A stretch of DNA of 64,000 nucleotides from Peteryoungia algae (GTDB lineage Bacteria > Pseudomonadota > Alphaproteobacteria > Rhizobiales > Rhizobiaceae). Under the pieces are notes generated by a model. It saw nothing but the letters and a program-made list of their open reading frames with translations. It was not told the DNA's origin and did not search any database. Position numbers and translations under genes: made by a program. Positions 1 through 64,000 of this stretch are shown here, piece after piece. The first letter of the stretch is position 1. Each line of letters opens with the position of its first letter. Location of the stretch: positions 2,301,001 to 2,365,000 of the forward strand of contig NZ_CP128477.1 in NCBI RefSeq assembly GCF_030369675.1. The letters run 5' to 3'.

Positions 1-2777
1 GCACCGATCAACCGTATTGGCTTGCCCAATGTGTCGACAATGATCTTTGCCGATATACGGATATAGTGGGTCGAATGATCCGGCCTTATAATCCGGTATT
101 CTTCGTTGAGTGGCGACTTGTCTCTGATCGCTCTGTAGACAGCGCCTTCGATACGCTCGTAATCATCTTCGTGGATGTGCCGGCGCCATAGGTCGGGAAC
201 CCGCTCGCCCGTCCTTTCCGGCAGACCAAACAGACGGTACATCCATGGATCCCACGTGACGGTATCGCCGACCAGGTCGTAGTCCCAAATCCCGATGCCG
301 CCGCTGTCGGTTGCGATTGCCATGCGATCGGCAAGAAGGCGTCGCTCCTCTTCTTCCATCTTTCGCCGCGTTATGTCGACGTGAGTTCCGATCATCCTGA
401 CTGGATTACCGTCGTCGTCCCGTGCAACGACCCTGCCACGGTCAAGTATCCACACCCAGCCGCCATCCTTGCGGCGCATGCGGAATTCCTCCTCGAAAAA
501 CGCTGTCTTTCCCGCGATGTGGTCGCGATCGGCAGTTTTTGCTCTTTCCCGATCATCGGGATGAACCAGCTCCAACCAGTTGTCGATGGCATCCCCGAAC
601 TCCTCACGCGAGTAACCCAACAACTCGCACCACATATCGGAGTAATAGGTCCGCCCACTTGCAAGATCGGCATCCCATATGCCGATACGGCCGTTCTCCG
701 TGGCGGCAGCCATTTGCTCGTTGAGGCGTTCCAATGCCATACGCTGGCGAACTCTTTCCGAGATATCCTGGAAGGCACCGCTGATGCGGACCGGCTTGTC
801 TCCCTGGAATTCGACCGAGCCCACGGCGCGAACCCAAATTCGCTCCCCGCCAAGTTTGATAAATGGCAATTCAAGATCCCAGCCCTCGCCCGTGGCCATG
901 CTCTTGCTGACCGCCTCCTGGACCAGGGGCCTGGCCTCAGGGGCATAAAAGGCAATTGCCTCATCCATCGTCGGCACATATCCCGGCTCAACACCGTGGA
1001 TACGACAGGTCTCGTCGGACCAGACGATATCGCCGGTTTGAAGATTGACCTCCCAGCCACCGACTCCGGCCACCTTGCCGGTCCGGTCGAGGAAAATCTG
1101 ATTCTTGCGAAGCATATCTTCCTGGGTTTTTCGAAGCGTGATGTCCTGATGCGTGCCGAACATCCACTCCGGCTTACCGTCATCTGTCCAGGTGATCACC
1201 TTTCCGCGGTCAAGAACCCAGACCCAATGTCCATCCTTGTGGCGGAGCCGTGCTTCAAATTCGTAAGCGGGCGATTTGCCATCGAAGTGCTCTTGCAGGT
1301 GTTCGCCCGAGGACAAGAGATCGTCGGGATGGCCGTGCTTCATCCACGTGTCGATGGACACGGGCTGGAGCTCATCGAGCGTGTAACCGATGATTTCGGC
1401 CCACCGTTCGTTGAAGCGCGCTTCTCCTGTCTGAACATTCCATTCCCAGGTTCCGGCCCGCGTGCCTGCAATAATGTTGGCGAGACGTTCCCTTTCATCG
1501 GCGAGGCTTCGCTCCGCCCGAAGGCGAAGGGTAACGTCTTCAATGATCGCCATTGAACGAAGTGGCCGACCTTCAACGTCTCGTTCAAGGGTCGCCGACA
1601 CCAGCACGTCTATGACCTCACCCCGGCTGCTGACCATTTGATATTCGACTTGTTCGCAATGGCCGGTTCGAAAGAACTCGGGAAGTACGGTGCGCGCCTT
1701 GATGCGCGACTGCGCAGTCAGGAATTCCGACGAGAGACGACCGATCACATCGTCACGGCGATAGCCCAGAACCTCCAGCCACCGATCACTGACACTCAGC
1801 AACCGCCCGCTGGCATCTATGGAATGCATCATCGCCGGAGTAGTCTCATACAGTCGCCGAACGCGTTCCTCGTTGTCGGACGCCTTTTTCCGGGCCATCA
1901 CCAGATCGCCGATGTCTCGAATGATCGCAGTCAGGCCAACGATTTCGCCGAGCTTCGACAGAATTGGACCGATTGCGATCGAAGCGGGAAACGCGGTCCC
2001 ATCCGCACGCAAGCCGGTGCATTCCGCCAATTTCCCGGCCTCCCGCTGCAACCAGGCCGTCGCGTCGAGCATCCCTCCATCCTCGAACCCGGCGGGCACA
2101 AATCGAGCAATAGGCTGGCCGATCAGACTGTCACGAGAGCACGCAAACAGCAGTTCCGCTGCCTCATTGGCATGCTGTATCAAGCCGTCCAGACCGATCG
2201 CCACGATCGCGTCGGGGCTGCTCTGGAGTATCGACGCCGCTCTCGACTCAACGAGACGCAGGTAATTCTCGTTCTTGACAGCGACACGGGCTTCAAGTGC
2301 CCGCGCTGCCGTGTAGCCGAGTTGGTTCAGCACATCGCGCTGATGCTGCGTCAGCTTCCGGGGCTTATGATCGATAACGCATAATGCGCCGACGCTTTGT
2401 CCGTTTGTCAGCGCAAGTGGTACACCCGCATAAAATCGGATCTTGGGGTCACCGGTAACGAGCGGATTGTCAGAAAATCTCGTATCCTGTGTAGCGTCCT
2501 CGACTTCCATCAGCGCATTTTGCTGCATGGCATGCGCACAGAACGACAGGTCTCGAGAGGTTTCCGTGACGCCCGGGAGACCTACATTGGCCTTGAACCA
2601 CTGCCGGTCTTGATCGACCAGGCTGATCAGGGAGACAGGTGTACCGCACACCAGCCCGGCCGCCTTGACCAGGGCATCAAACTCCCGTTCCGACGCGCTA
2701 TCCAGCACCTCAAGGTCGTGCAGAGCCTGTAGGCGCGTCTCCTCGTTGAGGGAGGGAGGTATGTTGGTCAACTTCAT
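1..2777 (-). CDS. GAF and multi-PAS sensor protein, 3' end beyond window
   Basis: This is a long open frame on the minus strand that starts with ATG at 2777, preceded by AGGAAA, and is still open at base 1 (at least 925 codons). Translation by eye gives an N-terminal GAF domain (about residues 1-165, with SLVDQDRQWFKA and RDLSFCAHAM). It is followed by a string of PAS/PAC units; repeated signatures are RHKDGHWVWVLDRG and MRRKDGGWVWILDRG, each followed by GTHVDITRRK-like PAC ends. At least five PAS units can be counted. Such proteins sense small ligands or redox state and end in an output domain (histidine kinase, GGDEF, EAL or methyl-accepting), but the output lies outside the window, so the role cannot be named. 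Several overlapping plus-strand frames here are shadows of this gene. No membrane segment is visible at the N-terminus, so it is probably cytoplasmic. Confidence 0.85.
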   Translation of the reverse strand, partial: MKLTNIPPSLNEETRLQALHDLEVLDSASEREFDALVKAAGLVCGTPVSLISLVDQDRQWFKANVGLPGVTETSRDLSFCAHAMQQNALMEVEDATQDTRFSDNPLVTGDPKIRFYAGVPLALTNGQSVGALCVIDHKPRKLTQHQRDVLNQLGYTAARALEARVAVKNENYLRLVESRAASILQSSPDAIVAIGLDGLIQHANEAAELLFACSRDSLIGQPIARFVPAGFEDGGMLDATAWLQREAGKLAECTGLRADGTAFPASIAIGPILSKLGEIVGLTAIIRDIGDLVMARKKASDNEERVRRLYETTPAMMHSIDASGRLLSVSDRWLEVLGYRRDDVIGRLSSEFLTAQSRIKARTVLPEFFRTGHCEQVEYQMVSSRGEVIDVLVSATLERDVEGRPLRSMAIIEDVTLRLRAERSLADERERLANIIAGTRAGTWEWNVQTGEARFNERWAEIIGYTLDELQPVSIDTWMKHGHPDDLLSSGEHLQEHFDGKSPAYEFEARLRHKDGHWVWVLDRGKVITWTDDGKPEWMFGTHQDITLRKTQEDMLRKNQIFLDRTGKVAGVGGWEVNLQTGDIVWSDETCRIHGVEPGYVPTMDEAIAFYAPEARPLVQEAVSKSMATGEGWDLELPFIKLGGERIWVRAVGSVEFQGDKPVRISGAFQDISERVRQRMALERLNEQMAAATENGRIGIWDADLASGRTYYSDMWCELLGYSREEFGDAIDNWLELVHPDDRERAKTADRDHIAGKTAFFEEEFRMRRKDGGWVWILDRGRVVARDDDGNPVRMIGTHVDITRRKMEEEERRLLADRMAIATDSGGIGIWDYDLVGDTVTWDPWMYRLFGLPERTGERVPDLWRRHIHEDDYERIEGAVYRAIRDKSPLNEEYRIIRPDHSTHYIRISAKIIVDTLGKPIRLIG

Positions 2778-3243
2778 TTTCCTAGGCTAATTTTGAATCC
2801 CCTACTTAATCTAGGTCGATTTCCGATGTTTCGATAGTGCATGATTGGCCTGCTGCCGGTTTTTGGGGCCCCGAGTCGAGCTGGGCCCACACACGCGCGA
2901 TTTCCTGCGCGGCAAGGCAACCTGTATTGACCGACACATGAGCATCGCGCACGAAATACCCGACAGGCACGGGATCAATCCTGGCCGGAAGGTGCCGGAC
3001 AAGTTGGAAGGCTGAGAGGTTCCAAGCGCATCTCCGCTCGACGGGTTGCGCGACGCAATCGATCGGGCGAATGGCGGCCTTCTGGCGGATGGCGGGATCT
3101 GACAGGTGTGACGACCGACCATCGAAACGGTTCACGAATAGCGACGCCGCCGGGGATCAACACCCCGGCGGCGGCCAAGAAACATGCACCAGCGGATGAT
3201 TTTACTGCGCAGCCGCAACGGCTGCATCTATCCGCTCACGGGC
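2778..3243. other. Stretch without a recognised gene
   Basis: No convincing gene was recognised between the multi-PAS sensor and the hemerythrin remnant. A minus-strand frame of 109 codons (2806-3135) exists, but it resembles no family I know and other frames overlap it, so it is not called. The only clear structure is the GC-rich stem-loop at 3146-3172. Confidence 0.5.
3146..3172. repeat. Perfect GC-rich stem-loop
   Basis: GCCGCCGGGG and CCCCGGCGGC form a perfect 10-bp stem around the 7-nt loop ATCAACA. Neither side has a clear run of T, so it is a poor intrinsic terminator by the usual rule. It may still pause or stop transcription between the sensor and the hemerythrin remnant. Confidence 0.6.
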
Positions 3244-3369
3244 CTTCTTCGGCAGCAACTTCCGGATGACGCCTGCAATTCATGGCGCGCGCTTTGTACA
3301 GGCGCCAAGAAATTCGCCGACGATCTCGTGCCGCACATGCACCTGGAAAATAGACTCCTCTTTCCCCGC
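3244..3369 (+). pseudogene. Remnant of hemerythrin-type Fe-S repair protein (Ric/ScdA/YtfE/NorA)
   Basis: A short plus-strand stretch encodes the characteristic C-terminus of di-iron Fe-S cluster repair proteins: ACNSWRALCTG, then KFADDLVPHMHLENRLLFPR. The family signature H-x-H-x-E-N-x-x-LFPR carries the last iron ligands. The roughly 180 residues that should precede it, with the other iron ligands, are absent. The sequence just upstream (LLRQQLPDDA) looks as if an internal deletion joined distant parts. After LFPR the frame runs into unrelated sequence. I read this as a decayed gene. The family repairs Fe-S clusters after nitrosative or oxidative damage, which would fit the redox genes next door, but this copy cannot be functional. 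Confidence 0.6.
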
Positions 3370-3483
3370 ATCGCTGTCGATACGGTTGAAGCAAGGCGAT
3401 CACCTTGGGGTGATCATACTGAATAATCAAATCTGCGCGGAGACGTGGAAATAGTCGGCTTGCTCCAGACACTGCAGATGCGA

Positions 3484-4632
3484 TCAATCTGCTGCTCTGG
3501 CAATTTCCCGCGCCATTGCTGCAATGAGGTCGGTTCTGGTGACAATGCCGATGAGCTTTCCGTATTCCAGAACCGGCACCGCATCGACATCCGTATCCCC
3601 CATCAACGGCAGCAATGCACCCAAGGGTGTCGTGGCTATGGCGCGAGGCACCGTGACGCTCATGACGTCGATTGCCAGGACCGGCTTGTCTCTTTCAGGG
3701 TCGATCAGCCGACGCAGAGCCGGCATCAGGCCCCGATCGAGGCGCAGCGCATCGTCTCTTGCACGACTGATCAGATGTATCTGGAAAATGACACCAAGAA
3801 ACCGCTGCTTTTCATCGACCACGGGAAGCGATGTAAAACGATGGCGCCTGAAGAGATCGGCAACCTCGCCAAGCGCTGTGTCCGCTCTTACCGTTATCAA
3901 GTTGGTCGACATGATGGCGCCCGCCGTCGGAGCGCCGGTCTGGTGTGCGGCTGCCTGGAGCTCGGCCGCGCCGATAAGGCGTGCCAGGTCCTCAACGCCA
4001 AGATTGAATGACTGCCGGTAGCGCTGAAGGATATCGCTCAACTCGGTCTCGGAAAGCCCGAGCCGTTCGGCCGGAACGCGATCACCGGTGCCATATCTGT
4101 TCTGTTGTTCGAATTGACGGAACGGATAGCGACGCCCCGTCAGTCTGGCATAGGCGACGGCAATCAGGACAAGACTGGCAGTCCCCGTTGCAATCGGCGC
4201 AAGTGCAAACCAGAAGCCGAGATGCTCCACCGCGTCCGGGCTCATTGCCGCCGTCATCGCAACGGCACCCGCAGGTGGATGGACCGCCCTCAACATGAAT
4301 GTCACGACAATCGCCAGCGCAACAGCAAGGGCAATCCTCAAGGTTGGTTCGTGAACGACCAGTGAGACTGCGACGCTGACGAGAGCCGCCGCCGTATTGC
4401 CGACGACCGCAGACCAGGGCTGAGCGAGAGGACTGTTGGGAACTGCAAACAGGAGCACAGCGCTCGCCCCCAGGGGAGCAACAAGATACAGGCCATATTC
4501 GAGATCAACGCCGGTGGAAAGCAAGCAAAGACCGGTGATCCCCAGACCGATAAAAGCGCCGAAACCGGCGCGAAACGCCTCCACCGGAGCAGTGCCTGGC
4601 ACTGCCGGCCCAAGTGAACGTAAGAACTGCAA
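3484..4632 (-). CDS. HPP family membrane protein with two CBS domains
   Basis: The N-terminal half is an HPP-type membrane module: several hydrophobic helices and the naming motif AVHPPAGAVAMTAA. It is followed by a linker and two CBS domains at the C-terminus (IMSTNLITV...FTSLPVVDE, and VMSVTVPRAI...VDAVPVLEYGKLIGIVTRTDL). CBS pairs usually bind adenosyl nucleotides and gate the attached protein. Some cyanobacterial HPP proteins transport nitrite; whether this one does is inference, though the neighbouring Fe-S repair remnant points to nitrogen-oxide chemistry. There is no ATG near the N-terminus. The frame could start at TTG 4662, which has no visible ribosome site, or at TTG 4632 behind GGGGGCG; I prefer the latter because homologues begin near QFLRSLGPA (382 aa). 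Confidence 0.85.
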   Translation of the reverse strand: MQFLRSLGPAVPGTAPVEAFRAGFGAFIGLGITGLCLLSTGVDLEYGLYLVAPLGASAVLLFAVPNSPLAQPWSAVVGNTAAALVSVAVSLVVHEPTLRIALAVALAIVVTFMLRAVHPPAGAVAMTAAMSPDAVEHLGFWFALAPIATGTASLVLIAVAYARLTGRRYPFRQFEQQNRYGTGDRVPAERLGLSETELSDILQRYRQSFNLGVEDLARLIGAAELQAAAHQTGAPTAGAIMSTNLITVRADTALGEVADLFRRHRFTSLPVVDEKQRFLGVIFQIHLISRARDDALRLDRGLMPALRRLIDPERDKPVLAIDVMSVTVPRAIATTPLGALLPLMGDTDVDAVPVLEYGKLIGIVTRTDLIAAMAREIARAAD

Positions 4633-4800
4633 GATGGCGCCCCCGATGAATTGAGAGCACAAAGTTTCAGCAAATGATCAAAATATCAACCGTCGTACTG
4701 AGCACCAAAGACCGGAGCCGAGGACACCGAAACGCCACCGTCGCACTCTTTCAGCAGACGATCTGGAAGGGGCAAACGCGAGCAGCGATCTGACCAGCCC

Positions 4801-6855
4801 TCACAATTCGAGCTCCAAATCCTCCTCCGTTTGTGCCGGGACCGAACAGCAGATCAGTGCCTCGCCGTCTGCTACGGCATGGCCAGGCGCTGATCGATAA
4901 CTGACGTCGCCCTTGACAATCCTGGTTCGGCAATCGCCGCAACTGCCGGCCCGGCAGCCATGATGCGGAGTGAGGCCACACTGCTCGGCGAGGTCCAGCA
5001 AGGATCCGCCGCCTGGCGTCCAGAGCGCCTCTTTTCGCGATCGTGTGAAGACGACGCGGGTCGGCGCCTGAGCTGCGGGCCTGGGCGGCTGCGAGGACAG
5101 GCAAATGCCGGGATCGCGCTTCAGGCCGGAAGGGCCGAACGCCTCCGCATGAACATGGTCGTCAGCGACGTTCAGTTGGCGCAATCCGTCATACATTGAC
5201 TGCATGAAGGATGCCGGTCCGCAGATGTAGAAATCATGGTCGCCAGATGGCAGATGGGCCTTCAACAGCGTCATGTCGATCCGACCGGCTGTATCAAAAA
5301 GGCCCTCGTCGTCTTCATCAGGCGCTCCGAGCACCCTGACATCGCGAACCGTCCCTTCGCTGCGCGCGACCAGTTCGACGATTTCGCGATCAAACGCTCT
5401 TTCGGCAGAAATGCGCGATGACCGGAACAGCCAGACCGGCCGGCGATAGCGCGTCCTGTCGCCCGTCTGGACGATATGGCGCAGCATGGACAGCAACGGC
5501 GTAATGCCGATGCCTGCCGCAAGGAGAACGGCCGGTCGGTTGCGTTCCAATGCGTCGATGGTGAATGCTCCGGCCGGTGCGAGTGCCTCGATCTCGTCGC
5601 CTTCCTGCATTGTATGCAGGAGCGTGGATGCCCGCCCCTCACGCTTCACGCTCAGTCTGTAGAAGCCATCCGCTGGACCACTGGATATCGTATAGCTGCG
5701 GCGGAGCGAGCCCTCCCCCTCCTTGATCCTGATCGGCAAATGCTGGCCTGCAAGGTGCGGAATGAGCGCCTCTTCATCGACCGGTGCAAGGTGAAGCGAA
5801 CGGATGGTTGAGCTTTCCTGGATCGCCCTCTGCAGGCGGAAGCGCCTCCATGTCTTTGGCTTGGCCACGATCTCGAGGCGCCTTGCTGCCTCCCTCCATC
5901 CTCCCGTCATCAGGCTGCTCGGTGACATGCCGTCTTCGAGAAGGCTCCATCGCAGCGGCAATGCATCTCTGCGCAGAACGACCTTCTCCGGCATCACGCG
6001 CCAGAGACGTTCGGCGCCCTCGAAGGCGGCAATTTCGGGTGAATCCAGTATGATTTCGACAGTGCCGGCAATCTGCAGCATGTCCCCCGTCGCATGATCA
6101 ACAAACAGAAGTCCGGCGCGCGGATTGATGACGAAATTGCCGAGCGTGTTGAAGAACAGGTTTCCATTGAAATCCGGCACGGTCAGGCCACCATCGGCAT
6201 CGACGCGAACGAAACCGGGTCTGCCACCCCGATGGGAGACATCCACCTGCCGTCCTTCCCCGTTGCGCTCCACATAAGACGCAACAAAAAAGGTGTCGGA
6301 AGCTTCGATGATAGCCCGTTCATCTGCGCCCAGACGATCTGAAACCATCACGTCGGAGCGCGCCGGGGTCGCCGGATCGCGCACAAAGCTGAATTGCCGA
6401 TTTTGGATGTAGCGCGGACAATTGCCAAAGCTCTGCCCGACGGAAACGGAAAACCGGTCATTGCCGCTGCGGACAACGGTACCGTTCAACCGATTGCGCC
6501 GGCGCGTGATGAGATCGACGCCCACCAGACCGATCGGTTCCCCGTCGATGAGCCCGGCTTCGGCGGGATCATCAGGATCGCTGGCGGCCTCGATGTCCAG
6601 TGTGAGAGGGTCGGGCGAATGCAGAAAGCCTGGCCTTCCGCTGCGGATCGTAGCCCATGGCCTGCCATCGCCATCGACAGAGCCGATGACGATGAACGGC
6701 AACAGCGGATAGAAATCCCGGTGCTGATCGATCAGGAAGGTTCGCAAGACCCTGCGCCCGACTGGGTCCATCTGCTCGATCACACCGGCGTGCTGTTGCA
6801 ACTGCAATTCGCCCGCATGCCATGGTGACGGTGGTAAGGCTTTTTCAGCAGACAT
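4801..6855 (-). CDS. PNPOx-like / flavin reductase / 2Fe-2S ferredoxin fusion
   Basis: A 684-residue three-part redox protein. Residues 1 to about 330 form a pyridoxamine-phosphate-oxidase-like split barrel (SPWHAGELQLQ, PFIVIGSVDGDGRPWATI). Next comes a ferredoxin-NADP reductase module with an FAD motif (RRSYTISSGP), an NAD(P) loop (GIGITPLLSML) and FYICGPASFM. The C-terminus is a plant-type 2Fe-2S ferredoxin with Cys634, Cys639, Cys642 and Cys669 or Cys670 (CRAGSCGDC, then ICCS). Electrons would flow from NAD(P)H through FAD and the iron-sulfur cluster to an unknown acceptor, or to a flavin held by the barrel. ATG 6855 is chosen because AGGAC lies just upstream; an in-frame TTG at 6888 lacks this. 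It follows the glutathione transferase gene by 54 bases and probably shares its transcript. The divergent LysR gene is the likely regulator. Confidence 0.9.
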   Translation of the reverse strand: MSAEKALPPSPWHAGELQLQQHAGVIEQMDPVGRRVLRTFLIDQHRDFYPLLPFIVIGSVDGDGRPWATIRSGRPGFLHSPDPLTLDIEAASDPDDPAEAGLIDGEPIGLVGVDLITRRRNRLNGTVVRSGNDRFSVSVGQSFGNCPRYIQNRQFSFVRDPATPARSDVMVSDRLGADERAIIEASDTFFVASYVERNGEGRQVDVSHRGGRPGFVRVDADGGLTVPDFNGNLFFNTLGNFVINPRAGLLFVDHATGDMLQIAGTVEIILDSPEIAAFEGAERLWRVMPEKVVLRRDALPLRWSLLEDGMSPSSLMTGGWREAARRLEIVAKPKTWRRFRLQRAIQESSTIRSLHLAPVDEEALIPHLAGQHLPIRIKEGEGSLRRSYTISSGPADGFYRLSVKREGRASTLLHTMQEGDEIEALAPAGAFTIDALERNRPAVLLAAGIGITPLLSMLRHIVQTGDRTRYRRPVWLFRSSRISAERAFDREIVELVARSEGTVRDVRVLGAPDEDDEGLFDTAGRIDMTLLKAHLPSGDHDFYICGPASFMQSMYDGLRQLNVADDHVHAEAFGPSGLKRDPGICLSSQPPRPAAQAPTRVVFTRSRKEALWTPGGGSLLDLAEQCGLTPHHGCRAGSCGDCRTRIVKGDVSYRSAPGHAVADGEALICCSVPAQTEEDLELEL

Positions 6856-6909
6856 TTGAATGTCCTGTGAGACGGCGGCCGTGACCAAAGCCGCGACCGC
6901 GAGATTATC

Positions 6910-7521
6910 TCAGGCTGCGAGGCCGACTGCCGTTTTTGGCAGAGCGATGAAACCGGGCAAGGCTTCGATCCGCGCCAACCAATGGCGAACATGCGGGTGC
7001 GGTGCCAGGTCGACATTGCCTTCCGGAGCGCCGGCGATATAGCTGTAGAGCGCGACATCTGCGATTGTCGGCGTGTTGCCGATGATGAAGGGGTGATTTT
7101 CAAGTTCGGCATTGATGAGGGCAAGAACCCGCTGAGCGCGTGCAATCACCTCATCGGCGCGGAAATCTGCGCCGAAGACTGTAATCAGTCGTGCCGCGCA
7201 CGGGCCATATGCAATTTCTCCGGCCGCCACGGAAAGCCACTTCTGGATCTTCGCGATAGAAGCCAGATCATCCGGCAGCCAATCTGTGCGGCCAAGCTTC
7301 CTGGCGACATAGACAAGGATAGCATTGGAATCATTGACAACGACATCGCCATCTTCCAGCACCGGCACCTGGCCGAACGGGTTAAGCTTCAGGAATTCCG
7401 GCGTCTTGTGCTCGCCGTGCGCCAGATCAAGGTCGATAATCTCAGCTTTCACATTGAGCAGAGAAAGGAAGAGGCGAGCGCGGTGCGCATGGCCCGAAAG
7501 TGGAAAGTGATAGAGTTTCAT
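6910..7521 (-). CDS. Glutathione S-transferase family protein
   Basis: A 203-residue cytosolic GST. The thioredoxin-fold N-terminus begins [16 protein letters not shown] and carries the glutathione-binding [12 protein letters not shown] and [11 protein letters not shown] segments. The all-helical C-terminal domain has [13 protein letters not shown], the usual N-capping region. It probably conjugates or reduces an electrophile or peroxide with glutathione. ATG 7521 follows AAGGGAG at good spacing; the frame extends further upstream but lacks a better start. It is first in a likely operon with the PNPOx/reductase/ferredoxin fusion and is divergent from a LysR regulator across 120 bases. Confidence 0.92.
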
Positions 7522-7641
7522 CGCTGGCTCCCTTGAGATCCGGACACAATCATCCGGCGATGGGAGAAATCTAGCGACATCCAATTTTTTGTAGTAGGGC
7601 GTTATTTCTGAAACCAACCTCTCGTTTTATGGAAGGCAACT

Positions 7642-8535
7642 ATGGATCGGCTTGATGCCATGGCGGTTCTGCTGGCTGTGGTGGAACATGGCAGCCTTTC
7701 CGCTGCGTCGCGCGCATTGCACACGCCCCTACCGACGGTCAGCCGCAAGATCGCCGAGCTGGAGGCGCATCTCGGCGTTCGCCTGATGACCCGCACCAGC
7801 CGCCGGATCCTGCTCACTGAGGCAGGGGAGAGCTACGTCGCTGCGACGCGCGAAATTCTCGAGCGAGTAGAAGAAGCGGAACGGCGCGCATCCGGAGAAT
7901 ATGTTGCGCTGAAGGGAGACCTGACCATGACGGCGCCGCTTGTCTTCGGTCGCCTGCATTTGCTGCCAATCGTCGCGGATTTCCTGAAGGCTTTTCCGGA
8001 GATCAACATTCACCTGACGATGAGCGATCGAACGATCAGTCTAGCTGACGAACATATCGATATCGCGCTGCGCATCAGCGAGCTCCCGGACAGCAGCCTG
8101 ATTGCGATCCGTCTGGGGTCGATCCGCACGACGACCTATGCCAATCCCGACTATCTGAAGCGGCACTCCCGTCCTTCAAACCCTGACGAACTCAAGGACC
8201 ACGATTGCATTGCGTTCAAAGGGGTACTTTCAACACGGTTGTGGACGTTCCGAGACGGGGCAAAACATATCGAAGTGCCAATCCGGACGCGCCTGTCCGT
8301 CAACACGGCAGAAGCGGCGGTCGATGCTGCAGCGGCCGGTCTCGGGATAACCCGCGTCATGGCCTACCAGGCAAAACGGGCCGTCGATGCCGGTTTGCTG
8401 GTGCCATTGCTGGAGGATTTTGAACCCAAGGCCTCATCGGTTCACCTCCTCCACTTATCGGAAGGCCTGATGCCGCTGAAACTCAGAACATTCCTCGACT
8501 TTGCAACGCCCCGACTGAGGGAATTGTTGAAATAG
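7642..8535 (+). CDS. LysR-family transcriptional regulator
   Basis: A full-length LTTR of 297 residues. The N-terminal winged helix-turn-helix is clear (GSLSAASRALHTPLPTVSRKI, then LEAHLGVRLMTRTSRR). The rest is the two-lobed periplasmic-binding-type effector domain. It belongs to the common subgroup that contains short-range GST and oxidoreductase regulators. It is divergent from the GST and fusion-reductase genes, the normal arrangement for a LysR protein controlling its neighbours. The effector is not predictable. Confidence 0.93.
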   Translation: MDRLDAMAVLLAVVEHGSLSAASRALHTPLPTVSRKIAELEAHLGVRLMTRTSRRILLTEAGESYVAATREILERVEEAERRASGEYVALKGDLTMTAPLVFGRLHLLPIVADFLKAFPEINIHLTMSDRTISLADEHIDIALRISELPDSSLIAIRLGSIRTTTYANPDYLKRHSRPSNPDELKDHDCIAFKGVLSTRLWTFRDGAKHIEVPIRTRLSVNTAEAAVDAAAAGLGITRVMAYQAKRAVDAGLLVPLLEDFEPKASSVHLLHLSEGLMPLKLRTFLDFATPRLRELLK

Positions 8536-8775
8536 CGCATGGCTATACTGCGCGCCCGTGCCGCATATTCCCACGATTGACGGCCGCTGACAGTAGGCTC
8601 TCGCGCCTAATTGGGAGACCGACGAGGTGTCCCAAGCTTTGTAGGCTCACCACGTCAGCACAGGGGCTGCTTTTTCGACCAGATCGATATTGCCCCTTTA
8701 CGGGCGGCTCGAAAGCGAAATTGCAGGTTTCGATCACGGCTCGGCGACCCTCATCTCGTGGTGGTGCAGGGATGA

Positions 8776-9453
8776 TCAGGCCGTCATCACCCAGCCGCGA
8801 AACGAAAAAGCGCCATAGAACATGCTTGGCTGCTGGAAACCGGCTTCGCGAAAACACGCCTCTTCCCGGAATGGCGAAAGCAGCGACAGCCGCTCGGCCA
8901 TCGCCTTGGCCGAGGCTGCCGCTTGACCGGGCGCCAAGTTCAGGCCCCTGGCGAAGGTCGCAGATCTCTCCAGCCAGAGATCCGCTTGTTCATCGATCCC
9001 GGTGTGATGGGCGGCAACGAAAACGCCGCCCGGTTTGAGACGTTTTTGGATTTCCCTGAGCGTCTCCAGCCGCTCGCGCCATTCGAGGAAGTGCAGCGTC
9101 AGGAGGCACACCGCCCCGTCGAAAGGACCAGCAGGTGCATCGACCGCAGTGCCATGAAGAAGATGCGTTCGCTCGGCCCAAAGCGCGGTGGTTTGGCGGG
9201 CGATATCCAGCATGGCGGGCGAAGGATCGACGCCGGTAAATCGCCAGTCCGGGCGCATCTCTGCCATGGCCCTGATCTCCAGGCCGCCGCCGGCACCCAC
9301 GACCAGCACTTCCGCGGCGCCCGACGCATGTTCGGCAAGAAGCAGCGTCGCCATTTTGTGCAGGTCTGCGAAGCCTGGCACCTTGAGCGGCGTTTCGCGG
9401 ACATAGTCGCTTACGGCCGCCGGCTTGAGGAATGGATTGGGATCGCCGCTCAT
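8776..9453 (-). CDS. Class I SAM-dependent methyltransferase
   Basis: A 225-residue methyltransferase with the Rossmann core: motif I VLVVGAGGGLEIR, acidic loop FTGVDPSPAML, motif around GAVCLLTLHFL, and LKPGGVFVAAHH. The substrate is unknown. ATG 9453 is chosen behind AAGGAT; a TTG two codons upstream is also open. It is divergent from an Rrf2-type regulator remnant across a short region containing an inverted repeat. Confidence 0.88.
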   Translation of the reverse strand: MSGDPNPFLKPAAVSDYVRETPLKVPGFADLHKMATLLLAEHASGAAEVLVVGAGGGLEIRAMAEMRPDWRFTGVDPSPAMLDIARQTTALWAERTHLLHGTAVDAPAGPFDGAVCLLTLHFLEWRERLETLREIQKRLKPGGVFVAAHHTGIDEQADLWLERSATFARGLNLAPGQAAASAKAMAERLSLLSPFREEACFREAGFQQPSMFYGAFSFRGWVMTA

Positions 9454-9504
9454 GAACAATATCCTTATGTATCAGTTGAAGTTTCGTAACATGACGCCTC
9501 ATCT

Positions 9505-9523
9505 TGTATCAAATGAAGATACA
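9505..9523. promoter_or_regulatory. Inverted repeat, likely operator of the methyltransferase/Rrf2 pair
   Basis: TGTATC and GATACA are separated by AAATGAA. A related half-site, TATGTATCAG, lies about 40 bases away at 9466-9475. Two copies of TGTATC between divergent genes suggest a repressor site, presumably for the Rrf2-type protein whose 5' end starts at 9566. Confidence 0.5.
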
Positions 9524-9565
9524 TGAATTCGGAGGGCATCTGATCCGCATGGATCGGGGCGGGCA

Positions 9566-9904
9566 ATGAACAAGGATACGAGATTGTCTGACGTGCTGCA
9601 TGCGCTCTTGCACATGGCGCAGGTGAAGGAGCCGCTGACATCGGCGGTTCTGGCCGCGGTTTGGGCAGGTGACGCTCGGTTGATTGAGGCCGTCGCAGGT
9701 GAAGGCCTTGTCGCAGACTTGCGGAAGCGCTGTGCCGATCACGCCGAGCTACACGGGGGCAGACTAGTCCCGCTCCCGCATGGCGTCGCTCACGGGCCTG
9801 CCACAAATGTTGGGCAAGCCGGAATGAGAACGCAAGGGTGTCGGGCACTGCCGTCGGTCGAACGACCGGGCTGTTTGATCAAACGTAAGCCACTGAAAAC
9901 GTGA
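9566..9904 (+). pseudogene. Truncated Rrf2-family regulator
   Basis: The first 30 codons (to about 9655) read MNKDTRLSDVLHALLHMA and KEPLTSAVLA, a textbook Rrf2 N-terminus containing the first part of the winged helix. After that the frame stays open but the protein turns into sequence with no Rrf2 character (Pro/Gly/Arg-rich, ending KPLKT). The recognition helix, wing and the usual remaining 100 or so residues are missing. I read this as an Rrf2 gene cut by a rearrangement, leaving a nonsense tail. A ribosome site and the operator-like repeat are still present upstream. Confidence 0.65.
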
Positions 9905-9946
9905 ATGCAGCGGAAGGCTCTTTGCAAACCGCAAAGTTGCCTGGGA

Positions 9947-10834
9947 TTATACAGACTGGCTGCGCACATAGTTGATGATCGCCGAAAAATCTTCGCCTCC
10001 ATGCCCAAGTTGGTCGAAGAGATCGTATAGCTCGGTCGCATGCGCCCCAAGGGCAGTCACCGTACCGGTCGAGTTGGCAGCTTCCTGCGACAGGCGCATG
10101 TCCTTGAGCATCAGGGCTGCTGCAAAACCGGGCGTATAGTCTCGATTGGCCGGAGAAGTCGGCACCGGTCCCGGAACCGGGCAGTTTGTGCTGATCGCCC
10201 AGCATTGGCCAGATGATGTCGAGGCGACGTCAAACAGGGCCTGATGCGAAAGCCCGAGCTTCTCACCCAGCACAAAGGCCTCGCAGACGCCCGCCATGGT
10301 GATGCCGAGGATCATGTTGTTGCAGATTTTCGCAGCCTGACCGGCTCCGGCCGAACCGCAATGGACGACACGTCGTCCCATGGCCTCCAGCACCGGGCGC
10401 CCCCGGCTCAAAGCATCCGCCTCCCCGCCGACCATGAAGGTCAGCGTGCCGGCACTTGCCCCAGCCGTTCCTCCGGAGACCGGCGCATCGAGCGACAGGC
10501 AGCCGGCCCCGGCCGCAAGCGCATGACATCTCCGGGCGCTGTCGACATCGATCGTCGAGCAGTCGATCATCAGTGTCCCCTCATCGACAACTTCGACGAG
10601 CTCGCTCCAGACCGACAGGACATGATGACCGGCAGGCAGCATGGTGATGACGATCGCGGCGCCGGTCAGGGTGTGTGCCGCCGTATCGCAGAGCGTGATG
10701 CCGCTTTCTCTCGCGGCGAGCTTCGCCGCTTCAGAAAGATCAAATCCGCGCACCGGATATCCCGCCTTGACGAGATTGACAGCCATCGGCCCACCCATAT
10801 TGCCAAGACCAATGAAGGCGATCGTCTCAAGCAT
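9947..10834 (-). CDS. mmsB: 3-hydroxyisobutyrate dehydrogenase
   Basis: Oxidises 3-hydroxyisobutyrate to methylmalonate semialdehyde in valine breakdown, using NAD. The 295-residue protein has the Rossmann start IAFIGLGNMGGPMAVNL, the substrate loop APVSGGTAGASAGTLTFMVGG, and the catalytic lysine Lys169 in GQAAKICNN, all typical of the beta-hydroxyacid dehydrogenase family. ATG 10834 follows GGGAGGAAA. It is the last gene of a minus-strand operon with an acyl-CoA dehydrogenase, a thiolase and an SDR. That context favours this assignment over other beta-hydroxyacid dehydrogenases. Confidence 0.93.
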   Translation of the reverse strand: MLETIAFIGLGNMGGPMAVNLVKAGYPVRGFDLSEAAKLAARESGITLCDTAAHTLTGAAIVITMLPAGHHVLSVWSELVEVVDEGTLMIDCSTIDVDSARRCHALAAGAGCLSLDAPVSGGTAGASAGTLTFMVGGEADALSRGRPVLEAMGRRVVHCGSAGAGQAAKICNNMILGITMAGVCEAFVLGEKLGLSHQALFDVASTSSGQCWAISTNCPVPGPVPTSPANRDYTPGFAAALMLKDMRLSQEAANSTGTVTALGAHATELYDLFDQLGHGGEDFSAIINYVRSQSV

Positions 10835-10887
10835 AGCGTTTCCTCCCTGTTTTCACGTCCGTCCCCGAGCGCTGCCAATGTGGCATC

Positions 10888-12015
10888 CTACAGATTTCTG
10901 GCGATCACCATGCGCTGCACGTCGCTCGTGCCCTCGTATATCTGGCAGATACGGGCATCCCGGTAGATCCGCTCAACCGGATAATCCCGCATATAGCCAT
11001 AGCCGCCATGGATCTGGATCGCATCCGAGCACACGCGCTCGACCATCTCGGAAGCGAAGAGCTTTGCCATGGAAGCTTGAGAAATACAGGCAATGCCGGC
11101 CTCGCGCAGCGAAGCTGCATGCCAGACGAGCTGCCGGGCGGCCTCGATCTGTGTCGCCATATCGGCCAGGCGAAAGGCGACAGCCTGATGCTCGGCAATT
11201 GCTTTGCCAAACGCCTTTCGCTCACCGGCATAGTCGCGTGCCGCCTCGAAGGCCGCCTGCGCCATGCCGACCGACTGGGCCGCGATCCCGATGCGCCCAC
11301 CTTCCAGGTTGGAAAGTGCGATGCGATAGCCTTCCCCCTCCTCGCCGAGCCTGTTCTCGGCGGGAATTTTCAGTCCATTGAAGGCAATCTGGCAGGTGTC
11401 CGACGCGTTGAGACCGAGCTTCTCCTCGACACGCAGGACCTCGTAGCCCGGTGTGTCCGTCGGCACGATGAAGGCCGTAATCCCGTTCTTAGCCGCGCTT
11501 GGATCGGTTACGGCAAAGACGATGATAACATGGCCGTTCTTGCCCGATGTGATGAACTGCTTGGCGCCGTCGATGATGTAGTGATCGCCGTCGCGGCGGG
11601 CGCGGGTTTTCAGGTTCGAGGCATCCGATCCGGCCTGTGGCTCCGTCAGGGCGAAACCGCCGATCCATTCGCCCGAGGCCAGTTTCGGCAGGAAGCGCTG
11701 CCGCTGCTCTTCCGTCCCGAATTTCAGGATCGGCACGCAGCCCACCGAACTGTGCACGCTCATGATCGTCGAGCAGGCGCCATCGCCTGCGGCTATTTCC
11801 TCGACCGCAATCGCATAGGCAAGCGCACCGGTGTCCGATCCGCCATAGGTTTCCGGAACCAGCATGCCAAGCAGGCCAAGCTCACCCATTTCGGTCAGTT
11901 CCTCGCGTGGGAAGCGGTGCTGGCGGTCGCGTTCGGCGGCACCTGGGGCAAGCCGCTCGCGCGCGAAGCTGCGGGTCATCTCGAGGATCTGCTGTTGAAG
12001 CTCTGAAAGAACCAT
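10888..12015 (-). CDS. Acyl-CoA dehydrogenase, short/branched-chain type
   Basis: An FAD enzyme making the alpha,beta double bond in an acyl-CoA, probably isobutyryl-CoA or 2-methylbutyryl-CoA given its operon. Features: [13 protein letters not shown] and [10 protein letters not shown] (flavin and substrate binding), [15 protein letters not shown], and the catalytic base Glu361 in YEGTSDVQR, the classical position for short-chain ACADs. This differs from the isovaleryl-CoA dehydrogenase elsewhere in the window, whose base sits on another helix. 375 residues from ATG 12015, which is preceded by GGAGGAAG. The thiolase stop codon is 15 bases upstream, so they are co-transcribed. Confidence 0.93.
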
Positions 12016-12030
12016 CCTGTCTTCCTCCAA

Positions 12031-13218
12031 TCAGGGCCGCTCGATGGCGATAGCCGTTGCCTCGCCGCCACCGATGCACAAGGCTGCCATGCCGCGTTTC
12101 AGATCGTATCGTTCAAGTGCTGCAATCAACGTCACCAGGATCCGCGCTCCGGATGCTCCGATCGGATGGCCGAGTGCGCAGGCACCGCCATGAACATTGA
12201 CCTTGTCATGCGGCAGATCGAGATCGCGCATCGCGGCCATGGCGACGACGGCGAAGGCTTCGTTGATCTCGAACAGGTCGACCTTCGAAAGTGGCAGGCC
12301 TATGCGATCGGAGAGCTTTTGCAGAGCACCGATCGGCGCCGTGGCGAAGAGGCTGGGCGCCTGCGAATGCGTGGCGTGTCCGAGGATTGTGGCAAGCGGG
12401 GCAAGACCGCGCCGCGCCGCTTCCGAGCGTCGCATCAGGACCAGCGCCGCGGCACCGTCGGAGATCGAGCTGGCATTGGCAGCCGTCACCGTGCCGCCGT
12501 CGCGGAAGGCGGGCTTCAAGGTCGGGATCTTTTCTGGCTTTGCCTTGCCCGGCTGCTCGTCGCGACCGACCACATGCTCCGCCTTGCCGGCTTTGACGAC
12601 AACCGGCACGACCTCGCGATCGAAGGTGCCATCGGCGATAGCCTTTGTTGCGCGGGTGAGCGATGCAATTGCATAAGCATCCTGCGCGTCTCGGGTAAAC
12701 TGATAGGCCTCCGCGCAATCTTCCGCGAATGTGCCCATCAGCCGGCCCTTGTCATAGGCATCTTCGAGCCCGTCGAGAAACATGTGATCCAGCACACGCC
12801 CATGTCCGAGCCGATAGCCAGCACGGGCACGGTCGAGCAGATAGGGCGCATTGGTCATGCTCTCCATGCCGCCGGCCACCGCAATTGATGCACTTCCGGC
12901 GGCAACAAGGTCATGGGCGAGCATGGCCGCCTTCATGCCGGAGCCGCACATCTTGTTCACAGTTGTGGCACCCGTCGAGAAAGGCAGACCGGCACCGATC
13001 GCAGCCTGGCGTGCGGGCGCTTGGCCCTGCCCGGCCGGCAGAACACAGCCAAACAGGATCTCGTCGACGGCCTCGGCTTGAAGTCCGCTGCGGTCGAGCG
13101 CCGCCCGTATGGCAGCAGCACCCAGCTCTGCGGCTGTCATCGCCTTCAACGCGCCCTGAAAGCTGCCGATCGGGGTTCGGGCAGAACCGACGATGACAAT
13201 TGGATCCTGGCTTCCCAT
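12031..13218 (-). CDS. Thiolase (acetyl-CoA C-acyltransferase)
   Basis: A 395-residue thiolase with the acyl-accepting Cys91 (NKMCGSGMK), the INEAFAVV motif, GGACALGHPIGASGAR with the active-site His, and the second cysteine in LCIGGGEAT. It splits 3-ketoacyl-CoA. Because it sits between a branched-chain-type acyl-CoA dehydrogenase and a 3-hydroxyacyl-CoA dehydrogenase of the SDR type, the likely natural substrate is 2-methylacetoacetyl-CoA from isoleucine, giving acetyl-CoA and propionyl-CoA. Acetoacetyl-CoA thiolase activity is equally possible by sequence. ATG 13218 follows GGAGGAGGAAAG. Confidence 0.93.
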   Translation of the reverse strand: MGSQDPIVIVGSARTPIGSFQGALKAMTAAELGAAAIRAALDRSGLQAEAVDEILFGCVLPAGQGQAPARQAAIGAGLPFSTGATTVNKMCGSGMKAAMLAHDLVAAGSASIAVAGGMESMTNAPYLLDRARAGYRLGHGRVLDHMFLDGLEDAYDKGRLMGTFAEDCAEAYQFTRDAQDAYAIASLTRATKAIADGTFDREVVPVVVKAGKAEHVVGRDEQPGKAKPEKIPTLKPAFRDGGTVTAANASSISDGAAALVLMRRSEAARRGLAPLATILGHATHSQAPSLFATAPIGALQKLSDRIGLPLSKVDLFEINEAFAVVAMAAMRDLDLPHDKVNVHGGACALGHPIGASGARILVTLIAALERYDLKRGMAALCIGGGEATAIAIERP

Positions 13219-13238
13219 CTTTCCTCCTCCGGCAGCGA

Positions 13239-14006
13239 TCAGCGCGCGCCCATGCGGATGGCTCCATCGAGGCGTATGACCTCCCCGTTGAGCATCGTGT
13301 TTTCAATGATGTGCCGGACAAGGGCTGCGAACTCCGCAGGTCTGCCAAGGCGCGGTGGAAATGGAACACTGGAGGCCAGCTTCTCGCGCACCTCCACCGG
13401 CATCCCAGCCATCATCGGCGTCTCGAAGACACCCGGCGCAATCGACATCACCCGTATGCCGAACCGTGCGAATTCGCGGGCAATCGGCAGGGTCATGGCG
13501 GCGATCCCGCCTTTGGACGCAGCGTAGGCGGCCTGACCGATCTGTCCGTCAAAGGCGGCAACGGAGGCGGTATTGATGATGACGCCACGTTCACCCTCGG
13601 CATCGGGTTCGTTCGTCTGGATGGCGGCAGCAGCAAGCCGGATCATGTTGAAGGTGCCGACGAGATTGATCCCGATGGTCCGCTCGAAGCTCTCCAGCCC
13701 GTGCGGGCCGTCGCGCCCGACAACCTTCTCCGCCGGAGCGACACCTGCGCAATTGATCAATCCCCGCAGATTGCCGAAGGTGTTTGTCGCGGCCTCGATT
13801 GCCGCGGCGCCATCGTCGGCACGCGTCACGTCCGTTTCAAGAAAGGCAACCTGATCGCCGAGCTCCCGTGCAAGAGATTGCCCACGCTCGCGATCACGGT
13901 CCGCAATCAAGACGCGCCCGCCGGCCTCGGTGATCATGCGCACAGTCGCCGCGCCGAGCCCGGAGCAACCGCCGGTCACGATGAAACAGGCATTGTCGAT
14001 GCGCAT
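13239..14006 (-). CDS. SDR 3-hydroxyacyl-CoA dehydrogenase, HSD17B10-like
   Basis: A 255-residue short-chain dehydrogenase with the cofactor loop [22 protein letters not shown], catalytic Ser148 and the Tyr161-x-x-x-Lys165 pair (YAASK), and the [10 protein letters not shown] region. The inserted [18 protein letters not shown] segment is typical of type II 3-hydroxyacyl-CoA dehydrogenases, which oxidise 3-hydroxy-2-methylbutyryl-CoA in isoleucine degradation. It is the first gene of the minus-strand catabolic operon (SDR, thiolase, acyl-CoA dehydrogenase, mmsB). ATG 14006 lies behind GGGAGGAGG, and the divergent AraC-type gene starts 141 bases away. Confidence 0.92.
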
Positions 14007-14147
14007 CGACCCTCCTCCCCTCCAGTTGTCGTCTGAAGCTGCCGATGCCGTAAACTCTACTGCGTTTCACAGTTGCAACCGATGACGAAATCGATCCATT
14101 CTCGAGGCCACTTTTGCCACTGATGCGCTTGAGGTCGAACGGAAACC

Positions 14148-15158
14148 ATGGCTGAAACCGAACGACATATGATCTCGACCGGGTTCGTCGAAGAGGCTCT
14201 CGACAGTCTCAGACGCGCCGACCGCCCCACAGAGCCGCTTCTGTCTCGTCTCGGTCTTCCGCCTGTCGTCGACCAGCCGGTCTCGACGCAGACCTTCGGG
14301 CGTCTCTGGCTCGCAATTGCCGAAGAACTCAATGACGAATGTTTCGGCCTTGGTGAACGACCGATGCCACGCGGCAGCTTCACGCTTCTGTGCCACTGCG
14401 TGCTCCACGCCCCGACGCTCGATCGGGCTCTACGCCGGGCACTGCGTTTCCTCAATATCGTGCTGGGCGAGCCGACGGGTCGGCTTGACGTGCATGACGG
14501 CACGGCAGTGATCGAGCTTTGCGAGACCGGAAAACCCCGCTCCGCCTTCGCCTATCGCAGCTACTGGATTATCCTGCATGGATTGACCTGCTGGCTGGTG
14601 GGCAGGCGCATTCCAATCCGCCTTGTGGATTTTCGCTGCAGCGAACCGAAACTGAGCGCGGAGCACCGGCTTTTCTTCGGCGCTCCCATTCGCTTCTCGC
14701 AACCGGTGAGCCGCCTCGGATTCGATGCCTCCCTGCTAGCCTTGCCGATCGCGCGCAACGAACAGGCCTTGCGGCAATTCCTCCGGGGAGCGCCCGCCAA
14801 TATCTTGATCCGCTATCGCTATGACGCCGGCACAGCTGCGGCCGTCAGGCGTCGATTGACCCAGAAGGGACCTGCCGATTGGGGCAGCTTCGGTGATCTG
14901 GCCAGCGACATGCGCATGTCGTCATCGACGCTTCGCCACCGTCTGCATGACGAAGGACAAAGCTATGCCGGCATCAAGGACGACATTCGCCGTGACCTTG
15001 CCCGCGACATGCTGATCAACACACCAGACACCATCAGCGAGATTGCCGCCCGTCTGGGGTATTCGGAGCCGAGTGCCTTTTACCGCGCCTTCAAGAAATG
15101 GATGGGGGAGAGCCCAGAGGCATTCCGCAAGAGCGCCCGATCCATTCAGGCCCCCTAA
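14148..15158 (+). CDS. AraC-family regulator of the OruR/ArgR type
   Basis: A 336-residue regulator with an N-terminal arabinose-binding-like domain of the type found in OruR-like proteins (about residues 20-210) and a C-terminal AraC helix-turn-helix pair: GDLASDMRMSSSTLRHRL and then ISEIAARLGYSEPSAFYRAFKKW, followed by PEAFRK. It lies between two divergent branched-chain amino acid operons, transcribed away from the SDR operon and directly ahead of the keto acid dehydrogenase operon, so it is the obvious candidate activator of both. The inverted repeat just after its stop codon may be its binding site. Confidence 0.92.
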   Translation: MAETERHMISTGFVEEALDSLRRADRPTEPLLSRLGLPPVVDQPVSTQTFGRLWLAIAEELNDECFGLGERPMPRGSFTLLCHCVLHAPTLDRALRRALRFLNIVLGEPTGRLDVHDGTAVIELCETGKPRSAFAYRSYWIILHGLTCWLVGRRIPIRLVDFRCSEPKLSAEHRLFFGAPIRFSQPVSRLGFDASLLALPIARNEQALRQFLRGAPANILIRYRYDAGTAAAVRRRLTQKGPADWGSFGDLASDMRMSSSTLRHRLHDEGQSYAGIKDDIRRDLARDMLINTPDTISEIAARLGYSEPSAFYRAFKKWMGESPEAFRKSARSIQAP

Positions 15159-16541
<1,383 letters not shown>

Positions 16542-16542
16542 T

Positions 16543-17556
16543 ATGGCCAGAATGACGATGATCGAAGCGGTCCGCAGCGCCATGGACGTATCCATGGAGC
16601 GTGACGACGACGTTGTCGTGTTTGGCGAGGACGTCGGTTATTTCGGCGGCGTCTTCCGCTGCACCCAGGGGCTGCAGGCAAAATATGGAAAGACCCGCTG
16701 TTTCGACACGCCGATCAACGAATCCGGCATTGTCGGAGCCGCGATCGGCATGGCGGCTTATGGCCTGAAACCCTGCGTCGAGATCCAGTTCGCCGATTAC
16801 ATGTATCCCGCCTATGACCAGTTGACCCAGGAGGCGGCCCGCATCCGCTATCGGTCGAACGGAGACTTCACCTGCCCGATCGTCGTGCGCATGCCAACCG
16901 GCGGCGGCATTTTCGGCGGACAGACCCACAGCCAGAGCCCGGAAGCACTGTTCACCCATGTCTGCGGTCTGAAAGTCGTTGTCCCGTCTAATCCCTACGA
17001 CGCCAAGGGTCTGCTGACCGCTGCGATTGCCGATCCGGATCCGGTCATTTTTCTCGAACCCAAGCGTCTCTATAACGGCCCCTTCGACGGCCATCACGAC
17101 CGGCCGGTGACGCCCTGGTCCCGCCACGAACTGGGTGAGGTGCCGGAAGGTTACTACACGATCCCGATCGGCAAGGCGGATATCCGCCGCGAGGGTTCCG
17201 CCGTCACCGTGATCACCTACGGGACCATGGTGCATGTGGCGCTTGCCGCAGCCGAAGACACCGGCGTGGATGCCGAGGTGATCGACCTCAGAAGCCTGAT
17301 GCCGCTCGATCTCGACACAATCGTCAAATCCGTCGCCAAGACCGGCCGATGCGTCGTGGTGCATGAGGCAACGCTGACATCCGGTTTCGGCGGCGAAATC
17401 GCGGCACTGGTGCAGGAGCACTGCTTCTACCATCTGGAAGCCCCGGTCATGCGCGTCGCCGGTTGGGACACGCCCTATCCGCATGCGCAGGAATGGGACT
17501 ATTTCCCCGGCCCCACCAGGGTCGGCCGCGCGCTCATTGACGTGATGGAGGCCTGA
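16543..17556 (+). CDS. bkdA2: Branched-chain 2-oxo acid dehydrogenase E1 beta
   Basis: The beta chain that pairs with E1 alpha to make the heterotetramer. 337 residues beginning ARMTMIEAVRSAMDV, with VVVFGEDVGYFGGVFR, TPINESGIVGAAIGMA, QFADYMYPAYDQL and the C-terminal transketolase domain (VITYGTMVHVAL, VIDLRSLMPLDLDT, VVHEATLTSGFGGEIAA). It carries the residues that complete the thiamine diphosphate site. Tightly coupled to E1 alpha and E2, so translated as part of one complex. Confidence 0.96.
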   Translation: MARMTMIEAVRSAMDVSMERDDDVVVFGEDVGYFGGVFRCTQGLQAKYGKTRCFDTPINESGIVGAAIGMAAYGLKPCVEIQFADYMYPAYDQLTQEAARIRYRSNGDFTCPIVVRMPTGGGIFGGQTHSQSPEALFTHVCGLKVVVPSNPYDAKGLLTAAIADPDPVIFLEPKRLYNGPFDGHHDRPVTPWSRHELGEVPEGYYTIPIGKADIRREGSAVTVITYGTMVHVALAAAEDTGVDAEVIDLRSLMPLDLDTIVKSVAKTGRCVVVHEATLTSGFGGEIAALVQEHCFYHLEAPVMRVAGWDTPYPHAQEWDYFPGPTRVGRALIDVMEA

Positions 17557-17559
17557 GCG

Positions 17560-18816
17560 ATGGGTGAGTTCACGATCAAGATGCCCGATGTCGGCGAAGG
17601 CGTGGCCGAAGCGGAACTGGTCGAATGGATGGTGAAGATCGGCGATCCCGTCCGCGAGGACATGATGGTTGCCGCTGTCATGACCGACAAGGCGACCGTG
17701 GAAATCCCCACCCCCGTCAGCGGCACGGTGGTCTGGCTCGGCGGCGAGGTCGGAGACACAATCGCGGTCAAGGCGCCCCTCATCCGGATCGCAACGGATA
17801 GTGTCGGCGAGTCTTCACCACCACCGGAGGCGGCTGTTCTGCCGACGCCCGAGCCTCAGCAGACCGAGACCGACGAACAACCCCGTACGCAGCAAGAATT
17901 CGCGCCGCCGCCAGCCCCCGCCCGGCAACCTTCGCCGGAATTCGACAAACCGCTCGCGGCACCCTCGGTGCGATTGCTGGCCCGCGAGAACGGCATTGAT
18001 CTGCGCCTTCTGCGGGGAACCGGCCCGGCGGGACGCATCCTGCGTGAAGATGTAGAACAGTTTCTAGCCCGTGGTACCGATCCAGCACCCGCGGTCTCCG
18101 GCCTCGTCAAGAAGACCGCGCGGGAGGAAATCAAGCTGACCGGCCTCCGGCGCCGGATCGCCGAGAAGATGGTCGTCTCCACCTCCCGCATTCCCCACAT
18201 CACCTATGTGGAGGAAGTGGACGTGACAGCGCTCGAAGAACTGCGCGCCAAGATGAATGCCGAACGTCGGACCGACCAGCCGAAGCTCACACTCCTGCCC
18301 TTCCTGATGCGCGCCATGGTCAAGGCGGTCGTCGAGCAACCTGATGTCAACGCCACCTTTGACGACGACGCCGGCATGCTCACCCGTTTCGGTGCGGTGC
18401 ATATCGGCATTGCCACCCAGACCGCAGCCGGTCTCGCGGTCCCGGTGGTCAAACACGCCGAGGCGCGCGGCATCTGGGATTGTGCGAGCGAGATGAACCG
18501 GCTTGCGGACGCCACGCGCGCCGGCACTGCGACCCGAGACGAACTGACCGGATCGACCATTACCATCTCCTCACTCGGGGCGCTTGGCGGCATCGTCTCG
18601 ACGCCTGTCATCAACCATCCGGAAGTTGCGATTGTCGGCGTCAACAAGATCGCCACACGGCCCGTATGGGATGGAGCGCAATTCGTGCCGCGCAAGATGA
18701 TGAACCTGTCCTCCAGCTTCGACCACCGCATCGTTGACGGCTGGAATGCGGCGACCTTCGTCCAGCGCCTGCGGGTGCTGATGGAGACCCCGGCACTGAT
18801 CTTTATCGAAGGCTGA
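17560..18816 (+). CDS. bkdB: Branched-chain 2-oxo acid dehydrogenase E2 (lipoamide acyltransferase)
   Basis: 418-residue core enzyme of the complex. An N-terminal lipoyl domain carries the lipoylated Lys44 (TDKATVEIPTP). A Pro/Ala/Glu-rich hinge (about 85-130) leads to a peripheral-subunit-binding domain (APSVRLLARENGIDL...GTGPAGRILREDV). The C-terminal acyltransferase domain has His389 and Asp393 in DHRIVDGW. It transfers isovaleryl, isobutyryl or 2-methylbutyryl groups to CoA. ATG follows the E1 beta stop by three bases. Confidence 0.96.
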   Translation: MGEFTIKMPDVGEGVAEAELVEWMVKIGDPVREDMMVAAVMTDKATVEIPTPVSGTVVWLGGEVGDTIAVKAPLIRIATDSVGESSPPPEAAVLPTPEPQQTETDEQPRTQQEFAPPPAPARQPSPEFDKPLAAPSVRLLARENGIDLRLLRGTGPAGRILREDVEQFLARGTDPAPAVSGLVKKTAREEIKLTGLRRRIAEKMVVSTSRIPHITYVEEVDVTALEELRAKMNAERRTDQPKLTLLPFLMRAMVKAVVEQPDVNATFDDDAGMLTRFGAVHIGIATQTAAGLAVPVVKHAEARGIWDCASEMNRLADATRAGTATRDELTGSTITISSLGALGGIVSTPVINHPEVAIVGVNKIATRPVWDGAQFVPRKMMNLSSSFDHRIVDGWNAATFVQRLRVLMETPALIFIEG

Positions 18817-18819
18817 GCC

Positions 18820-20214
18820 ATGAAAGAGATTTTTTGCAAGCTTCTCATCATCGGCGCTGGTCCCGGCGGCTATGTCTGCGCCATCAAGGCCGGCCAGCTC
18901 GGGATCGATACCGTCATCGTGGAGGAGGGCCGCCCCGGTGGCACCTGCCTGACGGTCGGCTGCATTCCCTCCAAGGCACTCATCCATGCGGCAGAGACCT
19001 TCGACAAGACCCGCGCCCTTTCCGCAGGCGAAAATGCCCTTGGCATTCGCGTCGAGGCACCTTCGCTCGATCTGTCCAAAACCATGGCCTGGAAAGACGC
19101 GATTGTCGGCCGATTGACCGGCGGTGTCTCCGGCCTCCTGCAGAAGGCACGGGTGAAGATCGTTCATGGCCGCGCCCGCTTTCGTGACGGCAAGACCGTG
19201 GAAGTGGCAACTGAAACCGGACAGCAGGTCATCCGCGCCGAGACCGTGGTGATTGCGACAGGCTCCGATTCCGTCGAGCTTGCAGCCTTGCCATTTGGCG
19301 GGCGAGTGATTTCCTCCACCGAGGCCCTGTCGCTGACGGAACTGCCCAAACGGCTCGTCGTCGTGGGCGGCGGCTATATCGGGCTCGAACTCGGAACCGC
19401 CTTCGCCCGGATGGGGTCCGACGTCACTGTGGTCGAGGCAACATCGCAGATCCTGCCGCTGTACGACGCCGATCTGGTCAAACCGGTTCTGCGCAGGCTT
19501 GGCGAACGCGGTATCAAGGTGCTGACCGAAGCAAGGGCCGTCGGACTTTCTGACGCGGGCGAGGCGCTGGTCGTCGAGACCGCCGAGGGACGGCGCGAAC
19601 TGCCGGCTGATCGCATTCTCGTGGCCGTCGGACGGCGACCACGCACCACAGGCTCAGGACTGGAAGAACTCGACCTCGACCGTATCGGAGCTTTCCTGCA
19701 GGTTGACGACCGCTGCCACACATCCATGCGCGGGGTCTATGCGATCGGCGACGTGACCGGCGAGCCGATGCTGGCGCATCGTGCCATGGCGCAGGGCGAA
19801 ATGGTCGCCGAGATCGTCGCCGGGCGCAAGCGCGCCTGGGACAAGCGCTGCATCCCCGCCATCTGCTTCACCGATCCGGAAATCGTCAGCGCCGGCCTCT
19901 TGCCGGAGGAAGCCCGGAGACACGGCTTCGATGTGAAGATCGGCCAGTTCCCCTTCACGGCGAACGGGCGGGCGATGACGGTGGAGGATGAAGATGGCTT
20001 TGTGCGTGTCGTCGCGCGGTCCGACACTCACGCCGTACTGGGGCTGCAGGCAGTTGGAGCAGGCGTTTCCGAACTCGCCTCGACCTTCGCCATGGCCATC
20101 GAAATGGGGGCACGGCTGGAGGACATAGCCGCGACCATTCACGCACACCCGACGCGCGGTGAGGCGCTGCAGGAAGCCTCTCTGAGGGCCTTGGGACACG
20201 CGCTGCACATCTGA
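18820..20214 (+). CDS. lpd: Dihydrolipoyl dehydrogenase (E3) of the keto acid complex
   Basis: 464-residue flavoprotein that reoxidises the lipoyl groups with NAD. The FAD loop (LLIIGAGPGGYVCAI), the redox disulfide Cys43/Cys48 (GGTCLTVGCIPSK), the NAD loop VVVGGGYIGLELGTAF, the second FAD contact GVYAIGDVTGEPML, and the C-terminal dimer interface with HAHPTRGEA are all present. It is dedicated to the branched-chain complex by position, sitting three bases after E2. Confidence 0.96.
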   Translation: MKEIFCKLLIIGAGPGGYVCAIKAGQLGIDTVIVEEGRPGGTCLTVGCIPSKALIHAAETFDKTRALSAGENALGIRVEAPSLDLSKTMAWKDAIVGRLTGGVSGLLQKARVKIVHGRARFRDGKTVEVATETGQQVIRAETVVIATGSDSVELAALPFGGRVISSTEALSLTELPKRLVVVGGGYIGLELGTAFARMGSDVTVVEATSQILPLYDADLVKPVLRRLGERGIKVLTEARAVGLSDAGEALVVETAEGRRELPADRILVAVGRRPRTTGSGLEELDLDRIGAFLQVDDRCHTSMRGVYAIGDVTGEPMLAHRAMAQGEMVAEIVAGRKRAWDKRCIPAICFTDPEIVSAGLLPEEARRHGFDVKIGQFPFTANGRAMTVEDEDGFVRVVARSDTHAVLGLQAVGAGVSELASTFAMAIEMGARLEDIAATIHAHPTRGEALQEASLRALGHALHI

Positions 20215-20259
20215 CCGACTTGGGCCGGCCGCATGACACGATCTCGGTGAGGAAGCCAC

Positions 20260-21423
20260 ATGACTGAAATGGACTTCGGGCTTGGCGAAATGGCGGAGGC
20301 GATCCGCGAGACGACCGCGCGTTTCGCGCGCGAGCGCATCGCGCCGATCTCTGCCGAAATCGACGCGCAGGATCGCTTTCCGCGTGAACTCTGGCCAGCC
20401 ATGGGCGCTCTCGGCCTGCATGGCATGACTGTTGCAGAAGAGGATGGCGGTCTCGGGCTTGGCTATCTCGAACACGTTGTTGCCTGCGAGGAAATCAGTC
20501 GCGCCTCAGCCTCGGTCGGCCTGTCCTACGGCGCACACTCCAATCTGTGCATCAACCAGATCGCGCGCTGGGGTTCGACAGAGCAGAAGGCGAAATACCT
20601 GCCCGGACTGATTTCCGGAGACCATGTCGGCAGCCTTGCCATGTCCGAGGCCGGCGCGGGATCCGACGTCGTTTCCATGCGGCTGCGCGCCGACAGGGTC
20701 GAGGGCGGTTTCCGCCTGAACGGCACCAAGTTCTGGATCACCAATGCTCCCTATGCTCAAACGCTCGTAGTCTACGCAAAGACCCAGCCTGAAGCGGGAT
20801 CAAAAGGCATCACGGCCTTCCTCCTCGAGAAGGATTTCCCCGGCTTCTCGATCGGCCAGAAGATCGACAAACTCGGCATGCGCGGTTCGCCCACGGCCGA
20901 ACTTGTTTTCCAGGACTGCTTCGTTCCGGACGAAAACGTCATGGGGCAGCTCAACGGCGGGGTGAAGGTGCTGATGTCCGGCCTCGACTATGAGCGGGTC
21001 GTGCTGTCCGGAATCCAGCTCGGCATCATGCAGGCCTGCCTCGACGTCGTCCTGCCCTATGTCAGGGAACGCCAGCAGTTCGGCCGACCGATCGGAAGCT
21101 TTCAGCTGATGCAGGCCAAGATCGCCGACATGGTCGTGGCGCTCAATTCCGCCCGCGCCTATGTCTATGCCGTGGCGCGCGCCTGCGATGCCGGCCAGAC
21201 GACGCGTCAGGATGCCGCCGGCGCAATCCTTTATGCCTCTGAGAACGCGGTGAAGGTGGCCGAACAGGCGATCCAGGCCCTGGGCGGTGCAGGTTACACG
21301 AAGGATTGGCCCGTCGAGCGCTACTGGCGTGATGCAAAGCTCCTCGATATCGGCGCCGGCACCAACGAGGTGCGCCGCATGCTGATCGGCCGGGAGGTGA
21401 TTGGTGCGGAGGCCATGAGCTGA
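20260..21423 (+). CDS. ivd: Isovaleryl-CoA dehydrogenase
   Basis: Converts isovaleryl-CoA to 3-methylcrotonyl-CoA, the first leucine-specific step. In isovaleryl-CoA dehydrogenases the catalytic base is a glutamate on an earlier helix, and here Glu245 in [11 protein letters not shown] fits, while the usual acyl-CoA dehydrogenase position reads [11 protein letters not shown] without a glutamate. Other marks: [30 protein letters not shown] and [19 protein letters not shown]. 387 residues from ATG 20260 behind GGTGAGGA; a second ATG three codons in is possible. Its stop overlaps the start of the carboxylase beta subunit. Confidence 0.96.
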
Positions 21424-23018
21424 TGCCCGTTCTCTCCACTCTGCTCGATCCTGGCAGCGAAAGTTTCAAGGCCAATGCAACACGCAACGCCGCACTTGCC
21501 GAAGAACTGCGGTCGAAGGTGGCAACCGCCGCCTTGGGCGGGGCGGAAAACCATCGCCAGCGTCATGTTGCGCGCGGCAAGCTTCTGCCCCGGGATCGCG
21601 TCCTGCGGCTCCTTGACGCCGGTTCTCCCTTCCTCGATATCGGCCAACTGGCTGCCGGCGGCATGTATGGCGACGAGGCGCCTGGCGCCGGCATGATCAC
21701 CGGCATCGGCCGTGTCTGCGGTCGCGAATGCATGATCATCGCCCATGATCCGACGGTAAAAGGCGGCGCCTATTTCCCGATGACGGTAAAGAAGCACCTG
21801 AGAGCACAGGAAATCGCTTGGGAAAACCGCCTGCCCTGCATCTATCTCGTGGATTCCGGCGGCGCCAACCTGCCGCACCAGGCCGAGGTCTTTCCCGACC
21901 GCGATCATTTCGGTCGGATCTTCTACAATCAGGCGCAGATGTCTGCCGCCGGCATTCCGCAGATCGCCTGCGTCATGGGAAGTTGTACGGCGGGCGGCGC
22001 CTATGTGCCGGCCATGTCCGATGAAACGGTGATCGTCCGCAACCAGGGCACGATCTTTCTCGCCGGCCCACCTTTGGTCAAGGCCGCAACCGGCGAGGTG
22101 ATCTCGGCCGAGGATCTGGGTGGTGCGGAGATCCATGGTCGCAAGTCCGGCCTTGTCGACCATGTCGCCGACAACGATGAACACGCGCTGCTGATCGTGC
22201 GCGACATTGTTGCAACATTGAACCGGCCGAAGAGAGTGGACATCGAGCTTGCCAATCCGCGCCCGCCCCTGTTCGACGCAGACGATCTCTACGGCGTGGT
22301 CCCCCAGGACCTGCGTACACCCTATGATGTGCGCGAGGTGATCGCCCGTCTCGTCGATGGTTCCGAACTGCAGGAGTTCAAGCCGCTTTTTGGTGCGAGC
22401 CTTGTCTGCGGTTTCGCGCATCTCTGGGGCATTCCGATTGCCATCCTTGCCAACAATGGCGTCCTGTTTTCCGAAAGTGCGCTGAAGGGCGCCCATTTCA
22501 TCGAACTCGCCTGCCAGAGACGCATTCCGTTGCTCTTCCTGCAGAACATTTCCGGCTTCATGGTCGGCGGAAAATACGAGGCGGAAGGCATCGCCAAACA
22601 TGGCGCCAAGCTGGTGACAGCGGTCGCAGGCGCGCAAGTGCCGAAGGTCACCGTGCTGATCGGCGGCAGTTTCGGGGCCGGCAATTACGGCATGTGCGGC
22701 CGCGCCTTTCAGCCGCGCTTCCTGTTCTCCTGGCCGAATGCACGCATTTCCGTGATGGGGGGCGAGCAGGCCGCTTCCGTGCTGGCGACCGTCCATCGCG
22801 ACGCCGAAGGATGGACGCCGGAGGAAGCCGAGTCCTTCAAGGCGCCGATCCGTCAGAAATACGAGGACGAAGGCAACCCCTATTACGCCACGGCGCGGAT
22901 GTGGGATGACGGCATCATCGACCCGGCCCAGACCCGCGATGTGCTCGGCCTCGCCTTTTCCGCAACGCTGAACGCCCCGATCCCCGACCGGGCGCAGTTC
23001 GGCATCTTCCGGATGTGA
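21423..23018 (+). CDS. mccB: Methylcrotonyl-CoA carboxylase carboxyltransferase subunit
   Basis: 531-residue biotin-dependent carboxyltransferase (beta) subunit, transferring the carboxyl group from biotin to 3-methylcrotonyl-CoA to give 3-methylglutaconyl-CoA. Two crotonase-like halves are visible: [13 protein letters not shown] and [19 protein letters not shown] N-terminal motifs with [19 protein letters not shown], and the C-terminal [28 protein letters not shown] and [15 protein letters not shown]. The LPHQAEVF segment is typical of the methylcrotonyl rather than propionyl enzyme. The start overlaps the preceding stop by one base (TGATG). Confidence 0.96.
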
Positions 23019-23025
23019 GGCGAAG

Positions 23026-24882
23026 ATGATCGAAAGTCTCTTGATTGCCAATCGCGGTGAAATCGCCCGGCGGATCATTCGCACGGCCAAATGGCTTGGC
23101 ATCCGGACGATCGCCGTCCATTCGGATGCGGATGCCGGCATGGCCTTCGTGCGCGAGGCCGATGAGGCTCTGCCGATCGGTCCGGCGCCGGCACGCGACA
23201 GCTACCTGCGGCAGGATCGCATCCTCGAAGCCGCGAGGAGGAGTGGAGCAAGGGCAATCCATCCCGGTTATGGCTTCCTGTCGGAAAATGCCGAGTTTGC
23301 CGAAGCCGTGATGGCCGAAGGTCTCGTCTGGGTCGGGGCGCCGCCCGCTGCCATCAGGGCCATGGGCCTGAAACATGCTGCAAAACAACGGATGATCGCG
23401 GCGGGCGTGCCGGTCACACCGGGTTATCTTGGTGACGACCAGAGCCCGGAACGACTGCAGCGCGAGGCCGATGCCATCGGTTATCCGGTGCTGGTCAAGG
23501 CGGTGGCCGGCGGTGGCGGCAAGGGCATGCGCCGCGTCGAGCGGTCGGCGGACTTTGCGGTGGCACTCGCCAGTTGCCGGCGCGAGGCGTCGTCATCCTT
23601 CGGCGATGACCGCGTGCTGATCGAGAAATATATCCTCTCGCCGCGTCATATCGAGGTACAGGTTTTCGGCGACAGCAAGGGCCAAGTCGTACATCTCTTT
23701 GAACGCGATTGCTCGCTGCAACGCCGTCACCAGAAGGTGATCGAAGAAGCACCGGCGCCCGGCATGGATGCCCTGACCCGGGATGCGGTTTGCCAGGCGG
23801 CCGTGAAGGCAGCACGTGCGGTAAACTATATCGGCGCTGGCACGATCGAGTTCATCGCCGATGCCTCTGAGGGCCTGCGCGCGGACCGCATCTGGTTCAT
23901 GGAAATGAACACACGTCTCCAGGTCGAGCATCCCGTGACCGAGGCGATCACCGGACAGGATCTGGTGGAGTGGCAATTGCGCATTGCGTCAGGCGAGCCT
24001 CTGCCATTGGCTCAGGATCAACTTTCCATCACCGGCTGGGCCATGGAAGCGCGGCTCTATGCGGAAAATCCCGCAACCGGCTTCCTGCCGTCGATAGGCC
24101 GGCTCGACCATCTGCGCCTGCCGGACACGCTGAGGATCGACAGCGGCGTCGAAGAGGGAGATGAAGTGACCCCGCATTACGATCCGATGCTGGCCAAACT
24201 CATCAGCCACGGCGCAAGCCGGCAAGAGACGGTCCATAAGCTTTGCGACGGCGTGAGGAAGGTCGAGATCTGGCCGGTGCATAGCAATGCCGGTTTCCTC
24301 GTGCGCGCGCTCGCTCATCCCGACTTCCTCGCTGGCGCCGTCGACACAGGCTTTATCGAGCGACATGCCAAAGACCTCGTGCCACCGGGCAAACCGGCTG
24401 AAGCGGTTTTGCAGGCCGCAGCGACGGCCCTTTTGCAGAAGCGCTCGCCGGATGTCTGGGCCATGCTGGCTGGATTTCGTCTCAATGCCGAAATTGACCG
24501 ACGGGTTGCCGTCGACGTGGGAAAATGGCCCTATCTGGTTCAGGTCAATCCGGCACAGGCGACCGTCCGAACGGAAAACGGCGTCCTCTTCCATGATGGC
24601 GAGGCCTGGGAGTTCGCGGCACCGCGCGCGGGACATAGTGGCTATGGATCCGGCTCAGGCGACGGTGCCATCGTCGCGCCGATGCCGGGCATCATCATCG
24701 CCGTTTCCGTTGCCGAGGGAGACGTGGTCAAACGCGGTCAACCGCTGATCGCCATCGAGGCCATGAAAATGGAGCAGGTGCTGCAAGCGCCTTTCGACGG
24801 CACCGTGGCTGAATTGAAAGCCTGCCTGGGCAGTCAGGTGGTCGAGGGCAGCCTGCTCGTCAGGATCGAGGGAGAGGGATGA
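23026..24882 (+). CDS. mccA: Methylcrotonyl-CoA carboxylase biotin-carboxylase subunit
   Basis: 618-residue alpha subunit. Biotin carboxylase domain at the N-terminus (LLIANRGEIARRIIR, IHPGYGFLSENAEFAE), ATP-grasp part (VKAVAGGGGKGMRRVE, FERDCSLQRRHQKVIEEAP, MEMNTRLQVEHPVTE), a joining region, and a C-terminal biotinyl domain with Lys581 in EAMKMEQV. It loads CO2 onto biotin with ATP. It is slightly shorter than many homologues (around 660), the shortage being in the joining region. Its last four bases (ATGA) overlap the start of the MaoC-type gene. Confidence 0.96.
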   Translation: MIESLLIANRGEIARRIIRTAKWLGIRTIAVHSDADAGMAFVREADEALPIGPAPARDSYLRQDRILEAARRSGARAIHPGYGFLSENAEFAEAVMAEGLVWVGAPPAAIRAMGLKHAAKQRMIAAGVPVTPGYLGDDQSPERLQREADAIGYPVLVKAVAGGGGKGMRRVERSADFAVALASCRREASSSFGDDRVLIEKYILSPRHIEVQVFGDSKGQVVHLFERDCSLQRRHQKVIEEAPAPGMDALTRDAVCQAAVKAARAVNYIGAGTIEFIADASEGLRADRIWFMEMNTRLQVEHPVTEAITGQDLVEWQLRIASGEPLPLAQDQLSITGWAMEARLYAENPATGFLPSIGRLDHLRLPDTLRIDSGVEEGDEVTPHYDPMLAKLISHGASRQETVHKLCDGVRKVEIWPVHSNAGFLVRALAHPDFLAGAVDTGFIERHAKDLVPPGKPAEAVLQAAATALLQKRSPDVWAMLAGFRLNAEIDRRVAVDVGKWPYLVQVNPAQATVRTENGVLFHDGEAWEFAAPRAGHSGYGSGSGDGAIVAPMPGIIIAVSVAEGDVVKRGQPLIAIEAMKMEQVLQAPFDGTVAELKACLGSQVVEGSLLVRIEGEG

Positions 24883-25334
24883 TGGCCGGACGCTATTTTG
24901 ACGACTGGACAGTCGGTGACAGGATCTCTCACGAGATCCGGCGTACGGTGACCGAAACGGACAACCTGCTGTTCACCCTGATGACCCATAATCCGCAACC
25001 GCTGCATCTCGATGTCGAAGCGGCGAAGGCGAGCGAATTCGGCCAGATCCTCGTCAATGGCACCTTCACCTTTTCGCTGATGGTCGGCCTGTCCGTGGGT
25101 GATACAACGCTCGGCACGCTGGTCGCCAACCTCGGCTATGACAAGCTCGTCATGCCGAAACCCGTCTTCATCGGCGACACGATGCGGGCCGAAACCGAGA
25201 TTGCCGACCTTAGAGAAAGTCGATCGCGCCCGACCGCCGGCATCGTCACCTTCCGCCATGAACTCTTCAACCAGCGCAACGAAGTGATCTGCCAGTGCCT
25301 GCGCTCCGCACTCGTCTCACGGAGACCGCAATGA
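24879..25334 (+). CDS. MaoC-type enoyl-CoA hydratase
   Basis: A single hot-dog-fold MaoC domain of 151 residues (FDDWTVGDRISHEI, THNPQPLHLDVEAA, GQILVNGTFTFSLMVG, PVFIGDTMRAETEI). It overlaps the carboxylase alpha gene by four bases and the CitE-like gene by four bases, so translation is coupled. In this position the leucine pathway needs a hydratase for 3-methylglutaconyl-CoA. The usual crotonase-type LiuC is absent here, and the same gene pair (MaoC plus CitE) stands in the M. tuberculosis Rv2498c-Rv2499c leucine operon. I infer that it hydrates 3-methylglutaconyl-CoA, possibly also itaconyl- or mesaconyl-CoA. Confidence 0.85.
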   Translation: MMAGRYFDDWTVGDRISHEIRRTVTETDNLLFTLMTHNPQPLHLDVEAAKASEFGQILVNGTFTFSLMVGLSVGDTTLGTLVANLGYDKLVMPKPVFIGDTMRAETEIADLRESRSRPTAGIVTFRHELFNQRNEVICQCLRSALVSRRPQ

Positions 25335-26176
25335 GGCTGCGCTCGCTGCTCTTCGTGCCCGGTGACAGGCCCGACCGAATGGAGAAGGCACTCGGCTACG
25401 GCGCCGATGCCCTGATCCTAGACCTCGAGGACTCCGTGACACTTGACGCCAAGCCTGCGGCACGAGTGGCGACGGCCGATTTTCTGAGAAAGGCCAAAGG
25501 TAAGATCCGGCTCTTCGTCCGCGTCAATCCGCTTCAGGGCGACCTCCTGGACGCCGATCTCTCCGCGATCCTTGACGCCAAGCCGGAGGGGCTCGTGCTG
25601 CCAAAGGCAGAGGGAGCATCAAGCGTTGAAGCCCTCATCGCAAAAGCACCCGGCATTCCGGTCCTGCCGATTGCGACGGAGACCCCGGCCGCGATCTTCC
25701 AGTTGGGATCCTATCCATCGGTCAAGGCCTGCCTTCTTGGCCTGACCTGGGGCGCCGAAGACCTTCCCGCCGCCATCGGCGCGCTTGGCGCGCGCGACGA
25801 GACGGGTCGCTATACCGCACCTTACGAACTGGCACGCTCTCTCACCTTGTTGAGCGCCCATGCGAGCGGCGTCGCAGCGATCGAGACCGTGTATCCAGAC
25901 ATCTCCGACGAAGAAGGCCTGGCAGCCCATGCGAGACGTGCGCGCTTTGACGGCTTCAGCGGCATCATGGCGATCCACCCCACGCAGATCCCTCTGATAA
26001 ACCAGGCATTTACGCCGACACTGGAAGAATTGGCCGAGGCGCAGGCGATTATCGACGCTTTTGAGGCCAATCCCGGCAAGGGAGCACTGACATTCGCCGG
26101 CCGCATGATCGATGCCCCCCATCTGAAGGCAGCACAGCGCTTGCTCGGCCTTGCCGACGATCCATCCAAAGGCTGA
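25331..26176 (+). CDS. CitE-like CoA-ester lyase (HpcH/HpaI family)
   Basis: 281-residue TIM-barrel lyase of the citrate-lyase-beta type: SLLFVPGDRPDRM, LILDLEDSVTLDAKPAAR, RLFVRVNP, LVLPKAEG, the metal-binding glutamate in IATETPAA and aspartate in TWGAEDLP, and IMAIHPTQIPLINQAF. It has no biotin or citrate lyase partners, so it acts alone on a CoA ester. At the end of a leucine operon without a classical HMG-CoA lyase, the likely reaction is cleavage of 3-hydroxy-3-methylglutaryl-CoA to acetyl-CoA and acetoacetate. M. tuberculosis Rv2498c, also CitE-like, does this with the (R) isomer. Malyl- or citramalyl-CoA are alternative substrates. ATG 25331 overlaps the preceding stop (ATGA). Confidence 0.87.
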   Translation: MRLRSLLFVPGDRPDRMEKALGYGADALILDLEDSVTLDAKPAARVATADFLRKAKGKIRLFVRVNPLQGDLLDADLSAILDAKPEGLVLPKAEGASSVEALIAKAPGIPVLPIATETPAAIFQLGSYPSVKACLLGLTWGAEDLPAAIGALGARDETGRYTAPYELARSLTLLSAHASGVAAIETVYPDISDEEGLAAHARRARFDGFSGIMAIHPTQIPLINQAFTPTLEELAEAQAIIDAFEANPGKGALTFAGRMIDAPHLKAAQRLLGLADDPSKG

Positions 26177-26181
26177 TCGGC

Positions 26182-26457
26182 ATGACAGCCCTATACGGCC
26201 CAGCAGCTCAGGGGCCGAGATTCGCACCGCTGAAGGTAAGGGATCGACGGTTTCTCACTGCGGCAGGCAACGATCTGATGGCGCGCATTGCATCCGGTGA
26301 GATTGACACGGAAGAGAAACGCCAACAGCTTCTCGATCGCTACTGTGAGGAGATTAAAGTCAATATTTGGAATGACTGGTCGCGGGGCCTGAGTGTACGG
26401 AGTCCTAATCTTGTGCTCGAACCTCTGTTTTCACGATACGACCGTCCTCCAGCGTGA
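26182..26457 (+). CDS. Small hypothetical protein, possibly a remnant
   Basis: A 91-codon frame six bases after the CitE-like gene. I do not recognise the family. Residues around 30-55 (NDLMARIASGEIDTEEKRQ) match a stretch near the rRNA operon at 61494-61578, which is broken by a one-base shift. The last 17 codons run antisense into the DevA-like gene, so the natural C-terminus may have been replaced. It could be a real short protein translated with the leucine operon, or a decayed repeat. Confidence 0.4.
   Translation: MTALYGPAAQGPRFAPLKVRDRRFLTAAGNDLMARIASGEIDTEEKRQQLLDRYCEEIKVNIWNDWSRGLSVRSPNLVLEPLFSRYDRPPA
26269..26352 (+). repeat. Short dispersed repeat, copy 1
   Basis: About 84 bases starting AACGATCTGATGGCGCGCAT are closely similar to 61494-61578. 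Here the repeat reads through in one frame (NDLMARIASG, EIDTEEKRQ). In the other copy an extra T breaks the frame after the GG of CATCCGG. The palindrome present in the second copy is imperfect here. Confidence 0.65.
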
Positions 26458-27106
26458 GGATACGGTCAGCACGATCGAGGATGCGATTGTCGTGGGTAAC
26501 GAGCAATGTTGTCGTACCCCGGGCCTTACCCAAGCGTTTGAGAAGATCGACGACCTCTGACGCACTGTCTTTGTCCAGCGCGGCAGTGGGCTCGTCTGCC
26601 AGCACCAGCGCCGGGCTGGAGACAAGGGCGCGGGCAACGGCGACGCGCTGCTTCTGGCCGCCTGACAGGTTCGCGGGCAGATAGGTGGTACGGTCGGTCA
26701 AGCCGACCAGCCCAAGCGCATGCTCAGCCGCGCTCTGCGCCACCCGATCGGCCACTTGACCATGCACCTGCACCCCCATCATGACGTTCTGCACCGCAGT
26801 CAGGCTTTCATGCAGATTATGGGCCTGGAATATGAAGCCCAGGCGGCGGCGCAGACTGACAAGCTGCGCCTGCGATGCGCCGTTCAACTCGCTTCCCAGA
26901 AGCCGCACAGATCCATCCTGTACGGCTCGAAGACAGCCGACAAGCGTGAGGACAGTCGTCTTGCCAGACCCGGAAGGCCCCATCAGCACGGTGAAGCTGC
27001 CGCGTTTCAGCATCAGATTCACGTCAAACAGCGCCTGTTTGCGGACGTCGCCACTGCCAAACCAATGATTCAATCCGCGCACATCGACAATTGTCTCGCT
27101 GTCCAT
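26405..27106 (-). CDS. devA: DevA-type ABC exporter ATPase
   Basis: 233-residue ABC ATPase of the MacB/LolD/DevA class: Walker A GPSGSGKTT, Q-loop FIFQAHNLHESLTA, signature LSGGQKQRVAVARAL, Walker B LVLADEPTAALD and H-loop LLVTHD. The motif FQAHNLHESLTA is characteristic of DevA-like proteins. It is the last gene of an operon with a DevC-like permease and an HlyD-like adaptor, giving a tripartite exporter. In cyanobacteria DevBCA exports glycolipids; the substrate here is unknown. ATG 27106 follows AGGAGG. Confidence 0.92.
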   Translation of the reverse strand: MDSETIVDVRGLNHWFGSGDVRKQALFDVNLMLKRGSFTVLMGPSGSGKTTVLTLVGCLRAVQDGSVRLLGSELNGASQAQLVSLRRRLGFIFQAHNLHESLTAVQNVMMGVQVHGQVADRVAQSAAEHALGLVGLTDRTTYLPANLSGGQKQRVAVARALVSSPALVLADEPTAALDKDSASEVVDLLKRLGKARGTTTLLVTHDNRILDRADRILTLEDGRIVKTEVRAQD

Positions 27107-27115
27107 TGCAGCCTC

Positions 27116-28288
27116 CTAGAAGAGATCGGCAGGGTCGGCAGCGCCAAGCCGACGGGTCGCAATGGCGCCGGACAGGGCGGAAAAGATGATGGTGCCGAGA
27201 AAAACGGTCACTGCCATCGAAGGTGTCATTCCCAAGGGCAGGGTCGTGATCTTCCCCATGAGCGTCAGGATGGTCGTCCCGACAACAAGTCCTGGAATGA
27301 AACCCATGATCCCGAGCACCAGCGCTTCTTCGAAGACGATACCGAGGAAGAAGTGGGGGCCGTAGCCCATGGCCTTGAAGGTTGCGTATTCGCGCAGGTG
27401 GTCGGCCACATCGGTGGACAGCACCTGATAGACGATAACGATGCCGACGAGAACGCCGATCAACACGCCGAATCCGAAGATGATACCCGTGGGCCGTTTT
27501 GTCTGCTGATAGCGCAGATCCTCCTGCGCTGCCTCTTGATAGCTGCGGATGCGAAGGGACGGGTCGGAAATCAGCGTTTTCAGGCGCGCGATCACACTCT
27601 CTGTCTCAGCGCCGGGGCGCAGACGCAAAAGAACATGGTCGGGTGCGGAGGAACTGCGCGTCGGGTATAGCGACAGGAATGTCTGATCCGAAACCAGCAT
27701 ATAGCCATCACCACCGAAACCGCCGCCGCCGGCGAATGTGGCATAGGCGGTGATTGTGCGGCCTTGCGTCTCAAAGGAGAGCGGCGTTTGCGGACGGATT
27801 GAAGCAGCTTCCTCCTTGGCCAGACCACGGGCGAGCCGATCGAGCAATGCCGCGTTTTGCACCCGCAGGAGATTGAGATCGCCGGCTATATCCCTGGACA
27901 GAAACCCGGTCTTGACCGGATCCACACCGAAGGTCGTCAGACTGATATCCTTCTCGCCGCGATCCCAGGGAACATTGGCGATGAACAGACCCATGCCATC
28001 GGATACATCCGGATCCCCCATCGCCTGCAGCAACCACTGCCGAGCCACATTGCCCCCGTCGGTCAAGGTGCTCGCATCGCTGGCCGAGATCATGATATCC
28101 GCCTGGAAGAAGTCATAGGGACGCAAGGTTGCGGCCCCCATCGAATTCATGATCCCAAGCTGGACGAAGACCAGAACATTGGCAAAGGCCACCCCGGCGA
28201 GTGCCGCGGCGAAACGAGTGCGGCTGTGGGTCAGTTGCAACCAGCCGATGGGCAGCCGCCCGAACAGGCGTTGCAGCAGGTAGCTCAT
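27116..28288 (-). CDS. devC: DevC-type ABC exporter permease
   Basis: 390-residue MacB/FtsX-type permease. It begins LPIGWLQLTHSRTRFAAALAG, followed by the first membrane helix, a large periplasmic domain (about 60-260) with DVSDGMGLFIANVPW and TTFGVDPVKTGF, then three C-terminal helices (GIIFGFGVLIGVLVGIVIVY, FFLGIVFEEALVLGIMGF, MAVTVFLGTIIFSALSG). This layout matches DevC proteins. Its start overlaps the adaptor stop by four bases, and the ATPase gene follows nine bases after its stop. Confidence 0.92.
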   Translation of the reverse strand: MSYLLQRLFGRLPIGWLQLTHSRTRFAAALAGVAFANVLVFVQLGIMNSMGAATLRPYDFFQADIMISASDASTLTDGGNVARQWLLQAMGDPDVSDGMGLFIANVPWDRGEKDISLTTFGVDPVKTGFLSRDIAGDLNLLRVQNAALLDRLARGLAKEEAASIRPQTPLSFETQGRTITAYATFAGGGGFGGDGYMLVSDQTFLSLYPTRSSSAPDHVLLRLRPGAETESVIARLKTLISDPSLRIRSYQEAAQEDLRYQQTKRPTGIIFGFGVLIGVLVGIVIVYQVLSTDVADHLREYATFKAMGYGPHFFLGIVFEEALVLGIMGFIPGLVVGTTILTLMGKITTLPLGMTPSMAVTVFLGTIIFSALSGAIATRRLGAADPADLF

Positions 28289-29499
28289 GGAATGGCCCGT
28301 CCCGTGGTATCAATGCGGGCGATGACCTCGAGATTGGTGAAGCGTGCGGCGACATCCGAGGAGGCTTTGTCCAGCACCACCAGGACCTGGATGACGCGCG
28401 CGTCCTTGTTTTCCGCTGCATCGTCTGAAATCAGGCCCTGCCGCCCCACCGTCAGCCCGATCCGGTCCACCCGGCCTTGCAGCGTGGCGCCAAAAGCGGG
28501 GGTTACCAGTTCCACCGGCTGGCCAACCATGACGGCACTGATGCGATCCTGCCAGACCTCGACCTCGGCCATCATCTGATCCGTATCTCCCATATCCATG
28601 ATTCCGTCGGTGGGAGGTCGCTGTCCGGGCGTGACATGGATGTCGAGGATCGTTCCCGTGATGGGCGCCACCACCTCGGCGCGTGCAAGGTCGAGACGAG
28701 CACGGGCCAACTCAGATTGGGCTGCATCGACATTGCGTCGCGCGACGATCACATCGGGCTGTTCGTCCAGCGTGACTGAAGCATAGCGCGTCAGCGTTGC
28801 CTCTGCGCGGACAACGGAAAGTCTCGCGTCTTCTGCCGCAGCCCGGGCCGCATCGAGTGCCGCCTGTGTGCTGACGGCGTTCGAAGCAAGCGCCTCCGTT
28901 CGTGCCAGGGCCGATGCAGCTTCGGCAGCCGTAGATATGGCTTGATCGAGTGCGGCTTGTGCTTCGTTGCGGCTTGCCTCGACCGCCGCCCGCGTCTGGA
29001 TGAGGGTTGCTTCTCGCACGGCGAGGTTTGCCTCTGCGGTGAGCACGGCACCGGCAAGCGCCGTGTGATTGTCGAGCCTCGCCAGCAAGGAGCCTTTCTC
29101 CGCCCGGTCGCCCACGGAAACGAGAATCTCCGCAATGCGCGCATCGCCAGCCCCATAGGGTGCTGCGACGACCGAAACGTCGCCACGCGGCATCACCCGC
29201 GCCAATCCCACCACGTCAGATGGCAGCATGGTTTCTGCCATCTTGGGCGGCAACTCGATGTCAGGCGGCAGCGCAATCGGCGCATCCGAGCCACCGCCGG
29301 GCTGAAGCCCCGTCAGCGCGTAAAACTTCTGCAAGCCTGTCGGTTGGAAATACATTCCCAGCACCGCACCTGAGAACATGAAAACGGGGACCAGCAGCAC
29401 GAGCAGGTACCGCTTGCGAAACCAGCTGCGCTGCCGAGGTGATTTTGGCTCCGACAGATTCAGATTGATCGGGAGGCTTTTCTCATCAGTCGCTGACAT
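28285..29499 (-). CDS. devB: DevB-type periplasmic adaptor (HlyD family)
   Basis: 404-residue membrane fusion protein. One N-terminal membrane anchor (YLLVLLVPVFMFSGAVLGMYF, about residues 31-50), a lipoyl/barrel half (VVAAPYGAGDARIAEILVSVG), a long alanine-rich coiled hairpin (about 150-250) and the returning barrel half (VVAPITGTILDIHVTPGQ). It would bridge the DevC permease to an outer-membrane TolC-like channel, which is not encoded here. First gene of the devBCA operon, starting ATG 29499. Confidence 0.9.
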   Translation of the reverse strand: MSATDEKSLPINLNLSEPKSPRQRSWFRKRYLLVLLVPVFMFSGAVLGMYFQPTGLQKFYALTGLQPGGGSDAPIALPPDIELPPKMAETMLPSDVVGLARVMPRGDVSVVAAPYGAGDARIAEILVSVGDRAEKGSLLARLDNHTALAGAVLTAEANLAVREATLIQTRAAVEASRNEAQAALDQAISTAAEAASALARTEALASNAVSTQAALDAARAAAEDARLSVVRAEATLTRYASVTLDEQPDVIVARRNVDAAQSELARARLDLARAEVVAPITGTILDIHVTPGQRPPTDGIMDMGDTDQMMAEVEVWQDRISAVMVGQPVELVTPAFGATLQGRVDRIGLTVGRQGLISDDAAENKDARVIQVLVVLDKASSDVAARFTNLEVIARIDTTGRAIP

Positions 29500-29615
29500 T
29501 GCAGTTCACTCGTTCCTGTCGATCTTTGAATGCGAGGTTGACCCTTCGTCCCGGTCCTACCAACTGGCAAGGATGCCTCGGCGGCAACCAAGCTGCAACA
29601 GATTACATATCACAG

Positions 29616-29627
29616 AACATATATGTT
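29616..29627. promoter_or_regulatory. Perfect AT-rich palindrome
   Basis: AACATATATGTT is a perfect 12-base palindrome in an AT-rich patch, between devB and the persulfide dioxygenase operon. AT-rich dyads of this kind are bound by ArsR-family repressors, such as BigR, which in Agrobacterium controls a blh operon. No ArsR-type gene is present in this window, so the assignment is inference. Confidence 0.4.
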
Positions 29628-29674
29628 ATTGTTTGTTACAGTGCATTCGTGAGCCTGACCAGACTCCAAGCGGA

Positions 29675-29866
29675 TGTCCCGAAGTTCTTCGCCTCGTCAG
29701 AGCCTTGCAGACGAGCCTGACGAATGGCGTCGCGACGCCGGAGGCCTGGCAACCCGGCGAGAAAGTCATAGTCGGCTCGCCGAAGACGATGGCTGAAGTG
29801 GAGAAGCGGCTAACCGAAGGCCTGGAGACCACGGACTGGTACTTCACCGTCAAGGACCTTGCCTGA
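29675..29866 (+). pseudogene. 3' remnant of a peroxiredoxin gene
   Basis: Sixty-three codons ending at a stop encode ALQTSLTNGVATPEAWQPGE, KVIVGSP and then DWYFTVKDL, which is the C-terminal part of AhpC/TSA-type peroxiredoxins (the ATPxxWxPGE element before the tail). The thioredoxin fold and peroxidatic cysteine that should precede it are gone. Upstream the frame runs into unrelated sequence with no start. Deletion of the 5' end probably happened when the adjacent blocks were joined. Confidence 0.65.
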
Positions 29867-29999
29867 GCACGCCTTGGCAATCCGGCACCAAAACGGTGAC
29901 GGCAGCAGATCAACCTTCGTGCCTCTTCTGAGTGCGAAGGTCGATCCTTGAAGCCGGCGCCAGAACTGAAAATCACCGATATTGACGAAGGAACTCAAG

Positions 30000-30878
30000 A
30001 TGACTGCCAGACCAGATGTGAAAGGCTTTTTCGACCAACGCACATTCAGCATCCAATATGTCGTCAGCGATCCAGCGACAGGAAAATGTGCGATCATCGA
30101 TCCGGTGCTGGACTACGAGGCAAAGTCGGGCGCAACCGCGACCCGAAATGCCGATGCGATCCTGGATTATATCAAGGAAAAGCGGCTCAGCGTCGAATGG
30201 ATCCTCGACACCCACCCCCATGCAGACCATTTCTCCGCCGCCCGCTATCTGAAAGAGAAGACCGGAGCGCAGACCGCCATCGGCGCGCGCGTGGTCGAGG
30301 TGCAGGAGCTCTGGAAGGAGATTTACAACTGGCCAGACCTGCCAGCCGATGGCTCGCAGTGGGACAGGCTGTTCGAGGCCGGCGAGACCTTCTCGGTGGG
30401 CGACATCACGGGCCGCGTCCTCTTCTCACCCGGCCACACGCTGGCTTCGATCACCTACGTGATCGGCGACGCCGCCTTTGTGCACGATACCCTGTTCATG
30501 CCGGATAGCGGCACGGCCCGCGCCGATTTTCCCGGTGGCAGTGCAAAGCGGCTCTGGGCGTCGATTGGGGAAATCCTGTCGCTGCCCGACGAGACGCGCC
30601 TGTTCACGGGCCATGATTATCAGCCGGACGGGCGTGAACCCCTCTGGGAAAGCACCGTCGCCGAACAGAAGCGCAGCAACCCCCATATTGCCGGCAAGGA
30701 CGAGGCAGCTTTCGTCGCACTTCGCGAAGCACGCGACAAAACACTGCCCATGCCGAAGTTGATCCTGCATGCGCTGCAGGTCAACATTCGCGGAGGACGC
30801 CTGCCGGAACCGGAAGCAAACGGCAAGCGCTATTTGAAGATTCCGCTGGACGCGCTTGCAGGGGCAGCCTGGGAATGA
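30000..30878 (+). CDS. blh: Beta-lactamase-fold persulfide dioxygenase-like protein (Blh type)
   Basis: 292-residue metallo-beta-lactamase-fold protein with the HxHxDH site (DTHPHADHFSAARYL), SPGHTLASITY, DTLFMPDSGTARADFP and GHDYQP. The DSGTARADFPGG stretch is typical of Blh/ETHE1-like persulfide dioxygenases, which oxidise glutathione persulfide to sulfite using iron. It is directly followed, with a four-base overlap, by a TSUP permease that could export the sulfite, as in the BigR/blh operons of Agrobacterium and Xylella. ATG 30000 follows AAGGAA; an in-frame TTG six codons earlier is less likely. Confidence 0.9.
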   Translation: MTARPDVKGFFDQRTFSIQYVVSDPATGKCAIIDPVLDYEAKSGATATRNADAILDYIKEKRLSVEWILDTHPHADHFSAARYLKEKTGAQTAIGARVVEVQELWKEIYNWPDLPADGSQWDRLFEAGETFSVGDITGRVLFSPGHTLASITYVIGDAAFVHDTLFMPDSGTARADFPGGSAKRLWASIGEILSLPDETRLFTGHDYQPDGREPLWESTVAEQKRSNPHIAGKDEAAFVALREARDKTLPMPKLILHALQVNIRGGRLPEPEANGKRYLKIPLDALAGAAWE

Positions 30879-31669
30879 ACGACATCGTCACCCAGGCCCT
30901 GACGGCGATCGGCTCGGGCGGCCTCGTGGGCTTTACGCTTGGACTGATCGGCGGCGGCGGCTCCATCCTGGCAACGCCCCTGCTGCTCTATGTGGTCGGC
31001 ATCTCGCAACCGCATATCGCAATCGGCACCGGCGCTCTGGCCGTATCGGTCAATGCCTATGCCAATTTTGTCGGCCATGCCCGCAAGGGGCATGTCTGGT
31101 GGCGTTGCGCTTTCGTCTTCGCCGCCACCGGGACGGTCGGAGCACTCGCGGGCTCAACACTCGGGAAAGCTTTCGACGGGCAGAAGCTGCTTTTCCTGTT
31201 TGGCCTGTTGATGCTGGTCGTCGCCGGCCTGATGCTCCGGCCCCGGACCGCAATTGTCTCAAATGTCGTCAAGACGGATGGCCTGACATGCTGGAAAACG
31301 GCGGCTGTGGCCATCGCAGCAGGAGCAGCATCAGGCTTCTTCGGAATTGGCGGAGGGTTCCTGATCGTACCAGGCCTGATGCTCGCGACCGGCATGCCGA
31401 TGATCAACGCGGTCGGATCGTCGCTTCTCGCCGTCGGGACGTTTGGCCTTGCCACCGCGATCAATTACGCGGCCTCGGACCTGATCGACTGGGCGATCGC
31501 GGCCGAGTTTATCAGTGGCGGCGTGATCGGTGGCTTCGGCGGCATGCTGCTGGCAACCCGTCTTTCAACCCGCAGAAACCTTCTCAACCGCATCTTCGCC
31601 GTGCTGATCATCGGCGTCGCTTTCTATGTGCTGTACAAAAGCAGCGCTGCGATCCTGCCGCTCTGGTGA
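30875..31669 (+). CDS. TSUP/TauE-SafE family sulfite exporter
   Basis: 264-residue membrane protein with about eight hydrophobic helices and the TSUP repeats (GFTLGLIGGGGSILATPLL in the first half, GFFGIGGGFLIVPGLMLATG in the second). Members export sulfite or sulfoacetate or move other organosulfur anions. Overlap of four bases with the Blh-like gene strongly links it to persulfide detoxification, removing sulfite made from hydrogen sulfide or persulfides. Confidence 0.92.
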   Translation: MNDIVTQALTAIGSGGLVGFTLGLIGGGGSILATPLLLYVVGISQPHIAIGTGALAVSVNAYANFVGHARKGHVWWRCAFVFAATGTVGALAGSTLGKAFDGQKLLFLFGLLMLVVAGLMLRPRTAIVSNVVKTDGLTCWKTAAVAIAAGAASGFFGIGGGFLIVPGLMLATGMPMINAVGSSLLAVGTFGLATAINYAASDLIDWAIAAEFISGGVIGGFGGMLLATRLSTRRNLLNRIFAVLIIGVAFYVLYKSSAAILPLW

Positions 31670-31680
31670 AAGGTTTGGAA

Positions 31681-32319
31681 ATGTCGTTGTCAAAGCAGCA
31701 GAAGTTCTGGAACCGTATTGCTGAACGCTATGCTGCACGCCCGCTCAAAGACGTAGCGGCCTATGACGCCATGATCGGCGACGTCTCATCGCACCTCAAA
31801 CCCGCAGACCACGTCTTGGAACTCGGTTGCGGCACAGGCGGCACCGCCATCCGGCTGGCGCCCTGCGTGTCACACTGGACGGCGACAGATTTCTCCGCCG
31901 AGATGATCAGGATCGCTCGGAGCAAGCCAGCGGGAGACAACCTGACCTTCAAGGTGGCGGACGCCGAGAATGCCTATGACGGTGGTCCATTCGACGTCAT
32001 CTGTGCCTTCAACGTTCTGCACCTGGTGGAAAACCAGCCAGCCGCCTTGGCGCAGATCTTCGCCAACCTGAAACCTGGCGGCCTGCTCATCTCCAAAACC
32101 TGGTGTTTCGCCGATCTGAGTTTCAAGTTTCGTCTTCCGTTTCGTGCGCTGCAGTCGGTAGGCTTATTTCCTGCGGTCAAGCCGCACAGCATCTCCGACC
32201 TTCGGCAGTCGATGACAGATGCTGGTTTCGAGATCACAGACGAGCGGCTCTTTGGCAAGCATCCGCAAAACCCCTATATCGTCGCGCGCAAGCCTGAGCC
32301 GCAAGATCTGGCTTCGTGA
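31681..32319 (+). CDS. Class I SAM-dependent methyltransferase
   Basis: 212-residue methyltransferase with motif I HVLELGCGTGGTAIRLAP, TATDFSAEMIRIARSK, and VICAFNVLHLVEN. It begins at ATG 31681, 11 bases after the TSUP gene, and probably belongs to the same operon. Small methyltransferases of this type are often found in sulfur or toxic-thiol operons, so methylation of a thiol or hydrogen sulfide is possible. The substrate cannot be read from sequence. Confidence 0.88.
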   Translation: MSLSKQQKFWNRIAERYAARPLKDVAAYDAMIGDVSSHLKPADHVLELGCGTGGTAIRLAPCVSHWTATDFSAEMIRIARSKPAGDNLTFKVADAENAYDGGPFDVICAFNVLHLVENQPAALAQIFANLKPGGLLISKTWCFADLSFKFRLPFRALQSVGLFPAVKPHSISDLRQSMTDAGFEITDERLFGKHPQNPYIVARKPEPQDLAS

Positions 32320-32352
32320 CCGAAGACCCACTTTCCTTCCAGTTTTCGGGAA

Positions 32353-33030
32353 TCAGAGCACCTGTGAAATGGCATCCTGGGTTCCGAGGGTCGTTGAATC
32401 CAGAACCGGAATCCCGAGGGTTTTGGAAAGGTCAGTTGCAAGGCGACTGCCTGCGAGGTTCGTGCTCCAGATCAGCACGGCATCAAGCGGGGCTCTGGCC
32501 AGTTCCTTCACAAGACGGTCCAGCGTCTCGCTTGAGACCATCGATGCTTCAAAGTTGTCTGTGATGCCAAGATTGCGGCCCGCGACGATCTCGATACCTT
32601 CGCCGCCGAAGGTCTGCACGAGCCGCTTGCCTTCCAGCTCATCGCCCTGAGCAAGCAATCCTATTTTCTTGAGGTGATGCCGGTTGAGAAAGCTGGAGGT
32701 CGCCAAGGCTGTAGTCGTGGCGGGGATTCCAGTCTGCTCCTCGAGCATGTGACACAACTGTCGATCGGGCTCAAAGCCCAACAGGGCGCCACGTGTTGCA
32801 TTCCAGAGGATGATTTGGGGCCTGGCCTGGGCGAGCAGGTCAGCGGCCTGCCGAAAATGGGCGAGAGCATAGCCCTCCGGCGGATGGCCATCGTAGGGTA
32901 CCCGGGAAAAGCAGGCATCGAGACCCGGGTAGTCGGCAATAATCGTCTGCGTGATCCGCTCGACGACGCGATTTGATGAGGGAAGTATGACGCCGATAGC
33001 TGGAGCAGGCAGGGAATGCGACATTGTCAT
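32353..33030 (-). CDS. Asp/Glu racemase/maleate isomerase-like protein lacking catalytic cysteines
   Basis: 225-residue protein with the two-lobe fold of the arylmalonate decarboxylase/maleate isomerase family (AIGVILPSSNRVVERI at the start, IGLLAQGDELEGKRLV mid-way). In active members each lobe has a cysteine in motifs like ACTSG and SCTN. Here the equivalent positions read Ala78 (WNATRG) and Ser189 (IWSTNLAG), so both are lost. It may be a binding protein, a decarboxylase of another mechanism, or inactive. It is the last gene of the polyamine-type ABC operon, six bases after the ATPase gene. Two ATG codons (33030, 33024) are possible. Confidence 0.8.
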   Translation of the reverse strand: MTMSHSLPAPAIGVILPSSNRVVERITQTIIADYPGLDACFSRVPYDGHPPEGYALAHFRQAADLLAQARPQIILWNATRGALLGFEPDRQLCHMLEEQTGIPATTTALATSSFLNRHHLKKIGLLAQGDELEGKRLVQTFGGEGIEIVAGRNLGITDNFEASMVSSETLDRLVKELARAPLDAVLIWSTNLAGSRLATDLSKTLGIPVLDSTTLGTQDAISQVL

Positions 33031-33036
33031 TGGTGA

Positions 33037-34152
33037 TCACTGCTCCCGGACGATCAACGTCCGCTCAGAGGACCAACTGGCGGTCCAGACATCGCCCAGC
33101 TGAGGCGTGTTGGCGCCGAGGCTGTCGATCGGCAGCGAGCAGATGAACTCGGTGCCTTGTATCTCCAGCCAGATGGAAAGCGCCTGCCCCTTGAAGACAG
33201 TTCGAATGACCTGGCCTCTGACGGTATTGACTGTCTCACCGGATGTCTCGACAGGCGAAAGCCGGATACTTTCCGGCCGCACCGCCATGATAGCCTGTTG
33301 ACCGACACCCAGCGCGCTCGGCAGAAGGCTTTCGAATATCTGTCCTGTAGCGCTTCTCAATAGGGTCTTGTCTTCCTGCTTGCCGATAATGGTTGCGGGC
33401 ATGAAATTTGATGTGCCGATGAAGTCTGCGACGAAATGCGATGTCGGACGCTCGTAGATTTCGCGGGCCGAGGCGACCTGCTCAATACGGCCGCCCCGCA
33501 TGACGGCGATCTGGTCTGCAAGGACCAGCGCCTCCTCCTGGTCGTGGGTGACGAGGATTGTGGTCAGCCCGAGCTCGTTGCAGAGTTGGCGCAACTCGAT
33601 CTGCATGGCCTCGCGCAGCTTCTTGTCGAGCGCACCGAAAGGTTCGTCCAGAAGCAGGACCTTGGGGCGGTAGACGATCGCGCGGGCAAGCGCGACCCGC
33701 TGCTGCTGACCACCGGAAAGGGCCGCCGGCATCCGGCCCTCGAAGCCGGTCAGGTGGGTCAGGGCCAAAGCCTGTCTGGCTCTCTGCTCCGTCTCCGCTC
33801 TGGAAATACCTCGCATCGACAGGCCAAAGGCAACGTTTTCAAGCACGGTCATGTGCGGGAAAAGCGCATAGTTCTGGAACAGCATGCCGATATTGCGCCG
33901 ATGGACTGGAAGATCCGTGATCGGCTTGCCGTCGATGGAGATGTCGCCGGATGTTGGCTGGACGAGGCCGGCGACCATCCGCAACGTCGTGGTTTTGCCG
34001 CAGCCGGAAGGACCAAGAAGCGCAAGGATCTCGCCGCTGCGGGCTTCCAGTGTGACGTCGCTGACGACCTGGTTTCCACCATAGCTACGGCTGATGCCGC
34101 TGAGCTTGACGCTGCCACCGCCGATTTTTGCGGTTATCGCAGGATTGTCCAT
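33037..34152 (-). CDS. PotA-type ABC importer ATPase
   Basis: 371-residue ATPase with Walker A LLGPSGCGKTTTLR, Q-loop MLFQNYALFPHMT, signature [15 protein letters not shown], Walker B VLLLDEPFGALD, and a C-terminal TOBE-type domain (from about 290, IMAVRPESIRL). The close match to the spermidine/putrescine/iron(III) class agrees with the two PotB/PotC-like permeases and the PotD/F-like binding protein upstream. ATG 34152 follows GGAGAAGAG. Confidence 0.93.
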   Translation of the reverse strand: MDNPAITAKIGGGSVKLSGISRSYGGNQVVSDVTLEARSGEILALLGPSGCGKTTTLRMVAGLVQPTSGDISIDGKPITDLPVHRRNIGMLFQNYALFPHMTVLENVAFGLSMRGISRAETEQRARQALALTHLTGFEGRMPAALSGGQQQRVALARAIVYRPKVLLLDEPFGALDKKLREAMQIELRQLCNELGLTTILVTHDQEEALVLADQIAVMRGGRIEQVASAREIYERPTSHFVADFIGTSNFMPATIIGKQEDKTLLRSATGQIFESLLPSALGVGQQAIMAVRPESIRLSPVETSGETVNTVRGQVIRTVFKGQALSIWLEIQGTEFICSLPIDSLGANTPQLGDVWTASWSSERTLIVREQ

Positions 34153-34220
34153 CGGCTCTTCTCCATCGACTTGGATTGTTGGCGGCCGGCCCGCAAGGCC
34201 AACCGCACTCTTTGTGGCGA

Positions 34221-35291
34221 TCAGACAGCGAAGATGCCGTTCATCTTTTCGGTCCAGGCTGAGCGCTGGGCATTGATGAATTCCCAGTCGGGCGTGAACA
34301 GGCCGCGCTTGTCCATTTCGGCGAGCGGATAGGCGAGATATTTGAGGGTTTCGGGCGAGAATTCGATGCCGCTGACCGGCGGAGCGGTCAGGGCGAACTC
34401 GCTGAATTCCTTTTGGGTTTTCTGCTCCAGCATGCGGTTCATGAAGGCGACGGCGACATCCCTGTTGGGACCACCCTTGACCAGAACCTGGCAATTGTTG
34501 CCGGCAAAGCTGCCTTCCTTCGGGAAGCTCATGGTCACCGGAGCGCCCTTGGCAGTATACGGATAGACGTATTTCGACAGCTCAAGAAGACCGATGTCGG
34601 CCTGGCCCTGTGCCACTTCGTTGGCGGCCTGCGGACCGTTGTCGAACAGGTTCATGATATTCGGCTTGAGTTCGGCGACCTTGTCGAAGCTGTCGTCGAT
34701 CAGGTACTGGGCTTCGGCGAAAGGCTTGCCCGACTTCACGGCTGCGGCGACGATCAAGAAGAAGACCGATGGGGTATTCTTGGGGCTAACCAGCTTGAGC
34801 TTTCCGGCATATTCTGGCTTCCAGAGATCAGCATAGCTGTCCGGGGGCGTGACCGACGTGTTGTGGAACATGCTGCCGACGGAGATCGCAAGCGCGGTTG
34901 CCCAGCCGTCGAACCCGAATTTTGGGTAGAGGTTGGCCATCGCCGGCATGTCGCCCGCCGGAAGCTGCTCGATCAGGCCTTCCGACTTGCAGATGGGAAT
35001 GGCAACGTCATCAATGAACATGACCGAAAACTTCGGATTGTCCTTGGTCGCACGCATCTTGCCGACATTTGCAAGGGTGAAGCCTTCTTCGGCGATCACC
35101 CGGCAGCCGAAATCCTTCTCGAAGACCGGAATGATCTCTTTCTTGACGAACTCGCCCTGCGAGCCGCCCCAGATGCCGATCTGGATTTCCTTATCCACGG
35201 CCCAGCTATTGCGTACGAAGCCCATGGGGGCTGCCAAGGCGGTAGCGCCCAGTGCCAACTTGCCGAATGTGCGTCTTGAAATATTGGTCAT
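34221..35291 (-). CDS. ABC substrate-binding protein, PotD/PotF-like, Tat-exported
   Basis: 356-residue periplasmic binding protein. It starts TNISRRTFGKLALGATALAA, a twin-arginine signal (SRRTFGK) with the cleavage region near NSWAVDK. The mature part has the bacterial SBP type 1/8 layout found in polyamine, iron and thiamine importers (EIQIGIWGGSQGEFVKKEI, VMFIDDVAIPICKSEGL). Substrate unknown; it could be a polyamine or a small anion. Tat export suggests folding before secretion. Third gene of the operon. Confidence 0.9.
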   Translation of the reverse strand: MTNISRRTFGKLALGATALAAPMGFVRNSWAVDKEIQIGIWGGSQGEFVKKEIIPVFEKDFGCRVIAEEGFTLANVGKMRATKDNPKFSVMFIDDVAIPICKSEGLIEQLPAGDMPAMANLYPKFGFDGWATALAISVGSMFHNTSVTPPDSYADLWKPEYAGKLKLVSPKNTPSVFFLIVAAAVKSGKPFAEAQYLIDDSFDKVAELKPNIMNLFDNGPQAANEVAQGQADIGLLELSKYVYPYTAKGAPVTMSFPKEGSFAGNNCQVLVKGGPNRDVAVAFMNRMLEQKTQKEFSEFALTAPPVSGIEFSPETLKYLAYPLAEMDKRGLFTPDWEFINAQRSAWTEKMNGIFAV

Positions 35292-35334
35292 ATCATTTCC
35301 CCTTTTATGGTTGAGCGAATTTTCTTGAGCGCGA

Positions 35335-36129
35335 TCAACTCGCCAAACGGGCAAGGCTGATCCCGAAAACCTTCTCGATGACGAGCACGAGAAGAAGCGC
35401 GAAGATGATCATCAGCGAGGCGATGGCAGCGATCGACGGATCGAAAGAGCGTTCGATGATGGTGTAGAGGTAAAGCGGAATCGGGAAATGGTTGCCGTCG
35501 GCAAGCCACATCGAGATTGGGTAATCGTCAAAGGAGACGATGAAGCAGAAGATGCCGCCGGCCAGAATACCGGGCCGAACCTGCGGCCAGATCACTTTGG
35601 TGGCAACGAGATGCGGCGCTGCGCCCAGCACCGAGGCCGCATCCTCGAGGTTGCGGTTGACCAGCACAAAGCTCGCAGACACCGACCGGATGACATAGGG
35701 CAGGCAGATCACCGTGTGGCCGATGACCAGCTGCAGCATGGTGGCACGCGAAGCCATCATCGAGAACAACTGGAGAAGTGCGACACCGGTGACGATCAGC
35801 GGCACGATGAGCGGCGACAGGATGACGCCGAGCACCATATCTTGCCCCGGCACCTTGAAACGGGTGAGGCCGACTGCGCAGGGAATTCCGAGGATCAGCG
35901 ATACGATCGTGACGATCGCGGCCAGTTCCAGGGAGAACAGGAAGCTGCCCTGTGCTTCCGGATTGGTCAGCACCGCCGCATACCATTTGAGGGTGAAACC
36001 CTGCGGCGGAAAGACGATGTAGGCTGTGTCGGAAACCGACATCAGCAACGGCACGATCAGGGGGGCGACGACAATCAGCAGGATGATGCCGACAACAATC
36101 TTCAGGAGTGGGCTGACGGTCTCCGTCAT
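35335..36129 (-). CDS. PotC-type ABC importer permease
   Basis: 264-residue permease with six membrane helices and the EAA loop (LEDAASVLGAAPHLVATKVIWP). Starts TETVSPLLKIVVGI; ATG 36129 overlaps the stop of the preceding permease by four bases. Pairs with that protein to form the membrane channel of the polyamine-type importer. Confidence 0.92.
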   Translation of the reverse strand: MTETVSPLLKIVVGIILLIVVAPLIVPLLMSVSDTAYIVFPPQGFTLKWYAAVLTNPEAQGSFLFSLELAAIVTIVSLILGIPCAVGLTRFKVPGQDMVLGVILSPLIVPLIVTGVALLQLFSMMASRATMLQLVIGHTVICLPYVIRSVSASFVLVNRNLEDAASVLGAAPHLVATKVIWPQVRPGILAGGIFCFIVSFDDYPISMWLADGNHFPIPLYLYTIIERSFDPSIAAIASLMIIFALLLVLVIEKVFGISLARLAS

Positions 36130-37103
36130 CGTGTGGCCTCCGTCCAGCGGGCGAAGCGCCGGTTGACGATTTTGAGGAAGACGAGATTGGCGCCAAGCAC
36201 CATGGCAATCAGCAGCGTTGATATCGCCGCGCCGAAGGGCCAGTCGTTGAGTGTCAGGATCTGCTGTTCGATCAGCGTGCCGAGCAGTGGCGAGAAATTG
36301 CCGCCGAGAACCTGCGGTGTCACATAGGCGGCCGAACTCAGCGAGAACACCAGCGAAGCACCGACGGCAAGTCCCGGAAGGCTGAGCGGCAGGATCACCC
36401 GCAGGAAGACGCGCAGCCGCGTGGCGCCGGCAACGCGGGCGGCTTCCTCGACCGTCCGGTCGATCCGGGCGATCGCCGAGGCCAGCGGCATGACCATGAA
36501 AGGCAGATAGACATGCACGCACGCAATCAGCACTGCCCATTCGGTGTAGAGGAGAACCGGCGGATTGCTGATGCCGACCAGTTTCAACAACCAGGCCAGC
36601 GCACCGGTCTTGTTGAGGATGGCCTGCCAACCGTATGAGCGGACAACCACATTGACCAGAAGCGGGGCAAGGATGGTGAGAGTGACCAGCCTCGCAAGTG
36701 ATGGCCCACCGCGGGCGATGGCAATGGCGAGCGGGTAGGCGAAGATCGCGGCGCAAACACTCGTCAGCAATGCGATGCGGATGGTGCGCAGCAGGATGCG
36801 GAAATACAGATCCGAGGAAAATAGCCGAGTATAGTTCTCGAGGGTAAACCCCTGCACCATGGTGCCGTTGATGCTGTGGGCCGAAAAGCTGGAGAAGATC
36901 ATCACGAGCACCGGCCAGAGAAACCACACCGCGAGAAACAGAAGCGCTGGCAGAACCAGAAAGATGCCGGTGTGGCGGGTCGATGAAAACGCCGACCAGA
37001 GCCATTCAGTGAGCCTGGAGAGTGTACCGGCATCGTGCCGGTCGGTCGTCTCGCCGACCTCCGCAGTGGTGTCAAACATCATCGTTCTGTCCACGCTCCG
37101 CAT
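36126..37103 (-). CDS. PotB-type ABC importer permease
   Basis: Six-helix inner-membrane permease with the EAA loop VEEAARVAGATRLRVFLRVIL. First gene of the five-gene importer operon. The frame is open up to 37211, but ATG 37103 behind GAGGTG (325 aa) or ATG 37082 are better starts. It is divergent from a LysR regulator across about 140 bases that contain a T-N11-A dyad. Confidence 0.9.
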   Translation of the reverse strand: MRSVDRTMMFDTTAEVGETTDRHDAGTLSRLTEWLWSAFSSTRHTGIFLVLPALLFLAVWFLWPVLVMIFSSFSAHSINGTMVQGFTLENYTRLFSSDLYFRILLRTIRIALLTSVCAAIFAYPLAIAIARGGPSLARLVTLTILAPLLVNVVVRSYGWQAILNKTGALAWLLKLVGISNPPVLLYTEWAVLIACVHVYLPFMVMPLASAIARIDRTVEEAARVAGATRLRVFLRVILPLSLPGLAVGASLVFSLSSAAYVTPQVLGGNFSPLLGTLIEQQILTLNDWPFGAAISTLLIAMVLGANLVFLKIVNRRFARWTEATR

Positions 37104-37208
37104 CCAGGCACCTCGTCGGACTGTTCCTGAAGGTCCAGTGCGCTTTGTTCGATGCTCCGACAATCGGTAAATTTCCCGTTGCCGTCTATCGCAGAATAGG
37201 CAATCATC

Positions 37209-37227
37209 CATTCGAATAATTAGAATG
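37209..37227. promoter_or_regulatory. LysR-type T-N11-A operator candidate
   Basis: CATTC and GAATG flank a 9-base AT-rich spacer, giving TTC-N9-GAA, the classic T-N11-A LysR box. The larger CAATCAT...ATGATTG arms extend the symmetry. It lies just upstream of the LysR start (37245) and within the promoter region of the divergent importer operon. Confidence 0.6.
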
Positions 37228-37244
37228 ATTGCGAGAGTGAGGCT

Positions 37245-38195
37245 ATGCGCGGATCCCTGGTGCCAGCGTCCTTGCGTTATGCGGATCAGGTGGCCCGCTC
37301 CGGATCAATCCAGAAGGCGGCCAAGGAGTTGAACGTTGCGGCATCCGCCATCGATCGGCAGATCCTGTTGCTGGAGGCGGATTTGGGTGTGGAGCTGTTT
37401 GAACGCATGCCGCGCGGCATGCGACTGACTGCCGCCGGCGATGCGCTGATCGCCTTGGCCCGGCGCTGGAAGAGCGATGAGCGCAAGGCGGCTTCGGATA
37501 TCCGGCAGTTGCAGGGCATCCACCAAGGGCATGTGCGGCTGGCGGCAATGGACAGTCATGCCAACGGCTTCCTGCCACTCTTCATCGAGAAGCTTGCGAT
37601 AGAGCACCCGCGAATTTCTCTCGAGGTCGAGATTGCCAGCCCCGACAATGCACTGTCGGCACTGGTGGCCGGCGATGTCGACATCATCGCCGCGTTCAAT
37701 CTTTCCCCGCGGCGTGACGTTCACGTACTTTGGAGTGCCGACCTTCCATTGGGCTGTGTCGTCGCCCCGGGGCATGAACTTGCGAATGGAAAAACGACGA
37801 GCCTGCAGGAAGCGGTTCATTATCCGATTGCCCTCCAGAGCAAGGCATTGTTCATCCGCCGCTATCTCGATGCCCGTTATGGCTGGCTGTTCACAGACCC
37901 GCAGAAGGCCGTGGTGACCAATTCCTTGCAACTCGTCAAACAGCTGGCGTGCAGCGGTCGCTACATTGCCTTCACCTCGGAGCTGGATGCTGCGCCGGAA
38001 ATCACCGAGGGTTCGCTCATTTTTCTGCCCGTCCGTGACAAGGGGGCGGAACCCCAGACGGTCGGCTTGGCGATTGACGCACGAAAGCCACTGTCCCGTA
38101 TCGGCCGAATTGTGGCGGATATGCTGAAAGACGAAATCGAATTGTGCCTCGAACGAGTACGCCTGACGCGCCCGCGTCACACTGAGACATCTTGA
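37245..38195 (+). CDS. LysR-family transcriptional regulator
   Basis: 316-residue LTTR with an N-terminal helix-turn-helix (GSIQKAAKELNVAASAIDRQI, LEADLGVELFERMPRGMRLT) and an effector-binding domain. Divergent from the polyamine-type ABC operon, so it is the likely regulator of it. The operator candidate at 37209-37227 supports auto- and cross-regulation. Confidence 0.92.
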   Translation: MRGSLVPASLRYADQVARSGSIQKAAKELNVAASAIDRQILLLEADLGVELFERMPRGMRLTAAGDALIALARRWKSDERKAASDIRQLQGIHQGHVRLAAMDSHANGFLPLFIEKLAIEHPRISLEVEIASPDNALSALVAGDVDIIAAFNLSPRRDVHVLWSADLPLGCVVAPGHELANGKTTSLQEAVHYPIALQSKALFIRRYLDARYGWLFTDPQKAVVTNSLQLVKQLACSGRYIAFTSELDAAPEITEGSLIFLPVRDKGAEPQTVGLAIDARKPLSRIGRIVADMLKDEIELCLERVRLTRPRHTETS

Positions 38196-38244
38196 ACCGG
38201 GGCATTCCGCTTGTGATCCTTGCGGGGAAGAAGTGAAGAGTTCG

Positions 38245-38515
38245 ATGAAGGGCTCGAAGCTTTCGGAAGCGCAGGTCCGGCAAGTGCGCACAAGACGGAA
38301 ATTTCCGATGTGACGGTCCGCAATTGGCGCAAGACGTATGCGGGCATGATCCAGTCGGAGATGAGGCATCTTCGCCAGCTTGAGGAGGAAAACGCCGAGC
38401 TCACGAAGATGCTGCCGACCTGTCGCCGACCAAGGCCCTGCTGCAGGATGTGCTGACAAAGCTCTGAGGCCTGCCAGCAAGCGCAAGCGTGTCGACAACA
38501 GGCAACCTTAAGGAA
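38245..38515 (+). mobile_element. IS3-family transposase (orfA) remnant
   Basis: Broken frames encode pieces of an IS3-type OrfA: KGSKLSEAQVRQVR at the start, then in another frame DVTVRNWRKTYAGMIQSEMR and HLRQLEEENAELTKML (the leucine-zipper part), and after one more shift ALLQDVLTKL with a stop. The following ASKRKRVDNRQP resembles the start of the orfB region. Two frameshifts and missing ends show it is dead. It marks the boundary between the LysR/importer block and the catabolic cluster. Confidence 0.75.
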
Positions 38516-38539
38516 GTAGGACGGCCCCGCCCACCAATA

Positions 38540-39247
38540 TCACAGCGTCAAAGCAGTAGTGTCGCTCGAAATTAGCGCCCTCAGAATACCTTTCTGGGTG
38601 TGCTCGCTATGCTCCACCATAGCGGCTCGTGCGAGATCGGGATCCCGCAGACGTAGCACATCGACAATACGCCGATGATCGGCGCTGGTTTCCGGATTGA
38701 CGTCTCGACTGACGGCGCCGAGATAGAAGAGACGCGTGCACTCATCAAGATGCGCAGCGACCAGCGCCAACAGCCTGCTATTGTTCGCTCCCTCGGCGAT
38801 CGCAAGGTGGAAATCGCGGTTAGCCTTGACGAAAGACTGTACGCTCTCGCCCTGCTGCGGATCGTAGCGAGCCTCCGCCAGAGCTTCGAGCCGATCAAGG
38901 TCTGCAGCGGATAGATTGAGAGCGGCCATAGCGGCGGCCGTGCCCTCGGTCATCGCGCGGATAGCAAAGAGATCGTTGATGTCCTTTACCGTCACGGGCG
39001 TGACCCGGTAACCTCGTCTAGGAAAAGCTTCGATCAGGCCTTCCGCCACCAATCGACCAAGCGCTTCCCGCACCGGCGTCTTGCTCATGGCAAGCTGCTC
39101 TGCCAGTTCGAGCTCCGAAAACTCGGCCCCGGGCCTTAAGGAGCCGGAGAGAACCCGCGCACGCAGAGAAACATATGCGGTCTCCGTCAAGGAAATTTTC
39201 TTCTGCCGGGCCGGCGAGTTATCACTTTCGACGCTAAGGCTCTGCAA
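38540..39247 (-). CDS. GntR-family regulator with FCD domain
   Basis: 235-residue regulator. N-terminal winged helix (TETAYVSLRARVLSGSLRPG, ELELAEQLAMSKTPVREAL, GRLVAEGLIEAFPRRGYRV) and a C-terminal FCD effector domain with metal-type histidines (FVKANRDFHLAIAEGANN, SADHRRIVDVLR). FCD proteins usually respond to organic acids or sugar acids. Starts at TTG 39247 with GGAGAG upstream; no ATG is available. Divergent from the ureide-type operon and almost certainly its repressor, through the site at 39379-39388. Confidence 0.9.
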   Translation of the reverse strand: MQSLSVESDNSPARQKKISLTETAYVSLRARVLSGSLRPGAEFSELELAEQLAMSKTPVREALGRLVAEGLIEAFPRRGYRVTPVTVKDINDLFAIRAMTEGTAAAMAALNLSAADLDRLEALAEARYDPQQGESVQSFVKANRDFHLAIAEGANNSRLLALVAAHLDECTRLFYLGAVSRDVNPETSADHRRIVDVLRLRDPDLARAAMVEHSEHTQKGILRALISSDTTALTL

Positions 39248-39360
39248 GACGGCTTCTCTCCAAGCTCGATGGGTTCTGTCGGACCCGCTCGTGGATCATA
39301 TGGCTTCACGCCCCTTTCTGTCTTCCTCCACTTTTTCTGACTTCGCAAGGCAGCCAGCCT

Positions 39361-39388
39361 TTGACATGAGATATTTCGTAGTATACCA
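39361..39388 (+). promoter_or_regulatory. Promoter with overlapping GntR/FCD operator
   Basis: TTGACA (39361-39366) is a perfect -35 box. TAGTATACCA (39379-39388) fits the FCD consensus TNGTNTACNA and overlaps the expected -10 (TATACC). This places a GntR-type repressor across the start site of the operon beginning at 39439. Confidence 0.6.
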
Positions 39389-39438
39389 CAAGAGATATCA
39401 CAGTTTGACGGCACGGGAGAGCCGTATTTGGAGGAACC

Positions 39439-40098
39439 GTGGCGCAGATCCTGGTGATCAATCCGAACAGCTCGAAAGCCGTCACACGCTCGATGGAGGC
39501 GTGCCTGAAACCGTTCGAAGGCAATGGCCATGAGATCCACTGCACTGAGCTCGAAGGCGCACCGACTGGCATCGAGACGGATGCCCATGTGGCCGAAGTC
39601 GTACCGTTGCTGGTTGAGGCCGTGCAGACGGCGAGAGCAGACGCCATCGTGATCGCATGCTTCTCAGATCCCGGCATTGCGGCCGTGCGAGCTGCCACGA
39701 ATGTCCCGGTCGTCGGCATTGCCGAAGCGGCCTATCTGACGGCGCTCGGCCTTGGACAGCGCTTCGGCATCGTGTCGATGGGCCCGTCCTCGATTGGTCG
39801 TCACCGGCGCTACCTTGAGGCGCTGCAACTCGATCGCAGGCTCGCAGGCGATCGATCGATCGACATGACCGTTGCTGAACTCATCGCACAGGACGCGGTC
39901 ATGCCCGTCACACGCATTTCCTCCGTGCTTCGTGATGAGGACGGTGCCGAGGCAGTCATCCTCGGCTGCGCCGGCCTCGGAACCTACCGGGAGGCTTTGC
40001 AGACGGCGCTGGGTTTGCCCGTCATCGACCCGGTTCAGGCCGGCGTCGCCCTTGCCTGCATGCAGGCTGAACTAGGCTACCGTGGGAGAGTGTCGTGA
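39439..40098 (+). CDS. Hydantoin/allantoin racemase family protein
   Basis: 219-residue Asp/Glu racemase superfamily member with both catalytic cysteines: Cys74 in VIACFSDPG and Cys177 in ILGCAGLG. ILVINPNSSKAVTRSM is the standard start of HyuE/HpxA-type hydantoin and allantoin racemases. It interconverts the enantiomers of a 5-substituted cyclic ureide, probably so that the cyclic amidase in the next gene can use both. GTG start at 39439 behind GGAGGAACC. The stop overlaps the next start (GTGA). Confidence 0.9.
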   Translation: MAQILVINPNSSKAVTRSMEACLKPFEGNGHEIHCTELEGAPTGIETDAHVAEVVPLLVEAVQTARADAIVIACFSDPGIAAVRAATNVPVVGIAEAAYLTALGLGQRFGIVSMGPSSIGRHRRYLEALQLDRRLAGDRSIDMTVAELIAQDAVMPVTRISSVLRDEDGAEAVILGCAGLGTYREALQTALGLPVIDPVQAGVALACMQAELGYRGRVS

Positions 40099-41474
40099 GC
40101 ATTGATCTCGTCATTCGCGGGCGGATCGTCACGCCCCAGATGACTATTCCCAATGGCTGGGTCGCTATCTCAGGCTCGCTCATCCACGCAGTCGGAGAAG
40201 GGGATGCCCCGGCCGCAGCCACCGTTCGCGATGCTGGAGACGCTTTCGTATTGCCGGGCATCATCGATGGACAAACGCATGCGGGTAGCTATCTCGGCCT
40301 CCCGGGGATCGAGCCGACGACCCGATCCGCCATTGCCGGCGGGGTCACGACGATCGTCGACATGCCCTATGACAACCCGACCCCGCTGAGCGCCCGGGAG
40401 CACCTGGACGCCAAGGTCGAAGCCGTCGAACGCTTCGCCCATTGCGATGTCGCGCTCTACGGGACTGTCATGCCAGGGCAATCCGTCGACGAGATGCGAG
40501 CGCTTGCCGCTGGTGGCGTCGTCGCCTTCAAGATCTCCGCTTTCGAAAGCAGTCCGACCCGTTTTCCGAGGATCGATGCGGCACTCGCCCTCGACCTGCT
40601 GGAAGCGCTTTCGGCAACCGATCTGCCGCTTGGATTGCACAACGAAGATCAGGAAATCGTACGCTCACGGGTTTCGCGCGCAAGAGCTGAGGGGCGAAAC
40701 GGCATTACCGCTCACTCGCCGAGCCGGCCCGAAGTCGCAGAACTGGCATCAACCGTGCATTTCCTCGAACTCGCTGCCAATGCCGGTGGGCACGCACATA
40801 TCGTGCACATCAGCACGCCGCGCGGCTTCAAGCTGGTCGACAATTATGTGCAAGAGGGTGTCAGGGCGACCGGCGAGCTCTGCGTCCACTATCTCTGGTT
40901 CGATCCCGAACGCGACGGTGAAGAGCTCGGCGCGCGGATGAAGGTAAACCCACCCATTCGGCCCGGTCAGATCGATCGGCTCTGGCGGGAACTGATCGAA
41001 GGCCGGATCGCCTTCGTCAGCTCAGATCATTCCAGTTGGCCGATCGACAACAAGTTCACCGATAGCATCTTCGATGCCGGTGCCGGCGTGCCCGGAATGG
41101 AGACGCTGTTGCCTGCCTTCTTCACCGTCGCAAAGGAGCGCGGCGTTGATGCAGCTCATTACTGCGCTGAATATCTCGCCGAACGTCCTGCGCGCTTCTT
41201 CGGCCTTTATCCGCGCAAGGGTGCCCTCGTCCCCGGTGCCGATGCTGACATCACGATCCTCGCCGAGGGGGACGATGTCTGGGACGCCAGTCGCGCCCAG
41301 GATGGCCTCAACTGGAGCCCTTACGACGGACGGCGCTTCGCCGCCCGGGTGGCCGCAACCTATCACGCCGGCAGGCTCGCCTATGACGGCCGTGCAGTCC
41401 TCAATACGCCCGGCAGCGGACGCTATCTGCGCCGCGGCGAAAGCAAATGGTTTCCGCAGGATCTCACAACATGA
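40095..41474 (+). CDS. Allantoinase/dihydropyrimidinase-like amidohydrolase with altered metal site
   Basis: 459-residue cyclic amidase of the urease superfamily. Expected ligands are present at Lys146 (VVAFKISAF), the histidines of HAHIVHIST, and the aspartate of FVSSDHSSW. The first HxH motif, though, reads Gln60-Thr-His62 (IDGQTHAG), so one zinc ligand is replaced by glutamine. It still resembles allantoinase in GGVTTIVDMPYDN. It may open a hydantoin, dihydropyrimidine or lactam ring with one metal or different geometry. GTG start overlaps the racemase stop; stop overlaps the VOC start. Confidence 0.87.
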   Translation: MSIDLVIRGRIVTPQMTIPNGWVAISGSLIHAVGEGDAPAAATVRDAGDAFVLPGIIDGQTHAGSYLGLPGIEPTTRSAIAGGVTTIVDMPYDNPTPLSAREHLDAKVEAVERFAHCDVALYGTVMPGQSVDEMRALAAGGVVAFKISAFESSPTRFPRIDAALALDLLEALSATDLPLGLHNEDQEIVRSRVSRARAEGRNGITAHSPSRPEVAELASTVHFLELAANAGGHAHIVHISTPRGFKLVDNYVQEGVRATGELCVHYLWFDPERDGEELGARMKVNPPIRPGQIDRLWRELIEGRIAFVSSDHSSWPIDNKFTDSIFDAGAGVPGMETLLPAFFTVAKERGVDAAHYCAEYLAERPARFFGLYPRKGALVPGADADITILAEGDDVWDASRAQDGLNWSPYDGRRFAARVAATYHAGRLAYDGRAVLNTPGSGRYLRRGESKWFPQDLTT

Positions 41475-41866
41475 CACAGCCCCCCGCCCGGCCCGATGAC
41501 GGTATAGTCGAGAAGGCTATCACCTTCCTCTATTACGTCGATCTTCCCCGTGCATTCGGCTTCTACACAGAAGTTATGGGATTTCCGCTCGAGATCGATC
41601 AGGGGTGGTCGAAGATCCTGAAGATTGCCGAGCATGCCTATGTCGGCCTCGTGGACGAGACCCGAGGAATGCATCGCGCCAATCCTATCAAGCCCGTGCA
41701 GCTTTGCATCCGCGTTCCAGATGTCGATGCCTGGCATCGCTTTCTCTCGAGCCAAAACGCGACCGGGCTGACCGAACCAAAGGACAGCGTCTCCTTGGGA
41801 ATTCGAGCCTTCGTGCTGGAAGACCCGGAAGGCTACCAGATCGAGGTGCAATCCGTACTTCGGTGA
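41471..41866 (+). CDS. VOC/glyoxalase-fold protein
   Basis: 131-residue vicinal-oxygen-chelate protein with the paired beta-alpha-beta-beta-beta modules (ITFLYYVDLPRAFGFYTEVMGF and VQLCIRVPDVDAWHRFL, FVLEDPEGYQIEVQSV). The C-terminal glutamate of YQIEVQ is the usual metal ligand. Function could be isomerase, lyase or dioxygenase. Overlapping ATGA with the amidohydrolase ties it to the same pathway; substrate unknown. Confidence 0.82.
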   Translation: MTQPPARPDDGIVEKAITFLYYVDLPRAFGFYTEVMGFPLEIDQGWSKILKIAEHAYVGLVDETRGMHRANPIKPVQLCIRVPDVDAWHRFLSSQNATGLTEPKDSVSLGIRAFVLEDPEGYQIEVQSVLR

Positions 41867-41912
41867 AAACGCGCATGCAAACGTGTCGGCATACCAAAAA
41901 GGGGAACTAAAA

Positions 41913-43481
41913 ATGCTGAATCTTCGCATGAAATCCGGACGCATCGTGGCACTTGCCGCTTTCGTCCTCCTGAGCTCGACGGCCTTGGGCGGCCTGGTCC
42001 AAGCCAAGGAACTGACCGTCGGCCTGACGTCGGACGCCGTCAATCTCGACCCCCAGGCAGGCGAGGAGTTGTCCAGCAACATCCTCTTCTACCACATCTA
42101 CGATCCACTGGTCCGCCGCAATGCCGACCTGTCCTTCGGACCCGGCCTTGCAGAAAGCTGGGAGCTCAAGGATGACACGACCTGGATGTTCAAGCTACGC
42201 CAGGGCGTCAAGTTCCACAATGGCGAGGACTTCAAGGCGTCCGATGTTGTCTTCACCCTGGACCGGCTGAAGAAGTCGCTGATGGCCAATCTTGGCGCCA
42301 ACATCGCCTCCTTCACAGCGGTCGATGATTACACTGTCGAGATCAAGACTCCCAAGCCCTACGCAGTCCTGCCGAACGATCTGGCAGCCGTCCTGATCCT
42401 CAGCGAGAAGTATGCGAAGGAAGTGGGCGACGAGCAGGTGGATTTGAAGCCTGTTGGCACCGGCCCCTACAAGCTGGTCGAATGGATCAAGGAAGATCAT
42501 ATCACGCTCGCCGCCAATGCTGACTATTTCGCCGGCGCGCCTGAGATCGACGAGGTCACGTTCCGCCCGATCACCAATGGCGCCACCCGTACGGCAGCCC
42601 TGCTGACCGGCGAAGTCGACGTCATCCAGGATCTCAACGTCCGCGACGTCGACCGCGTCAAGGCAGATGACCGCTACAAGGTCATGTCGAAGCCAAGCCT
42701 GCTAAACGTCGTGGTGTCGATCGACCATCGTGAGAAGAGCCCTACCATCGCGCTCGACAAGAACCCGATGATGGATCGTCGCGTCCGTGAAGCCATGGTT
42801 CGCGCGATCGACGTCAATGCGATCAGCAAGATCATCATGAATGGCCTGTCGACGCCGTCGGAGCAATATGTCCCTGCTTCCCATACGGGCTATGTCGACG
42901 GTGCAAGCTTCCGCGACATGTATCCCATGGATCTTGAGAAGGCGGCAGCGCTCATGGCCGAGGCCGGCTATGCCGATGGCTTCACGGTGACCCTCGACAC
43001 CACCAACAATCGCTATGTCAATGACCAGCAGATCGCGCAGGCACTTGCTTCGATGCTCGGCAAGATCAAGATCGATCTCAAGCTCAACCTGATGCCGAAG
43101 TCCAACTTCTTTGGCTACATCCGGGTACCCAGCGAGCAGTCGAGCATGATCATGAGCGGCTGGGACGTTCCGTCTGGTGACGGCGGTTCGATGTACAGCG
43201 TGATGTTCTACTCGCGCGACAAGAAGGAAGGCTATGGTCAGGTCAACCGCGGATCTTATTCCAATCCGAAAGTGGACGAACTGATCGACAAGGCTGATGC
43301 AACCTCCAAGCTCGAAGAGCGCGACGGTTACCTGCAGGAAGTCACCAAGATCCTGATGGAAGACATCCCGATGATCCCGATCCACTACGAGCAGGATCTT
43401 TATGCGGCAAAGACCAATGTCGAGATGACACCGCGTGCGGACAAGTTCCTCTGGGCCTACGAGATCGACATCAAGGAATAA
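41913..43481 (+). CDS. Dpp/Opp-type periplasmic binding protein
   Basis: 522-residue SBP type 5 with a Sec signal peptide (IVALAAFVLLSSTALGGLVQA, cleavage near QAKE). Family motifs: GLTSDAVNLDPQA, LAESWELKDDTTWMFKLRQG, KFHNGEDFKASDVVFTL, and GTGPYKLVEW. Delivers the substrate to the DppBCDF-like transporter downstream. In this operon the substrate is likely a cyclic or linear amide rather than a peptide. ATG 41913 follows AAAGGGGAAC. Confidence 0.92.
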   Translation: MLNLRMKSGRIVALAAFVLLSSTALGGLVQAKELTVGLTSDAVNLDPQAGEELSSNILFYHIYDPLVRRNADLSFGPGLAESWELKDDTTWMFKLRQGVKFHNGEDFKASDVVFTLDRLKKSLMANLGANIASFTAVDDYTVEIKTPKPYAVLPNDLAAVLILSEKYAKEVGDEQVDLKPVGTGPYKLVEWIKEDHITLAANADYFAGAPEIDEVTFRPITNGATRTAALLTGEVDVIQDLNVRDVDRVKADDRYKVMSKPSLLNVVVSIDHREKSPTIALDKNPMMDRRVREAMVRAIDVNAISKIIMNGLSTPSEQYVPASHTGYVDGASFRDMYPMDLEKAAALMAEAGYADGFTVTLDTTNNRYVNDQQIAQALASMLGKIKIDLKLNLMPKSNFFGYIRVPSEQSSMIMSGWDVPSGDGGSMYSVMFYSRDKKEGYGQVNRGSYSNPKVDELIDKADATSKLEERDGYLQEVTKILMEDIPMIPIHYEQDLYAAKTNVEMTPRADKFLWAYEIDIKE

Positions 43482-43564
43482 CCCCAACCCGAACGAGCGC
43501 GGGGCTGTCGACCTTGAAAGGGGACAGTCCCGAATTTCTCACTTCTTCATGACGGGACACTGCC

Positions 43565-44530
43565 TTGCTGGGTTACACGATCAAGCGGCTCCTGCAGATG
43601 GTGCTGGTACTCTTTTGCGTATCGGTCATCGTCTTCCTGATGATGAGCTTTACCGGCGATCCCGTCTTCATGGTGATCCCGATTGATTCCACCACCGCCG
43701 AGATCGAACAGGCCCGCCGTCTCCTGGGTCTCGATCGATCCCTGGTGAGCCAGTATTTCATCTTCCTTGGCAACATGTTGCAGGGCGATTTCGGGCGTTC
43801 CTATGTGTTCCGACAGCCGGCCATGGACCTCATCCTGGAGCGTCTACCGGCAACGATCGAAATGGTGCTGGTAGCAATCATGCTGGCGACCGTGATTGCC
43901 GTCCCGCTCGGCGTCTATGCCGGGGCCAATCCAAACAAGCCGGTTTCTCGCGGCATCATGGCGGGCTCGCTGCTCGGCATTTCCCTCCCAGGCTTCTGGG
44001 TGGGCATGATGCTGATTTTCTTCTTATCTGTCCGCTATCAGCTTCTGCCCTCCTCCGGACGCGGCGATACGGTGGAAATCTTGGGCCTGCGCATATCCAT
44101 CTTCACGGCGGACGGCTGGTCCCACATCATCCTGCCATCCGTGACACTGGCGCTGGCCACCCTTGCCATCATGCTGCGCATGACCCGTGCGGGCATGATG
44201 GAGGTGATGCGTCAGGACTATATGCGGTTTGCCCGTGCAAAGGGCGCGTCCCGCCAGAACATCCTGTTCAGGCATGGCCTGAAGAACGCTCTCATTCCGG
44301 TCGTCACGATCTTCGGCCTGCAGCTCGGGGACCTCATCGCTTTTGCAACGATCACCGAAACCATCTTCGCATGGCCTGGGACCGGCAAGCTGCTGATCGA
44401 TTCCATCTACCGCGGGGATCGCCCGGTCATCGTCGTCTACCTGATGCTGACCGCGTTCATCTTCGTTGCCATCAATTTCATTGTCGACATCGTTTACACG
44501 CTGATCGACCCGCGCATTACCGTGAAGTGA
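43565..44530 (+). CDS. DppB-type ABC permease
   Basis: 321-residue permease. Begins LGYTIKRLLQMVLVL from TTG 43565, with six helices and the binding-protein-dependent loop (FARAKGASRQNILFRHGLKNALIPVVT). DppB-like hallmark: a long first periplasmic region with the LGLDRSLVSQYFIFLGNMLQGD stretch. Pairs with the next gene product. Confidence 0.9.
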   Translation: MLGYTIKRLLQMVLVLFCVSVIVFLMMSFTGDPVFMVIPIDSTTAEIEQARRLLGLDRSLVSQYFIFLGNMLQGDFGRSYVFRQPAMDLILERLPATIEMVLVAIMLATVIAVPLGVYAGANPNKPVSRGIMAGSLLGISLPGFWVGMMLIFFLSVRYQLLPSSGRGDTVEILGLRISIFTADGWSHIILPSVTLALATLAIMLRMTRAGMMEVMRQDYMRFARAKGASRQNILFRHGLKNALIPVVTIFGLQLGDLIAFATITETIFAWPGTGKLLIDSIYRGDRPVIVVYLMLTAFIFVAINFIVDIVYTLIDPRITVK

Positions 44531-44537
44531 GGATGGC

Positions 44538-45410
44538 ATGACCGGGTTCTTCTCTTCGGAATTCTTCTTTCACTACCGCCGAAACCTGCCGGCGGTCTTC
44601 GGAAGCGTACTGCTCGTCTTCTTCGCCCTGCTTGCGACCTTCGGGCCACTTCTCGTCGCCCAGGACCCCTATGACGTTTCGCAGTTGGAACTGATGGACA
44701 GCTTCAAGCCGCCGGTATGGCTCGAGGGCGGGGATGTCAGATACTTGCTCGGGACAGATGGTCAGGGCCGCGACGTCCTTGCATCCATTGTCTACGGTGC
44801 GCGAATTTCCGCCTTCATCGGCCTCGCCGCCATGATCTTCTCCTGTGGGATCGGGACCGCACTCGGGCTGATTTCCGGTTACTACGGGGGGATCGTCGAT
44901 AGCATCATCATGCGCATCGCAGACATCCAGCTGTCGTTTCCCTCGATGCTGATTGCGCTTTTCCTGATGTCGGCATTCGGAACCGGCATCGGCATGGTTC
45001 TCATCGCCCTCACCGCCGTCGGCTGGGTGGTTTACGCCCGCACCGTTCGCGGATCGACCTTGAGCGAAATCCAGAAGGAATACATTCAGGCGGCAAAGGT
45101 GGCGGGGCTTGGAAACGGCGAGATCATCCTGCGCCACGTGCTGCCAAACGTGATGACGCCGCTCATCGTGGTTGCCACGATCCAGGTCGGCACCTTCATC
45201 CTGATCGAGGCATCCTTAAGCTTTCTCGGTGTCGGCGTCCCCATCACCGAGCCTTCGCTCGGCCTGCTCGTAAAGGAGGGCTTCGATGTCCTGTTCTCGG
45301 GCATCTGGTGGACCTCTGCCTTCCCCGGTCTGTTCATCATGTTCCTCGTCTTCGGCATCAACCTGTTCGGCGACTTCCTGCGGGACGAACTCAATCCGCG
45401 GCTGAGATGA
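44538..45410 (+). CDS. DppC-type ABC permease
   Basis: 290-residue permease with the DppC start (an N-terminal cytoplasmic part and helix, then YLLGTDGQGRDVLASIVYGAR) and the loop IQAAKVAGLGNGEIILRHVL. Six hydrophobic segments. Seven bases separate it from DppB. ATG 44538 follows GAGG. Confidence 0.92.
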   Translation: MTGFFSSEFFFHYRRNLPAVFGSVLLVFFALLATFGPLLVAQDPYDVSQLELMDSFKPPVWLEGGDVRYLLGTDGQGRDVLASIVYGARISAFIGLAAMIFSCGIGTALGLISGYYGGIVDSIIMRIADIQLSFPSMLIALFLMSAFGTGIGMVLIALTAVGWVVYARTVRGSTLSEIQKEYIQAAKVAGLGNGEIILRHVLPNVMTPLIVVATIQVGTFILIEASLSFLGVGVPITEPSLGLLVKEGFDVLFSGIWWTSAFPGLFIMFLVFGINLFGDFLRDELNPRLR

Positions 45411-45427
45411 CGAAGGAGACAGCGACC

Positions 45428-46408
45428 ATGGGCGAAGCACTTCTCGAAGTCCGGGATCTCAAGACACATTTCCATACCTTCGGTGGCGTGGTGAAAGCCG
45501 TCGATGGCGTGAGCTTCGACGTTCGCCCGGGAGAGGTCGTCGGCCTCGTCGGCGAGTCCGGTGGCGGGAAATCGGTAATCGGCTTTTCCATTCTCGGCCT
45601 GATCGATCCACCCGGACGGATTGAGGCCGGCCGTATTCTCTTTGCTGGCGAAGATCTGACCCGCAAGAGCGAAGACCAGATGCGCGCAGTGCGCGGCGGC
45701 GAAATCGCCATGGTGTTCCAGGACCCCATGACGTCTCTCAATCCGGTCTACACGGTCGGACGCCAGATGGACGAAATGCTGCGCCTGCATACCGACCTCG
45801 ATCAGAAGGCGCGGCGTGCACGCTGCATCGAGATGCTCGAGGACGTCGGCATCTCGGAGGCCGCCAGCCGGCTCGACGCCTATCCGCACCAGTTCTCTGG
45901 TGGCATGCGCCAGCGCGTCGTGATTGCCATCGCCCTCCTGGCCGGTTCCCGCCTGATCATCGCGGACGAACCGACCACGGCCCTCGACGTCACCGTCCAG
46001 GCCCAGATCTTGAAGCTCATGCGCCGCCAGATCCTTGATCGCGGGGCCGCCATGATCCTTGTGACCCACGATCTCGCAGTTGTCTCCGAGATGGCGGACC
46101 GGGTGGTCGTGCTCTATTGCGGAAAGGTAGTGGAACGGGGCCTGACGACGGAGATCATCCAGTCCCCTGCCCATCCCTATACGCGCGGGCTCTTGGACAG
46201 CATTCCGAAGATCACCGATCGCCGGGCACGTCTGAGCCAGATTCCAGGCACCGTGCCGGACATCCGCACCCTCGGCCAAGGGTGCAGCTTCAGGGATCGG
46301 TGTTTCCGGGCCCAGACCATCTGCACTGAACATACACCGGTCCTGTCTCCGGTTCGCGGATCGCTGGACGCCGCATGCCACTTTCCTCTGGAGGAGACTG
46401 TTCCATGA
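45428..46408 (+). CDS. DppD-type ABC ATPase
   Basis: 326-residue ATPase: Walker A LVGESGGGKSV, Q-loop MVFQDPMTSLNPVYTVG, signature FSGGMRQRVVIAIALL, Walker B LIIADEPTTALD, and the Opp/Dpp C-terminal extension with a cysteine cluster (GCSFRDRCFRAQTIC). ATG 45428 is preceded by AAGGAG; ATG 45407 would overlap the DppC stop but has a weaker site. Stop overlaps the next start by four bases. Confidence 0.92.
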   Translation: MGEALLEVRDLKTHFHTFGGVVKAVDGVSFDVRPGEVVGLVGESGGGKSVIGFSILGLIDPPGRIEAGRILFAGEDLTRKSEDQMRAVRGGEIAMVFQDPMTSLNPVYTVGRQMDEMLRLHTDLDQKARRARCIEMLEDVGISEAASRLDAYPHQFSGGMRQRVVIAIALLAGSRLIIADEPTTALDVTVQAQILKLMRRQILDRGAAMILVTHDLAVVSEMADRVVVLYCGKVVERGLTTEIIQSPAHPYTRGLLDSIPKITDRRARLSQIPGTVPDIRTLGQGCSFRDRCFRAQTICTEHTPVLSPVRGSLDAACHFPLEETVP

Positions 46409-47433
46409 CGCCCCCCGTACTCGAGGTCCGTGGCCTGGTGAAAGCCTTTCCAGTTGGAGGCATTTTTGATCGGCTGCAATTCGGAAAAGGAAAGCTGCTT
46501 GCCCCCCAGAAGCAATTGCGCGCCGTGAACGGAGTCGACTTGTCGATTGCCCCCGGCGAAGTCATGGCCCTGGTGGGCGAATCCGGCTGCGGAAAGTCGA
46601 CCGTGGCCAAAACCATCGCCCGGATCTACGAGCCGACCGCAGGCGAAATCCGGATTGATGGCGAAGACATCTCCCGCATGAAGTTTCGGGAAATGCGTCC
46701 GATCCGCCGCAAGCTGCAGATGATCTTCCAGGATCCATATGCCTCACTCGATCCTCGGCAGCGGGTCAGGGACATCGTGATGGAGCCGAGACGCGCTCAA
46801 GCCGGGGGCAAGATCAGTCGACGCGAACTCCATGATGAGGCGATCGCACTTCTGGCGAAGGTTGGCCTCAATGCCGAACAGGCGGGACGCTACCCGCATC
46901 AGTTTTCGGGAGGTCAGCGGCAGCGGATCGGCATCGCCCGCGCATTGTCGGTCCGGCCAAAGATCATCATTGCCGACGAGCCGGTATCGGCGCTCGACGT
47001 CTCGATCCAGGCGCAGATCCTCAACCTGATGATGGACCTGCGCGACGAGTTCGGCCTCTCCTATCTCTTCGTCTCGCACGACCTCTCGGTGGTTCACCAC
47101 ATCGCCGACCGGATCGGCGTCATGTATCTCGGCTTCATGGTGGAGACGGCCAGCCGCGACCAGTTGTTCAGCCAGCCGAAACATCCCTACACGCAGGTTC
47201 TGCTCTCGGCCGCGCCGACCATCGACAAGTCGCTGGCTAAGCCGAAGATCGAGATCGTCGGCGAAGTGCCAAGCGCACTGCGCCTGCCCTCCGGCTGCTG
47301 CTTCAGAACGCGCTGCCCCATGGCATTCGATCGATGCGCGGTCGACCGTCCGGTGTTGACGCCCCAGCCGGATGGCAGCGCCGTCGCATGCCATCTCCAT
47401 GATCGGAATGATGCCGAAAGGAAAAGCCAGTGA
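46405..47433 (+). CDS. DppF-type ABC ATPase
   Basis: 342-residue partner ATPase: Walker A LVGESGCGKSTVAK, FQDPYASLDPRQRV, signature FSGGQRQRIGIARALS, Walker B IIIADEPVSALD, and the C-terminal cysteine-containing Opp tail (GCCFRTRCPMAFDRC). Its insert GGIFDRLQFGKGKLL before Walker A is usual for DppF/OppF. Completes the importer with DppB, C, D and the secreted binding protein. Confidence 0.93.
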   Translation: MTPPVLEVRGLVKAFPVGGIFDRLQFGKGKLLAPQKQLRAVNGVDLSIAPGEVMALVGESGCGKSTVAKTIARIYEPTAGEIRIDGEDISRMKFREMRPIRRKLQMIFQDPYASLDPRQRVRDIVMEPRRAQAGGKISRRELHDEAIALLAKVGLNAEQAGRYPHQFSGGQRQRIGIARALSVRPKIIIADEPVSALDVSIQAQILNLMMDLRDEFGLSYLFVSHDLSVVHHIADRIGVMYLGFMVETASRDQLFSQPKHPYTQVLLSAAPTIDKSLAKPKIEIVGEVPSALRLPSGCCFRTRCPMAFDRCAVDRPVLTPQPDGSAVACHLHDRNDAERKSQ

Positions 47434-48899
47434 GTTCGTCCGCCGTCATTGTTCAACCGCGCCTCGCCGTCGAAGATCCGCATGACTGTACCGATGCGAA
47501 TGACATGCTGGCTGTATTCGACGCCCTGTTCGACGGACTTGTGCGCTATGGCAAGGATGGTGGCTACGTGCCAGCGCTGGCAAGCTCCTGGGATGTCACA
47601 CCGGATGCGCGACACTGGACATTCAGGCTAAGGGAAGACTTGAGCTTTCACGATGGCAGCCCATGCGATGCGGCGGCCGTCTGCCAATCCCTGACACGCA
47701 TGGCCCGTCCCGACAAAGGCTACACGCTGGGGGCGCCCGGTGTCTGGCATCAGTATCTCGGTGACGCAGAAATCGAGGCAATCGATCCTCACACGGTCGC
47801 CATCCGCTTGTCGAAGCCGATCGCCGATCTCCTCGACATCCTGGTTTACGGCTATGTGATCGCTCCCTCCGCACTGGCACGCTACGAGGCAGGAGACACA
47901 TCACAACCGGTCGGCACGGGCCCTTATCGCCTGGTATCCTACGAACCCGGCCATGCCCTGCACCTCCAGCGTTTCGATGGCTGGCATGGGGAGCGACCAG
48001 CCAATGCCGAACTCACCTTCCGCCTGGAACAAAACCGGGAAGCGCGGCTGGACATGCTGATCTCCGGCCAGGCGCAGGTGGCAAACAGCCTTGATTTCGA
48101 AGCATCCAAGGCGCTCGAAGATACGGGCCGGCATACGCGGGTCACATCTCTCGTCCCTGTCGCCATCATCTATCTTTTCAACGCCTTCAAGGGACCGCTG
48201 ACCGACAGCCGCGTTCGCCGCGCTCTCAATCTGGCGATCGACCGCCAGGCCCTGATCGATCGTGTGGTGAGAGGTGCAGCAAAGCCACTGACCGGCTTCG
48301 TCAGCCCCGCACATTTCGGCAGCCTGCCATCGGAGGATCTGCGCCCTGATCGCGATCAGGCACAGAGGCTGCTTACCGAGGCCGGCTTCAGCGACGGCCT
48401 GACCATCGAGGTCGATTGCCCGACACGCCTTCCCGATGAAGCCGAGGCACTGACGGCCGCTCTTGCCGAGCAGCTTTCCGCAATTGGCGTGACGCTGAAC
48501 ATACACCTCCACACGGACCGCGAGGCCTATGCCCATGGCGTGCGCCTGAAACAGGTGCGCGACATGTGCGTCTTCGATTCAAGCCCCTTGAGCACCTTCC
48601 GCATCCTTGCTGAAAAGATCGATCAAAGGGCCAATGGCTCCTGGTGGCTGGGCTTCCACAATGCCGAGGTCGAAGACTTGCTCGATAGGGCACGGGCAAC
48701 TGTTGATCCAATTGAACGTGCGGAGATCTTCAAAAAGGCCTTCCACGCGCTGCAAGTGGATCCTCCATGGCTCTATCTCTACAATCCGCTGAGGGTGACA
48801 GGCCTGTCCGGATCCTGGCCGGACTGGCGCATGCGCCAGGATTGCGTGCTCGACGTGACGCGGCTTCCTGATTTCCAGACCGGGAAGAGAGCACCATGA
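47430..48899 (+). CDS. Second SBP type 5 domain protein without a signal peptide
   Basis: 489-residue protein of the same family as the periplasmic binding protein at 41.9 kb: DALFDGLVRYGKDGGYVPAL, WTFRLREDLSFHDGS, PVGTGPYRLVSYEPG, SRVRRALNLAIDRQAL. Its N-terminus (SSSAVIVQPRLAVEDPHDC) has no signal peptide or lipobox, so it should stay in the cytoplasm unless the start is wrong. No start further upstream is plausible because the GTG overlaps the DppF stop (GTGA). It may have been recruited as a cytoplasmic ligand-binding or regulatory protein, or be cryptic. Confidence 0.85.
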   Translation: MSSSAVIVQPRLAVEDPHDCTDANDMLAVFDALFDGLVRYGKDGGYVPALASSWDVTPDARHWTFRLREDLSFHDGSPCDAAAVCQSLTRMARPDKGYTLGAPGVWHQYLGDAEIEAIDPHTVAIRLSKPIADLLDILVYGYVIAPSALARYEAGDTSQPVGTGPYRLVSYEPGHALHLQRFDGWHGERPANAELTFRLEQNREARLDMLISGQAQVANSLDFEASKALEDTGRHTRVTSLVPVAIIYLFNAFKGPLTDSRVRRALNLAIDRQALIDRVVRGAAKPLTGFVSPAHFGSLPSEDLRPDRDQAQRLLTEAGFSDGLTIEVDCPTRLPDEAEALTAALAEQLSAIGVTLNIHLHTDREAYAHGVRLKQVRDMCVFDSSPLSTFRILAEKIDQRANGSWWLGFHNAEVEDLLDRARATVDPIERAEIFKKAFHALQVDPPWLYLYNPLRVTGLSGSWPDWRMRQDCVLDVTRLPDFQTGKRAP

Positions 48900-50356
48900 G
48901 GCACGTCGACCTGATCATCATTGGCGGCACCGTCCTCACCATGGACGGCAGTCGCCGCGTCCTCGACAAGGGTGCACTCGCCGTCCACGAAGGTCGCATC
49001 GTGGCGGTAGGGCACGCGGTCGAGATCGACAGAGAATACCAGGCCGAGCGGCAGATCGACGCCAGCGGCAAGGTGGTGATGCCCGGAATGATCGACGTCC
49101 ATGCCCATGCAGGCCACGGCTTGATCAAGACTATGGGCATGGAGCAAGGCAATCACTGGGAAGAGATCTGCAACGCTGCCTATACCGTCGGTTCGACACC
49201 GGAATTCTGGTTCGCGGAGGCGCGGCTTGCAGCCCTTGAGCGGCTGCGCTTCGGCGTCACCACCGGCGTTTCGCTTCTCGGTGGCGGCGACACAATCATG
49301 CGGACGGATGACGTCGCCTATGGAAGCGCGCATTGCGAGGGCGTCGCTGAAATTGGCACGCGCTCAGTCGTCGCCGTCGGACCAACCCGCCCTCCGCATC
49401 CGCGAACCTATGCGTCGTGGCACGACGGCAAGGCGTCAGAAGGGCCCGTGACATACGAGGAGCAGTTGATTGTCAGCCGCAAACTCCTCGAGATGTGGCA
49501 TGGGCGCGGACGCCTCAACATCGCCTTGCTCACCCCTGTGCTGCGCGACGAACATCAGCGCGACATGTCTGCCGCAGACTACGAGGCTGCGGTCGCTCAG
49601 ACGAAGACCGTGCGGGCGCTCTCGCGCGAGGCGGGCGTGGTGTTCACCCAGGATGGTCACTGGAAGGGCTCGGTTTCCCGCGCAGAGACGCTCGGCATCC
49701 TCGGTCCGGACGCGCTTCTATCTCATGCCATCGACATCACGCCAGAAGAGATCCGCATCATCGCCGACACAGGTACCCGCATCGCCCACAATCCCAGCGC
49801 CATCGCCTCCATCCTCGGCCGATGCCCGGCGATCGAACTGATCGAGGCGGGTGCTGTGGTGGCGATTGGCTCCGATGCAACTGCGCCGGACAGATCGGCG
49901 GACATGTTCCGGCACATGCAGCAGTGCATGCATTACCACCGCACGCATTTTCGCGATCCCTCCGTCCTGCCTCCAGGCAAGGCCCTTGAAATGGTGACGA
50001 TCGATGCCGCGACCGCCTTGGGGCTCGACCGGGACCTTGGGTCCCTCGAAGTCGGCAAGAAGGCCGACATCGTGGTGGTCGACATGATGCGCCCGCACCT
50101 CGCGCCCTACCAAATGCCGATCTTCCGCCTTTCCTACTTCGCCAACGGCAATGACGTCGACACCGTTGTGATCGACGGGCAGGTTCTGCTCGAAGGTGGC
50201 CGCCCCCTGCTGACCGACCTTGATGAGGTCGTCGCGGAAGCCGACAGGCAAGCCTGCCTGCTGATCGAGCGCATGGGCCTCGAAAAGATGATCGGCCAGC
50301 CGCACGGCTTTTTTGGCCATGCAAGATACCCAAAACATCAAGGAGACAGCCAATGA
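48896..50356 (+). CDS. AtzA/TrzA-type amidohydrolase (deaminase)
   Basis: 486-residue metal-dependent hydrolase of the cytosine/guanine deaminase, TrzA/AtzA group: GGTVLTMDGSRRVLDKGALA, metal motif His69-x-His71 (MIDVHAHAG), further histidines in FTQDGHWKG and LLSHAID, an aspartate in IGSDATAPD, and the C-terminal barrel (GSLEVGKKADIVVVDM). It likely removes ammonia or another leaving group from an N-heterocycle. Coupled by overlap (ATGA) to the SBP and to the DapA-like gene. Confidence 0.9.
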   Translation: MRHVDLIIIGGTVLTMDGSRRVLDKGALAVHEGRIVAVGHAVEIDREYQAERQIDASGKVVMPGMIDVHAHAGHGLIKTMGMEQGNHWEEICNAAYTVGSTPEFWFAEARLAALERLRFGVTTGVSLLGGGDTIMRTDDVAYGSAHCEGVAEIGTRSVVAVGPTRPPHPRTYASWHDGKASEGPVTYEEQLIVSRKLLEMWHGRGRLNIALLTPVLRDEHQRDMSAADYEAAVAQTKTVRALSREAGVVFTQDGHWKGSVSRAETLGILGPDALLSHAIDITPEEIRIIADTGTRIAHNPSAIASILGRCPAIELIEAGAVVAIGSDATAPDRSADMFRHMQQCMHYHRTHFRDPSVLPPGKALEMVTIDAATALGLDRDLGSLEVGKKADIVVVDMMRPHLAPYQMPIFRLSYFANGNDVDTVVIDGQVLLEGGRPLLTDLDEVVAEADRQACLLIERMGLEKMIGQPHGFFGHARYPKHQGDSQ

Positions 50357-51282
50357 TGAGGCTGAATGAAAAGGCAAAAGGCGTCTATGTTATCGCCCTC
50401 ACCCCTTTTACGGAGACGGGTGAACTCGATCTGGATAGCACTGACCGCATGGTCGATTTCTACCTTGAGCGCGGTGCGACTGGACTGACCGTGCTTGGAA
50501 TGATGGGGGAAGCGCAAAAGCTCACCATCGAGGAATCGCAAACCTATGTCCGACGGATCCTTCGCAGGGTCGATGGCCGCGTGCCTGTTGTAGCGGGTGT
50601 CTCTGCTGCGGGCTTTGCCCAGATGCAGGCCTTGACCACGATGGTGATGGATGACGGCGCTGCAGGTGTCATGATTGCTCCGCCATCCTCCCTGCGCAAC
50701 GATCAGCAGATCGTCACCTACTACAAGCAGGCGGCGGAGTTCATTGGCGACACGCCTTTCGTGCTGCAGGATTTCCCTCTCGTCACAAGCGTCACCATCC
50801 CCGTCTCCGTCATCCAGACGATCATCGATCAGATCCCGACCTGCGTCTGCCTTAAACACGAGGACTGGCCTGGTCTTTCCAAGATTACCGCACTCAGGAC
50901 CGCGTCGGAGCCCCCCGGCAAGAGACGCATATCAATCCTGTGCGGCAATGGCGGCGTCTTCCTGCCGGAAGAGATGGCGCGCGGGGCGGACGGCGCCATG
51001 ACCGGCTTTGCTTATCCGGAGATGATGCGCGACGTCGTCCTCCACCATGAGCGCGGGGATGCCGAGCGCGCCCAGGACATCTTCGACGCCTATCTCCCAC
51101 TTGCCCGCTACGAACAGCAACCGGGCCTCGGCCTCTCCATCCGGAAATACATCATGGCCAAACGCGGCGCGATCGCCACGCCGACACTGCGCAAACCGGG
51201 GGGATCGCTTTCTCCCGCCGATATCAATGAGGTCGAGCGCCTCATCGCGCGCCAGGACAGAAGATTGAAGGAACTCCGCTGA
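50353..51282 (+). CDS. DapA-like (dihydrodipicolinate synthase family) aldolase/hydratase
   Basis: 309-residue TIM-barrel Schiff-base enzyme. Lys168 in CVCLKHED is the catalytic lysine; GMMGEAQKLT is the GTxGE-like carboxylate pocket with GMMGE in place of GTTGE. The tyrosine normally found in the YNxP motif is replaced (LQDFPL at 138-143). So it is not likely to be the lysine-pathway DapA but a catabolic aldolase or lyase, such as a decarboxylating or hydrating enzyme. It overlaps neighbours on both sides by a few bases. Confidence 0.88.
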   Translation: MMRLNEKAKGVYVIALTPFTETGELDLDSTDRMVDFYLERGATGLTVLGMMGEAQKLTIEESQTYVRRILRRVDGRVPVVAGVSAAGFAQMQALTTMVMDDGAAGVMIAPPSSLRNDQQIVTYYKQAAEFIGDTPFVLQDFPLVTSVTIPVSVIQTIIDQIPTCVCLKHEDWPGLSKITALRTASEPPGKRRISILCGNGGVFLPEEMARGADGAMTGFAYPEMMRDVVLHHERGDAERAQDIFDAYLPLARYEQQPGLGLSIRKYIMAKRGAIATPTLRKPGGSLSPADINEVERLIARQDRRLKELR

Positions 51283-52064
51283 TGGAACTGGGCTTGAAAA
51301 ACAAAACCGCTCTTGTGATGGGTGCAAGCCGCGGACTGGGCGCCGCGATTGCCCGCGGGCTCGCCGAAGAAGGGGTGACAGTCTATGCCGCCGCCCGCAA
51401 CATCTCGGCCATTTCGGCCTGGGCATCCGAGCTCGCACCGACGTCCGGTACCGTCATTCCGCTGCAGCTCGACCTTTCCGACATCGACAGCGTGGACGGG
51501 GCAATTGCCTCTCTGGTTGCGGCAGGGGGTGTCGACATTCTCGTCAACAATTCTGGTGGCCCGCCGCCGGCTGCAGCCATCGATGCGAAACGAACGGACT
51601 GGATCGGCAATTTCGAGACGATGGCTGCCAACATCTTCCATCTGACCACTAGTCTTCTGCCCGGGATGCGGGAAAAGCGCTGGGGTCGGATCATATCGAT
51701 CGCCTCCTCAGGAGTAGAACAGCCGATCGCACGGCTGGCGCTTTCGAACGGTATTCGCTCGGCCCTGATAGGCTGGTCGAAAACACTTGCTGCGGAAGTA
51801 GCCTCAGAAGGTGTCACGGTGAACGTGCTTCTTCCGGGGCGCATTCACACACAAAGGGTGGACGAACTCGATGCAGCCGCAGCCAGCCGTTCAGCCAAGA
51901 GTGTCGAGGAGATCGCGGCCGCATCCGCTGCCGGCATTCCGACCGGGCGTTATGGTCGGCCTGAGGAATTTGCCGCAGTTGCCGTGTTCCTGGCCTCCGA
52001 GCCCGCCTCGTATGTGACGGGAAGCAAGATCAGAGTGGATGGCGGTGCAATCCGATCCGTCTGA
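51282..52064 (+). CDS. SDR-fold protein lacking the catalytic Tyr and Lys
   Basis: 260-residue short-chain dehydrogenase-like protein with the cofactor loop GASRGLGAAIA, LVNNSGGPPPAA and the C-terminal GRPEEFAAVAVFLASEPAS. The YxxxK site is changed: the aligned stretch reads LALSN (Leu152 and Asn156), so tyrosine and lysine are both absent. A known atypical SDR group has this form. It may bind NAD(P) structurally or catalyse another reaction. Start overlaps the previous stop (TGATG); last gene of the 12.6-kb operon. Confidence 0.87.
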   Translation: MELGLKNKTALVMGASRGLGAAIARGLAEEGVTVYAAARNISAISAWASELAPTSGTVIPLQLDLSDIDSVDGAIASLVAAGGVDILVNNSGGPPPAAAIDAKRTDWIGNFETMAANIFHLTTSLLPGMREKRWGRIISIASSGVEQPIARLALSNGIRSALIGWSKTLAAEVASEGVTVNVLLPGRIHTQRVDELDAAAASRSAKSVEEIAAASAAGIPTGRYGRPEEFAAVAVFLASEPASYVTGSKIRVDGGAIRSV

Positions 52065-52086
52065 AAGCTAGCCTGGCTGACACACC

Positions 52087-52782
52087 TTACGGCTCCAGTC
52101 CCGCACAACGGGCGGTATTGCGGATATGGGTTTCCATCTCGAGTTTAGCCCGCTGGCCATCATTCGACCGGAGCGCCGAAATGATCTTTCGGTGCTCACT
52201 GATCGATTCCCGCATCCTCTCGGGATCAGTGATCGGGATCGGCTGCCGCTGAGTCTCCGTCACCTGATCCCGCACCGTTTGGTAAAGCGCCTTGAGCATG
52301 GCATTCGAACAGGCGGAAACGATTGTACCGTGAAATTCGAGATCGGCCTCGACATTGGCCAGCAGATCCTGGCTGGCCCAGCAGTCCTCCATCGTTCTGG
52401 TCGCCTGCTCCATTTTGTCGAGCTGCAACTGGGCAAGACGGCCTGCGGCTAACCGCGCAATTTCGCCTTCGAGCAGGATACGGGTCTGGAAAACATCGAA
52501 GACCGAATAGCTGTCGGAATAACGCCAAGGCGCCATATGACCGCTCGTGCCGGCCGTGGCTGCCGGACTGGCAACGAACGTCCCCCTGCCCGCTTCCGTC
52601 TTCAGAAGGCCCAGCGTTTCCAGGGTCAGCAAGGCTTCGCGCAAGGACGCGCGACTAATGCCGAATTTCTGTGAGAACTCGCGTTGCGACGGGATTTTCT
52701 CACCCGGCTTCAACTGGCCGGACTGGATCATGCCCTGGATCTCGCGTGCCACGGATTGTGGCACGAGCGTCTTGTTGAACAT
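52087..52782 (-). CDS. GntR-family regulator with FCD domain
   Basis: 231-residue FadR/PdhR-type regulator: helix-turn-helix GEKIPSQREFSQKFGISRAS, LREALLTLETLGLLKTEAGRG and an all-helical FCD effector domain (FQTRILLEGEIARLAAGRL, ADLEFHGTIVSACSN, SISEHRKIISAL). ATG 52782 follows GGGGAAGAG; the frame extends 48 codons further without a site. Divergent from the polar amino acid ABC operon, and its likely operator lies at 52876-52890. Confidence 0.92.
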   Translation of the reverse strand: MFNKTLVPQSVAREIQGMIQSGQLKPGEKIPSQREFSQKFGISRASLREALLTLETLGLLKTEAGRGTFVASPAATAGTSGHMAPWRYSDSYSVFDVFQTRILLEGEIARLAAGRLAQLQLDKMEQATRTMEDCWASQDLLANVEADLEFHGTIVSACSNAMLKALYQTVRDQVTETQRQPIPITDPERMRESISEHRKIISALRSNDGQRAKLEMETHIRNTARCAGLEP

Positions 52783-52875
52783 GCGGTCTCTTCCCCGGCA
52801 GCCTGTTTCGAAGCGCAAGTGTATTTTTTCTGGCCGCCCCTTGCCAAGCAGAAAGCAGCATGCTTGTTTGGCCTG

Positions 52876-52890
52876 ACTGGTCTGACCAGT
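52876..52890. promoter_or_regulatory. PdhR/FadR-type operator, perfect palindrome
   Basis: ACTGGTC-T-GACCAGT is a perfect 7+1+7 palindrome. The core TGGTCTGACCA has the TGGT..ACCA form used by PdhR/LldR-type FCD regulators. It lies between the divergent GntR gene and the binding protein gene (ATG 52938), with a second partial half-site TTAGACCAA downstream. Confidence 0.7.
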
Positions 52891-52937
52891 TAGACCAATG
52901 TAGATTGAGTCATGTTCAAAAAACAAGGGGAACTCTC

Positions 52938-53732
52938 ATGACACGTTCATCCACAGTCAAGGCAACACTGGTGGCAGGCCTGCTGGCCACCTTCGGCAGC
53001 CCGGTGCACGCAGCAGACCTGACGGTCGGCGCGAATATCGGCAATGTGCCGTGGGAATTTGAAGACGCCAGTGGCAAGGTCACCGGTTTCGAGGTCGACC
53101 TCGTCAACGAGATCGCAAAACGCCTCGGCAAGACAGTCGAATTCGTCAACACGCCATTCAACGGCCTCTTCCCGGCTGTCCAGTCTGGCCGCATCAACAT
53201 GGCGATCTCGTCGATCACCATCACCGAAAAGCGGCTGGAATCAGTTTCGTTCGCCCAGCCATACTATGACAGCGACCAGTCGCTTACGGTAACGGCCGCC
53301 TCGGGCATCACCGGCCTGGCCGACATGGGCGACAAAGTCGTCGGCGTGGATACCGGCTCGACCGGCGACATGTGGGCCGATGCCAACAAGGGCGAGTACA
53401 AGCTCGGAGAAATTCGCCGCTTCGAGGGTCTCCAGCCCGCGATGCTCGACCTGGTTGCCGGCCGCATCGACGGCTACATTTCCGACATTCCGGCCCTTCT
53501 CTACTACGTCAAGGACAAGCCGGAACTGAAGGTGGTTGAACGCATCCCGACGGGCGAGAAATACTCGATCATGTTCAACAAGGATGATCCGCTCGCAGCC
53601 GAAGTGAACACCGTCATCACCACACTTAAGCAAGAGGGCTTCATCGCCCAACTGCATGAGACCTGGTTCGGTGCCAAGGCCGAGGACACCACCTCGACAG
53701 TCACCGTACTCGACATGCCCAAGGCCATGTAA
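52938..53732 (+). CDS. Polar amino acid ABC binding protein
   Basis: 264-residue SBP type 3 with a Sec signal peptide (TRSSTVKATLVAGLLATF, cleavage after HAA). Family motifs: GANIGNVPWEFEDASGKVTG, FEVDLVNEIAKRLGK, FNGLFPAVQSGRINMAISSI, TITEKRLESVSFAQPYYDS. The ligand is an amino acid or related compound. ATG 52938 sits behind AAGGGGAACTCTC. Confidence 0.92.
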   Translation: MTRSSTVKATLVAGLLATFGSPVHAADLTVGANIGNVPWEFEDASGKVTGFEVDLVNEIAKRLGKTVEFVNTPFNGLFPAVQSGRINMAISSITITEKRLESVSFAQPYYDSDQSLTVTAASGITGLADMGDKVVGVDTGSTGDMWADANKGEYKLGEIRRFEGLQPAMLDLVAGRIDGYISDIPALLYYVKDKPELKVVERIPTGEKYSIMFNKDDPLAAEVNTVITTLKQEGFIAQLHETWFGAKAEDTTSTVTVLDMPKAM

Positions 53733-53795
53733 CGCTCGAAACGCAACCGGTGGAACGGTCTCGTTCCGCCGGCCTGCCATGGGAGCCGAAACGGC

Positions 53796-54467
53796 ATGAC
53801 ACTCATCAATACCTTCTTCAACGTCGACGTCCTGCTGAACAGCCTTCCGGCCCTGCTCTGGGGTCTGGTTGTGACCTTGCAAATCGGCATCACGAGCATT
53901 CTCGTCGGTCTCGCCGGTGGTCTCTTTCTGGCGGTAGCACGCCTTTACGCGCCGGCCTTCTTCAAGCTCCTCATCCGCATCTATATCGACATCTTCCGCT
54001 CGATCCCGCTGCTGGTGCTGCTGATCGTTGTCTATTACGCGCTCCCCTTTGTTGGCATTCGGCTTTCGCCTTTCCTGTCTGCCGTAACCGCATTGTCGCT
54101 CGTCTCGGCAGCCTACACGGCGGAGATCTTTCGTGCCGGTATCGAGGCCATCCCCCATGGCCAGTTCGAGGCCTCGGCGGCACTCGGCCTATCCAACCGT
54201 CATACGATGGTCGACGTAATCCTTCCGCAGGCGATCCGCATCGTCATTCCGCCGCTCACCAATAACTGCATCAACGTGATGAAGGACACGGCTCTCGCCT
54301 CCGTCGTCGCCATGCCCGACCTTCTGAAGCAGGCGACCCAGGCGCAGGCGCTCGCCGCCAATCCGACGCCGCTGATCGGCGCGGCGCTTATCTACATCGC
54401 CCTGCTTTGGCCGATGGTCGCTGTCGTCTCACGACTCGAGAAACATTTCAGCCGGGGGAAACGCTGA
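53796..54467 (+). CDS. Polar amino acid ABC permease (HisM/GlnP type)
   Basis: 223-residue permease with about five helices: [20 protein letters not shown] at the N-terminus, VDIIFR-like [41 protein letters not shown] (the EAA loop region) and the C-terminal [16 protein letters not shown]. Its stop overlaps the ATPase start by one base (TGATG). Confidence 0.92.
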
Positions 54468-55216
54468 TGACTGAGACGAACACGCCCCTCATCTCCGTCC
54501 GCGGCCTGACCAAGGCCTATGGCACCTTCACCGTGCTGCACGATATCGACCTCGACATTGCCGAAGGCGAAGTCGTCTGCGTCATCGGCCCATCCGGCTC
54601 CGGCAAATCTACGCTCATTCGTTGCATCAACCATCTCGAAGCCTTCGCACCTGAAAGCCGCATCACCGTCGACGGCATCCGCGTCGAACCCGGCCCTGCC
54701 CTTGCCAAGGTGCGCGCCGAGGTCGGGATGGTCTTCCAGTCCTTCAACCTCTTCCCGCACATGACGGTGCTGAAGAATGTCATGCTCGCCCCGATGCGGG
54801 TCCGTGGCACGGGGAAAGCGGAAGCAGAGCGCAAGGCGCGCGAATTGCTGGCCCGCGTCGGCATATCGGAGCAGGCAGAGAAATATCCGGGCCATCTCTC
54901 CGGCGGCCAGCAGCAACGTGTGGCGATCGCCCGAGCCCTGGCCATGGAGCCGCGCGTGCTGCTTTTCGACGAGCCAACCTCGGCGCTCGATCCGGAAATG
55001 GTCGGCGAAGTGCTCGACGTCATGCGCAAGCTCGCCGGATCAGGTGTCACTATGGTCGTCGTGACACACGAGATGGGCTTTGCCCGCCAGGTTGCCGACC
55101 GCGTGATCTTCATGGATGGCGGACGGCTGGTCGAGAGCGGGCCTCCCGAAGAGATCTTCGACACCCCGAAACATGAGCGGACGCGCGGCTTCCTGCGCGC
55201 AGTCCTCAATCACTGA
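54467..55216 (+). CDS. Polar amino acid ABC ATPase (GlnQ type)
   Basis: 249-residue ATPase: Walker [32 protein letters not shown], signature [17 protein letters not shown], Walker [19 protein letters not shown] and [19 protein letters not shown]. Completes the amino acid-type importer with the permease and binding protein. It precedes the aminotransferase gene by 29 bases. Confidence 0.94.
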
Positions 55217-55245
55217 ACAAGAACAAGACCGGAGGACACACCGCC

Positions 55246-56517
55246 ATGGCAAACAGTTCAACCAAGACGCTCGATCTCGACTACGTGCGCAGCCAGTTCC
55301 CGGGGCTTGCCCGCGGCTGGACTTTCTTCGACAATGCCGGGGGATCGCAGATCCTCAAGGGTGCCGTCGAACGCATCAACACGTTCCTGTTCGAAAAGAA
55401 CGTCCAGATCGGTGGGTCCTACGAAGTCTCGCAAGCCGCAGCCGCAGCGCTTTACGAAGCGCGCACTGCCGCCATGCATCTCGTCAATGCAGGTCGCCCG
55501 GAAGAGATCGTCTTCGGCAACTCCACCACCGCGTTGCTGCAGAATCTGGCCAAGGCCATGCACAGCCAATTGTCAGCGGGCGACGAGATCGTCATCACCA
55601 TAGCGGATCACGAGTCCAACATCGGTCCCTGGGATAGGCTGCAGGAACGCGGTGTGGTGCTCAAAGTCTGGCCCCTCAACAAGGAAAACTTGACGCTCGA
55701 CCTCGCTGACCTTGCGCCGCTGATGACCGAGCGGACCAAGCTCGTCTGCGTCACCCACTGCTCGAACCTCCTGGGCTCGATCAACCCGATCCGTGAGATC
55801 GCCGATTTCGTCCATGCCAGAGGTGCAAAGATTTGCGTCGATGCCGTCGCCTATGCCCCGCACCGCGCCGTCGACGTTCAGGCCTTGGACGTCGATTATT
55901 ATGTCTTCAGCCTCTACAAGACCTACGGCCCGCACTACGCGCTGATGTACGGCAAATACGATCTCCTGCTCGCACTCGACCCGCTCTATCACTACTTCTA
56001 CGGCTACGACAAAGTCCCAGGAAAACTGGAGCCGGGAAATCCGAACTATGAGCTTGCCTATTCGACCTGCGGGATCGTCGATTATCTCGTCTCTCTGGGA
56101 GAACGGGCCGGGGAGACAGGATCGGCCCGCCAGAAGATCGAGGCCGGTTATGCCGCCATCACAGCCCAGGAAGACGCGCTCACCGAACGGCTGCTGACCT
56201 ATCTGCGTTCCCGCAATGACTGCATGATCGTTGGCCAGTCCGTAAACCGCGAGAGCCAGCGCGTGCCGACGATCGCTTTCCGTTTCGACGGTCGCGAGGC
56301 AGGCGATCTTTGCAAGGCCATGGATGCAGAGAAGATCGCCATGCGTTTCGGCGACTTCCACTCCCGCCGGCTTGCCGAATATCTTGGCCTCACCGACCAC
56401 GGCGGCATGCTGCGCGTCTCGATGGTGCATTACAACACGATTGAGGAGGTCGACCGTTTTACAGCTGCCCTTGACCGCATCCTCGCTGGGGACGTGGGCC
56501 TGGCAAGGGCAAGCTGA
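55246..56517 (+). CDS. Class V aminotransferase, cysteine desulfurase-like
   Basis: 423-residue PLP enzyme of fold type I: LDYVRSQFPGLARGWTFFDN, GGSQ, ITIADHESNIGPW, the PLP region DAVAYAPHRAVDVQALDVD, and the Schiff-base Lys225 in SLYKTYGPHYA. The YKTYGPH form is that of cysteine desulfurase-like proteins (VC1184 type), not IscS. A catabolic role is likely, such as removing an amino group or splitting a C-N bond in an imported amino compound. It lies between the transporter and a dihydropyrimidinase. ATG 55246 behind GGAGGA. Confidence 0.88.
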   Translation: MANSSTKTLDLDYVRSQFPGLARGWTFFDNAGGSQILKGAVERINTFLFEKNVQIGGSYEVSQAAAAALYEARTAAMHLVNAGRPEEIVFGNSTTALLQNLAKAMHSQLSAGDEIVITIADHESNIGPWDRLQERGVVLKVWPLNKENLTLDLADLAPLMTERTKLVCVTHCSNLLGSINPIREIADFVHARGAKICVDAVAYAPHRAVDVQALDVDYYVFSLYKTYGPHYALMYGKYDLLLALDPLYHYFYGYDKVPGKLEPGNPNYELAYSTCGIVDYLVSLGERAGETGSARQKIEAGYAAITAQEDALTERLLTYLRSRNDCMIVGQSVNRESQRVPTIAFRFDGREAGDLCKAMDAEKIAMRFGDFHSRRLAEYLGLTDHGGMLRVSMVHYNTIEEVDRFTAALDRILAGDVGLARAS

Positions 56518-56543
56518 CGGCTGCAACGAAAGGATTTCATGAG

Positions 56544-57974
56544 ATGCGCTTCGATACGGTGATCCGCAACGGAACGGTGGTAACGGCGAGCGATACCTTC
56601 GTCAGCGACGTCGGCATCAAGGATGGCCGTATTGCCGCACTCGCCGCAAACATCACGGATGCCGAAGAAGTCATCGACGCCACCGGCCTTTTCGTGCTTC
56701 CCGGCGGCATCGACAGCCATGTGCATCTCGACCAGCCCTCCGGCGACGGCATTGTCATGGCCGACGATTTCGACAGCGGCACGCAGTCAGCCGCCATTGG
56801 CGGCAACAGCACGGTCTTGGCCTTCTGCATGCAGGAAAAGGGTCAGTCCCTGCGTGAAGCGCTGAAGATCTACCATGCCAAGGCCGAGGGAAAATGCCAC
56901 GTCGACGTTTCCTTCCACCTCGTGATCACCGATCCGACGGCCGAAGTGCTCGGCCAGGAACTGCCAGCCCTGGTCGAGGACGGCTACACCTCGCTCAAGG
57001 TCTTCATGACCTATGAGGGACTTCGCCTGCGCGACGACGAGATCCTCGCCACGCTCGACACGGCAAGACGAACCGGCGCGCTAGTCATGGTTCACTGCGA
57101 GAACGAGGACGCCATCCGCTACCTGATCGGACGGCACGAGGATGAAGGCAAGTTCGCGCCGAAGTACCACGCCACGACCCGACCCGTCGCAGCCGAACGG
57201 GAGGCAACCCATCGCGCATTGTCGCTCGCCGAAATCGTCGACGTGCCCATCGTCATCGTGCATGTCTCGAACCGCGAGGCCATGGAAGAAATCCGCCGCG
57301 CCCGCCAGCGGGGCCAGAAAATCGCTGGCGAAACATGCCCGCAATATCTGATGCTGACGGCAGACGACCTCGATCTCGAAGGGCTGGATGGCGCGAAATT
57401 CGTCTGCTCGCCGCCACCGCGCGACAAGGCAAGCCAGGACGCTTGCTGGGAAGGGATCGAGCAGGGCGTCTTCGACCTGTTCTCCTCCGACCACTGCCCC
57501 TTCCGCTTCGACGATCCGGAAGGCAAGCTGAACGAGAAGGGAAAGCGGCATTTCCGCTGGATCCCGAACGGCATTCCGGGCGTCTCGACCCGCCTGCCGA
57601 TCCTGTTCTCCGAAGGGGTAATGAAAGGCCGGATCGACATCAACCGTTTCGTCGCGGTGACCTCGACCAACCACGCGAAACTCTACGGCATGTACCCGCA
57701 AAAGGGCACGATTGCGATCGGTTCCGATGCGGACATAGCGCTCTGGGATCCGACGCAGCGGGTTACACTGACCAACGACATCCTTCAGCACGGTGCCGAC
57801 TACACACCCTATGAGGGCCTGGAGGTGACGGGCTGGCCCGTGCGTCTCTTCGTTCGCGGCAAGACGGTCATGGAACGCGGCTCGCTCGTGGATGCCGGAC
57901 ACGGCCACTATCAAAGCCGCAAGCGGTCGAGCCTGATCAAGGCCGCCAGTTTGGACGCAACAAGGCGCCCATAA
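56544..57974 (+). CDS. hydA: Dihydropyrimidinase (D-hydantoinase)
   Basis: 476-residue cyclic amidase with the full binuclear zinc set: His59-x-His61 (IDSHVHLDQ), carboxylated Lys152 (TSLKVFMTYEG), histidines in VMVHCENED and IVHVSNR, and aspartate in LFSSDHCPF. It hydrolyses dihydropyrimidines or 5-substituted hydantoins to N-carbamoyl products. Here it is tied to an amino acid importer and a class V aminotransferase, not to the pyrimidine pathway genes. No N-carbamoyl amidohydrolase is present in the window. ATG 56544 behind AAAGGA. Confidence 0.94.
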   Translation: MRFDTVIRNGTVVTASDTFVSDVGIKDGRIAALAANITDAEEVIDATGLFVLPGGIDSHVHLDQPSGDGIVMADDFDSGTQSAAIGGNSTVLAFCMQEKGQSLREALKIYHAKAEGKCHVDVSFHLVITDPTAEVLGQELPALVEDGYTSLKVFMTYEGLRLRDDEILATLDTARRTGALVMVHCENEDAIRYLIGRHEDEGKFAPKYHATTRPVAAEREATHRALSLAEIVDVPIVIVHVSNREAMEEIRRARQRGQKIAGETCPQYLMLTADDLDLEGLDGAKFVCSPPPRDKASQDACWEGIEQGVFDLFSSDHCPFRFDDPEGKLNEKGKRHFRWIPNGIPGVSTRLPILFSEGVMKGRIDINRFVAVTSTNHAKLYGMYPQKGTIAIGSDADIALWDPTQRVTLTNDILQHGADYTPYEGLEVTGWPVRLFVRGKTVMERGSLVDAGHGHYQSRKRSSLIKAASLDATRRP

Positions 57975-58375
57975 ATCAGCAGGCAGCCCTTTCTTGGGCT
58001 CGATTGCAAGAAATCAGCGCGCTGTAGAAGTCGTTCGTGCGCGGGCACGAATGTCTTGGATCGATGCAAGGGCGCTGGTCCAGATCGTCAACAACACGGC
58101 AGATATCGAGTTTGAATGACCTTGCCCCCTGTTGCATCTTGGAAAGCTGCCCCCCCCAACCCGAGCAACGATCATCTGCAGCATACTTTTTGCCTGACGG
58201 ATTCCGCCGCAAGCTCCCTCCCCGCATGGTGGCACCGAAAGCCCTATGCTGTCATCGGTGAATATATCCAATTAGGTATAAACGATTTGCTCCTCGGATA
58301 ATCTCAGTACAATTTTTCCCGGGCGGGAACCAATGTCGCCGTCACGCGTTCGTGTTCGGGGCAATTGTAAGGGCG
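57975..58375. other. Gene-free stretch
   Basis: No coding frame here is convincing. A small hairpin, AGCCC-TTTCTT-GGGCT, lies 10 bases after the dihydropyrimidinase stop (57985-58000) and may act as a weak terminator, although no T-run follows. The remainder is the leader of the histidine kinase gene. Confidence 0.5.
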
Positions 58376-61231
58376 ATGTGCGTGGAACAAGTCGATCTTC
58401 GGAAATCCGTCGCGGCTGCGAAGCTGGTTGAGTGCGGGAGAGTGGTTGGAGAGCAGCTCTTCCCCCTGTTGGTCGGCGCGATCGCCGAGTCATTGTCAGT
58501 CCGTTGGGTGCTGCTGTGTGTCGTGGATCAGCATGACGCGCAGAAGGCCCACACCCTCGCATTCTGGGACAATGGACCAGCGGAGAATTTTGCTTACGAC
58601 CTCGCGCACACTCCGTGCTCGCAAATCGTGGAGCAGGGAACATGCGCTTACGCGAGCGATGTCGTGCAGCTATTCCCGCGTGATAAGATTCTGCAGAAAA
58701 TGGGGGCGGAAAGCTATGTTGGGACGCCACTGCGGGCGATCAACGGCCAGGTGGTTGGCCTGATCGCTGTCCTTCACGATGAGCCAATCGAAAACACCCA
58801 ACTTGCGGCAGATGTCTTGGAAATCTTTGCAGGACGTGCAGCCGCTGAGATCGAGCGCGTTCGTAGTACTTCAGTAAATGAGCGCCTGGGCAGAGTGGTC
58901 GAAGATTCCGTCAGCGAAGTCTATCTGTTCAATGCCGAGACCTATTGCTTCGAGCTGGTGAACCGCGGCGCACGAGAAAACCTCGGCTACACGATGGATG
59001 AGCTCCGTCGGCTGACACCTTGGGACTTGAAGCCAGACCTTAGCAAAGAAGCTTTTATCAATATGGTCGCTCCACTTCGCGATGGGAGCGAACGCGTGCT
59101 GCAATTTGAGACGCGCCATCGACGGAAGGACGGGACCCGCTATGATGTGTCGGTCCGACTTCAGCTTCTTGGTGACCTCGACAAGGTTTTCTATGCAGCT
59201 ATCGAGGACATTACAGCCCGCAACCAAGCGGCTCGAGAACTCGGCCTTACCACGCAACGATTAAACGCCATCATCAACAACACGATGATGGCGATATTCA
59301 TGATGGATAGCCGACAGCATTGTGTGTTCATGAATTCTGCTGCTGAGCACCTCACCGGCTATAAACTTGAGGAAGTTAAGGGGCGACCCCTTCACGACGT
59401 CATCCATCACACCCACCCCGATGGCCGGCATTTCCCTTTGGAGGATTGCCCGATCGACAGAGCTTTCCCCGAGGAAAACCAGGTACAGGGAGAGGAAACG
59501 TTTATTCATAAAGACGGCAGGTTCTACCCTGTCGCATTCACCGCCTCACCAATTCGGGATGACGAAGGCATAGCCATTGGGACTGTCATTGAAGCGCGTG
59601 AGATCACGGAAGAGCTTCGTGCACGAGAAGCACTTCACTCCTTCAACGACGCTTTGCAGAAACGCGTAGCCGAGGCAATTGAAGCGCGGAGCAAGATTGA
59701 GCTTCAGCTCTTGCAAGCGCAGAAGATGGAAGCAATCGGTAAGCTTACGGGCGGCGTCGCACACGACTTCAACAATCTGCTTCAGGTAGTCAGAGGCAAC
59801 CTTGAATTTCTGGCGCGAGACGTTGCCGGCAACGAAAAAGCGGAAGCACGTGCACGAAACGCACTGACTGCGGTTGTCAGAGGTGCGAAACTTGCCTCGC
59901 AGCTTCTTGCATTCGGCCGCCGGCAACCTCTCGAACCGAAGCCCATCAATCTTGCCCGTCTCATGCGGGAACTAGACGACATGCTTCAGCGGGTTTTGGG
60001 GGATGGTGTCGAGATTGAGACGGTCACAGCGGGTGGCTTGTGGAATTGCCTGGCTGACCCGACCCAAGTCGAAAATGCCGTGCTGAACCTTGCTATCAAC
60101 GGACGCGATGCCATGGATGGACATGGGAAGCTGACCATAGAGGTTGGGAACGCTTCCCTTGACGACGCTTATGCTGCCCAGCACGTCGACGTGACCGCGG
60201 GGCAGTATGTGATGATCGCAGTCACGGATAACGGCTGCGGTATTGCGCCAGACAAATTGGAGCACGTGTTCGAGCCGTTCTACACGACGAAGCCCGAAGG
60301 CCAGGGAACCGGCCTGGGACTGAGCATGGTCTACGGCTTCGTAAAGCAGTCCGGCGGACATGTAAAAATCTACAGCGAAGTGGACCATGGAACAACGGTG
60401 AGGATATATCTGCCACGCACCCGTCAAGACGAGGCAATGGTGGTGCAGAGCACCTTAGAGGCAGTCGCGGGTACTGAGACCATCCTTTTGGTCGAGGATG
60501 ATCTTGGAGTGAGAGAGACGGCAGCTGAGATGCTATCCGATCTCGGCTACCGCGTGCTTAAATCGAAGAACGCCGACAGCGCCTTGGCCGTGATTGAGTC
60601 TGGCGCTGAAATCGATCTGCTGTTCACGGATGTGGTGATGCCCGGTGTCTTGCGCAGTACTGAGCTGGCGGACCTCTTCATTCAACGCTTACCGAACGCG
60701 GCTGTGCTCTACACCTCGGGCTATACACAGAACGCCATCGTCCACGCAGGGCGGCTTGACCCGGGCGTAGAGCTTCTCAGCAAACCCTATAGTCGCGAGG
60801 ATCTCTCGCGGAAGATCCGGCAGGTTCTCGATCGCAGGAAAGTCCCGTCCACTACCGAAACGGGTAGAAAGCCGATGGCGAGACCACGAACGGTTCTGCT
60901 CCTTGAGGATGAACCATTAATTCGCATGAGCACCGCAGACATGCTGGCTGAGCTCAATCTGACCGTGATTGAAGCTGGTACAACCCGCGAAGCCAACAGA
61001 CTCTTGCAAGATAGCGCGATTGATGTGCTTATCGCAGACCTGACGCTTCCCGATGGCTCAGGATTTGATGTCGCGCGGGTCGCAAAACAAGCCAATGCGA
61101 ATGTGCTTGTCATCTTTGCGACCGGCAAATCGGTCAATATCCCTCCGGACCTCAGCGGAGCAAAATGGCTTTCAAAACCCTACGATTTTACAGCTTTGGC
61201 CAAAAGCCTCTCGGGTGCCAATACTGATTGA
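58376..61231 (+). CDS. Hybrid histidine kinase: GAF, two PAS, kinase, two receiver domains
   Basis: A 951-residue cytoplasmic sensor. GAF domain about 20-170 (PRDKILQKMGAESYVGTPL), PAS1 about 175-290 (FELVNRGARENLGYTMDEL), PAS2 about 300-420 (VFMNSAAEHLTGYKLEEVKG), histidine kinase with the phospho-accepting His463 in GGVAHDFNNLL, N-box AINGRDAMDG, DNGCGIAPDKLEHVFEPFYTT and GTGLGLSMVYGF. Then two receiver domains with Asp752 (LLFTDVVMPG) and Asp888 (VLIADLTLPDG). No output domain is attached, so it passes phosphate to another protein. Base use is visibly more AT-rich than the flanking catabolic genes, suggesting a different origin. GTG 58352 is an alternative start; ATG 58376 has AAGG nearby. 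Confidence 0.88.
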   Translation: MCVEQVDLRKSVAAAKLVECGRVVGEQLFPLLVGAIAESLSVRWVLLCVVDQHDAQKAHTLAFWDNGPAENFAYDLAHTPCSQIVEQGTCAYASDVVQLFPRDKILQKMGAESYVGTPLRAINGQVVGLIAVLHDEPIENTQLAADVLEIFAGRAAAEIERVRSTSVNERLGRVVEDSVSEVYLFNAETYCFELVNRGARENLGYTMDELRRLTPWDLKPDLSKEAFINMVAPLRDGSERVLQFETRHRRKDGTRYDVSVRLQLLGDLDKVFYAAIEDITARNQAARELGLTTQRLNAIINNTMMAIFMMDSRQHCVFMNSAAEHLTGYKLEEVKGRPLHDVIHHTHPDGRHFPLEDCPIDRAFPEENQVQGEETFIHKDGRFYPVAFTASPIRDDEGIAIGTVIEAREITEELRAREALHSFNDALQKRVAEAIEARSKIELQLLQAQKMEAIGKLTGGVAHDFNNLLQVVRGNLEFLARDVAGNEKAEARARNALTAVVRGAKLASQLLAFGRRQPLEPKPINLARLMRELDDMLQRVLGDGVEIETVTAGGLWNCLADPTQVENAVLNLAINGRDAMDGHGKLTIEVGNASLDDAYAAQHVDVTAGQYVMIAVTDNGCGIAPDKLEHVFEPFYTTKPEGQGTGLGLSMVYGFVKQSGGHVKIYSEVDHGTTVRIYLPRTRQDEAMVVQSTLEAVAGTETILLVEDDLGVRETAAEMLSDLGYRVLKSKNADSALAVIESGAEIDLLFTDVVMPGVLRSTELADLFIQRLPNAAVLYTSGYTQNAIVHAGRLDPGVELLSKPYSREDLSRKIRQVLDRRKVPSTTETGRKPMARPRTVLLLEDEPLIRMSTADMLAELNLTVIEAGTTREANRLLQDSAIDVLIADLTLPDGSGFDVARVAKQANANVLVIFATGKSVNIPPDLSGAKWLSKPYDFTALAKSLSGANTD

Positions 61232-61493
61232 TCAGTGTGCCAAAGGGGGTAGAGCGATTGATCTCAGACGGTCGCATTCGACTGCGCGCAGCTATTGGGT
61301 CGCGGTCTTCGGGACCTTGAACATATTGGCGTCAGCTTCCGGCGGTCCAAAGTTTGGTCCCAGGGCAAGAAAACCCAAGACTCCCCCGAAAACTGGAGGG
61401 GAGTTGGGTCTCAGGTCAGGCGATATCGCCAACATCATGGCGTCCATGGATGTGATCGACGTGCTGCAGCAGCAGTTCGTGGCCGCCGCCCAA

Positions 61494-61578
61494 AACGATC
61501 TGATGGCGCGCATGGCATCCGGTTGAGATCGACACGGAGCTCAAACGCCAAAAGCTCCTCAGCGAATATGCTGAGGAG
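61494..61578 (+). repeat. Short dispersed repeat, copy 2, frameshifted
   Basis: Matches 26269-26352 in most positions. Reading gives NDLMARMASG in one frame and EIDTELKRQKLLSEYAEELL in the next after a one-base insertion, with KFPEWENLRVW following up to the tRNA. It is a decayed copy of the small gene at 26.2 kb or of a shared mobile or repeated element. A perfect palindrome lies inside it. Confidence 0.65.
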
Positions 61579-61584
61579 CTTTTG
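61549..61584 (-). terminator. Perfect 15-bp stem hairpin, likely rRNA operon terminator
   Basis: CAAAAGCTCCTCAGC and GCTGAGGAGCTTTTG are perfectly complementary across a six-base loop. Because both sides carry AAAA/TTTT, it can end transcription from either direction. It lies 38 bases downstream of the initiator tRNA on the minus strand, the place expected for the terminator of the rRNA operon, and 300 bases beyond the kinase gene on the plus strand. Confidence 0.8.
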
Positions 61585-61621
61585 AAGAAGTTTCCCGAGT
61601 GGGAGAATTTGCGCGTTTGGT

Positions 61622-61698
<77 letters not shown>

Positions 61699-61707
61699 TT
61701 ACCAGCG

Positions 61708-61896
61708 TAAATCCCGGAGGGATTTATCGCGACAGAGCAAACTCGTAAGAGTTTGCGTCTCTACCGGTGCAAATCCGAGGGGATTTGCGCCCTTTTCGGC
61801 ATTGTACCAAGCAAAAAGGACCGCTTTGAGCGGCCCTTGGATTTCGGCAGGGCCGAATGCGTGATTTGAGAAGATTTTCAGGTTCGAATTCGAACC
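61708..61896. repeat. Row of six palindromes in the 5S-tRNA spacer
   Basis: Perfect or near-perfect dyads: TAAATCCC-gga-GGGATTTA (61708-61726), GCAAACTC-gtaa-GAGTTTGC (61737-61756), GGTGCAAATCC-gagg-GGATTTGCGCC (61766-61791, one G-T pair), AAGGACCGCT-ttg-AGCGGCCCTT with one mismatch (61816-61838), TTCGGC-agg-GCCGAA (61843-61857) and GGTTCGAATTCGAACC (61881-61896). In the rRNA transcript they fold into successive stem-loops, probably processing signals or decayed repeats. Confidence 0.75.
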
Positions 61897-61918
61897 GGAC
61901 AACATTGCCTTTAGCAGA

Positions 61919-62034
61919 CCTGGCAGCGACCTACTCTCCCGCGTCTTGAGACGAAGTACCATTGGCGCTGGGGCGTTTCACGGCCGTGTTCGGAATGGGA
62001 ACGGGTGCGGCCACCCCGCCATGACCACCAGGTC
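61919..62034 (-). rRNA. rrf: 5S ribosomal RNA
   Basis: Minus-strand 5S gene. It begins GACCTGGTGGTCATGGCGGG and has the conserved CCCGTTCCCATTCCGAACA region, ending near CGCTGCCAGGTC. Ends are approximate. It lies between 23S and the initiator tRNA. Confidence 0.96.
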
Positions 62035-62165
62035 GGCTAAGGGCAATGTTGTTGAGAAGCTGGTGAGGTCGCAAACCGCATGCGGTTTATCGCGAGAACC
62101 TCTTTTTGATGAACACGTATTTGGCATCATCGCCCGGTTTTTCCGGGCCGATGAGCATGGTCAAT

Positions 62166-64000
<1,835 letters not shown>

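Follow-up and report, generated by a model that had tools for sequence, protein, structure and literature searches.

Which compound is taken up and broken down by an operon that sets a racemase and a cyclic amidohydrolase beside a peptide-type importer, two solute-binding proteins (SBPs), an AtzA-like amidohydrolase, a DapA-like protein, and an atypical SDR? The operon lies in the window, a 64,000-nucleotide stretch of Peteryoungia algae DNA. The original prediction arranged its products into import, racemization, ring opening, deamination, and C-C cleavage, and held that the combination matched no pathway that could be named. Consistent with this, a search of the open-access literature, judged by titles, abstract openings, and term counts, found no described counterpart of the operon. 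The reading preferred here, which is given about an even chance of being correct, is that of an inducible operon importing and degrading a peptide-sized compound with a chiral hydantoin-type (cyclic ureide) ring, either present from the start or formed by conversion.

Operon Organization and Conservation

The operon comprises 12 genes on one strand at 39439-52064 (Table 1). Neighboring genes overlap by 1 or 4 bases at eight of the 11 junctions and are separated by gaps of 46, 83, and 7 bases at the remaining three, as counted from the starts chosen for VOC, SBP1, DppD, and DppF. The coordinates first given, the family calls (by profile matches), and the co-directional overlap all hold, while the number of genes rises from 11 to 12. 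In addition, a GntR gene and a near-palindrome belong to the operon unit, both beyond the range first noted.

Table 1. Features of the operon unit, in coordinates of the window.
Feature	Coordinates	Strand	Basis
GntR/FCD regulator (GntR1), presumed repressor	38540..39247	-	Pfam FCD and GntR
Near-palindrome GTAGTATACCAC, presumed operator	39378..39389		Conserved upstream position
Asp/Glu/hydantoin racemase (RAC)	39439..40098	+	PF01177, 186 bits (gathering cut-off 31)
ErtD-like cyclic amidohydrolase (ERTD), QxH metal site	40095..41474	+	NF058538, 488 bits (below cut-off 600)
VOC protein, few metal ligands recognizable	41471..41866	+	PF00903, 38.7 bits
SBP1, family 5 (GsiB/YliB-like), hydrophobic leader	41913..43481	+	PF00496, 285 bits; N-terminal hydropathy
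Importer permease, DppB-type	43565..44530	+	PF00528 and PF19300
Importer permease, DppC-type	44538..45410	+	PF00528 and PF12911
Importer ATPase, DppD-type	45407..46408	+	PF00005 and PF08352
Importer ATPase, DppF-type	46405..47433	+	PF00005 and PF08352
SBP2, leaderless family-5 SBP, predicted cytosolic	47430..48899	+	PF00496; residue count before DPHDCTD
AtzA-like amidohydrolase (ATZ), QDGH clade	48896..50356	+	Closest solved structure AtzA 4v1x
DapA-like protein (DAPA) with Lys, without Thr-Thr/Tyr	50353..51282	+	PF00701, 111 bits; 3dz1, 322 bits
Atypical SDR without YxxxK	51282..52064	+	PF13561, 143 bits

Gene order is conserved beyond chance. The genomic context search suggested with the original prediction recovered the same set: among 79 loci taken from the best 80 of 165 relatives of the AtzA-like gene, 12 carry the identical 12-gene order together with the divergent GntR gene, and one further locus keeps the order without SDR. 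Complete loci are titled Rhizobium, Agrobacterium, Gellertiella, Microvirga, Ensifer, Sinorhizobium, or Rhizobiales. The order also occurs on a Microvirga ossetica plasmid, SDR included, though the gene table of that record omits SDR.

GntR1 is divergent and adjoins the racemase gene in all 12 complete genome loci, as well as in L041 and L124, and relatives that are 47-59% identical are found in L118, L121, L125, L126, and L133. A site within two mismatches of GTAGTATACTAC lies at -58 to -61 before the first gene in all 15 window-type loci, from which the consensus was itself derived (counts on shuffled sequence therefore serve as a rough guide), and a similar site lies at -62 in L121. No second site with up to two mismatches is found anywhere in the window, and a sigma-70 pattern scan returned no plus-strand promoter near the palindrome.

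Two Modules Joined in Two Orders

The operon joins two modules that are also found apart: importer, SBP2, and ATZ (module A), and racemase, ERTD, DAPA, and SDR (module B). They are joined in two orders, the interleaved window type (13 loci) and a second type (10 loci). In seven of the 10 second-type loci a dihydropyrimidinase-type gene is present and the ERTD-like amidase is absent, and all four second-type proteins scored pass TIGR02033 (cut-off 393 bits), namely those of L081 (558), L070 (526), and the plasmid loci L132 (499) and L116 (489). No full hydantoinase gene was seen in the second-type loci L045, L047, and L108, two of which are on contigs shorter than 6.2 kb, and an SDR match is absent in seven of the 10. 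A single operator for all module B loci was ruled out, given that L118, L125, L126, and L128 carry no palindrome.

Downstream of the operon, the window also carries a cluster at 52860-57974. Among the 12 complete genome loci and L041, a relative (93%) of its dihydropyrimidinase is found downstream in L043 only, with L036, L038, and L039 ending too early or nearly so; in the second-type locus L048, a 71% relative lies about 4 kb from the SDR.

Elsewhere, racemase, ERTD, and DAPA are accompanied by other transporters, of the amino acid ABC or TRAP kind. Racemase and ERTD occur without DAPA in L121 and L128, four of five further ERTD stretches (L152-L155, 43-48%) also have no DAPA, and L119, L120, L122, L123, and L127 hold DAPA without ERTD. 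Since each occurs without the other, ERTD and DAPA need not share one pathway. Two unrelated functions may even lie on one transcript, the first served by importer, SBP2, and ATZ and the second by racemase, ERTD, DAPA, and SDR. Such a division fits three observations: DAPA is missing from 56 of the 79 loci of ATZ relatives (10 of the 56 on stretches shorter than 12 kb), module B associates with other transporters, and SBP2 relatives stand alone in four genomes. However, SBP2 at an identity of at least 45% occurs only alongside DAPA in this sample of the best 80 of 165 ATZ relatives (none of the 56 loci without DAPA), and the modules are joined in both orders and interleaved in the window type, which makes a division improbable.

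Predicted Racemization and Ring Opening

Two Cys residues are catalytic in Asp/Glu/hydantoin racemases. Both Cys motifs are kept in RAC and, when 37 homologues are aligned with it, at 97% and 89%, which supports the racemase first described. The solved structures closest to RAC bear the names hydantoin racemase and allantoin racemase.

ERTD falls under every one of the 25 curated cut-offs listed for it, that of ErtD included. It scores 273.5 bits with AllB (TIGR03178; cut-off 357.85) and 184.3 bits with D-hydantoinase/dihydropyrimidinase (TIGR02033; cut-off 393.25), with QTH instead of HxH. The first metal His is replaced by Gln (DGQTH) in all 21 ERTD members of at least 57%, and the corresponding motif is DAQVH in the ErtD of the Ert-like locus L131; Gln at this position as a mark of the ErtD family is an observation from this comparison. 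In a tree, the ERTD proteins and the group holding the L131 ErtD (776 bits; cut-off 600) are sisters, with a support of 0.997 for the joint group of 19 members. In this analysis the motif pattern matched nothing in L147, L148, and L081, which were left uncounted, and protein DHP2 was entered in the tree twice. The ring opening first predicted is credible, with an enzyme of the hydantoinase type, because the amidase is sister to ErtD, a hydantoin-5-propionate amidohydrolase, and because a dihydropyrimidinase-type gene stands without ERTD in seven of the 10 second-type loci. Besides ERTD, however, the window holds a TIGR02033 dihydropyrimidinase 4.5 kb beyond the operon end, so that one type of ring-opening enzyme does not necessarily stand in for the other.

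These resemblances also bear on whether the operon is a rearrangement of a known route, namely allantoin, reductive pyrimidine, or ergothioneine catabolism. Racemase and amidase do resemble allantoin racemase and AllB, and ERTD resembles ErtD, but the scores of ERTD lie below the cut-offs of AllB (273 against 358), D-hydantoinase (184 against 393), and ErtD (488 against 600). Furthermore, L131 has no DAPA match but encodes an M20 protein annotated as N-carbamoyl-beta-alanine amidohydrolase along with thiourocanate hydratase and thiohydantoin desulfurase, and none of these three is encoded by the 12 operon genes. The genome also has a separate hydantoinase-type gene, which adjoins its sole TIGR01879 protein above cut-off. 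A rearranged known route is thus very improbable.

Since the 12 operon genes include no N-carbamoylase, we infer the ureide nature of the substrate rather than observe it. The same absence would suit a cyclic amide, imide, or lactam (e.g., 5-oxoproline- or imidazolone-like), from which no carbamoyl group would be formed; DAPA would then take the ring-opened keto or imino acid as its direct substrate. By record names, the neighbors of DAPA-SDR pairs include 5-oxoprolinase subunits and a D-amino acid transaminase in Salipiger, and in Bradyrhizobium an alanine racemase and a protein with a glutamate cyclase domain. However, the nearest relative of ERTD is ErtD and the second-type loci carry TIGR02033 proteins, both of which are named for hydantoins or dihydropyrimidines. 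A non-ureide ring is considered unlikely, and the hydantoin-type ring is retained below.

Importer and Leaderless SBP2

SBP1, two permeases, and two ATPases with oligo_HPY make up an ABC importer of the Dpp/Opp type; the four membrane and ATPase parts reach no NCBIfam cut-off among those listed. A full Dpp-type importer, and with it the union of import and catabolism in one operon, is therefore supported as first described.

Of 107 family-invariant positions, 71 differ between SBP2 and SBP1. At most 22 residues precede DPHDCTD in 114 of 115 SBP2 homologues (the 120 listed of 1604, minus five without the N-terminus), leaving no room for a signal peptide. Analysis A2 took in 53 of the 120 listed homologues, and in the hydropathy set 10 of 33 SBP2 frames start further upstream under a first-start rule. 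The AlphaFold2 model of SBP2 (pLDDT 87.8) has the full SBP fold, with YliB matched over its length (TM 0.83). SBP2 thus shares the fold of YliB but, compared with GsiB/YliB and DppA, is without a signal peptide. Because of this and because no importer adjoins SBP2 in four of the five other sampled genomes that hold it, the protein is probably cytosolic. Although first listed as a second SBP, it does not count as a further periplasmic receptor on this evidence, as too few residues precede the mature start.

Literature searches for a cytoplasmic family-5 SBP found no description of the SBP2 family. According to PMC9602780, SBP profiles are matched by cytosolic single-domain proteins of other function as well, and about 1% of the proteins retrieved there were predicted to be cytosolic. 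A precedent for an SBP turned enzyme is cyclohexadienyl dehydratase, an SBP-fold enzyme which, according to PMC7683729, derives from an amino acid binding protein, whereas SBP2 belongs to PF00496.

Departures From Family Signature Residues

Deaminases and dehalogenases of the AtzA/TrzA type carry HxH, H-x-H-x-x-E on beta-5, His on beta-6, and Asp on beta-8. ATZ is 26% identical to AtzA (AlphaFold2 model, pLDDT 93), and its HxH, His277, and Asp327 are invariant in 47 sequences. QDGH occupies the beta-5 position in 107 of 108 ATZ clade members and H-x-H-x-x-E in none, a pattern that is an imperfect control given that 17 of 31 relatives below 36% identity show it. With the canonical beta-5 signature replaced, the deamination first assigned to this protein is not upheld.

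Pyruvate-type aldolases of the DapA/NAL kind use a Schiff-base Lys, a Thr/Ser-Thr pair, and a Tyr. In 47 aligned DAPA homologues the Lys is always kept, GMMGE or variants stand where GTTGE is expected, and no conserved Tyr follows the PP motif. DAPA scores 106 bits with DapA (TIGR00674), short of the cut-off of 206. C-C cleavage, once attributed to a DapA-like aldolase, is likewise not upheld: the Thr-Thr pair and the Tyr that serve a pyruvate-type mechanism are absent.

The SDR has neither Tyr nor Lys at the aligned YxxxK place. The Ser, Asn, and Arg of an SNG-x-R region are present in all 23 homologues, and this motif recurs in PDB entries 5idx, 5vps, and 5va8. Metal-dependent VOC enzymes carry a four-residue metal site. 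In 23 homologues of the VOC protein, the C-terminal Glu is the one residue of this site that can be made out, and no solved structure in the PDB matches the protein; on these two grounds a methylglyoxal enzyme was dropped as an assignment. Some of the operon proteins may no longer be enzymes.

SBP2 is tentatively proposed, with somewhat less than even confidence, to found a family of peptide-SBP-fold proteins working intracellularly, where it would either catalyze a reaction or pass what has been imported on to ATZ. In the ring-degradation pathway so proposed, the active sites of ATZ, ERTD, DAPA, and SDR would be non-canonical, and several of the reactions would be new for their superfamilies.

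Proposed Pathway

The observed gene set, its conserved order and modularity, the conserved palindrome, the leaderless SBP2, and the residue losses can be read as one pathway. GntR1 would repress the operon from the upstream near-palindrome, and SBP1-DppBCDF, an importer by family, would bring in the compound. ATZ, with SBP2, may then trim or hydrolyze it to a 5-substituted hydantoin. RAC, whose family and residues are those of a racemase, would interconvert the hydantoin enantiomers, and ERTD would open the ring to an N-carbamoyl-type acid. This acid could be processed by DAPA, through a Schiff base on the conserved Lys, and the SDR-like protein. VOC is probably a metal-free accessory.

An arginine-glycation substrate (MG-H1, cleaved to ornithine and 5-methylhydantoin) was also weighed, as alkylaminohydrolases are among the relatives of ATZ and a racemase would suit such a route; this is a guess, and the word hydantoin occurs in none of the papers listed by a literature search on it.

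If correct, the proposed pathway would tie a defined gene set to the use of a nitrogen-ring compound by bacteria scattered over soil and marine habitats, and SBP2 would offer a concrete case in which to test the recruitment of a solute-binding protein to the cytosol. It would also caution against annotating the operon proteins as deaminase, DapA aldolase, and dehydrogenase from the family name alone.

Comparison With Known Systems

Among single proteins, ATZ keeps the fold, HxH, His277, and Asp327 of the AtzA/TrzN/SAH deaminase type but has QDGH in place of H-x-H-x-x-E. Similarly, DAPA has the fold family and Schiff-base Lys of the DapA/N-acetylneuraminate lyase superfamily (nearest solved structure 3dz1) and differs by GMMGE and the lack of the Tyr. 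Among pathways, the allantoin pathway is approached through RAC, whose nearest solved structures include allantoin racemase, whereas ERTD lies below the AllB cut-off. Hydantoin utilization has a racemase and a cyclic amidase in common with the operon, as well as TIGR02033 in the second-type loci; however, the operon has no carbamoylase and ERTD stands outside TIGR02033. The ergothioneine cluster (ErtD, NF058538) shares with ERTD, its sister group, the Gln in place of the first metal His. In contrast to that cluster, the operon is without thiourocanate hydratase, desulfurase, and carbamoylase and has DAPA, SDR, a Dpp-type importer, and ATZ instead.

Organization and Conservation of the Operon

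The source genome is a single contig of 4.4 Mb, and the operon it carries is a genuine, conserved import-and-degradation unit. It comprises twelve genes, with no internal stop in any frame, rather than the eleven first counted, though the expected overlap of most junctions was borne out: with the chosen starts, 8/11 overlap by 1 or 4 bases, and gaps of 46, 83, and 7 bases separate VOC from SBP1, SBP1 from DppB, and DppB from DppC.

Features in the window and in two related loci
Feature	Positions	Strand	Content
Adjoining importer	33037-38195		LysR-type regulator and minus-strand ABC importer (from translations only)
GntR1	38540-39247	-	divergent GntR/FCD regulator
Near-palindrome	39378-39389		GTAGTATACCAC, 12 bases, starting 61 bases before the racemase gene
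Operon	39439-52064	+	racemase, ERTD (cyclic amidase), VOC, SBP1 (family-5 solute-binding protein), DppB, DppC, DppD, DppF, SBP2 (family-5 solute-binding protein), ATZ (AtzA-like), DAPA (DapA-like), SDR; by Pfam and NCBIfam
Second cluster	52087-57974		FadR-type GntR (minus), polar amino acid ABC importer, class V aminotransferase-like protein (TIGR01976, 369 bits; cut-off 352), dihydropyrimidinase
Dihydropyrimidinase	56544-57974		TIGR02033, 547 bits (cut-off 393)
L062, ATZ-clade member	9995-11449		QDGP in place of QDGH
L131, Neorhizobium plasmid	2338-14391		Ert-like cluster: ErtD, thiohydantoin desulfurase, and thiourocanate hydratase above cut-off; NtaA/DmoA-type monooxygenase

A search of genome contigs with ATZ returned 165 relatives, the best 80 of which were taken and fell into 79 loci, scored at 60% identity (45% for SBP2 and ATZ). 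GntR1 and all twelve genes are present in 12 of these 79 loci, always in a single order on a single strand with GntR1 divergent, and L041 lacks only SDR. A second type, carrying SBP2, ATZ, and DAPA, accounts for 10 loci. This type, seen among others in Kiloniellaceae and on Sulfitobacter and Labrenzia plasmids, retains VOC, SBP1, DppBCDF, SBP2, ATZ, racemase, and DAPA; SDR is matched in 3 of its 10 genome loci, and L091 and L108 have no racemase match. The other 56 loci, 10 of which are stretches under 12 kb, contain ATZ but neither DAPA at 55% nor SBP2 at 45%. All twelve genes also occur on a Microvirga ossetica plasmid, and an Ensifer adhaerens plasmid carries ERTD, ATZ, and DAPA at 92-94% identity, spaced as in the window. 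Since ATZ at 91-93% identity was found in only 7/62 other genomes of the genus, the distribution of the operon is patchy. Searches of an open-access library found no described counterpart, in agreement with the original observation that the gene combination matched no pathway that could be named.

A Presumed Operator and the Separation of Modules

All 15 window-type loci (the window, L041, plasmid L124, and the 12 complete genome loci) have a site within two mismatches of GTAGTATACTAC at -58 to -61, and L121 has one at -62. Shuffling the bases gave an equally good match in 0 to 5 of 300 trials, which is a rough guide because the consensus was derived from the same loci. In L118, L125, L126, and L128 the best site is no better than shuffles, and the rest of the window holds no further site within two mismatches. 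GntR1 would presumably bind at the near-palindrome.

The racemase, ERTD, DAPA, and SDR genes also occur without this importer, accompanied by a GntR1 relative. Martelella (L126) has such a set, as do Neorhizobium galegae (L125) and Alloyangia (L133), where ERTD is fragmented. Incomplete sets are found in Maritalea (L118; SDR absent), Rhizobium pMK-3 (L114; racemase and GntR1 unmatched, an AroM-family gene present), and Agrobacterium (L115; racemase unmatched, SDR more distant). Racemase and ERTD occur with DAPA unmatched in L121 and L128, DAPA occurs without ERTD in L119, L120, L122, L123, and L127, and among five stretches around ERTD relatives (L151-L155) only L151, which has racemase, ERTD, and DAPA, contains DAPA. 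This separation argues against a tight link between ERTD and DAPA.

A Solute-Binding Protein Without a Leader

SBP2 had been listed as a second SBP, but its N-terminus does not favor the role of a second periplasmic receptor. The protein begins right at the mature N-terminus of a solute-binding protein, and of 120 homologs listed among 1604, 115 cover this part, 114 of them with no more than 22 residues ahead of DPHDCTD (P0061, with 79, is the exception). In 33 SBP2 orthologs the peak 11-residue hydropathy within the first 45 residues does not exceed 1.68, and it ranges from 1.70 to 2.88, the window's own protein included, in the 18/24 SBP1 orthologs with a frame start no more than 18 residues away from that in the window. 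The AF2 model of SBP2 (pLDDT 87.8) spans the whole fold (YliB, TM 0.83), and SBP1 matches 36 of the 107 columns invariant among 54 aligned SBP2 members.

At E <=1e-100, SBP2 was found in 6/385 sampled genomes of the window's class (presumably Alphaproteobacteria, judging by the relatives that carry names), its own genome counted. One of the five others (L156) has the second operon type; in the remaining four (L157-L160), neither DppB nor DppC was matched across the 19-20 kb read, and L158 contains an ABC ATPase and HlyD protein of another kind. The relatives in L157, L158, and L159 start at most 20 residues from the motif. In L157 the relative overlaps an SDR gene, and a Rieske protein lies near that of L159. 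Given the missing leader and the relatives without a nearby permease, SBP2 is most likely cytosolic rather than just another receptor, with enzyme, carrier, and sensor as candidate roles.

Altered Residues in the Proposed Later Enzymes

The fold of ATZ (model pLDDT 93) is nearest to that of AtzA (4v1x; TM 0.78-0.80, 26% identity), and all 47 aligned sequences share His69, His71, His277, and Asp327. The β5 H-x-H-x-x-E of deaminases is found in 17/31 relatives under 36% identity and in 0/108 clade members at or above it, 107 of which carry QDGH; judging from the sequence, Gln252 may take the place of the metal His and His255 that of the Glu. A related ATZ-clade system in L129, L130, and L084 has two QDGH amidohydrolases (58-59% and 41-44% identical to ATZ) flanking another Dpp-type importer, with DAPA unmatched.

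In DAPA the Schiff-base Lys, within KHEDWPG, is present in 47/47 sequences, but in the same alignment GMMGE or a close variant replaces GTTGE and the expected Tyr is not conserved. Among solved structures its closest relative is 3dz1, which bears the name dihydrodipicolinate synthase. SDR has ALSNGIRS at the place of YxxxK, with Ser, Asn, and Arg in 23/23; the motif recurs in PDB 5idx and 5vps and, as GLSNGARS, in 5va8. One of four expected metal ligands is evident in VOC, at what we take to be the ligand positions, and both Cys motifs of the racemase are present in most of 37 homologs (97% and 89%). The altered residues in ATZ, DAPA, and SDR caution against reading deamination, pyruvate-type aldol cleavage, or dehydrogenation from family names. 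Of the proposed series of import, racemization, ring opening, deamination, and C-C cleavage, the import-and-degradation operon stands and its ring-opening core is credible, but the later steps as first named are not.

The Ring-Opening Enzyme

The ring-opening core of the operon is credible. ERTD reaches 488 bits on the ErtD model NF058538 (cut-off 600) and 334 on NF058539, and also falls below the cut-offs for AllB (273 vs 358) and D-hydantoinase (184 vs 393). In a tree of 28 sequences, ERTD forms a group of 11 members (support 0.974; L128 outside), which joins the ErtD-containing group (0.997 for 19 members; 0.583 for 20) separately from the dihydropyrimidinases.

In 7/10 second-type loci (L048, L064, L070, L081, L083, L091, and L099), ERTD is absent and a gene 43-71% identical to the window dihydropyrimidinase is present; L047 has a dihydropyrimidinase-type fragment at its contig end, and L045 and L108 have no such relative. 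All four proteins scored pass TIGR02033 (cut-off 393): L081 with 558 bits, L070 with 526, and plasmid loci L116 and L132 with 489 and 499. Relatives of the window enzyme lie downstream in L043 (93%) and adjoining L048 (71%). We read the pattern in the second-type loci as one ring-opening enzyme substituting for another between the two operon types, and take it as support for a ring of the hydantoin or dihydropyrimidine kind. The two enzymes may instead do separate jobs, because the window holds both types 15 kb apart. A carbamoylase might conceivably be supplied in trans by the genome's sole TIGR01879 protein above cut-off (398 vs 204 bits), whose gene lies roughly 0.7 kb from one of hydantoinase type in a distant part of the genome.

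DGQTH occupies the place of DAHTH of allantoinase 3e74 in 21/21 ERTD sequences of at least 57% identity (the window counted), so Gln replaces the first metal His. The same replacement is seen in the ErtD of L131 (776 bits), which lies alongside thiourocanate hydratase and thiohydantoin desulfurase and has DAQVH at this place; the remaining metal-site Lys, two His, and Asp are retained in the 21 ERTD sequences and in L131.
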